From positions 22,956,001-23,020,000 of the forward strand of contig JAWQUS010000007.1 in the NCBI GenBank assembly GCA_036365455.1: a stretch of DNA of 64,000 nucleotides. Reading direction: 5' to 3'. The translations under genes and the position numbers were made by a program. Shown piece after piece: positions 1-64,000 of the stretch. The stretch comes from Macrosoma leucophasiata (lineage: Eukaryota > Arthropoda > Insecta > Lepidoptera > Hedylidae). Each line of letters starts with the position of its first letter. Position 1 is the first letter of the stretch. Under the pieces are notes generated by a model, which did not search any database, was not told the origin of the DNA, and worked only from the letters and a program-made list of their open reading frames with translations.

Positions 1-553
1 GAAAGGGACAAATAATGTAAATAACGTAATGAGTGAGCAGGACTTTGCGAAAATATACTTGTGCAAAATCCAGTTTAATTGATCTCTGATGATACGTGTT
101 TAATATGAATTATTTACTTACCGGTGAACTATCATACCATCTTTTTAAATATTTGATGTTCTAGACGTATTTAGATATGATTTTAGTGCGCAGGAAGCCA
201 TTTCCTGGATATTTTCGGTCGAAAATGAATTATTTCTCGCGTACGCACGGGTCGGAGACTTGGTCGGTAATGGCGTCATTGGCGACGCGATTTCGAGCAT
301 TGAAAATTAGTTAGCAAATTAGCTAGCAACTTGCTGTGCGCGTCGGTTGCCCTGTATGCGGTATCTATCGGGGGTGATTTGTGATAACCCTGAGAGATAA
401 CCCTATAAAATCTCTGGTTCAATTGCGAATTTTACATTTTCTAGCATGGAATGCTAAAAACATAATTTTGAATTTAAAACCAGAAAGGAATTGAACTTGG
501 ACTTTTTCTTTTATTTGTGTCAATTAGTCTTCTCTTCGCAATTGAAAATTGTT

Positions 554-714
554 AGGTGGACCATGGGCTATATATTCCGCTGAATTATCTAGCTGGTGGA
601 CCACCGCAAGTTTAATTAGGTACCCCTAGTACACCTAACGTACAAGAGGTGTACCATGGGCAGAAAATTTTACCCCTGGTTCACCCAGGCGGACTAAGTA
701 GGTGTACCACGGGC
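554..714. repeat. Four spaced copies of a short AGGTGKACCAYGGGC motif
   Basis: Copies start near 554, 595 (partial), 647 and 700. Spacing is irregular at 40-55 bp. Nothing else is recognised between 1 and 820. The motif could be subterminal repeats of an old DNA transposon. Confidence 0.4.
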
Positions 715-825
715 AATGATCGAAATAATTTGTTTTACGCCATTACTAATATGACGAGGAAGAAAGCAATAAAACGAATATAATATATGATATTAATTAA
801 TGAATTTGAAAAACAGTTTGTAATA

Positions 826-1217
826 CAGGGTTAATTTAAATTAAGGCATTACCTCTTGCAGGCAGCCTTTACATGTTTTTTTTTAACAACAAAAGTTGTT
901 GGGATTGTCCAACAACATTTGTTCTAAGACTTTTTATTATTTAAGTTTAACCATACATTTTTTTTGGCCTCTTGAACTAGCATTTACTCTAAGCGTAGGT
1001 ATGCCACGCACCTTTGTCTAGGCAAAATATCGCCACCTGCAGCGCTGAGCGGTGTTGTGGACGCAGCGGCGGCAATACTCTTTTGAACTCTTGAAATATT
1101 TTTTGTTTATTTATTTGGTATTGTTTATGTAGTAGTGTAAGTGTAGTTATATTATGTTTTGGGATTGATTAGAGATGCTGCTTGCAAGAGGTAATGCGCT
1201 AATTTCAATTAACCCTG
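826..1217. mobile_element. 392-bp MITE with TA target duplication
   Basis: Terminal inverted repeats of about 41 nt begin CAGGGTTAATT and include GCATTACCTCTTGCA on both ends, with about four mismatches. TA flanks both sides (824-825 and 1218-1219), the hallmark of Tc1/mariner-type transposition. No coding capacity. Confidence 0.75.
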
Positions 1218-1295
1218 TATATTTTTTTGTATTGCTGATCAAATGTAGTATTTGAAAATAAAATTTATGTTTGACAATAAAAGTGATCGATGTTT

Positions 1296-1445
1296 CTAAT
1301 GTTTTTTAATCATTTTAGACCTTCTATTGATATAAAACTGTCTACTAGGGTCGCAGTGTGTCCGCAGTTGTTTTTTGTCCCATGACACTGACTCCATGAG
1401 CCATTCCGGGGAGACATACGGCACTTGTAGTTTTCTAAGCATGAT
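1296..1445 (-). CDS. Paralogue A exon 3 (C-terminus)
   Basis: A strong acceptor, CTTACTTCTACAG, precedes ATCATGCTTAG. The reading is IMLRKLQVPYVSPEWLMES, VSWDKKQLRTHCDPSRQFY, then INRRSKMIKKH and TAG. The first 40 residues match paralogue B exon 3; the tail differs. Confidence 0.75.
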   Translation of the reverse strand: MMLRKLQVPYVSPEWLMESVSWDKKQLRTHCDPSRQFYINRRSKMIKKH

Positions 1446-4109
1446 CTGTAGAAGTAAGGGGCGTCCATTAATTACGTTAGATGTTTGGGGAGAGCCAAAT
1501 CGCATCTAATCTCACTTTGAAGAGAGAGGGAATCGCGGCAAATATCACGTTCCTAATTTAGTTCCGCAGAAAAGAAACTGAACAAATTGGTAAATTAAGT
1601 TGAACATATCTCTTCACCCAAAATATACTCAGATCTAGCCCATTGTTGAGCAGTATTACAAACTAGTAGGAATATTTCACGAAAAACCAATGAACTTGCT
1701 ATTTTTAGCCTAAAACGTGGATTTTTTGAGTTATTTTAATCCCCGAGACATCTAGTTCACAACACACAATATTCTTTCCAATAAACCAACTTTAAGTAGG
1801 AAATTATCAAAAAAATCATTAAAAAAAAGGTTGCAATAATCTCTTTCTTAAAGTGGTTGTACGGAAGCAAATGTTTAAAGGTTTGGTTATAAAAGCTGAG
1901 CAGTATCTTTTAAAGATATAGCTATTAATCTCACAGGATTGGCCGGCGCAGGTGTACCGGGGAAAGGAGCTCGAAAGCTCTCGGTTTTGACAACTTGTTG
2001 ATCCATCTTCATGGCAGTCGTTGTATATATGTCATTCAACAGCAATGCCCGTTTCCTAATAACGATTAAGATTCACAATGAGCTTAAATGTCGCTTAATT
2101 TCTAAGAGGATAAGAGATTAGAAGGATGATCAGTTTTCCTAGATTTTAACTGACAAATTTACTGCCACCTTTACAAAGGGAGTTATAAAATCAAGTAATA
2201 AAAATTCTGGTTATGGCCTCTAGACGCCAGAGCTTGGGTTGAAATAACGAGAGAAAGAATGTCTTCCTAAGATGACAAAGAACTTCAAGAGTATCGGAAT
2301 TGTGAAGAAAAACTGAGTGAAGTGAGTGAGTGTTTTTTGTATGGATGTAACAGCATTCATTGCTTATCACAAATCCTAGATTTGCCCCATTATGATTCAG
2401 ATATCTATTAGGTACCTATCAATCTCGAAAATCAAGAAAGAGCCGTGGAAGTAAAGTATAATCAGGGATTGTCAAGGAAAAGAAAAGATTGTAAAAGAAA
2501 ATCTTACATCCTCGCATTGAATGATTACGAATGAGTTTTCAATATTGAGATTTAAGTCTATTATGTTTTTTTTATGTAATGGAAGTGGCAAGCAAACATG
2601 CTGTTCACATTGATGTTAAGTGACGACTGCAGCCTATAGACACTTACTTACACAAAGACCAAGGTCAAAATGCAGATGCGTTACCACTCCTGAGGCCTAA
2701 AGTGTTCTGCCTCTGTGCCGGAAACTACAGGGCCACCTAACCGGAACACGATAGTGCTGAACCATTTAGCGGAAAGTTTATTAGGTAATGCGGTGGTGAC
2801 GACACCCGCGAGCTCCGTCACTGGAGCTCTACCATCAGTGAAAATTGGTAAGAAAAAGGCAAACTCAGGCTCCACGATGTCATCCATGCTGACAGCTGGC
2901 GTCATCACCAACCGAGGCTTAGTCTGTTGCACTGTATCACGGTTTGTATCCTCAGGTTTTTCCTGAAAACATTTCAAGAAAATCTACGAATGAAGACGAG
3001 CCCAATGTCGTATAAAATCATCAAAAAAGTATTATGAATAATATAAATATGCCGTTAATGCCGTAAGCTACTTTAATTTAATTTGATTATTAATTTAAAA
3101 AACGTGACTTCACGCCTGTAATCCCAGAAGGGGTAGGCAGAGGTAAATGCATGCATTTAAGCATACATTCAAACACCCACGATTCGCTGGTTACGTTTTT
3201 GGCCCATGTAACAGGTGGTGAACCTGTTGCCATCTCCGGGCACATTACCAAACTCTGAGGTACTGGGAAACTGCCAGAAAATGTTATCTCTGATAGGCCC
3301 CGACCCGGGAAAAGAACCCAGGACCTCCAGCGTAGTAGTACTGGCCTGCTACCACTAGGCTGCTGAAGCAGTAATAATAATGTAGGTAGATACTTATAGA
3401 AATGTATTCTTCATACAATTATCGCATCGATTTTGGTATTCCATTTACGCAAGTAAACTAACTGCAATCGTCACAAACACTCACACTTTCAACATAGACA
3501 GTGCTGGCATTCGATTGGTCGCGACAAGGTCATTCGCCTGACGCGCTGCGGTGGACCATATTTAAGCCCCGCCCACGGTCCACCACATTACATGGAACCA
3601 GTTTTTGGCTTAGTTACACTTTTTTACATTAACATTCATAGTTAAACTCTAACCCCCCCTATTCATATACGTATTTTAGCTAAAGTGTTACTAATCTCTC
3701 CTTTGTCTTTTTCTATCCTGAACATTTGACAATGCAACTGACAAAGACAAAGCAATCTATAGCTAAAACGTATCTAATGTACGTTTATGAATAAGGGGGT
3801 ATCAGTATACTCGTATCTTAAACATTTTATGAACTAGGTACTTGCATATCTTTGTTGGATCGTTTTGGGGTTCTTTCGAATGATATCCTTTGGCTTTAAA
3901 AATAAATCAGTGGGCAAGTAACTACCACTCTTTCGGTCAGTAAGCGTGTGATAATCTTTCAATGGAGGTGGGCGGATCCTGAGACACGTAGGCTTAGGCT
4001 TGTAAATAGTTCGACTTTGGGGTTTGATATCCCCATTGCAGTAATCTGTCCTTGATGTCGTTTCATAATTAAATAGCATAGATTCATGGTATTTTTGTTG
4101 TGTTGACAT
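1296..4109 (-). CDS. Uncharacterised 210-aa protein, paralogue A (four exons)
   Basis: Assembled exons are 4109-3846, 2962-2865, 2055-1935 and 1445-1296 (264 + 98 + 121 + 150 nt, 210 aa plus stop). The order and motifs match paralogue B: ESMLFNYETTSRTDY and RPPPLKDYHTL in exon 1, KPRLVMTPAVSMDD in exon 2a, NDIYTTT and PGTPAPANP in exon 2b, SPEWLMESVSWDKKQLR in exon 3. Exon 2 is split by an 809-nt intron absent from B. The exon-1 donor is GC-type (TAT|GCAAGT). The exon-2a donor GTTTGC is weak, so loss of function cannot be excluded, but no stop or frameshift is seen in the joined frame. Introns hold a tRNA-type SINE (3106-3374) and a poly(A) SINE (2566-2842). Function unknown. Confidence 0.68.
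1935..2055 (-). CDS. Paralogue A exon 2b
   Basis: The acceptor CGTTATTAG precedes GAAACGGGC. The exon reads KRALLLNDIYTTTAMKM, DQQVVKTESFRAPFPG, TPAPANP, then the donor CCT|GTGAGA at 1934. Exons 2a and 2b sum to 219 nt, exactly the length of the unsplit exon in paralogue B, and residues align without a gap. Confidence 0.7.
2566..2842 (-). mobile_element. Poly(A) SINE-like element (family 1), in paralogue A intron
   Basis: Minus-oriented copy: head GGTGGTAGAGCTCC near 2842-2825, body with AACACGATAGTGCTGAAC, tail CATTACATAAAAAAA read on the minus strand. It lies inside the extra intron of paralogue A, its head about 22 nt from the donor. The family has about 20 copies in the window and no evident box B. 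Confidence 0.8.
2865..2962 (-). CDS. Paralogue A exon 2a
   Basis: The acceptor TGTTTTCAG precedes GAAAAACCTGAGG. The exon reads EKPEDTNRDTVQQTKP, RLVMTPAVSMDD, IVEP and two bases. The donor, inferred from comparison with paralogue B, is CTGA|GTTTGC at 2864. Reading past it runs into a SINE and stops at 2681. Confidence 0.7.
3106..3374 (-). mobile_element. tRNA-derived SINE (family 3)
   Basis: Minus strand: head ACTGCTTCAGCAGCCTAGTG (box A-like) and a degraded box B, then a body with CCACCTGTTACATGGGCC and a tail TTACAGGCGTGAA. A better preserved relative lies at 56102-56392 with box B GGTTCGATTCCC. Confidence 0.7.
3846..4109 (-). CDS. Paralogue A exon 1
   Basis: The ATG at 4109 opens MSTQQKYHESMLFNYETT, then YCNGDIKPQSRTIYKPKPTC, RPPPLKDYHTLTDRKSG and LKPKDIIRKNPKTIQQRY. 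The matching junction after TAT in paralogue B identifies a GC-AG donor, GCAAGT, at 3845. Without splicing the reading would stop three codons later. Confidence 0.72.
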
Positions 4110-4129
4110 GATTGCAATCAAATATATTT

Positions 4130-5640
4130 GTGTAAATGTAAAAAAAATATAAAATTAAACTCAAAAAAAATCATTCAAACGTAACCGAGAACAATAAAAT
4201 GTCATGATGAACGTTAGCTTTTGACATGTTTTCAGTATGTTATCATAACGTTTCATTTTAATTGCAAGATAACTACGAAAAAGATGCAACAAAGATAAAT
4301 TATTGTAGGATTCTATCAAATTTAGAAATAAGAATGTGATCTATTTATAAACTATCATGCTATCATGTTTTAATTTGTTCTGGTCACTTCTGCAGTTATG
4401 ATAGGTAGGTACCTACTATCGAAGAAGTTTCCGCTGATCCAATGCCATTGCAGATTAGACTTCATCGCCACACAGATACCGACGTGAACTACCGGACATT
4501 TCATCGATGGTAGGTACATCTATAAGCACGCCTGGGCTCTGTTTAGGGTAGCGTAGCCTGTAATACGCCGACTGAAAAATATAGGTAGTACCTAACTAGC
4601 AGTGTGCGTTTGGCCTCACCTCCATTTAACAGCAATAAGTAGGTACTTACAGCGAAGTTGGCATGAGTTAGTCATGAGCTTAGAGTATATACCTACTACC
4701 CGTAACATATGATTGAATAGGATGGTATTCTATTACGTTGGCTACCACATTTCATTGCAGACGCTTAAGGGTAAGCAATTTTAGATTGGAAATCGTTTGG
4801 CACTTGGCTAGGCGCCCTGACTTGCCGAACTCGCCGATCGGCAGGCATGACGCATTTTCAGGAACTAAAGCTTTTAAGGCGCAATCTCATATAATATTAT
4901 ATTATATACTCGTACTTAGATAAATCGAATGGATGCATTCACTTTATATAATATTACGCACCCAAATTCACATAATTCGAGCAGATCACACCTAAGAAAT
5001 AAAACCACAAGTACCTAAGTTTTTTAAAACTTTATATATTGAAATTCTAATACTAATAAATAGATAGAAGAAACTTAGACAGCCAATAATAATTAGTCTA
5101 AAAAAAGTATAAAATAAGCATACGTGGTATTTATAAACTTACAAGAAAAAAAAACCTATTCACAAAATCTTTCTATAAGTATAAAACATTACATTAAATA
5201 TCTAAGTACTTCATCGACCGAGTCTTTGTTGAGTGTTTTATGTACTGGAAATAAATAAAGGTACTCTTTCTTCATTACTTTCTTCATGGAATATCTCTAG
5301 TGTTTAAGAAAAGGCGTTTTGTCGCTGGTTTTTCATCCCGACCCCTTTGCCTATGCGGCCTATGCCTTTCTGTGAGCACGAACAATCGCCGTCTCCTCAC
5401 ACATTTTGCATCTGAAAAATTCTCGTACGAATACATACAATGTTATATTGTAGACAGTTAATTATTGCATACAGATAGCTCAGAGCCTAGATTATATTAA
5501 GGTATTGCCAAAACTTGTATCATTTGTTGTTAATGATATAGAGGTCAGTCTGAAGAAACGAGACAAATCTAATAAGATTTTGTATAGGTTCGTTAGATGG
5601 AATTCTGTAAAAGACAGAGGAGGTTTTGAAGTTATAATAT
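4130..5640. other. Intergenic, no gene seen
   Basis: AT-rich. 4430-4510 resembles 42505-42575 (GGTGATCCAAAACCATTG-like), an unnamed dispersed repeat. No supported coding exon or RNA gene; open frames here lack splice or homology support. Confidence 0.4.
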
Positions 5641-5649
5641 CATTTCATT

Positions 5650-5720
5650 CGGAAGATTGGACGTCTTTTTCGGACTGGACAAAAGCCTCCCCAAAGATAC
5701 CCTCAACAGTGACAACAGGG
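5650..5720 (-). repeat. LINE 3'-end remnant
   Basis: Contains GGACAAAAGCCTCCCC, the complement of the common 3' coding end of lepidopteran RTE-like LINEs (compare 20110-20135). Short and decayed. Confidence 0.4.
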
Positions 5721-5931
5721 TTGTGCTTGCGGATTGGCAATAGCAATGGTGGTAGTTTTAACGCAGGACGCTGCTGCCGATGCCACATTATTGCATTTAC
5801 CTACGATTAGTTTGACCGCCATTGTTCGATTGTTTGACAGCACTAACTGAAGAATTTTCTTCACGACCCGACGCGGACGCCTAAAAGTAAATAAAAAAAA
5901 TATAATAAAATTATTATTTTCGGTGTATCAA

Positions 5932-6069
5932 TTACTTGGGTTCTTCCCGAGTAAGCCAGAACCTCTTGGTAGGCTCACAATGAGCGCGGAGCTGGCGACC
6001 GTCCCACGAGATCGACTCCATTCTCCACTCGGCCTCCACAACTGGCGGTTGAAGCTTCTTCAGTACTAT
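5932..6069 (-). CDS. Paralogue B exon 3 (C-terminus)
   Basis: The acceptor TTTTTTGCGGCAG precedes ATAGTACTGAAG. The reading is IVLKKLQPP, EWRMESISWDGRQLRAHC, EPTKRFWLTREEPK, then TAA at 5934-5932. It aligns with paralogue A exon 3 across its first 40 residues, which is how it was found. Confidence 0.75.
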   Translation of the reverse strand: MVLKKLQPPVVEAEWRMESISWDGRQLRAHCEPTKRFWLTREEPK

Positions 6070-9000
6070 CTGCCGCAAAAAACATTAAATGGTGGACACA
6101 TTGCGTGCTGTTTATTTTTCTGTAATTCAATATGAGGGCCATTTTTTTTTGGCGGACATGTTACCTTTTGGAAGTTAATAATCATTGATAGTAATATAAA
6201 AAATAATAAAAATAAATACAAAATAAAAAATTAATAAATACACGGGCCCGTGTAGGTGGCCACCAGCGCGCCGGAGACCGAGTACACGGGCCCGTGTATT
6301 TTTTTTTTCATTATTTAGGGCGGGAGTTTTTTTTTCCAGCGGAGATGTTAGATTTTAGCTGTCATAACTCATTAATTAGTAGTAAGTCAATTTAAAATAT
6401 AATATAATATATTTACAACAAAAATTCATAAATACACGCCGCAATAATAGGGGTCCCAGTGGCCGGATACACGGGGCCGTGTATTTGTTTATATTAAAAA
6501 AAAAGTGTAAATCTGAACTGTCGTTGCTATTTCAACAGACTCATATTGCTTTTATTGAAAAAACGTACATCTTTGTAAGAAAAATATTTATAAACATATA
6601 TTAATAAACATGTCCATAAACATAAAAAAGTCAGTTTTCAAGTGGTCGTAGCCAAAAAAATCAATAAAAAATTCACCAAACGCCTGATTTTAAATCCACT
6701 GCTTTAACGTCTTCATGGATTGTTCGAATGGCTAACACATACAATGTGACTGTCACTCAGAATCCGACTGATAACAGCCCATTGAAATCAGATAGGCCGT
6801 TGTACACGGGCCCGTGTAGCTGGCCTCCAGCATCATACACGGGCCCGTGGATGCGGCACTCAATGTGTTAAAGGATATCTACATCAAAGATCGAATTCAC
6901 CTTTGTCGGCAAGAGTGAATTATAAGTTGTCGGAATCAAAAAATACAACTCATTTAGTAGGTAGGTAATGGGTTGTGATGGGTTGCTCAATTCAGGCAAC
7001 TTACATTTTTTTTAATGTAATGGGCGTGGCAAACAAGCATGCAGTTCACATTGATGTTAAGTGATGACTGCAGCCTATAGACACCCACACAAAGAAGAAA
7101 GGTCGAAATGTAGATGCGTCGACTCCTGAGGCCTAAGGTGTTATGCCTCTGTGCCGGAAATTACAGGGCCGTACATTACCACCTGACCGGAACACGATAG
7201 TGCTGAACACTACCATTTAGCGGGAAGTATATTAGGTAATGCGGTGGTGTCTACGCCCGCGAGCTCCATCACTGAAGCTCTACCACCAGTGAAACCCACC
7301 ACTTTGCTCTGTACTTCCAGCAACAGGCTTCAGACCTTCAGATACAATTGCGCACACACGCTCCATGTTGCTGTTATACATGTCTACCTATTTGCCCTGC
7401 GCTACTTCTTGCATACTCACTGACAGGCCACTTATTCAATGCAGAATGCAGGTACTAGTTTAGAATGATATTTGTAATAAAATAAGTAGGTGGCAACTTA
7501 CGGGATTAGCAGGCGTTGGGCGACCGTGGCATACATCACATAGGTATGAAGTGGCTCAGCCCATATAGTTACCGATATAGGCCGTGCCACTTCAACCAAA
7601 CTCGGTAACAGAACACTAAACCAACTACTATTTTAGAGCAATACTTGCAATATGCGGTACTCACAGGATTTGCAGGCGCTGGACGACCAGGCAACTTCCT
7701 TTGCTCTTTATTACCAATCACAGGCTCCTTATATCCACGACGCATGTTGCTGGTATACATGTCTCGCACCAGTATATTCCGCGCGGTTTCGTCATCCACA
7801 TCGTCCATGCTCACTGCCGGCGTCATTACTAGCCGGGGACGCATCTTCTGAATACGCTCCCGGTCTACGTCTACTGGTTTAGTCTGGTTTTTATTTGGTT
7901 AGTAAATAACATGAATATAGTAAATAATGTGAAGCGCGCATGGCCCGTCGGCTGGTGTAGATCGTAAGCGATCCACTCGGTTAAGCACAACGGGCGCGGT
8001 CGGGTAGTGTGATGGGTGACCGCTAGTGAAAAATTAAATGCCCGTTTCCGTGCTTCGCAGGGCACGTTAAGCCGTCGGTCCCGGTTGCTATCGATAGATA
8101 GCAGTCGTTAAACCTTGCCGTAGGCCTTATGGGCTGTTTGAAAACATTCGACAGCGGGTTGGCCACTAACCCACCCACCTCCACCAATCCGCATTGGAGC
8201 AGCATGGTGGAGTAAGCTCCAGGCCTCCCTCCAAAAAGGGGAGAGACTTGTGCCCAGCAGTGGGACGTAGAATGGGTTGCCATTATTATTATTATTATTA
8301 AATAATGTGTTGTATAGCGCGACTCCTATTCTGTGTCATATTACGATAATCTGTGCTATTTTCACGTTCGTTTCTGCCCAGAACGTGTATATTGTGGAAC
8401 GAACTTCCTTATGAGGTAAATCGAAGGATCAACTCAGAGGGAAGTACAATGTAGGGTTCTTCAAAAATAGAATCCTTCAGGACTGACAACGCGTTGGCAA
8501 CTTTCCTGGTGATGCAAATATTCATAGGCGACAGTGACCACTTTTCGGGTGCTTACACAAAACTGCGTTGCGATGCAGTTGACCATGCTTTCAATATGTC
8601 AGACGATAGCATCGCAGCAAATCGCATTGCATCGCAGTTATGTGTGGAAGCCCTTCATCGGGTGGACCGTTTGCTTGTCTGTCATTCTGAACTTTCCTGA
8701 CGATATTATTAGCAGTTTAAGCCTCAGGGATCGCCTAGGTTGTCTACATACAAAAGCCATTATGATTTTTTGGTTAAATTCAAGTCGATCAGATTTAAGA
8801 GCATGATGCTCTGTACTCTTGAGCACAGCAGGAAAGAGCAAAGATAGGCAAACCTTCTTAATCTTTCATATTCCAATTTTCTCCTAAAGAGAATATATAA
8901 TATTTTGTCCTATGTAACATTTATAGCTATGCTATACCAATACATATTAATAAGTACATATATACTCATATATTTTAAAGTACGTAGTATTATTAAATAT

Positions 9001-9338
9001 TCTCTGGTATAGTCATAATTTTAAAATTATAGTAATACTTATATCTATGACATGTATAGTACAACCGAACAACTAACATAAGTCTCTTGAATTATATTTG
9101 GATTGGTTCGTACGATATCCTTAGGTTTGTGCACCAAATGGAAAGGAACCACGGCTCCCTTCCAATCAGACAGCGTGTGTAAATTCTTCAAAGGCGGCGG
9201 TCTTCTCATCATGCAGGTTTGTTTGGATTGGAAGACGGTTTTGGGATACGCTTTTATCTCCCCACCGCGGTAATCTGTTCTGTATGTTGTCTCGTAATGG
9301 AACAACATTGATTCCATTCGGGCTCTATTAAGAGACAT
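5932..9338 (-). CDS. Uncharacterised 205-aa protein, paralogue B (three exons)
   Basis: Assembled exons are 9338-9078, 7883-7665 and 6069-5932 (261 + 219 + 138 nt, 205 aa plus stop), all joined in phase 0. Exon 1 begins MSLNRARMESMLFHYETT and holds RRPPPLK. Exon 2 holds RPRLVMTPAVSMDD, RDMYTSNM and GRPAPANP. Exon 3 holds EWRMESISWDGRQLR and CEPTKRFW. There is no signal peptide or membrane segment. I do not recognise a named family. The compact tyrosine- and proline-rich motif style resembles small axonemal or sperm microtubule-associated proteins, but that is only a guess. The gene is paired with paralogue A at 4109-1296, so real expression is likely. Intron 1 holds a 5S-type SINE; intron 2 holds a SINE, exon remnants and the 16-nt palindrome cluster. 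Confidence 0.75.
6239..6851. repeat. Cluster of 16-nt perfect or near-perfect palindromes
   Basis: TACACGGGCCCGTGTA occurs exactly at 6239-6254, 6283-6298 and 6803-6818, with one change at 6468-6483 and 6836-6851. Two copies are followed by GGTGGCC or GCTGGCC and CCAGC. Intervening DNA is poly-A/T rich. It may be a decayed transposon end or clustered binding sites. Confidence 0.65.
7005..7291 (-). mobile_element. SINE family 1 copy
   Basis: Full-length minus copy from poly(T) at 7005 (tail) to TACCACCAG near 7290 (head). It truncates an exon-2 remnant at its head side. Confidence 0.8.
7301..7387 (-). pseudogene. Remnant of a duplicated exon 2 (middle), cut by a SINE
   Basis: Reads VDMYNSNMERV, then GLKPVAGSTEQSGG, resembling RDMYTSNMRRG and the EQRK stretch of paralogue B exon 2. 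The similarity ends where a minus-strand SINE head begins at about 7291. With the 7502-7555 piece it points to earlier local duplications of this exon. Confidence 0.5.
7502..7555 (-). pseudogene. Remnant of a duplicated exon 2 (3' end)
   Basis: Reads CHGRPTPANP followed by GTAAGTTGCC, matching the GRPAPANP|GTGAGT end of paralogue B exon 2 located 163 nt away. The upstream half of the exon is not recognisable and a stop lies upstream in frame. It may be a decayed partial duplication or, less likely, a small extra exon. Confidence 0.5.
7665..7883 (-). CDS. Paralogue B exon 2
   Basis: The acceptor AAAAACCAG precedes ACTAAACCAG; the donor is CCT|GTGAGTACC. The 219-nt exon, phase 0 at both ends, reads TKPVDVDRERIQKM, PRLVMTPAVSMDD, ARNILVRDMYTSNMRR and LPGRPAPANP. 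It equals exon 2a plus 2b of paralogue A codon for codon in length. Confidence 0.78.
7929..8301 (+). mobile_element. 5S rRNA-derived SINE (SINE3-type)
   Basis: The head contains CGGTTAAGCACAACGGGC and GATGGGTGACCGC, the internal promoter region of 5S rRNA. The body has TTGCTATCGATAG, and the 3' end GCCCAGCAGTGGGACGT runs into TGCCATTATTATTATT. Sits in paralogue B intron 1. Confidence 0.82.
9078..9338 (-). CDS. Paralogue B exon 1
   Basis: The ATG at 9338 opens MSLNRARMESMLF and continues through TDYRGGEIKAYPKT, RRPPPLKNLHTLSDWKG and HKPKDIVRTNPNIIQETY. The donor TAT|GTTAGT sits at the position of the donor in paralogue A. Unspliced reading would add only ten residues before a stop. Confidence 0.75.
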
Positions 9339-9532
9339 TTTATTGTCTATAAATAATAGGAAAAAAATATAATAAAACAGTTTTGAGTCTTTAAGATACC
9401 TATATAAGTTAAATTATTGACATTTACACTGTCAAAATTTCACAGACGGAATTTAAACTTTTAAACTAGATGATTAAATTACTGGCAACAGAGAACAGAC
9501 AAACTGGCACAGAGATACTGACGTACTGGCAC

Positions 9533-9630
9533 TGGTGGTAGAGCTCCTATGACCAAGCTAAACTACTTACCGCTAAACGGTAGTGTTCACTATCGTGTTC
9601 CGGTCTGGTGATAATGTATGGCCCTGTTTT
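9533..9630 (+). repeat. SINE family 1, head fragment
   Basis: Begins CTGGTGGTAGAGCTCC and contains GTTCACTATCGTGTTCCGGT; the rest is lost. Just upstream of paralogue B. Confidence 0.6.
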
Positions 9631-10204
9631 TATCAACGCAGACGGTAGGGGCGGTCCGCCATAGGCCTCCACACAGATCGACTGAGTTTTGAATCAAGAA
9701 AGTTTTCTTTTTTTGCTCGCGTATTCTTCTGGATAAGTAAGTAAATCTCTTACCAAATGTAAGAGGGGGGGGGGACACACGGAGACGGAGGGTAAAGGCG
9801 GTTTTTTTGCGCATTAATTTTACTTATATATCTCAGAAATCGGGGCGGGGGCTAGGGGCCTCCTGATGCCGCTCCCGGGCCTCTAATGTCTGATGCTTAG
9901 TCCGCCACTATTTCAAAAGGGTTGTACCATTAAAGGAATCTAAGTCACAATTTTTTATATGCAGTTTTAGAAATAATTACTTTGTGGAATAAAAACGAGA
10001 CAAGTTTCAATCTGAATTGTTTATTTCAGGTCACTAAATAAATTACACCGAACCTTACTTAAATAACACATAATAAAGTTGAATAGTTTTAAAAAACGAA
10101 ATATTTAAATATATCACAAAATAGGTAATAGTTGCAGAAAATCTTCAGTAATGCCACCTGACTTAAATGTCGTGCTAATGCCACTGTCCAAAGGATTCTT
10201 GTTA

Positions 10205-10432
10205 AAACCCGGCTTGACGACCCGGTTAGTCTAGCGGTGTGAGATGACCGTTTGATTCGAAGGGTCGCGGGTTCGATCCCCGCACCGGGACAAATATTTG
10301 TATGGCCTACAGATATTTGTTTCGGGTCTGGGTGTTTGTGTATGTGTTGTATGTGTACAACGGCACCCACGACACAGGTTTATACCTACTGTGGGGCTGT
10401 GAGTGTAAGCGTATTTTTTTTTTTAACCCTTC
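10205..10432 (+). mobile_element. tRNA-derived SINE (family 2)
   Basis: Head from about 10216: GACCCGGTTAGTCTAGCGG (box A-like) and GCGGGTTCGATCCCCGC (box B), closing with CACCGGG. The body has ACAGATATTTGTTTCGGGTC and the tail GTAAGCGTATTTTTTTTT. The anticodon arm does not fold as a normal 7-nt loop, so this is a SINE head rather than a tRNA gene. Relatives at 44313-44522 and 20508-20595. Confidence 0.75.
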
Positions 10433-11060
10433 AATCAATATACATTTAAATGGAAAGTCACCAGCTCTTGCGCAAAATCTTCATCAATTAAATTCAATTT
10501 CTCTTAGCTAAACGAGTGATCTCGCAGGCTTTCACAAAATAAGTTTTGTCAAAAAAATCTACTTAGCTTGAATCGGGATTAAAAAAGGAAGTGTGCAGCC
10601 TATAAAAAAGTTGTTGGACAAATTTCGGAGAATTTTTTTTTATAGAAACTTTTATAAAAAATATTTATTTTCCTTTTAGACTTTGTTGTACTTACACACT
10701 TTGGCTTGATGATCAAAACTGACTAAGTTGTTATATTGTTTAGGTACACTATGTTTTATGTCTTTTTAAAAAGGTCCGTAACTAATCATAATTATTAACT
10801 CTGTCATTTGTACAGCAACTTTTATTTTTGACCTTAGAAAAATATTATACTTACACACGTTTTTATTTCATTCGGAGTATAATACTAGCTTAAACATATT
10901 CACTTCTTAATTTAAACATATTAACAAAACATAAACTATAAAATAAAGGCCATTTAACAAAATCTATTATAAGGTATAGCTATCGAGACGGATCCTCAAC
11001 TCTGACCCTTCACCTGTACAAGAGTGAATTACTCCACGGACCTCAATTCATCACGTCTTC
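10433..11060. other. Intergenic, no gene seen
   Basis: AT-rich DNA downstream of the EEPD1 stop codon. No coding exon, RNA gene or clear repeat is recognised. Confidence 0.4.
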
Positions 11061-11071
11061 TCCATTATCAT

Positions 11072-11290
11072 TCACATGGCATCAAACCAATATATTGGTT
11101 TTGTTAAGACTAAATATGTGTTCGTACTACTAAGTGGACCATAGTCAAAATGATCCCCACTCTCTTCCAACAAGTCAAGTTCTGTGGCTGCAACTATAAA
11201 GCCATTGATGATCACTTGACAGTTATTAGATATACCAATGTGGGCTAAAAAGTCAATTCCTATTAATCTATGGCTATCAAAAATTAACAT
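11072..11290 (-). pseudogene. Possible retropepsin fragment of an LTR retrotransposon
   Basis: Minus reading DSHRLIGIDFLAHIG resembles the second half of retroviral-type aspartic proteases (LIGxDFL), followed by VIINGFIVAATELD. The active-site DTG half, reverse transcriptase and LTRs are not seen nearby. The assignment rests on one motif. Confidence 0.35.
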
Positions 11291-11299
11291 GGTTTCTCT

Positions 11300-12200
11300 A
11301 TTCTAGGATTTGGACGACATTTTGAGCATTACTGGACAAGATATCGAAGAGCAACAATAGAATTAAAAATACATTGAAATAATCCTTCTCATTAATTATT
11401 TGAAGCTCACGAAATATATCGTAATAAATAATAAAAACGATTTGCCACCCAAACACGAGATCGATTATTACATTTCAATAGGTACCTATTTACATTATAC
11501 AAAAATATTTAAGTAGATCTGTATTACATTCTATAATATATACATTTGTAATCACACTTTATTATACATCTTAGGAAAATTTCATATTACAGCTAAAGTA
11601 AGTTTAAGTTCTGTTCGATTTTGAATTCATTGAATTTTGCAGTTGCAAATAGAAAATCGCAGAGAACTTGAAATTACAATTACCTGTAATGCAATCGTTT
11701 ACAAGGAAATCCGTTTCAGGTACATTGTTACAAAAGTATCAATTTCATATTTAATTATACATATCACCTGATAAACAAAAAAAAAACACCCAAAAATACT
11801 ACCACCTCTCATAAAATAATGGACACTACCGTAAATATTGTATGTATAGAAGATATTTGTATAAGCTAAGATCACTTCTATTCAAATATTTAAATAAGTA
11901 TTTGGAAGTTCTTACTTTTGGTTTATTTCTTTTGCAAATATCGAAACTAGAGGGACTTTTAAATATTGTTACATTGCTCAATTAAAAAATTAAGTGAGAA
12001 ATCTAAAATGTTGACACGGAATTATATTTTATTTGGCAACGATTCCTAATATCTATTAAAATTCATAAAAAGAGAGAGAGAAAGTAAATAATGCGCAGTT
12101 ACAAATTCTAAATCGTTATATAATACACAAAATTTATAAGAAATCTTTAATTCATCGTTGTAAGTGTTACAAAACAATACCGTGGACAAGAATACACATA
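11300..12200. other. AT-rich DNA downstream of EEPD1, possible 3' UTR and beyond
   Basis: No gene recognised. TTTATT at 12028-12033 would read AATAAA on the minus strand about 645 nt after the EEPD1 stop. Confidence 0.35.
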
Positions 12201-12203
12201 AAG

Positions 12204-12364
12204 GCTTGCGCAGACGACGGACTTTTGTTCCTAGATGACAAAAATTCTCAAAGACTTTTCGGGGTACTCATAGTCCTTTGTGTGCGTTATTGCATACAGT
12301 TTATAAGAGATCTATATTGATAGATAAAAAAGTACCCCGGGTAAAGCACTTCGTCTGTGCAGGC
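12204..12364. repeat. Foldback element with GCCTGCGCAGAC ends
   Basis: Ends read GGCTTGCGCAGACG and CGTCTGTGCAGGCC. The inside has CTTTTGTTCCTAG and a GGGGTACTC/GTACCCC pair. A second copy in opposite orientation lies at 55912-56073. Confidence 0.6.
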
Positions 12365-12676
12365 CATAAGAATGACATGTAGAAGTATATTCTAATAATT
12401 CAAATTATAAAGAATATATGTACCTACTGAAAAAATATGTTGGCTTATAATTGTAACTAAATGTATAAACATTTGCATAATAATAAATATAAATAAATAT
12501 TTGATTATAATTAATGAATTACTTTTGAATAAAAGTATGACAAAATGGCAGCCGCGTCAATTGAAATAAAACGTATGCAATGTTAATAAAAGAAGACATT
12601 GTATTACTAGAAAAATAGCAGACGGGACGCAATAGACTAAGGACTTTTTCCTATCAAAGATTAATCTTATTGTTTG

Positions 12677-12912
12677 TCAATCTGGAACTTTGATTTCGAC
12701 CCATATGGGGCAGAATGGGGAAGCGGGGCCGCCCCACGACCAGCCTCGTGGGATTGCTAGATGACTCAAGCCAGATTTAACTGCGCCCGCGTACCCGTTA
12801 AAACTAGATTTGTCTATGGTCCCGGGACATAGAACTGTACTCTGTCCCTTTGTGTTGAGGTCGACTGTGGTCACGATGTCTTCGCTCAGCAATGACTCGC
12901 ATTTGTTTAGCG
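12677..12912 (-). CDS. EEPD1: EEPD1 exon 6, C-terminus (residues 479-556)
   Basis: The acceptor TCTATTTTCAG at 12913 precedes CGCTAAAC. The exon reads [17 protein letters not shown], then [18 protein letters not shown] and ends KVPD with TGA at 12679-12677. WSWGG-AS--CP is the signature of the EEPD1 C-terminus; the histidine expected after AS- is absent (SPF). Downstream minus-strand DNA is AT-rich, and TTTATT at 12028-12033 (AATAAA on the minus strand) is one possible poly(A) signal. Confidence 0.88.
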
Positions 12913-15900
12913 CTGAAAATAGAGAATGAGTAAATATTTAATTGCTTCTGCCTGTTATATCTTTATCATTATACTGTACGTGTGTATGTCACTGAACTTC
13001 TCCTAAACGGCTGGACCGATTTGAATAATTTTTTTTGTATGAATTTGGGTGGCGTCCTGGTTGGTTTAGATATACAATTTAGCCTGGCAGGTGCCACTGC
13101 AGTCGATATCTATGTTAAGCCGTGGACCCACCGCAGCGCACGGAGAGTATACGTACGTAGATCAAGCTTCGCCTAGCAAGAAAATATATGACATTGTGTC
13201 GACTGCAACCCACGGAGAGTTACTTGAATTGAAACTCGTAGCTTCCTCGAATATGCGAGCATGTATCTCAACGCTGGCAATATCAGACACGCTGTACACG
13301 CGGACCACGTAGTGCACGGAAGCGAGGCCGAGTGGTGGGTGAGAGGGAGACGAGGAAGCGACGCTTGTGCTGCAGTGGAAACGGTGACCCACGTTGTCTA
13401 ACAAATTAAATTAAACCATGCGTCCCCTTGCACGGCGTGCGCTTCGGTGGGTGCGCGGCTTTATACCCGTGCGAAGCCGGGGCCGGTCGCTACTAAAGTA
13501 TAGAATTAAATATGATTAATTTTAATGATTAATTACTACAACCGTTAGTAACAATAATGCTATATGAGGCAACATTGTTGCTTTATCGGATTAAACGCGT
13601 AAAAAATCACATGAATAATTATCACATTGTTACTAAGAAGCTCCTGAAGATATCTAGACGCCTATGAGCCGAACGGCTCTTGAAGGTAACTGACACTGAT
13701 AATAATTCTGATTAATTCTAAAATTGAGATAACACTGTGATAAAATATATTTATTTTCGTTTACAAGAGGTACATTTCGAGAAGTTATTTACATATATTC
13801 TGTACAATTGAGGAAAGAGCATACACTTCACATTGATGGTAACTAAGGATAAGGAGGAATACTGTATCCTATAAACATCTGCATACTTGTAGAACGAGGA
13901 ATGTCAATGTAGCTTAGCTGTTATGGTATGATATTACGGGGTCGTGTCGTACATTACCATCTTTTTAGGGTTCCGTACCCAAAGGATAAAAACGGGACCT
14001 ATTACCTACCTACTAAGGCGATGATGATACGGAACACTTCGTGCAAAAGCAAAGGGCTCTCAGCCTATTTTACAGCCATTATTTACAACATCCTAAGGGT
14101 CCTTCCCTGGTGGTCCGATGCTTGGCATAGGGCGTTGTGGGGGACATTAACACTTAGGCATTGAAATGCCTCTGTTAGACTGGCTCGCCTTATTAGGTGC
14201 ATTTTAAAACAACATACTAATCAATTGAATTAAGCATGCTAAGTTCAAAATTACCTAATTTACTTGCCGCTAAATGGTAGTATTCAGCACTATCGTGTTC
14301 CGGTCAGGTGGTAATGTACGGCCCTGTAATTTCCGGCATAGAAGCATAACACCTTAGGCCTCAGGAGTGGTAACGCATCTGAATTTTGACTTTGGTCTTC
14401 GTGTAAGTGTCTAGAGGCTGCAGTCATCATTTAACATCAATGTGAACTGCATGCTTGTTTGCCACTTCCATAACATAAAAAAAAATTGATGCAGATGTGC
14501 CGTAGAAACACATTTTCTAAAAACAGAACTATTTAGATATATAAGTATATACAATCGGCAGCTGTGCGATTGTACATGGGCAATCACGATATAATTACGC
14601 AAGTGATTAGAACCACAAAGGACGGTTGATAATAATTTTATCTGCTGTTGTGCCCACGCGACAGGCGACAGCGGAAAATAAGTACACATTCAATTATGTG
14701 GGCCTACCGCCTAAAAGCCTACAACCTAAATACATTGATCATTTTATCATATTTCTGCACCCTTTCGTTTCCTATCACTACTACTCAATGGTTGACTGGG
14801 AGATAATGCCTAGAGGCTAATGCCTCGGCGGACTTAATAGTCCGCCTTTTGTGTTTATTTTGTGCAATATAGAATAAATAAATAAATAAATACGTACCGA
14901 ATTCACACATTCTTTTTTACAAAACGCGTAAAAAAAAATGTGTGAATTTCGTACGTATTTAGGTTGTAGGCTTTTTATTATACAACGAGGTGACAAATAA
15001 GCAGATCAATGTATGTTAAGTGATCACTGCAGCCTAAAGACCCAAACTGTAGTAACTGTATTAACATAAAAAACCCAAATTGTAGTTGCGTTGTCACCCC
15101 TGAGAACCAAGTTGTTATGTGTATGTGATAATTATCTATATTAGGCTATCTATATTAAGACAGTAAAATTCGAGTGTCTGTACTCAAACTCAAAACTTTT
15201 TGGAATTTTTGTCTGTCTGTCTGGTACGTTATAACTTCGAATCTACTCAAAGAGTTTGAATGCGGTTTTCACAGGTGGATTACATATAATTAGGAGCGTT
15301 GTTACTTTGTTTCGTCAAAATCGGTTAGAGGAAAAGAAGTGATAGTCAATTGAAAATTAACTTCAACCACTGTTTGAAGGAGTTGAATGCGGCTTACCTA
15401 CATAAACGTATTTAATTTAGATAAAGCTAGAATTTCTACTTTGTTTTATCGATATCAATAAAGACAAAAATACACTGCAGTCTCTATTGAATTTGAATAA
15501 AATAACGCATTGAATGTGGTCATACGCCAAGTAAATCAGCGCCATCTATTGAGGTTTTATGTAACCTAATTGTATATTTTAATTGGGGGGTAAGGGGTGA
15601 ACAGTACTACCATCTTAACCGACCCAATTGTCAACCTCACCTGCTCGCGTCCGGTGGTTCGTAAGAATAGGCGACGGCGGCACTCCGTTGGGGTGTCGTG
15701 GTGCCCCCTGCTAGACAACGGACGAAGCTCTGGCGACCGAGTCAGTGGCGGTATACCCACTCACCCAGTTCAACTGGAAGAGGGCACAGCGACCTTGACG
15801 TCTTAAATAACGTCCAAAATGTCTGGTGCAGAAGGCAAGGGGAAACCACTGCACTATTTTCCCATGAAAGTCGTTATGAAGGGTAAAACAAATAATAAAA

Positions 15901-18900
15901 CGTGGCCTGACGAACCGCTTAGCAACCGGAGCCGCTCTGCGTCCGGGGCAGACGGTGTGAAATTGGCTACCGGCCATGCTGATGTGGTGGACTAGGCATC
16001 GCATGGAAATTGTACGACTGGAAGACTGCAGAAGATAACACATAGCCAGAAGATCGGAACATGGAATGTGCGAGGTCTGCTCCAGCCCGGGAAACTTAGA
16101 ATTCTGGAGCAAGAGATTGCCAGATGCTCTCTTAACATCTGTGGCATCAGTAAAACCCACTGGAAAGGTAATGGGCATTTCCTAACGGAAAATCGCGCTG
16201 TCTATTTCTCAGGCAATGACCATAGCAGCAGGAATGATATTGCATTGCTCCTTCCAAAACAACTAAGGAACACTGTGATGGGATACAAGCCGGTTAGCGA
16301 TCGAGTACTGAGCATCAAGCTGAAAGCAACGCCTGTGAATTTGAATATCGTACAGATCTATGCCCCAACCAGCGGATACAGCGATGCAGATCTAGAAAGT
16401 TTCTACGCAGAACTAGAGGCAACAGTATCGAAAGTCCCCAACAGAGAGCTGCTCTTAATAATAGGCGATTTCAACGCAAAGATAGGTGCAAAAGCTCATC
16501 AATTAAGTCATTGTGCTGGAAAATTTGGGCTAGGGGATCGTAACGAGAGAGGAGAACGCCTGATTCAATTTGCTACGGAGAACAATATGGTGATATCTAA
16601 CAGCTTCTTTCAAAATCACCCTCGAAGACTATACACCTGGACCTCACCTGATGGTAATTACAGAAATCAAATTGATTACATTATCATCAGAACACGATGG
16701 AAGACATCAATACGAACGGCACACACACTCCCTGGGGCTGACTGCGGATCTGATCACCAATTGTTGATTGCTAAAGTTAAGCTTAAGCTAAGAACATCCA
16801 GAAAGATTGAACAGAGAAAAAGGCTTAAAGTAGAGGATCATTCGACGTTTACGGCAGTGTTGGAACATAACTGGATGCAGTGGATTAGTGTGGACTCCAG
16901 TGCAGAGGACTTTGGGAAAGGTTAAAAGAGTTAATAGAATCAACTGTGAAAGAATCCAAAGTTAATGAACGGACACGTAAACGTCAACACTGGATGAGTG
17001 ATAACACACTGCAACTTGTAGAGGAAAGACGAAGACTGAAATCTTCTGGGGCTGATGTAAGGACACTTAATGAAAAATCAGCCCTAATTCAAACAGCTTG
17101 TCGGCGTGATGTGAACAACCAACTCAAAAGAACTTGTGAGGAGGTGGAGGCTCATGCAGAGGGGCACGAACCCAAGGATCTCTATCAGAAGATAAAATTA
17201 ATAACGAAATCCTTTTCAAGTAAGACATGGGCAGTCGAGAATTCTCGTGGCGTGATAGTGTCGGAAATAGACGCAATATCTGATGTTTGGAGGGAATACT
17301 GTTAGTCTTTATATCAAGATCCGCAGTCACATTGCTTCAGTGAAACTGAACCTGAGGAATGTGAGTAAGAGCCCAGTATTCTGAAAGATGAGGTCAGAGC
17401 GGCAATCAAGCACCTAAAGCGAGGAAAAGCCACAGGAAGAGATTTGCTTCCAATCGAAACAATTAAAGCTTCGGCAGAGTATGGTGTAAAAATCTTCCAC
17501 ATCCTATGCAATAAGGTCGAAGCATTGCTCCATAAAATGGAAACCGTGAGCATCGAATTTGGGCTCAAAATCAACCGAGCGTAGACTAAAATGATGATTG
17601 TAGACCGCATCAATAACAACTCGCCGGAAGTTACTGAAATTGCGAACTGTGAAGTCGTACAATCTTACATATACTTGGGAGCATTGATCACAAACAATGG
17701 TGGATGCGTTGATGAGATCAAGCGACGGATGGCCATGTCAAGATCGGCTATGGAGAAGATGAAGAAGATTTGGAAAAATCGCAACATCACTAAAGCTACT
17801 TAAACCCGACTTGTACGAGCGTTGATTTTTCCAATTTATCTCTACGCAGCCGAGACGTGGACACTACGGGAGAGTGAAGGGAAGCGTATAGATGCACTAG
17901 AGATCTGGTGTTGGAGAAGAATGCTGGGGGTATCGTGGAGAGAATTCCGAACCAACCAATCCATATTCCAAGAACTAGGCATCAAGCAGCGTCTGTCGTC
18001 TATAGTACAATCCCGCATCCTTACCTTTTTCGGCCACGTATCGCGTCGTAACGAGGTCTCAATCGAACGCTTGGTAGTGCAGGGACGAGTTGAGGGCACA
18101 CGTGCTAGAGGCAAGTCGCCTATGAGGTGGACAGACCAGATAAAATCTGCACTGGGCGGTCCACTCCATGAATGCTCCAGTAAAGCAAAGAGGCGCGACG
18201 AGTGGCGAAGGATTGTGAAGCGAGCCACTACACCTGGAAATACGACCACGACCACTCTGACAAGAGTGTAACGCAAGAGAAGAAGAATTGTATAATTTAG
18301 TTACATAAAACCTCAGTAGATGGCGCTGACTTATTTCAGAATTCTTTAGAATTAACTATAAGTCTATTATAGGTCTGGATAATGGTAGTTGTCACAGGTT
18401 ACGCGAAAAGTGACCTACACGCGAGCGGAGCCGCGGGCATCAGCTAGTTTTTAATATAGCTAAGATGATACAAAGTTCACCCATGTATAAAAATAACTAT
18501 CATAATAGATAATCTTCATGTTCAGTGGTTGTATATATAAACCTAAATAATGTTAAAAAAATCAATCGATATATTTCAATGTCTAAGTAAAAGGGAATTA
18601 ATTACGGTAACAAATATAACTGGAATAAAAAGTATTGATAGATAAATAGACGAATATTAGTGGTCATATTTAATTAAATTCACTCATGCTTTATTGCAAA
18701 AAAAGAAAATTATATAATTTTACGATTTAAAACGAACGTCGCTTATATCTTGAACAACAATAGACTAAAGTTCAACGACGAGTCAACGCAATGTCCAACA
18801 AAGGACTTTGTCATTGTGCATTTAAATAGCTATCGTTGAACTATTTAATGTAATTCAGATGTAAATTGACGAAACTTGAGGAAAAGCGCGCGCAATAATA

Positions 18901-21900
18901 GTTCTGAACGATACGGTCTTTACAGAATAATATCTACTTTTCCTCAAATAACAAGGTTGTTTAGCTGCAAGACGTCTTAAGATAGGGTTTTAAACTGCAC
19001 GGGTAGTGCTACTTTTGATAGCTTTAGCTGGGGCTTGTAGTACCTACTAGTAGAACTAGCTAGAAACATATAATATCTACGGCTAATTCGTAGGAGTCCT
19101 CTGGTATTGTTTTTTTTATAATAAAAACCTGCAGTATCCTAAATCGTAATATGAAATGTGAAAATAAAAGTTACGAAAATAAACGTGCCTGTAATCCCCA
19201 AAGGTATAGGATAAACTACGGAGGCAATATGAAATGTAACATTTTTATCACCTTAATTACGAAAAAAAGTGATTACTGTTGATGAAAGATTATTTTAAAG
19301 ATTTTTTAAAATTATCAGTAATACAATCTATCTCAGCAAATGTTCATCACCTCATACTCATACACACCTTTGTACAGTAGGATGCCACTGTTAAACTAGA
19401 AAAGGTTGCTGAAATTAGGCAAATTCTCAGATTGAAGGACGTTATAAGCATCAATATAAACTTTGACCGACTTGAAAGTACTTGAAAGTTCGCGTCAATA
19501 CCTATCAGCAACTTTCCAACAAACGAATTGAAGCTGAAGGGAGGTCAAATGTTAACCTAAATATAGGAATTGAAATTCAAGCCGACTATTTTGATTCATT
19601 CTAGATTACGCCTTTGCTTTTTCTGAAATTGAAAAATCTCAATAATGATCCATCCCGAAATCTCGGGACAGCAAAAGTGGCCGGCTACCACTATTCTACC
19701 GAGTCGCAACTCGTATCACGCCTGCATTCCTCGAAGGGGTAGGCAGCGATAAATGCTTCCATTCAAGCAAACACCCACGATTCGCAGGTGTGGTTTTGTC
19801 CCATCTAACAGGGTGGACATCTCCGGGCACATCACTAAACTGAGAGATTGGCATTGGGAAACTTCGAGAAAATGGAAAAATTGTAATCCACTATGTAATT
19901 GAAATAAATATCTTACAAGCTGTCGCAAGAAATAGCGGACATGAAAATAAATTCAAACGCGTTGCTCACACCGATGATGGCTCCCCACGGTTTTGCTTTT
20001 ATTTTTATTTTATGCGGCTATGGCTTCAACGTTATTTATTGTATGGCAGAATGACGTTTTCCGGATCAGCTCATCATCATCATCATCATTTCAGGTAAAA
20101 CATTTCCAATACTGGACAAAGGCCTCCCCCAAAGGTTGCCACAACGAACGGTCCTGGGCCGTCCTCATCTAGCGATTAAACGCGACCTTCACCAGGTCGT
20201 CGGTCCATCTTGCCCCCACAAGCTTCGTCTTCCGGGACGCGGTCACCATTCAAGAGCTTTTCTGCCCCAGCGGCCGTCAGTTCTTCGAGCTATATGCTCT
20301 GCCCACTGCCACTTGAGTCTCGCTATTCGGTGAGCCGGGTCGGCTAGTAAAGAATAATTCACCTTTATTTTTGATAGCCACCAAACCCGGCAAAGCAGTA
20401 GTCGCCTCCCAATACCACGCCATCGATGCAATTAAAATAAAAATCTTCTATTAGGCAAGTTTGGACGAATATACAAAAACCTTTAGAATCTTCAACAGCA
20501 CTTGACGACCCGGTTAGTTTGTATGGCCTACAGATATTTGTTTCGCGTCCGGATGTTTGTGTATGTGTTGTGTGTGTACATTGTGTACATTGTGTACGAT
20601 ATAATAATGTCCTCCAGACCTAATTTCGGTCACGGTGGCCAATGTCAACGGAGACTAGCCAACTGCGCGAGAGATATTATAGTGCACAAGTGTAAGCGCA
20701 AACACAGGTTCCCTTACCCTCATAGTCCGATGGGACGGCAATCCGACACGACCGGGGAGGGATCGGCTCGGACCGACGCGACGGCTTTACGTGCTCTCCG
20801 AGGCACTACCAGACTCCGGGATACTACTGGGAATTTCCTCACAGAAAAAACCCAATAACAGATTTCCCGACCTGGGGATCGAACCCGCGTTTGCGACTAC
20901 TGAGCCAACGAGGCAGTCAAATTCCTACGATATGGGTTTATAAGTAATGTGGGGTGACTGTGACTAAGCGAATTTATTTATTTGACTAGCTGTGCCCGCA
21001 ACTTTGTTTACGTGGAATAGTGGCTTTGGGACTTGAGGCAGCGCTTTTGGATATATATTTTGGTTAATTTTTTATCATAAACACTTTTGGGTAGCTAAAA
21101 AATGAACTTTACAGTAATGCTTCTCTTTTCACGATATTAGACGTATGGCCATCGGGGATAAAAGCACACAGGCTGCTAGTATTGCGAAATATTGTTAATT
21201 AAGTGTTTAAACGCGCATTCATCCTATGTAAAGTTTCAGTCAATTAGTGCTTCTAACAGAGAATGAGAGATTAAAGGAATGATCTATGCATAATATAGGC
21301 ATTCCGTAAGAGACGGCAGCAGAGAAAAATTGAATATTAACGTTGTGCATTTTTACCCACTAATGCCTTCAACACCACCACCACCATCGTTACCCGCACC
21401 ACCATCACCACAACTAATGCCACCAACGCCTCCAAAACTACCAACAACACCACCGTCACCAACGCCACCAATGCCTCTATCGCCACTAAAAACCACCGCC
21501 AGCACCACTAACGCCACCAACACCACCACCAGAGTCACCAACAACACCTATGCCACCAACGACACCAACGCCACCACCACCACTACTACCAACACCACCA
21601 ATGCCACCACCACCACCACCATCACCATCACCATCATAATTACATCCGAAAGACGTCCATCCGTCTCTGCTGGACAAAGCATTTTCCGACGATGCTCCCA
21701 AAAGTGTTGTGCGTCATAAGGAAAGAATATGTCATCATTGAATGGTGATCATAGCGGCGATTGTTTTATGCCGAGACGCTGCTATGTGGTATACTTAATG
21801 TTACTAAGATAGAAAAAACCGGCCAAGTGCGAGTCGAACTCGTGCACGAAGGGTTCCGAACAAAAATGGCATAAAAATTACGTTTGTTGGAAGGTAATAT

Positions 21901-24900
21901 ACAAAATATAACCTAAAAATTCTGTGAAAATTTTAAGCGTCTACTTGCTACCGTTATTGATATCGAGCAAAAATATAGGAAAAAAAAAACATGTTTATTG
22001 TATACCCCCTTGGACCCCTTAATATTTTAATTTTCTGATTTTTAGTTATAGCGGTAACAGTAATACATCATTTGTGAAAATTTTAGCTTTCTAGCTATTA
22101 CTGTTTATGAGATAAAGCCTGGTGACAGACAAGTTTAATCGTAATCGGACCGGTAGATTTTGTGTGATGCTTGAACAAACAGACAGTCAGACAGACAGAC
22201 AAAACATTTTTCTGATCACATATTTTTGTTCGGTATCGATCTAGTAACATCCCCTGGTATTTATTTTTTCAATATTTTCAATGTACAGAATTTACACTTC
22301 TACAGTTTTATTATAAGTATAGATTATACAACCACCGTGGATCGATTGATTAGTCTGGTTGTCTGGGCGTAGATAAACAAAGTGATTCTAGAATGGTAAC
22401 GATAACCTATCTCCAACACTGATAGACAGAAATATAGGTGCATGTTTACTTGTGATGTTCAGATTGCCGAAGAGTATACAATTACTCAGATTGCATTCAT
22501 CCCAGTTAAGGAAGGTTACAACTAAATTAGTAATGGAAGTGAAATCAACAACGCAGCGGAAATAAACAACGACAAATCCGGTGATACTAGACAGATAAGA
22601 CATCGGCGTTCAATGTCAATGGGGAACTGTGTGATCAATGTCGAGGATTTTTACGATGAACTGCAGTGAATATTCTAGTTTGATGGAAAATGTTCGCATG
22701 TCATCAATTTAGGTATAGTAAATAATTTATATAATTGTACTATTTATTTTTCGCAATAACACATGCGAGTGGACTTTAGAAATTTAAAAAAAAACGGAAA
22801 GAAAAATTTGACTTCGGGCAGGAATCGAACCTGCGACCTCAGGATAACCAGTCCAGCCGCTTTCCACAGTCCCACACCGCCTTTCTCGATAAATGGACTA
22901 TCTTACACTAAAAGATTTTTTCAAATCGGTCTAGTTATTCCTATTATTATTATTTTTTTTTTAATTGTTTCACGACCACGGATTCAAGTCCTTAACAGCC
23001 CATCTTCAGTAATTTTTATCTTCATTTCTTATGATAATGAATATCCGTATGGAAGATGACGATGATTGGATGCTTCCATGTGGAATATGATGAGATGGCT
23101 CCAGTAAAGTGATGGGGACTTTACTAGGAGATTTGACGAAGTTTTGGAGGAAACATGAAAATTCACTTTTCACTTATAATATCACTTTCCTACACCCGTG
23201 AACATTATCGAATGTTTTATAATAAAAATCCCACCATTTTTACACATAAAAACGCGACTATACACAAATTTCGAAAATAATATCACGCAGCGACACAGCT
23301 GTTTTCCGCGTTCCCGCTAAAACTCCCCTATTATTATTATTAAGTATAGAAGTATAGATTCTCCCGATCAACAGAACAAAACCACCAAGAATATATATAC
23401 TCACATCGAACGTTCTCCGATCTGCCGAACTCGCCCACGAAGGCGAGCCGCAGTTTGCAGGAGAGCGCTAAATCAGCTATCGTGTTCAGTCTCGCACTGT
23501 CCTCCGCCGTGAGCTGGTCCTTGCAGTGCACGTTCACCAGGATCATCGGCCGCCCACATATCAGGAACGCTGGAAGTAATCATTAGAATAATAAAAAAAT
23601 ATTGTTTTGATTTATGACGGGACAAACCCTATCGCCCGCTAGCGGCAGTGCTTAGCTAACATGGGTGGCACCCAGGGCAGATGAGCAATAAAAAAACATG
23701 GAAATTCTTTTGTATCTTATTTCTCTATTCTCCACCGCTGTGCACGCCTATTTGCCACTGGCGCCGCCTGGTATGATAAATGCGAAAGTGAGTTTTGTGT
23801 TGCGCTTTCACGTCTATACAGTTCAAATTTGGCTTATTTAGAGAGGGTGTCACCCCCAAGTGGGTGGCACCCGGTGCGGGTCTCCCTCTAGCTACGCCAC
23901 TAGTGGAGAATTATTTCGCTAGAGCAGTCAGTCATCTCAATAATAGGGGGTCAAACCATTCCAATCACTACTAATATTATAATTGCGAAAGTAACTCTGT
24001 CTGTCTGTCACCTATTCACGTCCAAACGACTGAACCGATTTTAATGAAATTTGGCACAGAGATAGAGCTGACCTTGAGAAAGTACATAGGCTACTTAGTT
24101 ATTAATAAAACGACTTCCACGCGGGCGAAGCCGCGGGCAACAAACAGCTAGTAAGCAATAAATACAATATAACGCGGGAAAACAGGGCCACTGCGATCGC
24201 CAGTCATAAAAAGTCCAATATTGCCAACGGATTCTTAGCTACGTCCGTGAAATCAAACACTTGTGGTTGTGAAATAAACCAATCCGTACCTATCACAGAC
24301 TCGTTTCCGCTTCTAAATATGTACTAGGTCTTTCTCCGAAAAACTAACGTTTCATTTCTAATTTTATTTTGCTAAAGTAATCGAATCGATAATGGCATGC
24401 TAATTAAATTGAAAGAGAACGAAATCGATTTCTAATTTTGTTGAGTAGGCGGCCTACTGTTGAACGTCCAGACAAATCAATATTAGGTAAATAAATAACA
24501 ATGTCTCCTCCAAAATATATTTGGATTCTGATGCTTCAAAATTTTGAAGAAAGATCTTGTAAATTTTTTTCATCAGGTCGAAATGATCGAAGGTTTGGTG
24601 GCAAACACACTTGCAGTTCACACTAAAGATTATATGTTTACACGGATATAAATATGTACCTATACATCCGTGTAAACAGATAACACAGAAACCGAACGCC
24701 AATGCAGGTGTGGTGCCACTTGAGGCCTAATTTGTTATGCCTCTGTGACATACGGAGGCATAAAGAATGCAGCTAAATCTCTTCAAAAACGATTAAAGCG
24801 TCATTGGATACTTGTTTCTGAGACCAATCATCGCTGTGGTGCGCCTCTAGGTCACAACTGTTAGCCCAAAGTGCTAAAACTGGACGGGCAATTTGTAACA

Positions 24901-27900
24901 CTTAACCCGTCGCCCCTTCGACCTGCGTTTCGAGACAACTCGGCACTTTATTTCAAGAGCCAATGTTTGGTTAATTGACCTCTAATATACGGAGTTCAGA
25001 GTTTTTATACAGATTTTATGAAGATGTCAGCGAAGTAATAAACAGTGTGACGCATAACAATAAAAATGAATCCGTTAATTCTCCTGAGGATACGCATACT
25101 CACGATTTTTCAGCTAGTTATATTTGTTTTCGCGTCTGTCTATGTGTCCTTCTGTAAAAATTTAAATGCGTTCGTGAAGTTAGTAACAATTTACTGCGAA
25201 AAAGGCGATTTTATGGAAACAAAAAAGGATGGTATAATAAAATTGACTGGACAAATTTTTATTCCCACAAGATCTAGATGAATACATCCGCTGATTTTCC
25301 AACTAAGCTAGCTACAATTAAGAAGAAACATTTAGAAGTCGCGTCCCCGTCGCTTCAAATTCAGTCCAATGATTATTTTTTTTTAATTTAGGTCTTTACA
25401 CAAAACGTTGGATTATATTCGTTAATTTTCCCGGATAGAGTGTTTCTGGCTCAACTCTGCATGCAATGTTTCATTAACTACGCAAGTGCGCCCACGGCAG
25501 TTTTAAACTACCATCCGTTAACACTCATTATGTCTGTATTTTTTTTAATGTAATGAAAGTAGCAAACAAGCATGCAGTTCACATTGATATTAAGTGATGA
25601 CTGCAGCCTATAGACACCCACACAAAGACCAAGGTCAAAGTGCAGATGCGTTACCACTCCTGAGGCCTAAGGTGTTACGCCTCTGTGCCGGAAATTACAG
25701 GGCATACATTACCACCTGACCGGAACACGATAGTGCTGAACACTACCATTTAGCGGCAAGTTTATTAGGTAATGCCGTGGTGCCTACGCCCGCGAGCTCC
25801 GTCACTGGAGCTCTTACCACCAGTGAACGTTTGTAACCAGTGTAAGTTTGTAATGTTTGTATCGTCAAGCTTTAGCTTACAATTGTTCGATGGTGTATGT
25901 CACGGCCTACCGTATGATTTTTTAAATGTAATGATGGTGAGGAAACTCTCGTGCCGTTGATCATCATTGACTCATCGATGGATACTGCAGCCTATACAAA
26001 TCTACATTAAAACCGATGGTCACAGTGGAGATTCGTTACTACTTTTTCTTCTTGTAGTGCCTCTCCAACTAGTGACGGTTGGCCGTCAGTTCGGAGGATT
26101 TGTGTCTGTCTTTTGCGAGACGAAATAGTTCAGGGGCACGAATATTGCGCAGCCACGTCGTTGCTACTACTGAGGTTTAATTTGTTTTGGCTATGATAGT
26201 TATAGGCCCCGTAGGCCATACTTTTGAAATCTCCGTAAGGATATACTCTTTTATGAAATAAAAGTGGCCAACAAGTATGCAGATCGCGTATCACAAGGAA
26301 ACAATACTATCAATTTTTGTTATCATTTAAAACGCGACATTTAATTAAAACCAAACACTAACGTTTCTGACGTTAGTGTTTGGCGTGGGGATCTTCGTCC
26401 CCATGGATGAGATGAAAGGATGATCAGAAGTTACTGTTTTTGTAGAACGTGACGATCCCATCGGTCGAAGTCGTTTTATTATTAAAATATATCTCTGTTC
26501 ATCTGTTTTTTCTATACACTTTTGGTGATTTTACCTGAAAATGGGACAATTCCGCATTTTAAAGGTTTCCTCGCGGGCGCACTGGGCCGACGTGCTTGAA
26601 AGCGGGACTGTGGTCACTTAAGGCATGTATCCTCTTTTATCTAACCCTTTAGGGCAATAAAAACGTGAAATTATTCATTACGAAAAACGTCCACTGCTGT
26701 AAAAACCTTCCCCAAAGACTCCCAGAACAGTAATAATAATAATGGCAACCCATTATACGTCCCACTGCTGGGCACGAGTCTCTTACCTTTTCAGGAGGAG
26801 GCCTGGAGCTTACTCCACCACGCTGCTCCAATGCGGATTGGTGGAGATGCGGGGTTAGTAGCCAACCCGCTGTCGGATGTTTTCAAGCCTCCAACAAGGT
26901 TTAACGACTGCTATCTATCGATAGCAACCGGGACCGATGGCTTAACGTGCCCTCCGAAGCACGGAAACTCGCATTTTTTAAATTTGCCACTAGCGGTCAC
27001 CCATCACACACCCGACCGCGCCCGTTGTGTTTAACCGAGTAGATCGCTTATGATCTACACCAGCCGCGAAGCCATGCGCGCTTCCCACGGGGCCATGCGC
27101 ACTTCTAACAGTGCTGTGCGTCATTAGGGGAGAATATGCCATTATCGCCACGCTTGGCAGGCGGATTGGCGATCGCAGTGGCGGTAGTTTTGTAGCGAGA
27201 TGCTAAAGTCATGTTTTCATCCAATCAAATTCAGTGTCTTTGGGATAATAATTAAAATATCACAATGACCTACTTATATTTTTTGCAACTGACCACATTT
27301 CATGTGGTCACGTGAAGCCATTCGACAAACATCGTGTATGTCGTACATAAATAATTATAATTAATGATAATTTATGTAATGGAAACGATTGTTTGTGTTT
27401 AAGTATAACCTAAGCGTTATAACTTTGGATTTGATGTGACCAACAATTACCGGAATTCATTTAAAACTGGAATTTACATTTTTGACGATTTTTTTTTGTT
27501 TTGTCGTCTATTTTTTGTTTAACAGTCTGTGGGATTAAAATTGTCATACATTAATATATTGTTGCAACTTATTTTTAACCGACTTCAATAAAAGGAGAAG
27601 CTTCTCATTTCGTTTTTTTTATCAAGTTACTTGTGCTCACATATAAAGTTCCGTAACACGTATGCTATGTATAATAAAATAATTATTATAAAAAAGACTA
27701 TGCGCTTATTTGGCTCTTTGAAACTCCTTTATTTATGAATAACTTTTTGAAATGTATGAATATCATATTTGATTGTTTGATATTATTTCGCATTAACACA
27801 TGCTTGTGAAATATATTTTATTTTTAAATAAAAATGGAAAGAAAAATTTGACTTCAGGCGAGGCTCGAACTCGCGACCTACTGGGAATCTAGTCCAGCCG

Positions 27901-30900
27901 CTCTTCCAATTGAGCTACTGAAGCCCTGCCCGATTTGTCAAATCTTTCCTTCACATCTATTGCATTGCTTTATGGTAGCAGTAGCGCCATCTATTACCAA
28001 CTATGCTAGTTAGGCAACCGATATAATAGACTTTTCAGTTTATTGAATATCGTAAAGAAGTCGCTTTTACCCTTAATAATTGTTTGATATTATTTCGCAT
28101 TAACACATGCTTGTGAAATATATTTTATTTCATTTAAAAATAAAATATATTTCACAAGCATGTGTTAATGCGAAATATATTTTATTTAAAAAACTAGCAT
28201 AGTTGGTAATAGATGGCGCTACTGCTACCATAAAGCAATGCAATAGATGTGAAGGAAAGATTTGACAAATCGGGCAGGGCTTCAGTAGCTCAATTGGAAG
28301 AGCGGCTGGACTAGATTCCCAGTAGGTCGCGAGTTCGAGCCTCGCCTGAAGTCAAATTTTTCTTTCCATTTTTATTTAAAAATAAAATATATCATATTTG
28401 ATCCAATTTGAGGAGAATATTAAATTAAGTTACTTAATTATATTTTTTTTGTATAATAAAGTAACTTAATTTAATATTCTCCTCTTTTGGCGCCATAATA
28501 TAAGTACGTTAAAGGTAGGTAACTGTACTTTCCTAAATAAGGGCTCACCACCCATCAACCGAACCATGAGGCCCTTAATCCCGCCTATAAATCGCCGGAA
28601 GCGGTAACGTTAGCAGACTTATGTAAAATGCGATATAATTAATATGCAAGCGATGTAGATCGCCTCGCTTCAACGTACGACCGACGTATATGGCCTATTG
28701 ATAGGGCTGCTACGTTAATTTACGAAAAGAAAAAATATGGAGTCAAAGAAAATAAGAAATATGTCCAAATGTTCAAGTTTTCGCGACATTTATACTCTTG
28801 GACATAGAAAACATGTTTCTAAAATAATCTTATATATATGTATAAAGCATATCATTCTCTTTTTATAAGGCAGTAGTTTTTCGTGACTTGTGTACAAGTT
28901 GTACAACCCCACATTATTACTCTTGGACACAGGATTGTCAGGATGCATAAAACTACAGGCTTTCGTCCCAAAAACCCATGTGTTCTAGTACCATAGGTAC
29001 CTTCAATATTATATGATATCCACATTTTGTGTATTGTGCACAACCCTACCACCATTACTTTATAGGGAACAATTTAAATAAGTATTTGGTGCAATCGATA
29101 GCGACCTCTATTTTAATTGCACTAAGGTTACAGCGAAATGCAAGGGCGGACCAAATGTCAATAACACGGCATGGTAACATTGCCAACCCAAATAGCGTGA
29201 TGAGTGACCATTTCGGGCACGCGATACGAGAACGACCGTGTACGATTTCAATTTAAAAATTAAATGTTTTTACATATCTTCACGCTTTTTTACCGAAGGG
29301 GTACGCAGGGATAAATGTATGCATTCAAGGACACCCACGAGTGGACAACGCCAGACACGAAGGATACCTTTATCTCTGATACGATTGAAAAGTGATGTCG
29401 TTGCTGCCGGCCACGAACTTCGAACTACTATCAAGGATCGTCGTGTCGTGTAGTAAAAAGAGACTTCTCCTGTCTGGTTAGTGTTAGGCAAATATCTTTT
29501 TAAACCTTTTATTGATCTTTTGCATGTATCGTATTCAACAATTTGAATTCGTGTCAATTAGTAAAGGGTTAACTAAAAAACTACTGTTCTAGAATGGAAC
29601 CGGAAGACGAAGCGTAGGCAGGTCTCCCTCGAGGTGAGGTAACGATTACGGAAAATCGCTGGATGAGGGTGGCCCCGGACCGTTCTTTAGGGCAGTCTTT
29701 GGAGGAGTCTAATGTCCATCAGTATACGTCTTTCGACTGAAATGAAGCTCATTATGAAAATAAAACCAGAAAGCAATTCATCACACACAATGATACGACT
29801 ATGACAAATAAATAAAAAATACGTAGGTACCTACTTACTTAAAAGTACCAATCTTTATCTATATCTTTATCGCGGTTGGACCTCCAATCATTACTGAATA
29901 TGAAAAAAATTAATATCATCTTTGAGGCAAATTCCACAGCGTATAACACAGTTTGAAGCAAAAATTAGCACGGCAGACTGGCAATCAATTCTCAATGGGG
30001 CACGAATTGAGCCAATTATGTTAATACAATGCTCAATGATTTCGAATTGTTCATTGTAATAGATGACTACTACCGATGGAAGTACTGGAATGGACATACA
30101 TTCGGTTGTAAATAAAAATGTAAAGTTTATAATTCGATAAATTTAATTATAAAATCACTTCACCACTGCATTTGCCATGACCCCACCCATGGGTCACCAG
30201 TATTTTTTTTTTCAGTTCCAAGTTTTCTTTTAGATAATGACCACGGCAAACGATCATGCAGTTCACATGGTTAGTAAGTGAATACTAAGGGCGAGATTCA
30301 CAGACCGCACTACGACTTTACTTTCGAGCAAAGTACGCTTCGAACTGTCAAAACCCATACATTTCTGACAGTTCTAAGCATACTTTGCTCAAAGTAAAGT
30401 CGTAGTGCAGTCTGTGAATCTCACCATAAGACTTCTACCCAAAAACCAGAGTTCAAAACACAAAATGCGTTGACAAACTATGTGACAGTAATAACGGGCT
30501 ATACATGACATAGATTAAGTAATGCGCTCTACGTTCTCGAAATTCCATACTGAAACTCTACGACGAGTGAACATGTTATTGTAGGTGATTATCGTAGATC
30601 ACATTTTCAAAATGCCAGGGAAACTGGAAATCTCTATGAATGGAAAATTCCCAATGATCTGGGGATTGGACTTTGGATCTCAGGTCTAATAGCAGTGGCC
30701 TGCTAACATCTGCTAACCATCATACCACCAAAGCAGTTAATATGAACTTGTAAACAAGAAAACTGCGATTTAACGTGATTAAGAAAACCATGTGTTGTTT
30801 CTCATAAAACAGAATCGTAAAAAGATATGTTCATTAAAATGGTTTTAAAATTGTTATCCGTGACGCATTTCTGGAAAAAAAGCAACATTACAATCAGGTA

Positions 30901-33900
30901 TGTTCGTTTTTTTGGTGAACATTTCCATATACATTAATGTTACAGTATTTTTTATATATTTGTCGGAGCAAGAAGTTTATTGTTGGTTCTGTAAAGTACT
31001 AGGCTATAGAAATACCTTGCTAAAAATATTATTTTAAGTTAATTTGATTTGTTAGATTTTGTTATCGTTTAAAATCATTATTTCATTTAAAGAGTAATTG
31101 TATTATAAAATTACATTACCGAGTTGAGGGTAGGCCTCGAGCGGGGTCGAGGCGCCATCTGACAGATCGCCGTTAACGGAGGTTATAAAATGTGTCGTTG
31201 TTGATCGAGATGGATCATTCTTTGGTTGGACAGTGGAGTACTATTAGATTGGCGAAGTAAGATCGGTATCGCGAACCCGCTGCTCGTTGTACTTCAAAGT
31301 TTAAAAGTGTAATTATATCAAAGAGTTTTGCGTGTAAAATTAAGCAGTGATATTCTGTTAAAGTGATTAAATCTAACCGATAATAGTGACTTATTGTTTT
31401 GTGCTAGCATTTAACCCTCAAGACGCCCACTAAACACATGACCACGAATGATGTCGAGATTACCGTTCTTTCTCCGACATATTTTTTTATCGAATACAGG
31501 TAATAGCTATCAAAAGTTACTGCTAAGGCAATGCAATAGAATGTGAAGGAAAAATTCTACATTTGGACTTGGGTAGCTCAGGTGGGAGAGCGACGGAACT
31601 AGTGATCCCAGTATTCTTTAAAATATTTCACTAGCATTATTGTTGGCTTGACTTTAAATAACTACGGGTAGTAAGTAAATAATACTGCAGCCCGATCAAC
31701 ATAGACATAAAAGTGTGCGAAAGCAAAAGTATATGTGCATATCTGATAGTCATACAACTACTTTTAAAACCACAAATTACCTGTACGCAAACGTTGTTTA
31801 CTATAATTCTTCAAGATAAGGATTTGTTCGCGGCTTGTAGACAATGACATTTATAAGTAAATACAATGCAAATGTAGTATGCACATTTATTGTTTTCCTG
31901 TTACAATGCACTGAACAATATGAATAAGTACAGAACAACGAGCACCACTGACGCACCAGAGATAGTTTTCAAGGGCAACTGCCTGATCCCCGTAGTAACT
32001 ACAACAGAGACATGACAATTTAGGTCTCAGGGGTCAGGCAACACATCTGCATTTTGAACTCTGGCTATTGTGTAGGTGTCTTTAGGCGGTGGGTAGTCAT
32101 CACTCACCAATGTCAGCTGCATGCTTGTTTGCCACCTTCCGTACATAAAAAACCGGTCATGTGCGTGTCGGCCCACGTGCAGTATACGGTTCCGTAGTTT
32201 AACGTAGGTAACGTAGGTTTGCCGTAGGTAAGCCCCACGGTAGAAGTCGTTTATCTATCTATTATATAAAAATAAGTCGGGTTTTCCTTCCTGACGCTAT
32301 AACTCCAGAACGCACGAACCGATTTCTACGGTTTTGCATTCGTTGGAAAGGTCTCGGCCTCCGTGAGGTTTATAGCAAGGTTTATAGAAGAAAATTCAGG
32401 AAAAAATATTTATAAAACGACATCCACGCGGGCGAAGCCGCGGGCAACAGCTAGTAATCTATACAAATAAATAAAATTGAAGTGTCTGTTTGTAATATAA
32501 AAATAACTAAATGCAAATGTATGTATACACGGTACATATATCAAAATAATTTTGTCTGTTTGTTGGGGCTTATCTCGGGAACGGCTGCAAGGGTCGACGC
32601 AACTTTCACTGGCCGATAGCTTATGTAATAAGGACTAACTTAGGCTACTTTAATACTAGCTGCGCCCACGACTTCGTCCGGGTAGATACCTACAGAACAA
32701 TCATAAATTCTCACGCGGATGGAGTCGCCGGCATAGCTAGTCATGAATAAAATGACCCCGTAAAGGAGATGTTGCGAGCTCGGCTCTGGTACGTACAGTA
32801 CTTGAAAAAATGGGTAAATTATAGAAGAATCCGAAAAAAATACAATTAATTTATTCAAGAATATATTTTAGAGTTACAACCACATTTAATTCAAACGATT
32901 TTATCATTTTCAATATGATTATTAGTGGCATTTGTCAAAATGACATCGCCCGCCATATTCGTCATGTTGGTTTTGAGTTGCAATTCTAACTAGCAAATAA
33001 TGTTTTGTAACTGCAAACAAAGCTAAATAAGTGAATATATGCAGTAAAAAACGTTTTAATATTGTGTACAATACATGGCCGGAGGTCCATACATTTTTGC
33101 AACATCTCCTTTGAAGTGTCTTAAAAATGACCATGTCATAAGTGCAATATTCACTATTATTATACATATGCACGTTATGCATTGCATGCTCGTATGCCAT
33201 GATTTTTAAGTTATTAAATGTATCTATCTTAAGCTAGATAAGCAATTTGTATTAAAATGAATCTTAGCCTCTACCATTAGAGCATAAATTCAAGAGCTTA
33301 CAATCGGTATTGATGTACCTATTGATATTTGAAGAGTTGATAATTCAGTCACGATTTTAGAATGACTATAAATGGCTTATGATACACCAATCAATTGGCA
33401 TCGATTTTTACATACTGAAATAGAACACTATAATAATACGGCAAGAGAAGCTGTAGCTATCAATGTATGTAAAATTGTTTGTACGTTTTGAGGACCGGGC
33501 GTTCTTTTTACGTCATTTCAAAGTAGATTGGTATATTTAACTGGTGGTAGACTTCTACCACCAGTTAAATAACAACTGCTGGTCGCCGAACTATTCTGAA
33601 TGTATATATTCGAGGAAGACATGGTCGCTTTTTTGTGTACCTAGTTCTATAACCAAAAGTAAATAGAAAAAAAACTAGATGTTTGCTCTCAGATCGTTCG
33701 TCATTCTTATCGCAGGCCCGCTTACTACTGCTTTGCTCGTAAGGATTATTGCGTGATGTCAAGTACGTAGTCTATTGCCTACCTCGGGCATATTGTTTCA
33801 AACCGAAAGTATGTATTTTTCAAATTCAACTGTGGGTTAAAGAGGATAAACGCGTTCAACCATACAAACGAACCAAAAAATCTTTAGCTTCATTTAATTT

Positions 33901-36900
33901 AATGTACAGGCTTCGCTTATTTAAAATCAATCAAAAATAGCTTTTATTTCAACAGCGTAAAGTACCCAGGTCACGCGTTTCGAAGGCCGAAAGTTCCCTG
34001 ATAGTACCTAAACTAAGAAAAATTTAAAATACCTACCGGAACGAGATTTGTATCAAGTTAGAAAAAACTAGGTTTAACCCACAAAACAGCCAAAAATAGC
34101 GATGAATAATTAAAATCGAAGTGTACCTACTAAGTCGTAAAATCTTCCGTACCAAACCGTACGCCACGCGATACGTACCACGTAATACGTGCCTGCTTCC
34201 GAGTAGGGATGCAAACGATACATCGATGCTTTGTTTTGATTGAGAAACATCGATGTTTTGATAACCATCGAGGTCCCTGTCGATGTTAATCTAAACGATG
34301 TTATATAAATAAAAATAAAATACGCTTACACTTACAGCCTCACATTAGGTATAAAACCTGTGTCGTGCGTCGGCAGAGAATAATTAATTTAATTTATATA
34401 TAATAGACAATTTTATTATGTAATAATACTAGGTATGTCGCGGGTGTGCAGTTGTATCTAAAAACATAAAGATGGTTGAAAACTTTCACCTAAGGCTTTA
34501 ATATGGCATGCTAAGTAATAAGAATATAGGATATATTTAAGTTGACACAAAATATTTTGTTGTTTAAATAAATTTCAGAACTGATTATCGAACTTGGCAT
34601 TAATTTAGATCTCTTCTTTTGTCATTGAAGTCAACATCCAAAGCACATATTATAATATTGGAACTTGGCTCTCATTTAACGTTTATGGTTTAGATAGGAT
34701 AGGAAAAGACTTCTAGTCAATATTTTATTCGATCGATATATCGATACCTCGATGTCTCCAATTACGATGTTTGCATCTCTACTTCCGAGTAGTTATTGTT
34801 TACGTCGGTTTCTCAAACAAAGGCAGCCGTGCGAATTTCTTTTAGCTATGCAAGCGTTATGCAACGGTATCGATACGTTTATTTTAAGAAGTAATTTCGC
34901 TGTAATTTAGTTTGAATCTTGGCAGTTGTATGAATGTGACGAAAGACAAAACATGATATTTTAACGGCACCGTTTTTGCCGGCACAGGAGCTTAGAGACA
35001 CAAACATCTCGTTTTTAAATTATAGCCTATAAGGCTACAGCAGTCATACTCAAAGTGTGCTCCGCGTAGCTCTGGATCTGTGGCACAGAATATGTATGTA
35101 ATAATACTATGTCCAGAATGGACACCCAACCTCCTCCCCTCTTATGGGCGACGGTTGGTATTTTCTACGTGCTACGCACACACGTGCACGTGTAAAACAC
35201 GTCACTGATTGATGTCTGTGTAATAGAGACCAAATTAACCGTTCAGTCCATTTTTTTTTTTTTTTTTTTTTATGTTATTTAAGTGGCAAACAAGCATGCA
35301 GTTCACATTGATGTTAAGTGATGACTGCAGCCTATAGACACCCACACAAAGACCAAGGTCAAAATGCAAATTCGTTACCACTCCTGAGGCCTAAGGTGTT
35401 ATGCCTCTGTGCCGGAAATTACAGGGCCGTACATTACCACCTGACCGGAACACGATAGTGCTGAACACTACCATTTAGCGGCAAGTAAATCAGGTAATGC
35501 GGTGGTGCCTACGCCCGCGAGCTCCGTCACTGGAGCTCTACCACCATTAAAACCAGCTTTACCACCATTTGGAGGAACCATGGAGAATTTTTTAACCATA
35601 TCGATTGGATTGAACCGGTTACACAAGTACAGGAATAATAGGTAAACACTTCATACACGAGTACTACAAAAACAAAACATGCATAGGTATATCGCCTTGA
35701 TAAGAATCTCAAGTGTAGCTAAAATTCTTCATAATCTTGGCGTGATTATCTCAATCTAATAGTGACGAAGCCCGCAGGCGTATGCACCACCACATTACCT
35801 AATCTACTTGCCGTTAAATGTTAGTATTCAACGCTATCGTGTTCTGGTCAAGTAGGTAGTCTATGCGCCCCTGTAATTTCCGGTACAGAGGCATATGAGC
35901 TTAAACCTCAGGAATGATGACGCATCTACATAGAAATCTCTGGTTTTTGTGTAAGTAGGCGTATATAGGCTGCAGTATTGGCTGCCATCGATAAGAAAGA
36001 AAGAAAAGAACATTTATTTGTATCAATGTAACAAAGCAAGTAGGAAGAGAAATTTAAGTGACAAACAAGTAAAAACTTATTGTTTTTATATTATTTCGCA
36101 TTAACACATGCTTGTGAAATATATTTTATTTTAAAGAAAAATGGAAAGAAAAATTTGACTTCAGGCGAGGCTCGAACTCGCGACCTACTGGGAATCTAGT
36201 CCTAATAATTCTACCCTTCTACCCTTAATAATTGTTTTTATATTATTTAATTGTTTTTATTTTATTTATTAAATAATATAAAAACAATTATTAAGGGTAA
36301 AAGCGACTTCTTTACGATATTCAATAAACTGAAAAGTCTATTATATCGGTTGCCTAACTAGCATAGTTGGTAATAGATGGCGCTACTGCTACCATAAAGC
36401 AATGCAATAGATGTGAAGGAAAGATTTGACAAATTGGGCAGGGCTTCAGTAGCTCAATTGGAAGAGCGGCTGGACTAGATTCCCAGTAGGTCGCGAGTTC
36501 GAGCCTCGCCTGAAGTCAAATTTTTCTTTCCATTTTTCTTTAAAATAAAGTAAAAACTACACTAATACAAATTGGTCCTAACTCAGCATGTGCTGGTTGA
36601 AGAACAACCAGCGCTGGTCTTCCGTTAGGACCACCAGGACAACTGGAACCAGTGAACTGTATGCTTGTTTCCCACTTCATGACATTAAAAAAACAGTACC
36701 TACTTATGTGTACTTATGTATCTACGCACGTAAGAAATTATAGGTACTTCTTCAGCGTAACCATCCAATATACCTATACCTATCAGAAATAAAATAAAAC
36801 GACAAAAAAGTTAAGCAACTAACTTCAGACCGTTGCTTTTATCTGTTTAGCAACTAATTTCAGACTGTCGCTTTTATCTGTAGGTGTGTAAAAATTGTAA

Positions 36901-39900
36901 AAAATCACATTTTTCCTTTTTTTCAATCGCGCCAATAGAACTATAACTTCAAAAATCACGTGACCCTTACTATCGTACCCTGAATACCGTGTCGTGTAAC
37001 AGCCTTTTTATTCGAAAACACCAACAAATTCTCATCCATTCGTTGATTCGATTATAATCAAGAACGTTGATACCGAATTCATTCTACAGATAGCATCCTT
37101 ATGCACACTCAATAGAGGTATTATACGTATTACGGCAATGGCAGTTTAATTTTTATGAATATTTACCTCAAGATAAATGAACGAACGACCTCGGCGAGCA
37201 ATTACTGTCACTTGTTTTATTACAAGTAACCAGAATTATCGAGTTTTGTTTCATGTTTTTGCGCAGAGAATGTTATGCACGCTCCTATTTTCATTTTCTA
37301 TAGAAGTAGTCGTTAGTGTATGTCGAACATGTTTTTAATTTTGAATGTACGAGTATGCATTATCTATCTATACAAATAAATAAAATTGGAGTGTCTGTTT
37401 GTAATATTAAAATAACCGCTTTTTACTAAATGCATATGTATGTATACACGGTACATATACCAAAACATTTTTTTTTACAATTTTTGTCTGTCTGTCTTTC
37501 TGTTTGTTCCCGCTAATCTCGAACGGCTGGACCGATTTTGACGGGACTTTCACTGGCAGATAGCTTATGTAATAAGGAGTAACTTAGGCTACTTTTATAC
37601 TAGCTGCGCCCGCGACTTCGTCCGGGTAGATACTGAACAATCATAAATTCTATCGCGGACGGAGTCGCGGGCACAGCTAGTTAAAATTAAAGTGTGTAAA
37701 TGAAGTTTTTATAATGACCTTACCCCCTATTATTTAGTTACAAAAAAATCTCAAAATGTCTCGTATCAGAAAACTGCAAGAACTCAGAATGCCAATTGTA
37801 TTTTGATAAGAACCTTGAATAATTCAGTACCTATAAAATAGTAATTTGTAGTGAATCCACTACAAATTGCTGTTTTTCTGGACACTATAATATAATTATT
37901 ATGACAGAATTGGTTTATTTTATAATACATAATTAATCACATTGATTACAAGCATATTTTATTAATACAAAAAAAAAATACAAAACACTTTTACGGTGTC
38001 ATTAAATGAATGTTTATGTCAAGAACGTGGTAAAACGTCGTAAAATATGTAATAACCTCGTTAAATCGCACACGAATACGTTTTATTGTATTTGTGATAA
38101 AGGGATAGATAACAATATTCGCTAACGTAGTCAATGCTATGAAAATATTTACCGTGTCATAGAGGAACACAGGCCACCGGCACACCGCGGACACTCCTCC
38201 AAAATTCCATACAAACGCTAAATTCAGTGACGTGTATTTACACGCGCACCTGTACAAAATACCAACCGTCGCCCATAAGAGAGGAAGGGGTTGTGTCTGT
38301 GTGCAAATCGGGCGGGACGTCGAAGTGTCCATTCTATACGTAGTATTATTACATATTCTCTGCCACCGGCCGCGGCGGATCGGAGGGGAGAGCCATATCA
38401 GAGAATATGTAATAATACTACGTATATAGAATGGACACTTCCACGTCCCGCCCGATTTCCCCGCCTCACCCAACCTCCACCCCTCTTATGGGCGACGCTT
38501 GGTATTCTCTACGTGCTACGCACACAGGTGCACGTGTACATACACGTTACTGATTAATGTCTGTGTAATAGAGACCAAATTAAACGTTTGAATGGAATTT
38601 TGACGGAGTGTCCGCGGTGTGGCCATATATGTACAGGCTTTCCCCTCTGTCAAAGTAGAAGCCACCACTTGGGCTTGTACTTTGACAGAGAGGAAAGCCT
38701 GCATATAGCTGCTCCCCCTATGCCTGTCACCCAGATGTTTAAATGGGTGCGTAAAATTGCTATGTATTTTGTTAAAGTCAAGGTGTGAGTTTCATAGTAA
38801 TAGACGATTTTTGTTGTGTGAGTGTGTGTCACGCGTATTTCCCCCCGCAAAAGATGACAGACTGTTTTACATCGGCAATAAACGCTATGGCTACTCCCCT
38901 CCGGTCCGCCGCGGCGGCCGGTGGCCCGTGTGCTCTATGGATTACAATATTCGGTAACGTCATCAATACCAAGAAAATATTCACCGTGTTGTGTCTGACG
39001 ATAGCTGATATTTTGTTAATTACTTAATATAATAGGTTGGGGAAAAAGTCTTTTCGCATTATAGAAAGAGTAACGGAAGTCCGCAATTTGGGGTTATGTG
39101 TTGATAGTGAGTTGAGATTCGAAAGACATGTAGCAGACTCAGTAAGAAATTGTTTTTATCGTTTGAAGCTTTTGTACAAAATTAGACCTTATGTGTCTGA
39201 AGAATTGCGTATACAACTTGTCGAGTCGCTAGTCCTTTCGAAGCTCAACTACGCAGACGCAGTCTATGGTCCTCGATTATTAGCTCGAACGAACCGTCTT
39301 GTTCAAAGAGTACAGAATGCCTGCGCGCGGTTTTGTTTTACTGTTCCGTCACGAGGACATGTGACACCATTTTTAAATCAGCACTCAATGCTGAAAATGA
39401 AACTGCGCAGAAAATTACATTTTGCATGCCTACTTTTTGGTATCATAAAGTCGAAAGAGCCCTCATATTTATATAAAAAACTAAGGTGGATTTCTAGTCA
39501 AAGGGAATGCATGGTCAGACGCTGTGCATTGCAACTTTCTATTCCCTCACATAATTCTGCGTCTTTTAGAGGTAGTTTTCGGTATGCAGCGTCCAAGATA
39601 TGGAACAACATTCCCCCGCCCCTAAGATATATCAACAGTCTGTACACGTTCAGGAAACGACTACGTGAACATCTCCTGAACACGCAGCGCGAGCTGGGTG
39701 ATAGGATTGTTGATTTAACTGTTTTATGAAAGGTAGGACTTACTTGTATGGTTTACACTAATGCACTATATATATACTTTATAATACTGGCCGATACGTC
39801 TGTACCGATTTCTAAGCAGGTTCAGACACGGAGCTCTCCGCTTATCCATAATCTAACAAATATAGCCTCTATTACTAGCACATTAGATGTCGTTGTTGTA

Positions 39901-42900
39901 TGTATAATAATATGTTTACTATATTTTAACATTATCGGTATATATACGTAATATATATGTAAAAAATATTCATTGTAAACATTTATTTTTATGTATGGTA
40001 TAATAAGAATATATGTATAATTATCGTAAATATGCTATATTATTTGTCCTGACAAAATATGTAAGTAAGTATATATAGTTAACCATTATTAATTTAATTT
40101 GTTTAATTATTAATTTAATTTGTTTGATCTGCTTGACATCCGTGAAACACCAGGGTCCCAGATGAAAATCAGCGTCAAGTCGATTGATGTGATCGACTTG
40201 ACATGAAGCTGATCTGGGCTCCCATTTGGACCAGCCGTGAGACTTAATCTCTTTTTTTTTTTCCTTTTTTAATTGTTATTGTTTTTGCTTTTTGTTTAAT
40301 TGTACCTGTGTACCAATCGTCTGGCAATTTGTATCGTCATGTCTCTGTGCTGTCCAAATAAATATTTTCTTTTCTTTTCTTTTCTTTTTTTATACTATGT
40401 ATGAACTTGTAATAAAATCTCTTTGGCTGTAGTATTTGTATCTGGCTGGTTTTAGTATCATTGAAAGTTAAAATTTTAAAGAACATAATTCCAAATTCAA
40501 TTTAGGCAAATGTGTGATTTTCATTTGTTTTTCGTACTGTCAAGATTAGTGAATCTAATGAAGAAATTCGATACATTTTAAAATTTTACTACAAAAAAAG
40601 GGTAAAAATGTCACGCAAGCCGCGAAAAAATTTTGCGATGTTTATGGACCTAGTGCAGTGTCTGTGAGAGTAGCACAAATTTGGTTTAAGCGTTTTCAAT
40701 CCGGAAATTTTGATGTCAAAGATGCATCTCGCTCTGGTCGCCCTATTACGGATAAAATGGATGCCATTTTTGAAAAAGTGGAGCAAGATCGACATATCAG
40801 TAGTTACGACGTAGCTGAAGAACTAAGAATTGATCACAAAACAGTTTTGGCGCATTTGAAAAAAGCTGGGTACAAAAAAAAAGCTCGATATTTGGGTACC
40901 TCACGAGCTCACTGAAAGAAACCTAATGAACCGTGTACTCATTTGTGATTCTTTATTACGACGTAATGAAACCGAATCATTTTTGAAGAAGCTGATATCT
41001 GGTGATGAAAAGTGGATCACGTACGACAAGAACGTGCGAAAAAGGTCGTGGTCAAAGGCCGGTCAGGCTTCACAGACTGTGGCGAAACCCGGGTTAACTC
41101 GCAATAAGGTGATGTTGTGTGTGTGGTGGGATTGGAAGGGCATTATTAATTATGAGCTATTACCACCAGGCAGGACTATCGATTCTAAACTCTACTGCGA
41201 ACAACTGATGTGATTAAAGCAAGAAGTTGAGAGAAAGCGGCCGGAATTGATCAACAGAAGGGGTGTGGTGTTTCATCATGATAACGCTAGACCTCACACA
41301 TCTATAGCCACTCAGCAAAAATTAAGAGAGTTTGGCTGGGAGGTGTTAATGCATCCGCCGTATAGACCTGACCTTGCACCTTCAGATTTCCACCTGTTTC
41401 GGTCTCTTCAGAATTCTTTATGCAATGTTAGGTTAACATCACGAGAGGACTGCCAAATCCACTTGTCGCGGTATTTTGATGAGAAGTCCCAAAATGTTTA
41501 TAGCAATGGGATCATGTCCCTACCTACAAGATGGCAAAAGGTTATCGAACAAAATGGTACATACATACTTTAGTTAAATTTAAATAAACTATGTTAAAAA
41601 ATATTTTGAATTCTCTTAAAAAATGCGAAGAAACTTTTTCCCCAACCTAATAGTTTTAAACTAAGTATACCTTTTAAAATAAAACTTGCATTGACAACCT
41701 TAATCCGCGAAGGTACTTACTTTATTTTTATTTTTGTATGTCATGAAATGGCAGACAAGCGGGTCACTAGTCACTAGTGTTGCCAGGTCCGATTTGTTTT
41801 AAAACGGGACAGTAGGTAAAATAAATCGGGCACAGGGGTAGAAATCGGGACAGTAAAAAGCAAACCATTTAATTAATTTATTGATTTATCATTAGCCTCG
41901 GGACCCACAGACGACTGATCTTTAGACAGGCTTTTATCTAGCAGTGGACGTCTTTCGGTTGAGGTTATGATGATGATTTATTTATCAGGACATTTAACGT
42001 CCTGATCAGGTTGTTAATTGGGTCTGTCCCCAGAGCCCTGAAAATCGGGACGTTCCGCGCAAAGCGGTACACCTGGCAACACTAGTAATCACTAACCTTG
42101 AGGGAGTTTTTGGCGGGAACGCGGAAAAGAGCTGTGTCGCTGCGTGTTATTATTTTCGAAATTTGTGTATAGTCGCGTTTTTATGTGTAAAAATGGTGGG
42201 ATTTTTATCATAAAGCATTCGATAACGTTCACGAGTGTAAGAAAGTGATATTTAAAAAAAAACTGACCTTGAGGCGCGCAGTGGAAACGCTCGCTGCAAA
42301 GGGTAAGAAGATTGTCCACTAGCCGTTTAACATCCTCCACCTCCGTCAGCAGGTGGAGCTGATCCAACGCCACGTCCTCTATCGTGATACCCTTATTCAC
42401 GCTCTCGTATATGAAGCCCAGGTTACCACTAGAACAAGGAAGACAATGTTAGTTTTCTAGACTATGGGTATGAGTATTTGTAAAGGTTATGTGTATGCAC
42501 TGTAACCATCGAAAAATGTCCGGTGATCCAAAACCATTGCAAATTAAACTTTATCGCCACACTTGATGTGTGTGTACCTAACTACCGTATTTTTAAAAAT
42601 ATGAGAGAATATCATAAAATTATCATAATAAATACACGTTCAATTTCAGTAAATTAAATATATTTGACATTAACTTTGAATACTACCAACAAGATAAGTC
42701 GGTCATTTTGTTAAATTTAAATGATATTTTCTTCTATTTCACGAACAATAACAATGATATGAATCTAAATTCGACGGTCATGTTATCAATTATGTCGGTT
42801 GAACATAATAAGACAAGTTAAAGATTATTTAAAATAAAATAACCTGCAATTATAATTCAATTAACACAACCAAGACACTGCAATGAATTCAGTTATTGTA

Positions 42901-45900
42901 AAAATAGAAAATAAATAGAATGGCACCGATTCCAATATTTTTATTATGTAACGCATTTGCATACGCATTTCACCTTGGTATTTGTGTAAGTGTCTATAGG
43001 CTGCAGCCATCACTTAACATCGATGTGAGCTGCATGCTTGTTTGCCACTTCGATAACATAAATAAAAAGTTATATCTACCGATCAAATCCTTATTAAATG
43101 CATAGGTATTCGGGGAGAAAGTTGAGTGATGCGGGGAAATCGGGCGGGACGTCGAAGTGTCCATTCTATACGTAGTATTATTACATATTCTCTGACTGTA
43201 GCGAAAGCAATGAGTATTCCCAATCCGAAGTAATGCATTATAACTTATTCCCTAATTCGGGGATCGAATCCAAAATCTCAGGCCTAACAGTGGTATTCCA
43301 CCACTTTCTTTATACATATTGTGAAGCGCGCATGGCCCCTCGACTGGTGTAGATCATCGTAACCGATCTACTCGGTTAAGCGATCCGGCGAGTGATGGGT
43401 GACCGCTAGTGATAAATTAAAATGCGCGTTTCCGTGCTTCGGAGGGCACGTTAAGCAGTCGGTCCCGGTTGCTATCGATAAAGAGCAGTCGTTTAACCTT
43501 GTCGGAGGCCTTATGAGCGGTCTGAAAAACATCCGACAGCGAGTTGGCCACTATCCTCGTATCTCCACCAACCCGCATTGGAGCAGCGTGGTAGAGTAAG
43601 TTCCAAGCCTCCGCCCAAAAAGGGGAGAGACTCGTGCCCAGCAGTGGGACGTATTGCCTTTATACATAATGTATGGGCCCCTTATAACTATAAACACAGA
43701 GACATAAAAACGTAGGGCTCAGGGGTGGCAACACATGTGCATTTTGACCTCTGGTTTTTGTGTAGACGTCTATAAGCTGCAGTCATCTCTTAACATCAAT
43801 GTCAGCTGCATGCATGTTTGCCACCTACCTTACATTAAAAAAACTATGGCACTAAAGAAGCCAAGGTGAAGGGCTTCTGAAAAAAGAATTACGCGAACCA
43901 AGTCTCGATCAACAGCCAGTAAATGACAAAAATAGACAATCACATAACCACAAAGTATCGAACACGTTATTTCAATGCGACTTAATATTCGTGTTTTCCA
44001 CACAAAACCACAAGTGTCGAGGTATTAATTAATTAATACAGGGGACGTCATATTGTTTATTTATAAAGTAGGTTTGCTTTTGAAGGGTGACGTAGTAGTT
44101 TATGTACGGGTGTGACGAAATTGTCAAGGGATTTTGTGTTTTCACAGAAAAATTATATCAACTTAATACCGTAAACTGTGCTTCAATTTCGTTTTATAAA
44201 ATGAAAGTGGCGAAATTGAGACTTATTGGTGGTAGTCCCAGCGTTGTAGCTCGAGGGCGTAGGCACCACCGCATTACCTAATATATATATTCCTATGTAT
44301 CGCCAAATTAAAATAAATTAAAATACGCTTACACTCACAGCCCTTACATTAGGTATTAACCTGTATCGTGGGTGCAGTCCTGCACATACAACACATACAC
44401 AAACACCCAGACCCGAAACAAATATCTGTAGACCATACAAATATTTGTCCCGGTGCGGGGATCGAACCCGCGATCCTTCGAATCAAACGGTCATCTCACA
44501 CCGCTGGACTAACCGGGTCGTCTCTCGTAATGGTAAGTGTCTTATAATGGTAAAAATGGTAGTGTCTTAACACCAATGTATGGCCCCGTTATCACTTTCA
44601 CAGAGGCACAATAACTTTGCTTTAAATCAACGCATCTACATTTTGACCTTTAATTTTTGTATAGATGTATTGACATCTATACCACCTATAGAGGTTGCAG
44701 TAGTTACTTATCATCTATGTGAATTGCATGATTGCAAACAAGCATCATTACATAAAAAAATAAAGAGTTCAGATTGTATAATATATTGAAGCTATAAGCC
44801 CTAGACGCCCTATTCATATTCAACGCAACATACAGCAATTAAATTAATTCAATTGCACTCATAATTAAGAAGAATGATTACATACATTTAAATCAGATTG
44901 GTAGGTAATTCGTATTTATACTGATTCAACAAACCCGTTCAACAAGTTCAAATTACAAGCAACAACAGTAAAATATTCTTTGAGTGTAAGCGTGTATTTA
45001 AGCGTGTATGTATTCTTATATAAATCAGTTTTACATAGCAACTCTTTAAATGCATATTCATATGGCCTTCTTATAAATTATTATTATCAAAGTTTAATGA
45101 CCCGCCCGATCTCTGTGCATACATTTCCTTTTATCGACATGATCCGACGTGTTGATATTTTAAATGGCAATCTTTCCCAAATTGCTTTTCTTTTGTATAA
45201 GAAAATAAAAATTAAAAATATATTTTCTTCAGGGAAATTTCCCAACCACGGAGTTTGGCAATATTCCTGAAAAATGACAATATCGCTAAAGCCTAGAGAG
45301 TTTGCGTCACGCATGTATTTTATACTATAACCATTGTCGTCACTCGTCACCATGAAATTCAATACCAAATGATGATCAGACAACCATTAAAGATTTTTTT
45401 AGACACTACAGAGTGAATAACCTGGTGGTAGAGCTCCAGTGACGGAGCTCGCGGGCGTAGGCACCACCGCATTACCTAATATACTTGCCGCTAAATGGTA
45501 GTGTTCAACACTATCGTGTTCCGGTCAGGTGGTAATGTACGGCCCTGTAATTTCCGGCACAGAGGCATAAGACCTTAGGCCTCAGTGAATGTGAACTGCA
45601 TGCTTGTTTGCCACTTTCATTACATAAAAAAAATACTTTCTCTATCTACCCTCTTAGCATTCACAAAGCAAGTATCATATTGATAACATGAAAGTCTTGT
45701 ATCAAATTTTGCAACAGATTATCTAATTTAAAGTCGCAACTTTCTAAACGTCTTTGATGTAAATTTATAAGCAAGTTTTAAGACTAATCGCCTAATCAAA
45801 CACGATCATTGTAATTAATATTTGGGAATATAGAGAAACATGTTGATCCATTATTGTTAATGGTACATTTGGTATGTGTATTTCAAATGCAAAACAAATC

Positions 45901-48900
45901 AACACAAAAAATATGAAATAAAAAAAATATGAAACGAAACAAAAATTCTGGCGCCACAGGTGTTGTGACAACTTTCTCTCGTGATTTCGGGGCGCACGCG
46001 ACGTTCTAGAAATATGCAAAAGTCTTGTAGCTGATCGAAAAAACACCTGTTATTGTGATCGTTCTTTTAGAAATTCTAGAAAATGTTTATGGGTTGTGAA
46101 GAAACTAAGGCAGAAAATGATAGAATTATATGGCGACGTGGCATTAACAACTGTTTGCAATGCCCCAAACGGAGGTTCAAACGTCGTATAAAATTCAGGA
46201 TTTTATAGACGCGTCCGGATGATATTCTAAAATATTCTTATGTTGTATTGTAACTGAAACAGAAGCTGGGTTAGATTTAAGTTCTAATTTTTGATAGAAT
46301 AAAATGTATTTAAATTTAATTAGCCTAGCCATAATTAGCCTCAAAATCGTTTTAAATAAAAGTATAAATCCTCTTTTATTTAAGACGATTTTGAGGCTAT
46401 TGCATATCATCAATTGTAATATTTATGACAAACTTTAGGACATATTGTATTTAGGAATTTCCATGTTATGACATTTGATATTATGTGACATTAACTTCGA
46501 GCAAGTTTCGGACAAATGATGATTAGGACAGGAAAACATAATGCCATTTCAGATATGAATAGAAAAGTTAGGTAAGAAAATTGAGAAGCAACTGAAATAC
46601 CTAAGTGTCAAGAAGCTCGGAATTTAAATTGGCAAAATTGGATCACAGCATGTCATGGGAAACTATTTGCAATAAACTAAATCAAGGTTCAAATTAGAGT
46701 ATTGAATTCCGGATTTCGTAGAAGCGACTAAATGAAAATCTTGTGGTGTCACTGAAACTTAACGGATTATCAAGAAGTTACGACATACACAAAACAACAC
46801 CAAAATCTGAGGTTTAAAGTAGCGTCTATACAACCTAAACGAACGAGGCGTTAGACTGAAGCCAGTAAAGTTCGGTGTGCTGCGTTCGTGTCTGAGCAAA
46901 ATAATACCGAATTTAATTCAAGGAAGGCCGTTGTGATAAATGTTTGTAATTGATAGCGAGCCTAAAAGGCGTATTCCGGTCTATCGATCAAAGAAAGAAG
47001 AAGACACTGATGAGAAAGGCGAAGTGCAGAAAAATGATCGTCAACGAGCAAGTGAGGCTAAGTGATTTCGGAAAGTACAGCTTTCCTACTTGGCCTTGGA
47101 GATACGCTAGCTTGGCTATACTGCAAGAAAAAACAAAGCTGGTGAGTCCAAGTATTAAAATGTTGCACCTTCGTCAAGTATTAGGTACCTGCCTACCAAC
47201 TACTATTTATTAATCAAATACGGTTCAACAGGAAGAAAGGTACATCACTAGATGTACTTCGTTATACTATAACGTTACTACGTTATAGAAGGCATAGATG
47301 GAACAAGTATGTTATATTGTCAACAGACAGACCTAAAATATCACGAGGTTCCAATGAAATACTGACATCAAGGTGTGTCGTGGCACACGCACCTTCATAT
47401 TTGTTTACTTTCGTATGAGACGAGCCTCCAGTTCTCACAAATCGATTTTGTAAACAAAGGTGGTGAACATAACGAACAAACAGCAATTTGGACGACATTG
47501 TGGACGTGGCCGTATCGATTATTAATTAACTGATAGCCACGACATAGTTACAAGATGTTTGTTTTTTATTGGTAACAAGACATACAGCAATACTACCACT
47601 ACCATATAATATAGAGTAGATACCACCTGCCCATCGAATGCTTGAGTCAAAGATGTGACACATTTTGACATTAATTTACTATAGTACGTATGGTAGCATA
47701 TATATTTACAGTTGAAATTGATTGATAGGCACATTAGCTGATACAGCTTCTTTGATATGTTTTCCGGGAAGTTAAGTGGAAAAAAGTCAGAGACAATCAA
47801 TTTTGAGACATGCCTAAGTATATTTGCAATACCAGGGGAATTGCCAACTATGCCAGCTCTTTGGACAGTTGAAGGACTCTTTGACGCCAATTTTCAAGAC
47901 TCCAATATAGGAAGAAGCGTCGGAAAAAATCTTCAGAATGAATGAATGAATTCACAATTTTCAACTTCTAAGAAAGTGAAAACCGCACCGTGGAACACTT
48001 CTACATTACCTGTCTTTATGTATGAAAATTCTCTCTTCGGCGAGTGGTGCGATGTAGAAAACGCCGAATGAAACAGTTCAGCTAAGCACTCACTATTATC
48101 AGAGAATTGCTACTGTAGAGATAGTATAAGACTACTATAAAACGCACAGGCGTCCCATGTCTCTACGTGCGCAGAATTAGATGTTCGAGCATATCTGTCT
48201 TTTTTTTTATAACTTATTGTTTTTTGCAGTTGGTTCTGAATATCACTATGTTTTTATTAGTTATTTGCAGGGTTGGGTGAGTTATTGGCGGTGAAGAGTC
48301 TGTTTTAGAGATTCCGCCAGCGAATTGATACTTGGCTGGATCTCCGCAGACAGGTAAGTAAAGGGTGAGTATTATTTACTAGCTATTAAGTTTTTTTTTT
48401 GTTTTGCAGAGATAGTTTCATTAGTTTATTTATTATTTTATTTAACCTTTCTGTCAGAACGAAACCCTAACATCAATTATTTAGAATTAATCACCAATTT
48501 TACCCGAACAGTTTTTATATTACCAATTTTAATTGGGTCAAGAACAAAAAACATAAATATACTCGTCCCTTCAAACAGTAGGTAAATCGGTCTTTTGGAT
48601 ATTGTATTTTTCATAACGTACCACTGATTACATAAAAGATCTGAAGAAGTTCTATTGAAACCTCAAACCAATAAAGATAGCTTTATCGCAATAGATTAGG
48701 AGCACGTATAGTTTCATTACTGTAAAGAAACAATGAGGCCATCGAACAAAGTTCAAGTTCATAAATTGAGGTCGACAATTCAGTGCATTTTTTATGTTAC
48801 GATGGCGGCAAACAAGCATACAGTTCACATGGATGTTAAGTGATAACTGCAGCTTATAGACATCTGCACAAAAAGCAGAGGTCATCGGTCAAAATGCGAA

Positions 48901-51900
48901 TGAGGCTACCCTTGAGATCCGCAGACACCGCTGTGATTGTCATTCCGGGGCCATATATTACCATCTAATAACCGGAACACGATAGTGCTGAACACTAGGA
49001 GGTGGTAGATTGATTAGATAATGCGGTGGTAAAAATGTATAAAGTATTTATGAACTACAGACTGCCAACCCTAAGTACGACACCATTTTGACAATAATAA
49101 AAAAAACCGAAGGACAATGCAGGCAATTAACGTTTAGAAATTTTGGGGAAATTATATTCAGTAGTGAACAAAAGGTTACCAAAATAATGTAATATGATTA
49201 ATGATCTTTTCCTCACTTTCATCTTCGAAATGCTTTTAAAAAATATTGATATACTCGTAGCATGACTAGTATCAGCTTAAAGTAATAATCCAAGGATGGC
49301 ATGAATTATGGATCTCGTATTAGATTCTACTTCGATTGTTTTGATTCTCGAAGCGAATCTTTCTTGTTATGTAATGATGGTGATAAACACGCAAAAAATG
49401 CACTTTGATGGTAAGTAAATACTGCAAGCTTTATTTATTTATTTATAAGGCACATTTACAGTTGTTACAATTTAACATCTTAAAATTAAACATTTTAAAT
49501 TATCCTTCTAAATGCACAACCAATTACAAATGTACACCGCATGCACTTATACGTCGATAAAACTTAAACTTTACATCTACAATTAATTGGAGTGTCTGTT
49601 TGTAATATTAAAATAAACGCTTATTACTAAATACTTATGTATGTATACACGGTACATATACCAAAACAACATTATTTACAATTTTTGTCTGTCTGTCTGT
49701 TTGTTTGTTCCGGCTAATCTTGGGAACGGCTGGACCGATTTCGACGGGACTTTCACTGGCAGATAGCTGATGTAATAAGGAGTAACTTAGGCTACTTTTA
49801 TCCATACATATACATACATACAAATAAATAGAATTGTAGTGTTGCCGATTTTGAAGGGACTTTCACTGTCGTAAAATAAAACGTTATCGTACTTATGTTA
49901 GTAGCAAAATAGGTGAACGACGATAAAATTCGATAATCATCTATATATATAAAATTCTATGTTACTGGTGGTAGAGCTACAGTGACGGAGCTCACGGACG
50001 TAGCCACCACCGCATTGCCTACTAAGTATACTTACCGCTAAATGGTAGTGTTCAGCACTATCGTGTTCCGGTCAGGTCGTAATGTACGGCCCTGTAATTT
50101 CCGGCAGAGAGGCATAACACTCATGCCTTCGGAGTGGCAGCACATCTTCATTTTGACCTCTGGTTATTGTGTAGGTGTCTTTAGGCTGCAGTCATCACTT
50201 AACATGAATATGAACTGCATGCTTGTTTGCCACTTTTATTACATAAAAAAAAAATCTGTGCGTTAGTCTCGATAAACCTTGAGAACGGCTGGACAGATTT
50301 GGCTAATTTTGATATTGAATGATTTTTGGAAGTCCAGGGTAGGTTAAAGGTAAGAAAATATGAAGAAATTGAAGGGAAATAGTAAAAACCACAATTTTAT
50401 TTTCCCATACAAATAGTCCTTATCTATCAAACCTTTGACACATTATTTAATTCTGAGGCAATACGAAGTTTGCCAGGTCAGCTAGTACCTTTATAAAAAT
50501 CAGAGATCAATATGAAGACGCGTTGCCACCCCTGATGCCTAAGTTGTTTTCCATCTGTGATAGTTATTACGGTGCTATACCTACATCACCATCTAACCGG
50601 AACATGATAGTTCTGAACTACCATTTGGCGACAGATAAAGATAGATTAAGTAATGAGGTGGTCCTGGTGGTAGCACTACAGTTCTTTTGTTGGTGTGTTA
50701 CCCACCTGCCCAGGCGGCTCTGCCATCGATATGACGAGGGCGTGGTAGTTTGTTATTGACGTCGTGCGTGCTAATAGTAGTAACACACGACTGGTGGTAG
50801 ACTGGTGGTAGAGCTCCAGTGACGGAGCTCGCGGGCGTAGGCACCACCGCATTACCTAATATACTTGCCGCTAAATGGTAGTGTTCAACACTATCGTGTT
50901 CCGGTCAGGTGGTAATGTACGGCCCTGTAATTTCCGGCACAGAGGCATAAGACCTTAGGCCTCAGGAGTGGTAACGCATCTGCATTTTGACCTTGGTCTT
51001 TGTGTGGGTGTCTATAGGCTGCAGTCATCACTTAACATCAATGTGAACTGCATGCTTGTTTACCACTTCCATTACATAAAAAAAAAAAAAAACGACCGCC
51101 GACCAAACCCGCGCGAGCAGACCGCATCGAACTTGATGTACAATAATGATGTCCGCCGGACTCCTCGGTACCCGCTGTTTGCTCTGTACTACACCCGGAC
51201 GTATGTAACGACATTGCTTACGACTATCAGACTCACCGACGGCGGCTTTTTTTTTTGTATATATATATTTTTTTATATATTTGTTTAAAATTGTTTTAAT
51301 GCCTACGTCCTCCAGCTCTCTCCCATCAGTAAAAACCTTGGTACAAAGCTTTCAACAAGGACATACAGTAACGGCAAAATACTCAAACGTCTAAGTGGGA
51401 CTTAAGTCTTCTGTCTTTGTAAAACACTTTCAAACGATAGAGATAGCGCACATTTGAGCGTTGCTTAAAATTGAGTGACGTTTGAGTATTCGGCCATAAG
51501 AGATTTAATGATTATAAAAAACCACAGCGATAACTATTTCTTGTACCCGACTTGTACCTATTATGTAGGCAGTGTAGGAGTAGGCACACATTCAATTCTT
51601 TTGTAAAAAAAAAAGTCGGACAACAGTAGAAAAACAGGTCGCTGTCTCCGTATAATTATCGTACCGTTGTATTCTAGCAAAAAATGAACTCTGCGATGGG
51701 TGAACAGTGCAAGAAGTGTTTTGGTAGTAAGATACTTACGGCAACGACGATGGCTCACACAAAAACATTGCAATATCACCTCTATTACAACCCCTTAAAG
51801 ACCGCACGTGTACAATGTTATACGCTTTATGATGCATGCATGAAATTGTTGTTAATCAAGCTATAAACTGATTTCATTCTTTGGCCAAGCGTTTGGCTAG

Positions 51901-54900
51901 AAGCCAATTTGAAGATATGTATGTGTAAAAAGTACCTGAGAAGGAAAGAACTAAGATCGACTGCGCGTGCGCAATCTAATAATTTTATTTATTTAAACGT
52001 TTGTATCGTACCAGCTTCTTTTTAGATTAATTCATAATAAAGAGCTATATTTTACGTATTTTTATTTTTCATTAAAAAATATTCTGTATACAATAAAAAT
52101 AGAACAACCAATAATGTGCATGAAAATAATTACATTTAAATACCACTATTTAAAGTAAATCTTATAGAAGATTTTGTAGCTAGTTTATGAAACACTTGAA
52201 TAGTAGGTATCTTCACGCCTAGTATGTGCGAGTATGCAGGTATCTTCACGCCATGTGCGAGTATGTAGGTATCTTCACGCCAAGTTAGTGCGAGTATGTA
52301 GGTATCTTCATGCCGAGTATGTGCGAGTATGTAGGTATCTTCATGCCAAGTATGTGCGAGTATGTAGGTATCTTCACGCCAAGTCGACGTGAAGATACAT
52401 ACATACTTGAATAGTATCTACTAGGGTTGTTGAGGAAGTGATTATGAGGAAGAGGAGGAGGAAGAGGAATTGTGATGCGCCAATTTAGAGGATGCGGATG
52501 AGGAAGAGGAAGAGGAAGCAGATGACATAATAATAATAGCAACTCTTGAAACGTCCCACTGCTGGGCACTGGGCACGAGTCTCTCCCCTTCTTGAGGGGA
52601 GGTCTGGAGCTTACTCCACCACGCTGCTCTAATGCGGGTTGGTGGAGTTACTTGCAAGGGTTAGTGGGCAACCCGCTGTCGGATGTTTTCAAACCGCCCA
52701 TAAAGCCTCCGACAAGGTTTAACGACTGCTATCTGTCGATAGCAACCGGGACCGTCGGCGTCCTGCTCTCCGAAGCACGAAAATGCGCATTTTAATTTGC
52801 CACTAGTGGTCACCCGTCACACACCCGACCGCACCCGTATCGCTTAATCGAGTAGATCGCTTGCGTTCTACACCAGCCGGGAGGCCTTGCGCGCTACAGA
52901 AAGATGAGAAGAGGATGATACGAAGATATAAATACTAGCGGACCCAACCTAAAATCCGCTGTCCTGTCTCTATCTACTTAACTAAGTATATATATATATA
53001 TACAAAAAAATAATTAAAAGAGCATTTTGTAGTGGTTGGTCTACTACAAAAAGCTCTTTTAATTATTTTTACTATGAATCTAAAATCTAAACCATTCTCA
53101 AAACACATACGATAAAGAATCATCAAAATTGGTCCAGCAGTTAAGGACGAGTTCAGTGACATATCTACACAACGACATTGCTAAGGCCTTTGACCGGGTC
53201 TGGCACAGGGCACTTCTCGCGAAACTTCCATCCTACGGTCTTCCCGAGAGGCTATGCAACTGGACAGCCAGCTTTCTGTCTGAGTGTTATATACAAGTCT
53301 TAGTTGACTGTCAGCGCTCAGACAGACTACCTATCAACGCTGGTGTGCCGCAAGGCTCTGTGCTATCTCCCACGCTTTTTCTTCTGCACATCAATGAAAT
53401 GTTGGAGCAAAACTCCAATTTTCATTGCTAGACCGATGATGAAAGTCCTCTTACATTTTGAGGAAGCGGTAGCGGAAGAGGATTTTTTTATTTTAATTTT
53501 TGAGGATGCGGAAACATTTGAGGATCCCAAAATATTGCAGAACTTCCTCATTATGAGGAAGAGGAATCCTCAGCAACCCTAGTATCTACCCATGTTTTCA
53601 TTATTACCCTTTGAATCCTTTGATCATTAATCATTAATAAATCAACCATACCAGCTGGGTATTAGCATATTAATCTAAAGAGGATATACTTGTTGCACAA
53701 TGTACGGCACCTTTTTAAATCTCATTTATTGGTGATAGAGCTCCAGTAAATGATTTTAACAACTATATGAGTCTCGTCAAAAATATACAACAAAGATTTA
53801 AAATCAGTGATAAATCACAACTGTTTTATTTTTCTTTTTTGACAATGCCTTACATTTATCATTGATATCATAATAATTTTATTATGTACTTGTGGCGGCG
53901 TCGCCCGACATTAAAACTGTACTTAGTAATAGAGTTCCGTTTTTATCCTTTGGGTACAGAACCCAAAAAAAGAGCATCCTACACCTTCGTGTTCTGGAAT
54001 TCTACCAGTAAAATGCACTTCAAGCTGAAACTTGTACGGCCCTGCAATTGCCAGCACAGAGGCATAACACCTTAGGCCTCAGGAGTGGTAACGCATCGGC
54101 ATTTTGACCTCTGGTCTTTGTGGGTGTCTATAGCCTGCAGTTATCAATTAACATCAATGTGAACTGCATGCTTGTTTGCCACTTTCATTAAATAAAAAAA
54201 AACATATTTATACTGACTAGCAGTATAAATATGAAAAAAAACGCATGCTCCGATGGTTCAGGCATATAGAAAGAATGTCGAATGAGCGAATGACTAAACA
54301 GATATACAATGCGAATGTGGATGGTTGCAGAGGCCCAGAAAGACCAAGACTGATCTACCATGACCAAATAGGTCAAATTTTGTCTGATGGTGGGGTCAAA
54401 AGTCTTAGGAATCGGCGTGCATGTATGAAGATAATGATGAAGGTAGACGACGTACGAGAGGTATGTCAGGACCGGGATATCTGGCGCTCTACACTCTCTG
54501 CGTACCCCGTTAGGGTCCTGGCGTGAAGATACATACATACAATATAAATGTAAATTTGTCTTGCGTGCTTACATTCATGAAACAATCACATTGTTATCTG
54601 ACGTCACCATTCACCAAAGACTTACTGCAAATGTTATCAGACGGTAAATATTGGACGTCTAGACGAGCGGCGGCTGTCGCATTTTTGGCGCATTGCTGCA
54701 GTTTATTAGCGAGGCGACGCGCAAATCATATGATTTATTAGACATGCAACATCAACAATATATTACACAAAATAATAATGATGACTCATGAAAGTCATAC
54801 CTTATGAAATATCCGTTTTAGAATGGTAGAAAAGATATTTTTAGTTGTTATATGTTAGGGTCCCACTGCAGAATCATTGCGTTCATCCAGATATGCTGCA

Positions 54901-57900
54901 AACCTAATTTTTAGGCATAGGTATTTGTAATCTAGAGAATACATATCCACTGGTTGCCAATAAAAATTTTGGCCGCAATTATTGTATTGTATTGGATGAA
55001 CGAAATGATTCTGCGGTGGGATCCCCCAGTCATTTATAGAATTGTACATTTCAAGAATCGGACAATCCTAGACTACATAGTCATTTCGCGAATCAGTCAT
55101 TCGTAGACTAAACCATCCTAACCTATTACTTCAATTTTGTTGTGATACTATACCACAGCTACCAGTGGCGGTATTTACAAATTTGCCGCCGATAGGCTAT
55201 TATTTTTTCCGCCTCTATATTATTTTGATATCGTCGTATACATATATATTTACAATCATATCAATTAGGTATATTTTCTATCAATAAAATTTCAACTTTA
55301 TGTTTTATGCTTCATAATCCTGAAGTTGAACTAAGCAACTTTTTTTCTATGGTTAGAATCATTGGGAACTACGATCTGAGCCTTGATAATTTTAACAGTA
55401 ATTTTAAAATAGAAATAAAAAAATTATGAACTAATTCTGCCCCTTAAAATTTGCCGCCCTAGGCTCCAGCCTACTCAGCCTGCTGGTAAATCCACCACTG
55501 ACCGCTACCCACGCCTATTCTTTACAGCAGATTTACTGGTGGTAGAGTTCCAAAGGGGAAATGAGACATTCTACTGATATACTTTTTACATTCGTTTATT
55601 ACATTTAGTTTTATCTTAGTGATATTCTTGACTTTACATATATTTTTATCTTGTTTGACATGTATATCAATTGTTATTCACTTTAATTTATTTTGTTTGT
55701 TTTTGACGTGTCGTAAGAGGTGCCTGTCACCCTAAATGAATAAATGAGTTTCTGATTCTGATTCCAGTACTTCCAGTGCAGGAGCTCGAGGGCGTAGGCA
55801 CCACCGCATTACCTAATCTATCTGCCGCCAAATGATAGTGTTCAGCACTATCGTGTTCAATCATTCAAAACCAAAATAAGCCAAAGCGGTCCAGCCGTTC
55901 TCGAGTTTTAAGACCTGCGCAGACGGAGTACTCTCCCCGGGATACTTTTTTATCCATCAATATAGATCTCTTATAAACTGTATGCAATAACGCACACAAA
56001 GGACTAAGAGTACCCCGAAGTCTGAGAATTTTTGTCCCCTAGGGACAAAAGTCCTTGGTCTGCGCAGGCCTTTAGCGAGACTTACGAACAGCGAACGTAA
56101 ATTCACGCCTGTAATCCCCAAAGGGGTAGGCAGAGGTAAATGAATGCATTCAAGCATACATGCAAATACCCACGATTCGCCGGTTACGTTTTGGTTGGCC
56201 CATGTAACAGGTGGCGAGTCTGTTGCCATCTCCATGTGCGGTACTGTGAAACTTCCAGAAAATGGAAAAATCCCGATAGAACTAGAGATAAAGGATCTTA
56301 AACCGTTATCTCTGATAGCCCCGACCCGGGAATCGAACCCAAGACCTCCAGCGTAGTAGTAGTGGCCTGCTAGCACTAGGCTACTGAGGCAGTTACGAAC
56401 AGCAATTGATTTTATCTATACATATAGAAGATACACACATTTTATTCATTGGAATTCGCCAAAGAAACATCTCAACCTGAAATGCACTAACTATTCCACT
56501 CGCTTATCAGAGCCTTTCAACGTTATCAGTATCGAATACCTTAGTCGAATTACTTAGACGTTTTATTAATGTAGGTGTTTCTTTTATTTAATGGACCTAC
56601 ATGTAAATGTAGTTTTAATTTGAACTGAATTCGATAATTTTAAATTAATTCACAATTAGCATGCAATGCCGCAGAATATATATTTTTTCTTTATTATTAA
56701 AAAAACGCAAATCTTAATTTATGAATAGTCATCACAGGATGTCAAGTTTTTTTCAGATATTAGGACTTGACTTATTTGTAGTCTTAAGAGTATTTCCGAT
56801 ATTTTTTTAAATTCAAGACAATTTTTTTTTTCACATTTTTCTAATAACTGTCATGACTTGGTCCTTATCGCCCGTTTTCGGTATAGCGTTGATTTCTGGG
56901 ACACCCTGTATATGTAAAAAGACTGCTGACGATTGAACCAGGTTGCACCGGTCGTGGTCGTGTCAATCAAGATAAATTGCATGATTGCGCTGCTTTAAAC
57001 CCTATATAGGTGCATTCGATTATTCCACATGCATACAGCTCATTCAATGGTAGCAACATTTTTTGTCTCATGAAAATGACAAACCGGTAAATACAATCAA
57101 CATTGATGACAAATGGACAGCCTTAATGTATTTACATAAAAACTATAGGTCTTATCAATGGACCCTAATTTTAGGTATTTAGACATACTAAGACGTCATG
57201 AGAACGTCGTCGGCTGCAGTATTAAAATGTAGTTCCTCAGTCAAGTAGGTAAGCTAAGGAATGTCGCCACACCGTGTTGACTGCTTGGATAAGCTGGCGA
57301 TCGACTTAAGCATCTGGATGAGCTAAAGCCGTTATTGCGTAAACCGTAAAATACAATAAGACAACTTTATAGGTATCTCTACACAACATAAAACACTACT
57401 CACCAGTCAGCATACGGTGAGACACAGTACTCCCACCTATGACTGCCGGACCTCCACTCACGGACCCGCCTCAGGGTGGGAGAATTGAGCTCGTCACAGA
57501 TCATCTTTAACGCGACCTCTTCTAACACGTCCTGCACGGCCACTAAGGATATCCTGGCAAAAGCAGTGAGTGCTATTAATCTTCCATATCAAAAAGGTTC
57601 CCATAACATTAGAACTGCGCTTGCGTCCTGACTACCGAACAATATAGGTAAACTGTTCTGCGGTCTTACCCGCCTAAATAATTACGTCTATGATTTTTCT
57701 TATCTTTGCTTGGTCTCGTCTCCTATGAGACCAATAGCGTAGCGTCTCAGAATCCAAACTGATGATTAGGAAATATAGCTTCTCCTTTCAGAATTATTAT
57801 TGATTGAAGTTTCGAGTTCAAAGCTCAAGTTCTAAGCTCAGGCAAATTCTCTCAAAGAGTTTGGACATTATTAGAAGAAGGTTGATTGGTCTGTAGGAAC

Positions 57901-60900
57901 AGTAGTAGAGGTCGGTGGGAAAAACAACACGCACCGAACACCGTCCTTAGTCCCGTCTGTACTAATCTTTCGTATCAAAAAGTTTCTCATAGCATTCGAA
58001 CTGCGTCTTTCTCGACCGCTTAAATGGGTTGGTGACATGCAAGGCAAAAGCAAGCTACATGTGATTGGGCGAAATGAAAACTATGTTGTATGTCGATTAA
58101 ATGAATAAAGGATAGCCGAATATTGACGAGAGGATGCCAGGTTTTTTCTGCTGTTATTTTATTTTTCATACCTATTCTAAATTACGGATTATTTGCGAAA
58201 AATTAAAAAACTGTTGGGGAATTTACCCTAAACAAATGATATCCAGACAAAAATACATTTATTTGGTAATCACAGATAGGGTTTTAATTATTGTCAGTCA
58301 GAAAAGTCTGTCTCATCTGCCTAGCTGACAAATACAAACCTATTGAGGAATACTAGATACTTTGTACTTCTATTTTAAGAATCCTAACAATTCACAGCAT
58401 ATCTTAAATTTAAACTATGCAACTATTCTGGATCTGGATGTATGTAAACACATCTTCATAATTTATGAAGGTACATCATACTATCATACATAATATGTAG
58501 GATTTATCTAATCAACAATCTGATACTATAATTAGCTCCAGATGTAATCTTTGTTTGTGTTTAATAAACAAGATGGAATGTTTTATGACTTGAATAATTT
58601 ATAATTTTGTGATATTAGAACAAACATAAGCTTGAACCTGAATTTTCCAGCAATATTTTAACATGTTTACAGGTAGAATTATTACATTTTAATGGAGATA
58701 TCCTTGAAAGTGCAGATTTTATCGCAATATTTGAGCATTTATTTAAGATATTCATGCTGATTATAAAAGATTCAATTGTATGATTAAAGAAATATAAATT
58801 AAGAATAGGTGTTTTAGATTCAATGCCATGAAATGCAGACAAAAAATTATATATTCATTTACGAGACCTCAAACAAGCTACTGGGAATTTTATTATAAGA
58901 TACCCATATCACATTTTGAAAAAAAAGTCTGTCCGCCATCTTGGATCTGAAAATGGATGCCATTTTCGTAATCAGCACCCCAAGAAACCTCGAAATTGAT
59001 ACCCATATCACATTTTGAAGAAAAAATCTGTCCGCCATCTTGGATCTGAAAACGGATGCCATTTTCGTAATCATCACCCCAAGAAACCTCGAAATTGATA
59101 CCCATATCATATTTTTAAAAAAATCTGTTCGCCATCTTGGATTAGAAAAATGCACCTCAGGAAACCGTGAAATAGAAATCCATATCATATTTTCTAAAAA
59201 TAATTATGTCCGCCATCTTTGACTTGAATGGAGATACCATTTTCGTAATTAACACCTCAAGGAACCCTAACATTGAACGGAACCTCGCTGTAGAATACCA
59301 TTCCGTTGCCAAAAGAGGAGGGAGGATGGGTGAGGCGGGGAAATCGGGCGGGATGTCGAAGTGTCCATTCTATACGTATTGTAGGCGACGCACTATACTA
59401 AATTAAATATCTTAAGTGTTTTCTAAATTTTATATGTCTGTATATATGTCATAATGTTTATCTGGCTCTACTACCATACATTACCGCTATCACTTAGCGC
59501 CAGGTAACTGGCTAACGACATGGGGTAAGGGACAGACCAGGGGAGATACATTTTTCATGTTTCAGTCGCTATTGTGACTAAATTAAATACATTTCACTGG
59601 TGAATTTTAGTGACCTTATAAAAGGTAGTAAGTTTAAAGATCTCACTGCTTTATTTCAAATTAATAAAGTATTTTTTTAATAAATTTTATCATTGCCATT
59701 GAAAATACCTCTTAACTTAGAATCACCCATATATATGTATGTATCTTCACATCACGCCCCTTACTGAGTAGCCAAAGGGTGAGGAGCGCCAGATATCCCT
59801 GTCCTGACACAGCTCCCATTCTTCTACATGCATGATTTTATTCATACATGACTTTAGTCTAAATTATTATATTATACAATTATTATATACTCACTTATTT
59901 TCTAAAATCGTTCTGCAAACTACTTCTCTGACACCAGGATTCGTGATCTTATCCATACTAAGCTGATGAAGGTTCCAGGAAGCGAGACGGCAACATTTCA
60001 CACCATCTCTTTCATACGTAAACACCTCTTCAACAACAGGTCGGTGCGAATACGCTGATAATAAATCTAGTATATCATTCACAGGGGCTGTTGCGAAACC
60101 ATTTGGCAACATAATCGTAAACTTTGGTGGCATCGACAAGCTTTTTCTGTGTGGAGTCTTTGGTGTCTTTGATTCACTACTTAACAGAGATCCATTTAAT
60201 GAGGAATCTGTCCATCCATTGACATGGCCGTTCGTTAAGTGCTGCACACTCTCACACTTACGGGGTTCTAGGCTTAAGTGGTGTTTAACTGTACTCAATC
60301 TTATAATATCCATTCCCCTGACTTTTATTAAGTCGTCCAGGGATTTAAAGGGGCCCTTTTTGTTGCGATAATCAACTATGTTCGCAGCAATTTCCTGGTT
60401 AAGTCCGGGCACGCATTGAAGTTGAAATACACTAGATGAGTTTACAGAACATAATCTATTTTCTGATGATAATCGTATACTGTCCAGTGAGTGTGCACAG
60501 GAACTAGCTCTAGATATCTGACGTCTTGTGTTTGTACATATCTCTGGTCTAAGTAACTCTAGTTTTTCAGCACCAATACCTAAAATGTGATACTTAGTGT
60601 TAATAAATGAAGGATCATCGTTGTGATATGCAATTTTAATGTTTGTAAAATTAAGTCATATTGTTACATACAGAAAGCCAAATGCCACAAAAGGAAATTG
60701 TAAAATTGTTTTGGAGAACTCATCACAGTAACAATTAAAGTCTACAGTAACAATTACATCACAGTAACAATTAAAATCAGTATTTACAAGAAACTTTTAA
60801 CATGTTCAAAAGCAATCCTTAGGAACAGAAAGTAATGATGATACCTTATAAAAATAAATTATTTATCAAAACGTATACCTAACTATATTGTGAGAATATT

Positions 60901-61652
60901 CATTTAGGTACCTACATCAATTTAACTGCAAAGTTGATAAACTGGATGGATCATGTTTTTTAATCGACTTCGAAATAAGGAGGAGGTTCTCAATTCATCC
61001 GAATATTTTTTTTAAATCATTAATCACGTTAGTAGTATGATTCAATTAGTAAATGAAAACTGCAGGACTAGGGGCATTAAGATAAAACCAATGCAGGTAT
61101 ACTTAATGTCATGTACTGTCACTCGTAAGACCTACTACCTCAGCAGTTTTTGGAAATTATTTTATAGCTACATCTAGGTAATATCACTGGCAGCTTGACC
61201 ACATGAGCACCTTATAATCTGGTAATAACAGTTGAATATCATTGGTTTTGACAAAGCCCAGACTATACATTCAGGCCAAAAGTAAAAATATTCATAACAT
61301 CACTAGAAATCAGTCTACAGTTTCTAATATCCTGTTGTAATTAGCATACAAATATTTCGAACAAAGAATTGTAATCACCTGAGACCAAAGCAAGGTCGTC
61401 GACGCGTTTGAACCGGCCTATCATCTGTCTGTGGCGCACTATTTCTCTCGCCAGCTGCCGCGTCACCCCCGGCAGAGTCATCAGCTGTTCCTCCGTAGCC
61501 GTGTTCACATTCATCAGCTCAGGGTACTCCTCCGACGGCGGCAAACTAAATGTATGGCTCAGACCAGACTTATTCAACTTCGAACGCCTCACAAACCCTC
61601 TGAATGAACGCCTGCTACTCTTACTCCTCACAGAACTCGGACTCTGCCCCAT
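12677..61652 (-). CDS. EEPD1: EEPD1-like protein (two HhH regions plus EEP domain), six coding exons
   Basis: Spliced minus-strand gene with exons 61652-61379, 60579-59895, 57553-57404, 42428-42268, 23569-23405 and 12912-12677. Lengths 274, 685, 150, 161, 165 and 236 nt sum to 1671 nt, or 556 aa plus stop; human EEPD1 is about 569 aa. Every junction is GT-AG and keeps frame. Two helix-hairpin-helix regions lie at about residues 47-102 ([16 protein letters not shown]) and 142-192 ([16 protein letters not shown]). The EEP fold runs from about 285 to the end ([32 protein letters not shown]). The family acts in DNA repair and replication-fork processing, and in sterol efflux at the membrane in vertebrates. 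Sites that are usually catalytic look changed: VQD for QE, GEFG for GDF, ASPF for SEH. The start is the ATG at 61652; an MGxxxS N-terminus suggests myristoylation. A possible poly(A) signal lies at 12028-12033. Family assignment is strong; activity is doubtful. Confidence 0.9.
12945..13500. repeat. Dispersed repeat with CCGATTTGAAT core, in EEPD1 intron 5
   Basis: Starts near GCCTGTTATATCT, includes AACGGCTGGACCGATTTGAA and ends near GTGCGAAGCCGGGGCCGGTC. The interior 13100-13440 looks like a separate insertion. The same style of ends recurs at 24118-24153, 32428-32458 and 63160-63182. Class uncertain. Confidence 0.5.
14251..14487 (+). mobile_element. SINE family 1 copy, 5'-truncated
   Basis: Begins at TACCTAATTTACTTGCCGC, lacking the head, and ends CCATAACATAAAAAAAAA. 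Confidence 0.75.
14770..14891 (+). mobile_element. 3' UTR of a non-LTR retrotransposon
   Basis: Contains GACTGGGAGATAATGCC, the hairpin GGCGGACTTAATAGTCCGCC and a terminal (AATA)n run at 14871-14891, the usual end of insect jockey/CR1-like LINEs. Confidence 0.55.
14889..14964. repeat. Inverted repeat, about 32-bp arms
   Basis: Arms AATACGTACCGAATTCACAC and GTGTGAATTTCGTACGTATT, with a short AACGC loop, could form a long hairpin. It follows directly on the LINE tail. Confidence 0.6.
16046..16925 (+). pseudogene. LINE endonuclease domain (EEP, craniofacial-development-protein-2-like)
   Basis: Motifs in order: [76 protein letters not shown]. The glutamate usually found in the GISE motif is lysine here (GISK). 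The frame ends at DFGKG with TAA at 16923; a one-base shift would continue into the linker at 16946. Confidence 0.8.
16946..17305 (+). pseudogene. LINE linker region between endonuclease and RT
   Basis: Reads KQHW-like [20 protein letters not shown], then [19 protein letters not shown] and ends SDVWREYC with a stop. It is the charged region between the two enzymatic domains of RTE-like LINEs. Confidence 0.7.
17380..18271 (+). pseudogene. LINE reverse-transcriptase remnant lacking its core
   Basis: [18 protein letters not shown] is the fingers region. At about 17520 the reading jumps to [20 protein letters not shown], which normally follows the catalytic YADD/FADD motif, so the palm is deleted. 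The C-terminal part (17591-17803 and 17822-18271) reads [50 protein letters not shown] and RSPMRW-like [12 protein letters not shown] stop occurs at 17801. Confidence 0.75.
18460..19700. other. EEPD1 intron 5, no feature seen
   Basis: AT-rich. 18420-18450 (GCGGAGCCGCGGGCATCAGC) is the end of the CCGCGGGC-type dispersed repeat. Otherwise no gene or repeat is recognised. Confidence 0.4.
19715..19885 (-). repeat. tRNA-SINE family 3, body fragment
   Basis: Contains AAGGGGTAGGCAGCGATAAATGC and CACCCACGATTCGCAGG, matching 3110-3260 and 56105-56250; the tRNA-like head is missing. Confidence 0.6.
20093..20345 (-). pseudogene. RTE-like LINE 3' end
   Basis: Minus reading [18 protein letters not shown], then KALEW, is the well-known C-terminal end of lepidopteran LINE reverse transcriptases. 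The downstream part (complement of GGACAAAGGCCTCCCCC) is frame-broken. Confidence 0.65.
20600..20925 (-). mobile_element. tRNA-derived SINE (family 4)
   Basis: Minus strand: GACTGCCTCGTTGGCTCAGT (box A) then GCGGGTTCGATCCCCAGG (box B), followed by a body with CCCAGTAGTATCCCGG. A partial family 2 element precedes it at 20508-20595. Confidence 0.6.
21360..21650. repeat. Imperfect (ACC)n/(CCA)n trinucleotide repeat
   Basis: About 290 bp of degenerate CAC/ACC triplets. Open frames on both strands (proline/threonine-rich on plus, glycine/valine-rich on minus) are by-products of the repeat. Confidence 0.8.
21812..22270. repeat. Dispersed AAACCGGCCAAGTGCGAGTC repeat
   Basis: Starts AAACCGGCCAAGTGCGAGTC, includes GGGTTCCG, TACCCCCTTGG and TTTTTGTTCGG near the end. 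Fragments with GGTTCCGTACCC occur at 13965-14000 and 53930-53970. Class not assigned. Confidence 0.5.
22740..22890 (-). repeat. tRNA-like repeat related to the palindromic elements
   Basis: Contains GAAAGAAAAATTTGACTTC as at 27837-27856, then a tRNA-like segment with box B complement GGAATCGAACCTGCG, with a different anticodon-arm sequence. A single-arm relative. Confidence 0.5.
22955..23326 (-). mobile_element. SINE-like retroelement (family G) with 15-bp target duplication
   Basis: Direct repeats of CCTATTATTATTATT at 22940-22954 and 23327-23341 flank it. Read on minus, it starts GGAGTTTTAGCGGGAACGCGG and ends in poly(A). It lies 64 bp downstream of EEPD1 exon 5. Other copies at 42104-42262 (plus) and 62369-62747 (minus). 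Confidence 0.8.
23405..23569 (-). CDS. EEPD1: EEPD1 exon 5 (residues 424-479)
   Basis: The acceptor TTACTTCCAG and donor GTGAGTATAT bound a 165-nt exon reading [18 protein letters not shown] to [19 protein letters not shown] matches the LVNLH strand of EEPD1. GEFG replaces the usual GDF(N/G) motif of the family. A copy of the same retroelement family found at exon 4 lies about 60 bp into the following intron. Confidence 0.88.
23965..24153 (+). repeat. CCGCGGGC-type dispersed repeat
   Basis: Starts near CTAATATTATAATTGCGAAAG, has TCTGTCTGTC and CGACTGAACCGATTTT and ends ACGCGGGCGAAGCCGCGGGC. A very common short repeat style in Lepidoptera. Confidence 0.55.
24160..25530. other. EEPD1 intron 4, mostly unassigned
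   Basis: 24590-24760 is an old SINE family 1 relative interrupted by a hairpin (TGTTTACACGGAT ... ATCCGTGTAAACA, 24633-24677). The rest is AT-rich without supported exons. Confidence 0.4.
25538..25824 (-). mobile_element. SINE family 1 copy
   Basis: Minus copy from poly(T) and AATGTAATG at the tail to CTTACCACCAGTGAA at the head; near full length. Confidence 0.78.
26731..27090 (-). mobile_element. 5S rRNA-derived SINE
   Basis: Begins with AATAATAATAATGGC (tail) and CGTCCCACTGCTGGGC, and ends with the 5S-like head complement GTAGATCGCTTATGATCTAC. Full length, minus. Confidence 0.78.
27850..27925 (-). other. tRNA-like sequence, mirror copy
   Basis: Reverse complement of 28278-28353, in the opposite arm of the palindrome. 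Confidence 0.6.
28278..28353 (+). other. tRNA-like sequence (probably pseudo-tRNA)
   Basis: GGCTTCAGTAGCTCAATTGG ... GTTCGAGCCTCGCCTGAAGTC (split here). Acceptor stem GCTTCAG/CTGAAGT, D stem GCTC/GAGC and T stem GCGAG/CTCGC with TTCGAGC loop are intact. The anticodon arm only closes as CTGG/CCAG with a 9-nt loop, or with a mismatch, and the 37 position is odd. Likely a Pol III promoter module of a repeat rather than a working tRNA. Mirror copy at 27850-27925; third copy 36442-36517. Confidence 0.6.
29590..29755 (+). pseudogene. RTE-like LINE 3' end fragment
   Basis: GGAAAATCGCTGGATGAGGG, GGCCCCGGACCG and GGAGGAGTC with GTCCATCAG correspond to the SGWMR, DR and EAYVQQW end of LINE reverse transcriptases; frame-broken. 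Confidence 0.5.
30286..30429. repeat. Foldback element with about 60-bp arms
   Basis: Arms start GGGCGAGATTCACAGAC and its complement, and continue through CGACTTTACTTTCGAGC; the spacer is about 16 bp. It sits inside an old minus-strand SINE family 1 relative (30240-30560). Confidence 0.75.
30961..31479. mobile_element. Solo LTR, 519 bp, TATT target duplication
   Basis: Ends TGTCGGAG and CTCCGACA are inverted repeats of the TG...CA type. TATT flanks both sides (30957-30960 and 31480-31483), a 4-bp duplication as made by Gypsy-type integrases. Inside, TTATAAAATG near 31183 could be a TATA box. No internal retroviral genes remain nearby. Confidence 0.75.
31545..31620 (+). repeat. Decayed tRNA-like repeat
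   Basis: CAATGCAATAGAATGTGAAGG followed by GACTTGGGTAGCTCAGG is a divergent relative of the right arm of the 28-kb palindrome. Confidence 0.45.
32020..32150 (+). repeat. SINE family 1, 3' part
   Basis: GCAACACATCTGCATTTTG to TTCCGTACATAAAAAA; head missing. Confidence 0.6.
32260..32745 (+). repeat. Two CCGCGGGC-type dispersed repeats in tandem
   Basis: First ends CACGCGGGCGAAGCCGCGGGC at 32428-32448. The second starts AAATTGAAGTGTCTG, as at 37380 and 49580, and ends near GGAGTCGCCGGCATAGC. Confidence 0.5.
33535..33570. repeat. Perfect 16-bp inverted repeat
   Basis: ATTTAACTGGTGGTAG and CTACCACCAGTTAAAT around ACTT. The arms match the head of SINE family 1 (CTGGTGGTAG), so it may be two heads joined. 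Confidence 0.6.
34204..34781. mobile_element. hAT-type MITE, 578 bp, 8-bp target duplication
   Basis: Inverted ends TAGGGATGCAAAC and GTTTGCATCTCTA, flanked by CTTCCGAG at 34196-34203 and 34782-34789. The 8-bp duplication is typical of hAT elements. An interior tail of SINE family 2 (about 34310-34375) is a nested insertion. No transposase. Confidence 0.78.
35035..35250. repeat. One arm of the 38-kb palindromic element
   Basis: ATGGGCGACGGTTGGTATT, CTACGTGCTACGCACAC and GTCTGTGTAATAGAGACC match 38485-38580. Confidence 0.6.
35251..35546 (-). mobile_element. SINE family 1, full length
   Basis: Minus copy with a 20-nt poly(T) at 35251-35270 (poly(A) tail) and head TACCACCAT near 35546. Well preserved, so fairly recent. 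Confidence 0.82.
35760..35975 (+). repeat. SINE family 1, diverged copy
   Basis: AGTGACGAAGCCCGCAGGCG through CTATCGTGTTCTGGTC to ATATAGGCTGCAGT; old. Confidence 0.6.
36085..36545. repeat. Second palindrome with tRNA-like arms
   Basis: Right arm 36270-36545 carries an intact 76-nt tRNA-like copy (36442-36517) equal to that at 28278. The left arm keeps only 36157-36202 of it, then jumps to CCTAATAATTCTACCC. The centre holds AATTGTTTTTATATTATTT and its complement. Confidence 0.8.
37370..37690 (+). repeat. CCGCGGGC-type dispersed repeat
   Basis: AAATTGGAGTGTCTGTTTGT to CGGAGTCGCGGGCACAGC, with TCGAACGGCTGGACCGATT inside. Internal palindrome CCCGCGACTTCGTCCG/CGGACGGAGTCGCGGG. Same family at 49563-49840. 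Confidence 0.55.
38150..38705. repeat. Complex palindromic repeat cluster
   Basis: AATCGGGCGGGACGTCGAAG at 38308 and its complement near 38435-38455 flank CCGGCCGCGGCGG; arms extend to 38190 and 38620 (CACCGCGGACACTCC and GGAGTGTCCGCGGTG-like). A further hairpin, GGCTTTCCCCTCTGTCAAAG with its near-complement, spans 38630-38705. Partial copies at 35035-35250, 43130-43190, 38880-39000 and 59285-59390. Confidence 0.7.
39064..40389 (+). mobile_element. 5'-truncated non-LTR retrotransposon inserted in mariner
   Basis: TTATA at 39059-39063 and 40390-40394 is the probable target duplication. The coding end (39064-39729) reads [42 protein letters not shown] and [20 protein letters not shown], the C-terminal RT region of jockey/CR1-like LINEs, and stops at 39727. 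The 3' UTR has a strong hairpin (40151-40215, GTCAAGTCGA/TCGACTTGAC) and ends in (CTTTT)n. Confidence 0.75.
40560..41573 (+). pseudogene. mariner transposase, disrupted
   Basis: The N-terminal helix-turn-helix part reads [24 protein letters not shown]. The DD34D catalytic core is visible as [22 protein letters not shown] and LAPSDFHLF. Breaks: a frameshift in an A-run near 40590, another in an A-run near 40880, and TGA at about 41211 within [13 protein letters not shown]. About 340 residues if intact. It ends NGTYIL with a stop at 41571. Confidence 0.85.
41774..42088. repeat. Element with ACTAGTGTTGCCAGGT inverted ends
   Basis: Left end at 41774 and the complement ACCTGGCAACACTAGT at 42072-42088, with CGGGACAG/GTCCCGA-type inner repeats. 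41885-41975 is a LINE 3' remnant (GCAGTGGACGTCTTTCGG). I could not find a clean target duplication. Confidence 0.55.
42104..42262 (+). mobile_element. SINE-like retroelement (family G) abutting EEPD1 exon 4
   Basis: Starts GAGTTTTTGGCGGGAACGCGG and ends in a 9-base A-run. It is flanked by CTAACCTTGAGG (42092-42103) and CTGACCTTGAGG (42263-42274), a 12-bp target duplication with one change. The duplication contains the EEPD1 exon-4 splice donor (minus strand). It lacks the 3' half present in the 23-kb and 62-kb copies. Confidence 0.85.
42268..42428 (-). CDS. EEPD1: EEPD1 exon 4 (residues 370-424), next to a retroelement
   Basis: The acceptor CTTGTTCTAG precedes TGGTAACCTGGGC ([13 protein letters not shown]). 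The exon ends HCAPQ plus one base at CCTCAAG, before the donor GTCAGT at 42267. Five bases into the intron a poly(A)-tailed retroelement begins. Its target-site duplication recreates CCTCAAG followed by GTTAGT at 42097/42096, 171 nt further on, with the reading frame open throughout. An alternative exon 42097-42428 is therefore possible. Confidence 0.88.
42960..43067 (+). repeat. SINE family 1, 3' fragment
   Basis: TGTCTATAGGCTGCAGCC to TTGCCACTTCGATAACAT; head missing. Confidence 0.6.
43322..43662 (+). mobile_element. 5S rRNA-derived SINE
   Basis: GTGAAGCGCGCATGGCCCC start, GATGGGTGACCGCTAGTG in the 5S-like part and a CAGCAGTGGGACGT end; the ATT tail is lost. Confidence 0.75.
43690..43851 (+). 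repeat. SINE family 1, 3' part
   Basis: GGCTCAGGGGTGGCAACAC to CCTACCTTACATTAAAAAAA. Confidence 0.6.
44225..44762 (+). mobile_element. SINE family 1 interrupted by SINE family 2
   Basis: Head TTGGTGGTAG and ACCACCGCATTACC at 44225-44285, tail part 44525-44762 ending CATTACATAAAAAAAT. A minus-strand family 2 tRNA-SINE (44313-44522, box B complement GGATCGAACCCGCG, head complement AACCGGGTCG) lies between. Confidence 0.7.
45421..45631 (+). mobile_element. SINE family 1 with internal deletion
   Basis: The head is intact; CCTTAGGCCTCAG joins directly to TGAATGTGAACTGCATG, removing about 85 bp. Otherwise nearly the same as 50802-51092. Confidence 0.78.
46337..46400. repeat. Inverted repeat, about 28-bp arms
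   Basis: TAGCCTCAAAATCGTTTTAA and TTAAGACGATTTTGAGGCTA around a short loop. Confidence 0.6.
46400..48780. other. EEPD1 intron 3, no supported feature
   Basis: A 41-codon frame from ATG at 46940 ([20 protein letters not shown]) and a possible non-coding exon with acceptor at 48271 and donor GTAAGT at about 48354 were considered, but neither has support. Confidence 0.35.
48785..49030 (-). repeat. SINE family 1, diverged
   Basis: GGCAAACAAGCATACAGTTC through AACCGGAACACGATAGTG to ATGCGGTGGT; old. Confidence 0.55.
49563..49840 (+). repeat. CCGCGGGC-type dispersed repeat, 5' part
   Basis: AATTGGAGTGTCTGTTTGT to GTAACTTAGGCTACTTTTAT; same as 37380-37600. Confidence 0.55.
49964..50252 (+). mobile_element. 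SINE family 1 copy
   Basis: CTGGTGGTAGAGCTACAGTG to TTATTACATAAAAAAAAA, full length. It lies inside another dispersed repeat (49940-50490). Confidence 0.78.
50490..50665 (-). repeat. SINE family 1, diverged
   Basis: GACGCGTTGCCACCCCTG, AACCGGAACATGATAGTTC, AATGAGGTGGTC. Confidence 0.5.
50802..51092 (+). mobile_element. SINE family 1, best preserved full-length copy
   Basis: Head CTGGTGGTAGAGCTCCAGTG, body AACACTATCGTGTTCCGGTC, TGACCTTGGTCTTTGTG and tail CATTACATAAAA with a run of about 15 A. A partial head repeat (CTGGTGGTAGA) precedes it. Confidence 0.85.
51100..52200. other. EEPD1 intron 3, no supported feature
   Basis: AT-rich; short frames only. Confidence 0.4.
52204..52386. repeat. 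Minisatellite, about 33-bp unit, five to six copies
   Basis: Unit AGGTATCTTCACGCC followed by AAGTATGTGCGAGTATGT, with small differences. The unit core is the reverse complement of the 3' terminus of the LINE at 54240-54540 (GGCGTGAAGATAC). Confidence 0.75.
52531..52895 (-). mobile_element. 5S rRNA-derived SINE nested in the hAT-type element
   Basis: TAATAATAGCAAC tail, CGTCCCACTGCTGGGC, the complement of the 5S-like head (GTCACCCG... ) near 52808-52860, ending GTAGATCGCTTGCGTTC. Confidence 0.75.
53006..53070. repeat. Inverted repeat, about 28-bp arms
   Basis: AAAAATAATTAAAAGAGC and GCTCTTTTAATTATTTTT with TTTTGTAGT/ACTACAAAA inside; preceded by a (TA)n run at 52987-53002. Confidence 0.65.
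53150..53450 (+). pseudogene. LINE reverse-transcriptase palm fragment
   Basis: Reads [18 protein letters not shown] (motif A), then [20 protein letters not shown] (motif B). The motif C region reads HC, stop, TDDES where YADDS is expected, so the catalytic site is destroyed. Confidence 0.75.
54028..54202 (+). repeat. SINE family 1, 5'-truncated
   Basis: TGTACGGCCCTGCAATTG to TCATTAAATAAAAAAAAA. Confidence 0.7.
54240..54540 (+). pseudogene. LINE ORF C-terminus with simple-repeat tail
   Basis: [55 protein letters not shown] and [15 protein letters not shown] are the usual end of one insect LINE group. The tail is GATACATACATAC. Another, minus-strand end occurs at 59733-59815. Confidence 0.7.
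54780..55500. other. EEPD1 intron 3, no supported feature
   Basis: AT-rich with no recognised exon. 55160-55500 has GCCGCC-flanked text that could be an old repeat. Confidence 0.35.
55555..55765 (+). repeat. LINE 3' UTR
   Basis: GTGCCTGTCACCCTAAATG followed by AATAAATGAGTTTCTGATTC is a common LINE end with AATAAA. Confidence 0.5.
55770..55860 (+). repeat. SINE family 1, head fragment
   Basis: AGGAGCTCGAGGGCGTAGGC to TCAGCACTATCGTGTTC. Confidence 0.6.
55912..56073. repeat. Foldback element, second copy
   Basis: CCTGCGCAGACGG and GTCTGCGCAGGCC ends; the inside matches 12204-12364 in reverse orientation (ATGCAATAACGCACACAAAG). Confidence 0.65.
56102..56392 (-). mobile_element. tRNA-derived SINE (family 3), best copy
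   Basis: Minus head ACTGCCTCAGTAGCCTAGTG (box A) and TTGGGTTCGATTCCCGGG (box B); body with CCACCTGTTACATGGGCC; 3' end TTACAGGCGTGAATTT. Confidence 0.75.
56400..57400. other. EEPD1 intron 3, no supported feature
   Basis: AT-rich; nothing recognised before the exon 3 donor at 57403. Confidence 0.4.
57404..57553 (-). CDS. EEPD1: EEPD1 exon 3 (residues 320-370)
   Basis: The acceptor TTTTGCCAG and donor GTGAGTAG bound a 150-nt exon reading [20 protein letters not shown] and then [11 protein letters not shown]. The position usually occupied by the glutamate of the EEP motif QE is aspartate here (VQD). No stop occurs in the used frame. Confidence 0.88.
57560..58890. other. EEPD1 intron 2, no supported feature
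   Basis: Two similar stretches, TCTTCCATATCAAAAAGGTTCCCATAAC-like at 57578 and 57967 (broken here for length), suggest a repeat; no exon seen. Confidence 0.35.
58901..59276. repeat. Tandem repeat, 99-bp period, about four units
   Basis: Units start TACCCATATCA at 58901, 59000 and 59099, then a shortened one near 59179. Each holds CCGCCATCTTGGATC and CATTTTCGTAATCA. The 99-bp period keeps frame, which explains long open frames on both strands. Confidence 0.8.
59285..59390. repeat. Fragment of the 38-kb palindromic repeat
   Basis: GAGGCGGGGAAATCGGGCGG and GAAGTGTCCATTCTATACG match 38300-38330 and 43130-43175. Confidence 0.6.
59895..60579 (-). CDS. EEPD1: EEPD1 exon 2 (residues 92-320)
   Basis: The acceptor CATTTTAG precedes GTATTGGTGC, completing [12 protein letters not shown]. 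The exon carries a serine-rich linker, the second HhH ([31 protein letters not shown]), a low-complexity linker and the start of the EEP fold (ASWNL at about 292-295 and NPGVREVVC). It ends AAATAA before [17 protein letters not shown] is shared word for word with vertebrate EEPD1 as I remember it. Confidence 0.92.
60600..61370. other. EEPD1 intron 1
   Basis: The 799-nt intron 61378-60580; no repeat or exon recognised. Confidence 0.5.
61379..61652 (-). CDS. EEPD1: EEPD1 exon 1 (residues 1-91)
   Basis: The ATG at 61652 sits in an AAAATGG context. The exon codes a basic, serine-rich leader and the first helix-hairpin-helix ([13 protein letters not shown], then [12 protein letters not shown]). 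It ends CTCAG before the donor GTGATT at 61378, in phase 1. The leader begins MGQSPS, which fits the MGxxxS N-myristoylation pattern. An out-of-frame ATG lies a few bases upstream and would overlap the start if it is transcribed. Confidence 0.9.
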
Positions 61653-62108
61653 TTTCACAACAAAACATTAAATTACACTAAGCAGAATTTCAGACATTTG
61701 ACGAATTAACTATTCTTAGATTTACACGAACACACTTCACTAGCACGCGTTTTGTGAACTGTAACTAACTTACACATGTACGCATTTATCACAGCTGTAA
61801 TCTCAACGTTGTTTCGTATGCTAAATTAAATAAAATGACTGCTTTTTTAATAATTTTCATTCATTTATCCACAACACTTCCCTCCATCGAACTTATCATC
61901 TCCGAAAATGACAACGGAATGAAATAAATAAATGACAAGACTGACAGTTGATCGACAACTGTTTATTTTTTAATATATTGGCATCGCTATTACGCATATT
62001 GCCAGTCAAGTAAAATTATATTTCGTATTCGCAAGCAGCGTAAAAGTAAGTGACAGTTGGTCAATTACAAGTCAGTCAGTCAGAGTCACAGTCAGCAATT
62101 CGAGTAAA
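61653..62108 (-). promoter_or_regulatory. Presumed EEPD1 5' flank and promoter
   Basis: Upstream of the ATG at 61652. No clear TATA box. 62040-62100 holds repeated AGTCAGTCAG and ACAGTCAGC text, close to a diverged family G copy. Assigned by position only. Confidence 0.35.
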
Positions 62109-62109
62109 G

Positions 62110-62336
62110 CGATGGCTACTTTACCAGAACATTTGAAATGAAGTTTTGGAGGCAAACTGAAAAGCCGTGTTTCGCACTGTTATTTTAATTCACTATACAC
62201 GGGCACTGTAATAAGCCTATATCAAACAAAATACCACCAACTTTATTTAATATAACTCAAAAATACACAAAGAAAATGAAATAAAATAAGAGCACCACAC
62301 GCCTCTTTCAAGGTTCCCGCCAAAACTCCTCGACAA
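62110..62336 (-). repeat. Old diverged family G retroelement
   Basis: Minus strand begins GGAGTTTTGGCGGGAACC and shares TTTGCCTCCAAAACTTC and GGTAAAGTAGCCATCGC-like text with the 62369-62747 copy, but differs strongly between. Confidence 0.5.
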
Positions 62337-62368
62337 CTGCTAACAGGCCTAAAGACATTTCCAAATGG

Positions 62369-62747
62369 ATTTTTTTTAATAAATAGTTTATTCATGACCA
62401 TAGATACAGAGTCTTTCAGCCGTATACATATTGAATTTCACATTTCTTTAAATTAATGAATATCCACATGGAAGATGACGATGATTAAATGCTTTCATGA
62501 GGAATATGATAAGATGGCTCCAGTAACGCGATAGGGACTTTACTAGGAGTTTTTACGAAGTTTTGGAGGCAATACGAAAAATCACTTTTCCCTTCATAAT
62601 ATCACTTTTTTACTCTCGTGAACGTTGTCGAATGCTTTATAATAAAAATCCCACCATTTTTACACATAAATACGCGACTATACACAAACTTCGAAAATAA
62701 TATCACGCAGCGACACAGCTCTTTTCCGCGTTCCCGCCAAAACTCAT
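62369..62747 (-). mobile_element. SINE-like retroelement (family G), full length, 13-bp target duplication
   Basis: CATTTCCAAATGG at 62356-62368 and 62748-62760 flank it. Minus reading: GAGTTTTGGCGGGAACGCGG start, about 379 bp, with AATAAA close to a terminal A-run. No tRNA, 5S or 7SL promoter is obvious, so it may be a retroposed transcript. Confidence 0.8.
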
Positions 62748-62839
62748 TTCCAAATGGCACACCTGCGGGGTGACCAATTTTTTTTTTTTAATATTCTGCT
62801 ATATGCATCCTCATGTTTTGCTCTATTAAAGATTTTATC

Positions 62840-63182
62840 TGTACTAATATTTTAGGGAGGAAAACTTTGTTTGTTTGGTTGTATTGAATAGGCTCATAAA
62901 CTACTGGACCGATTTTAAAATTCTTTCACTATTCGAAAGCTACATTATCCACGGGTAACAAAGGCTTTATTTTGGAAAAATAGGGTTCCGTAAGATATTT
63001 GGGTTTTTCGGACACAAGCTGTAAAAAATCAATTAGAAAAATTTACTTATTTTGCGTACGCTGCCTTAACTATAAAAGATATCGAGGAAGGCTTTAGGCT
63101 ATATTTATAATCATCACGCTAAGACGAATAGGAGAGGGTAGGTAACATTGCACCCGCGCGACGCCGGGGCGGGCTGCTAGTC
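62840..63182 (+). repeat. CCGGGGC-type dispersed repeat
   Basis: TCTGTACTAATATTTTAGG, CTGGACCGATTTTAAAATTC and the end CGCGACGCCGGGGCGGGC. Confidence 0.5.
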
Positions 63183-63189
63183 GTTAATA

Positions 63190-64000
63190 ATAAGCTATCA
63201 CGGGGCTGGCATAGTCGAACGACTACCACTCCAAATCCCTAAAAAAATATAGACAAGTTAAAGATTTCATCACTTTTTCTCCTTGATTTGCAAAAATACA
63301 ATAAGGAAATACCCGCCCCCCTTTTCTCCTAATATATGGAAAAGTTAAAGCTTCAATAACTTAACAACCTGCTTTAATTTCCAATTCTGCAAAAATCCTT
63401 AATTGAGGGTCGAATACTGCCAAACTAGTAGAAATGTACATATTGGATTAATCAGCGACAACAGAATATCGATGGGATTAATCTCAGAGTACATTGGGAT
63501 AAATCAATCATACAGCCACATACAGCCACCTAACATCTAGGGCAAAATTTATAAAAAAACATATTTACAATATAAAGCACTATAAGTAATAAATAATTTT
63601 ATTATATACTTAACATAATCTTAAGCTTTTTCTTCGCCTATAAATTAATTTATTGTAACGTTTTCTTCGTCATATGATAAAATAAAAAATATTTTGATAA
63701 TTCCCTAAGTACACTACAAAGTTAAAAACTTACGTTAACTTCATAATTAAATCACAAATTAACATGTTCGTTTTCTTTAGACTGTGGTTAAATTCTAGGC
63801 GAGCATTCTGCTCAAAGAGTAAGTAGTATAATTCTAGGGGATTCTTCTAAAATAAATTTTTTTGATTACTTTTTTTCATGCCCGTAAAGACTCGGATTCA
63901 CGGTTTTTGGAGCGTCGCGTTCACTCCTTTGGTGATGAAGGCGTCATCTAGGGCGTTTTCCATCACCGACTGTGCATAGGGTGATTAGTAGGTAGGTAGG
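63190..64000. other. Window end, no supported feature
   Basis: AT-rich; no exon, RNA gene or clear repeat. Confidence 0.4.

Follow-up and report, generated by a model that had tools for sequence, protein, structure and literature searches.

How did EEPD1 (endonuclease/exonuclease/phosphatase family domain-containing protein 1) come to carry the splice donor of its fourth exon twice at this locus, and which of the two copies defines the messenger RNA? We addressed both questions within the window, that is, the whole 64-kb stretch of DNA analysed (positions 22956001-23020000 of its contig, in an assembly of 616 Mb), and with copies of the inserted element found elsewhere in the same genome.

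The six coding exons of EEPD1 on the minus strand are intact, and their joined model gives 556 residues with no internal stop in the spliced translation (Table 1). The best matches listed for this protein are 83-85% identical to it, with named full-length relatives reaching 83%, and those ranked highest all come from moths or butterflies. For alignment, 38 orthologue rows (26 Lepidoptera, 7 other insects and 5 further) were chosen from the 120 listed. The modelled domain shows the EEPD1 and DNase I fold. At an E value of 0.01, the Pfam endonuclease/exonuclease/phosphatase model matches 0 of the 38 aligned proteins. The column of the alignment that corresponds to the histidine of ASEHCPV in solved EEPD1, which we take to be the catalytic residue, is occupied by His in 8 proteins, by Phe in 18 and by Tyr in 12; activity may have been lost.

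Table 1. Positions of the EEPD1 exons and of the mobile-element features discussed in the text, numbered from the first base of the window; a slash within a sequence marks the exon-intron junction.
Feature	Position	Strand	Basis
EEPD1 exon 1 (coding part)	61379..61652	-	tblastn of six orthologues and spliced model
EEPD1 exon 2	59895..60579	-	tblastn of six orthologues and spliced model
EEPD1 exon 3	57404..57553	-	tblastn of six orthologues and spliced model
EEPD1 exon 4 to upstream (ancestral-position) donor, 161 nt	42268..42428	-	tblastn, stop-free spliced model, orthologue alignment
EEPD1 exon 5	23405..23569	-	tblastn of six orthologues and spliced model
EEPD1 exon 6, including stop	12677..12912	-	tblastn of six orthologues and spliced model
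158-nt insert, a 3'-shortened SINE-like retroposon in antisense to EEPD1	42104..42261	+	match to family copies
T9 behind upstream donor, intron +6 to +14 = antisense poly(A) tail of retroposon	42254..42262	-	run count
Right target-duplication copy = upstream donor CCTCAAG/GTCAGT (42268/42267)	42262..42274	-	sequence comparison
Left target-duplication copy = downstream donor CCTCAAG/GTTAGT (42097/42096); potential AG/GT ratchet point	42091..42103	-	sequence comparison
Landing motif TGGCAACACT, inside the MITE end; its start lies 17 nt to the left of the duplicated target	42074..42083	+	exact match
hAT-like MITE in intron 4, 310 nt; terminal repeats TAGTGTTGCCAGGT/ACCTGGCAACACTA, flanking 8-mers CTAGTCAC/GTAATCAC	41775..42084	.	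inverted ends; relatives L048, L049
Full-length retroposon copy A, A8 tail, 13-nt TSD CCATTTGGAAATG, 717 nt from exon 1	62369..62744	-	
Full-length retroposon copy B, A10 tail, 12-nt TSD AATAATAATAGG, beginning 79 nt downstream of exon 5	22952..23326	-	

At the end of exon 4, the 158-nt insert is bracketed by 13-nt repeats that differ at a single position (plus strand: ACTAACCTTGAGG on the left and ACTGACCTTGAGG on the right, 171 nt from start to start), and each repeat carries the exon end together with its donor, CCTCAAG/GTYAGT. Nine A's directly adjoin the right repeat on the plus strand; the target duplication is accordingly 12-13 nt long, the outermost A perhaps being part of the tail. 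Beyond the two copies, no 13-mer within one mismatch of CCTCAAGGTCAGT occurs on either strand of the 64-kb window. A minus-strand open reading frame from 42448 to 42092 crosses the whole insert and meets a TAG just past the downstream donor, and the donor spacing, 57 x 3, gives both donors the same phase. The preliminary description had proposed a retroelement insertion whose target duplication takes in the exon-4 end and its donor, with donors 57 codons apart and an open frame that closes just beyond the distal one; all of this agrees with what we find, the element being a multicopy repeat with an A9 tail, two longer copies in the window and 39 scored matches elsewhere in the genome. The insert is 94-95% identical to copies A and B over 145 nt. 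These longer matching copies, the A-tail and the uniqueness of the 13-mer pair point to retroposon insertion with target duplication and not to a chance repeat, and on the sequence we regard this structure as firm. At position +3 both copies of the exon-4 donor have a pyrimidine and the other four EEPD1 donors have G, so the exon-4 donor probably already had a weak +3 when the retroposon arrived; the two copies differ by a single transition.

On the plus strand the insert starts with GAGTTTTTGGCGGGAA and finishes in A's. The family to which it belongs was sampled from 1835 first-look genomic candidates, 40 of which were scored; 39 copies outside the window and the three within it make up the 42 examined. 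These 39 were among the 40 best-scored of the 1835, and the choice depended on their resemblance to the insert and took no account of their flanks. Target-site duplications (TSDs) of 9-17 nt, with one mismatch permitted from 10 nt up, are present at 37 of the 42 copies; none was detected at the other five (L016, L022, L029, L030 and L047), which were excluded from the motif count given below. Among measured copies, 36 of 37 are 350-396 nt long and end in poly(A). The exon-4 copy is the exception, consisting of the family's first ~150 nt followed by the tail, and perhaps derived from a prematurely polyadenylated RNA. At the 3' end most genomic copies are like copy A, and that of copy B has diverged. 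As in SINEs, the family is short and multicopy, with no long frame of its own (no open frame of at least 90 residues on the sense strand of copies A and B), TSDs that vary in sequence and a tail rich in A. We use the label 'SINE-like' because Rfam at gathering score gave no match anywhere in the window, yet a diverged Pol III head could escape such detection. Two partial matches to the retroposon (65 nt) occur in 200 kb of other genome sequence, and, as expected of an insect repeat, viral and prokaryotic contigs contain no exact match to pieces of the element.

Several further elements were noted alongside this family. The sequence at 62194-62325, just beyond copy A and upstream of exon 1, is related to the retroposon but diverged from it (67% over 137 columns), and a non-LTR retrotransposon endonuclease domain (PF03372, PF14529) is found at 15996-16925. 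Of the three window copies, two have an exon edge no more than 79 nt away, for which random placement gives P 0.009, a post hoc value on which no claim of clustering is based. By eye, copy L016 (G000:C10:10467714-10468863) turns after ~260 nt into sequence like the transposase end at 41214-41573, and L010, L011, L025 and L044 appear to be tandem copies, one at another's tail, as if the tail region, too, could serve as a target.

The left flanks of the copies reveal a preferred target. We looked for TGGCAACACT in the 24 nt that adjoin the TSD edge on its left, tolerating no more than two mismatches. Before removal of likely duplicates, 24 of the 37 TSD-bearing copies have the motif; with L011, L017 and L043 removed as likely duplicates of one event, it is present in 22 of 34 non-redundant copies, 8 of them exact. 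Setting aside the exon-4 copy leaves 21 of 33, with the motif at -18 in 13 and at -15, -17, -19 or -20 in the others. Controls gave far lower counts: 2/34 for right flanks, 1/34 for the reverse motif, a mean of 0.2 and a maximum of 2 for shuffled flanks, 9/1032 for other windows of the same flanks (Fisher 2e-32 against 24/37) and 98/16640 windows (0.6%) for random genome sequence, 200 kb of which contains no exact TGGCAACACT on either strand. Retroposon copies thus insert selectively, as a statistical preference, with a usual offset of ~18 nt from TGGCAACACT; because the motif is absent from 12 of the 34 non-redundant copies, copies A and B included, the selectivity falls short of a fixed rule. 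Inspected by eye, the copies without a TSD divide into L016 and L029, which have motif-like flanks, L030 and L047, which do not, and L022, which has just AACACT further left.

At exon 4 this motif is supplied by another mobile element. Past the second donor, intron 4 enters a MITE within a few bases. The window has just two exact occurrences of TGGCAACACT, one in either end of this MITE, which we take to be of hAT type. The element is short, with inverted termini and a length into which a transposase would not fit, and both of its ends are also found at L048 and L049. Its flanking 8-mers agree at 6 of 8 positions in EEPD1 intron 4; by eye, those at L027/L049 (GTAGCGTA/GTAGCATA) agree at 7 of 8 and those at L020/L048 show no agreement. 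Relatives of the MITE, 80-86% identical over the aligned parts, adjoin retroposon copies L020 and L027 at the same end and in the same orientation, with both inverted ends visible; the left flank of L037 has just 49 internal nt in common with the MITE. A search of 200 kb from elsewhere in the genome found no MITE copy. The exact motif at -17 within the MITE end, together with the same family beside two other copies, suggests that the MITE end probably served as a landing pad, which would mean that the MITE came first and the retroposon second. A flanking octamer that begins at about +5, combined with the usual offset, would also explain why the target duplication covers the donor from -7 to +6. 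Statistically, the landing-pad account has good support, on a base of 42 copies, one genome and one MITE family seen three times. Intron 4 also contains, near the MITE at 40562-41573, pieces of a mariner-type transposase in two frames, the first of which matches the Pfam Mos1 HTH model, the rest having been recognised by eye.

Other histories of the duplicated donor can be weighed against these observations. Had there been no insertion, the second donor-like 13-mer would be a chance match, and the general donor consensus does overlap 9 of the 13 positions of the exon-4 donor 13-mer; however, the edges of the insert are the 5' end of the repeat and its A-tail, and the unique 13-mer pair, the repeat identity and the tail together rule out a chance origin for the second copy, leaving this reading with practically no credence. 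It is conceivable, but on our assessment improbable, that the retroposon struck the donor at random and has the MITE as a coincidental neighbour. Both are repeats within a transposon-rich intron, and a motif missing from a third or so of copies leaves room for such an event; against it speak the two more copies at the same MITE end and an exact motif placed where the family usually has it. A different concern is that the insertion might be a rare or young allele of the sequenced individual, with minor effect on the species. Compared with the majority of 40/41 comparable copies, the exon-4 copy differs at 2/145 sites, each difference being common to two other copies, and with so few differences the insertion may be young, bearing in mind that the comparison set was chosen by similarity. 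An old age had been considered from private substitutions among three copies, and was dropped because neither difference is private among the 40/41. The one mismatch between the target copies nevertheless suggests some age, and we judge the young-allele reading unlikely, while giving it real weight.

Which donor would then be used? Since the tail adjoins the right-hand target copy and the insertion is antisense, a T-run follows the upstream donor. This is a rare configuration: T9 within +5..+18 is found at 8 of 3869 minus-strand GT sites, the upstream exon-4 donor among them. In human minigenes, a pyrimidine tract keeps an upstream donor in use even against a stronger downstream one, via TIA proteins; the effective tracts are 3-9 nt long, and the Drosophila TIA homologue is Rox8 (PMC2766253). 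If the T9 acts as an enhancer of this type, the upstream donor should be the one mainly used and the mRNA should be unchanged, an expectation that we hold with moderate confidence. Against it, U1 pairing is slightly better downstream, with duplex energies of -6.5 kcal/mol for the upstream and -7.5 kcal/mol for the downstream donor (-7.4 to -10.8 for the other EEPD1 donors). Between equal donors, the choice often falls on whichever is closer to the 3' splice site.

The preliminary description had raised a 57-residue isoform as possible; our results do not support its being likely. Use of both donors, with a substantial share of the mRNA carrying the 57-codon extension as a new EEPD1 isoform, would be allowed by the common phase, by an extension free of stops and by the at least equal U1 pairing of the downstream donor. 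The frame is weak evidence of use, however, because 436 of 5000 dinucleotide shuffles are also open and so is the antisense frame of sister copy A (copy B has one stop near the end); taking the open frame as a sign of selection is unsupported, since copy A shares it. The extension would also split the core beta-strand 418-427 of the EEP domain, inside which the junction lies in the structure model (block pLDDT 91-93), and the T9 stands beside the upstream donor. No residue separates the exon-4 from the exon-5 columns in any of the 38 aligned orthologues, so the upstream donor should yield the ancestral protein. A wider check covered homologues of which 93 listed proteins span the junction and 26 do not: at 12 residues or less from the junction, 89 of the 93 show no more than 4 additional residues and four show 16-33, with no 57-residue insertion near the junction and none longer than 33 among these 93. 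The four (P0040, P0103, P0042 and P0080) may represent gene-model errors or real variation; they add something to the case for an isoform, as they imply that either the junction region tolerates length change or gene models err. A search with the insert peptide returned no word-sharing protein among candidates whose length was 0.55-1.75 times that of the query, in a database from which the host species is seemingly absent. Taken together, a 57-residue isoform is possible but doubtful, and its making up a substantial share of the mRNA seems to us rather unlikely. It is also imaginable that the 171-nt insert leaves first as a GT-AG intron, in the manner of a ratchet or twin intron, with the donor regenerated for removal of the 18.5-kb remainder of intron 4. 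The duplication itself provides the GT...AG ends, the left copy reading CTCAAG/GTTAGT; 11 of the 17 positions before the AG are pyrimidines, which equals the level of the exon-5 acceptor and is reached by 19% of 1970 intronic AGs; and the host intron is long, as at Drosophila ratchet points (PMC8605326). But T occupies just 2 of the 17 tract positions, the acceptor is AAG and not CAG or TAG, two further AGs lie within 45 nt upstream, no branch point is convincing by eye, and equal scores occur at 26 of 139 AG/GT sites of the EEPD1 introns. We regard such two-step removal, which would yield an identical mRNA, as very improbable.

The account that we favour instead, and consider fairly probable as a whole, combines a MITE-guided landing, a duplicated donor, an upstream donor protected by its T-run and an unchanged protein. 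A hAT-like MITE would have inserted at about +5 of EEPD1 intron 4, so that its terminal TGGCAACACT came to stand no more than 17 nt from the exon-4 donor region. Next, a polyadenylated SINE-like retroposon with a statistical preference for sites ~18 nt from this motif would have landed there, antisense and from a 3'-shortened RNA; the tail and the duplication suggest insertion by target-primed reverse transcription. The resulting duplication of 12-13 nt spans the exon end and donor and so copied the donor, and the antisense tail at the right-hand target copy has left a T-run behind the upstream donor. This run could recruit a TIA1/Rox8-type factor and U1 to that donor, in which case the insert would leave with intron 4, the EEPD1 protein would stay the same and the downstream donor would be minor or silent.

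A splice-site duplication is easily seen as an accident. Here its place has a likely cause, the motif at the MITE end, and the mildness of the insertion also has a likely cause, the antisense tail acting as a U-tract. Both causes are general, and they raise the questions of how frequently the family occurs at MITE ends near exons and of how antisense compare with sense copies at donors. We tentatively suggest, as a generalisation that may well not hold, that ends of this MITE family are landing pads that steer the retroposon to a predictable offset, that antisense landings are self-neutralising and that the lineage in this way seeds spare donors in long introns harmlessly. Were the landing-pad reading true, a MITE beside an exon would fix the next retroposon at a predictable offset, in this instance on a splice donor; were the self-neutralising reading true, the duplication would keep the donor, the tail would give a TIA-type U-tract and the left copy would be an AG/GT ratchet point. 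The locus also provides two naturally competing donors, almost identical and separated by 171 nt, that differ by one base of the 13-mer and by the T-tract.

Splice sites derived from target duplications have published relatives (PMC7349775, PMC9860276). The canine merle SINE at the boundary of PMEL intron 10 and exon 11 is, like the EEPD1 insert, an antisense SINE at an exon-intron boundary, and it likewise combines a target duplication at a splice site (15 bp) with a tail poly(T) that affects splicing (PMC7349775). The site concerned in merle is an acceptor, the original one apparently residing in the copy by exon 11, whereas in EEPD1 both copies contain a full donor; and the long merle tail disturbs splicing, whereas the EEPD1 tail is predicted to protect it (PMC7349775). 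Introners are also mobile elements that obtain splice sites from the target duplication, but they create new introns and mostly bear signs of DNA transposition, in contrast to the single retroposon that has duplicated an existing donor here (PMC9860276). The parallel for donor choice comes from TIA-dependent Alu exons, which have two donors, a tract behind the upstream one and a preference for the upstream one, a preference that in EEPD1 is predicted; the tract there is internal to the Alu and was studied in human cells, while in EEPD1 it comes from the tail of a retroposon that an insect gene carries in antisense, with a predicted role (PMC2766253).

Drosophila recursive ratchet points share with this locus an AG/GT in a long intron, the EEPD1 acceptor being weak and its ratchet role putative (PMC8605326). 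Fungal [D1,2] stwintrons resemble EEPD1 in having an internal unit within the donor of the outer intron; their donor is split between nucleotides 1 and 2 and the study reports no signs of target duplication, whereas EEPD1 has a retroposon with one (PMC12403724). The lepidopteran elements HaSE1-3 are short retroposons like the EEPD1 insert, with duplications of 5-18 bp in HaSE1; the heads of HaSE1 and HaSE2 are related to tRNA and that of HaSE3 to 5S, in contrast to the present family, which has a poly(A) end and no such Rfam match at gathering score (PMC3272025). Among the matches listed from the open-licence literature, we recognised no case of a donor duplicated by a retroelement and combined with a protective antisense tail, which is weak evidence of absence. 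As far as the listed matches on donor duplication showed, what is new at EEPD1 would be the guided landing together with the protective antisense tail.
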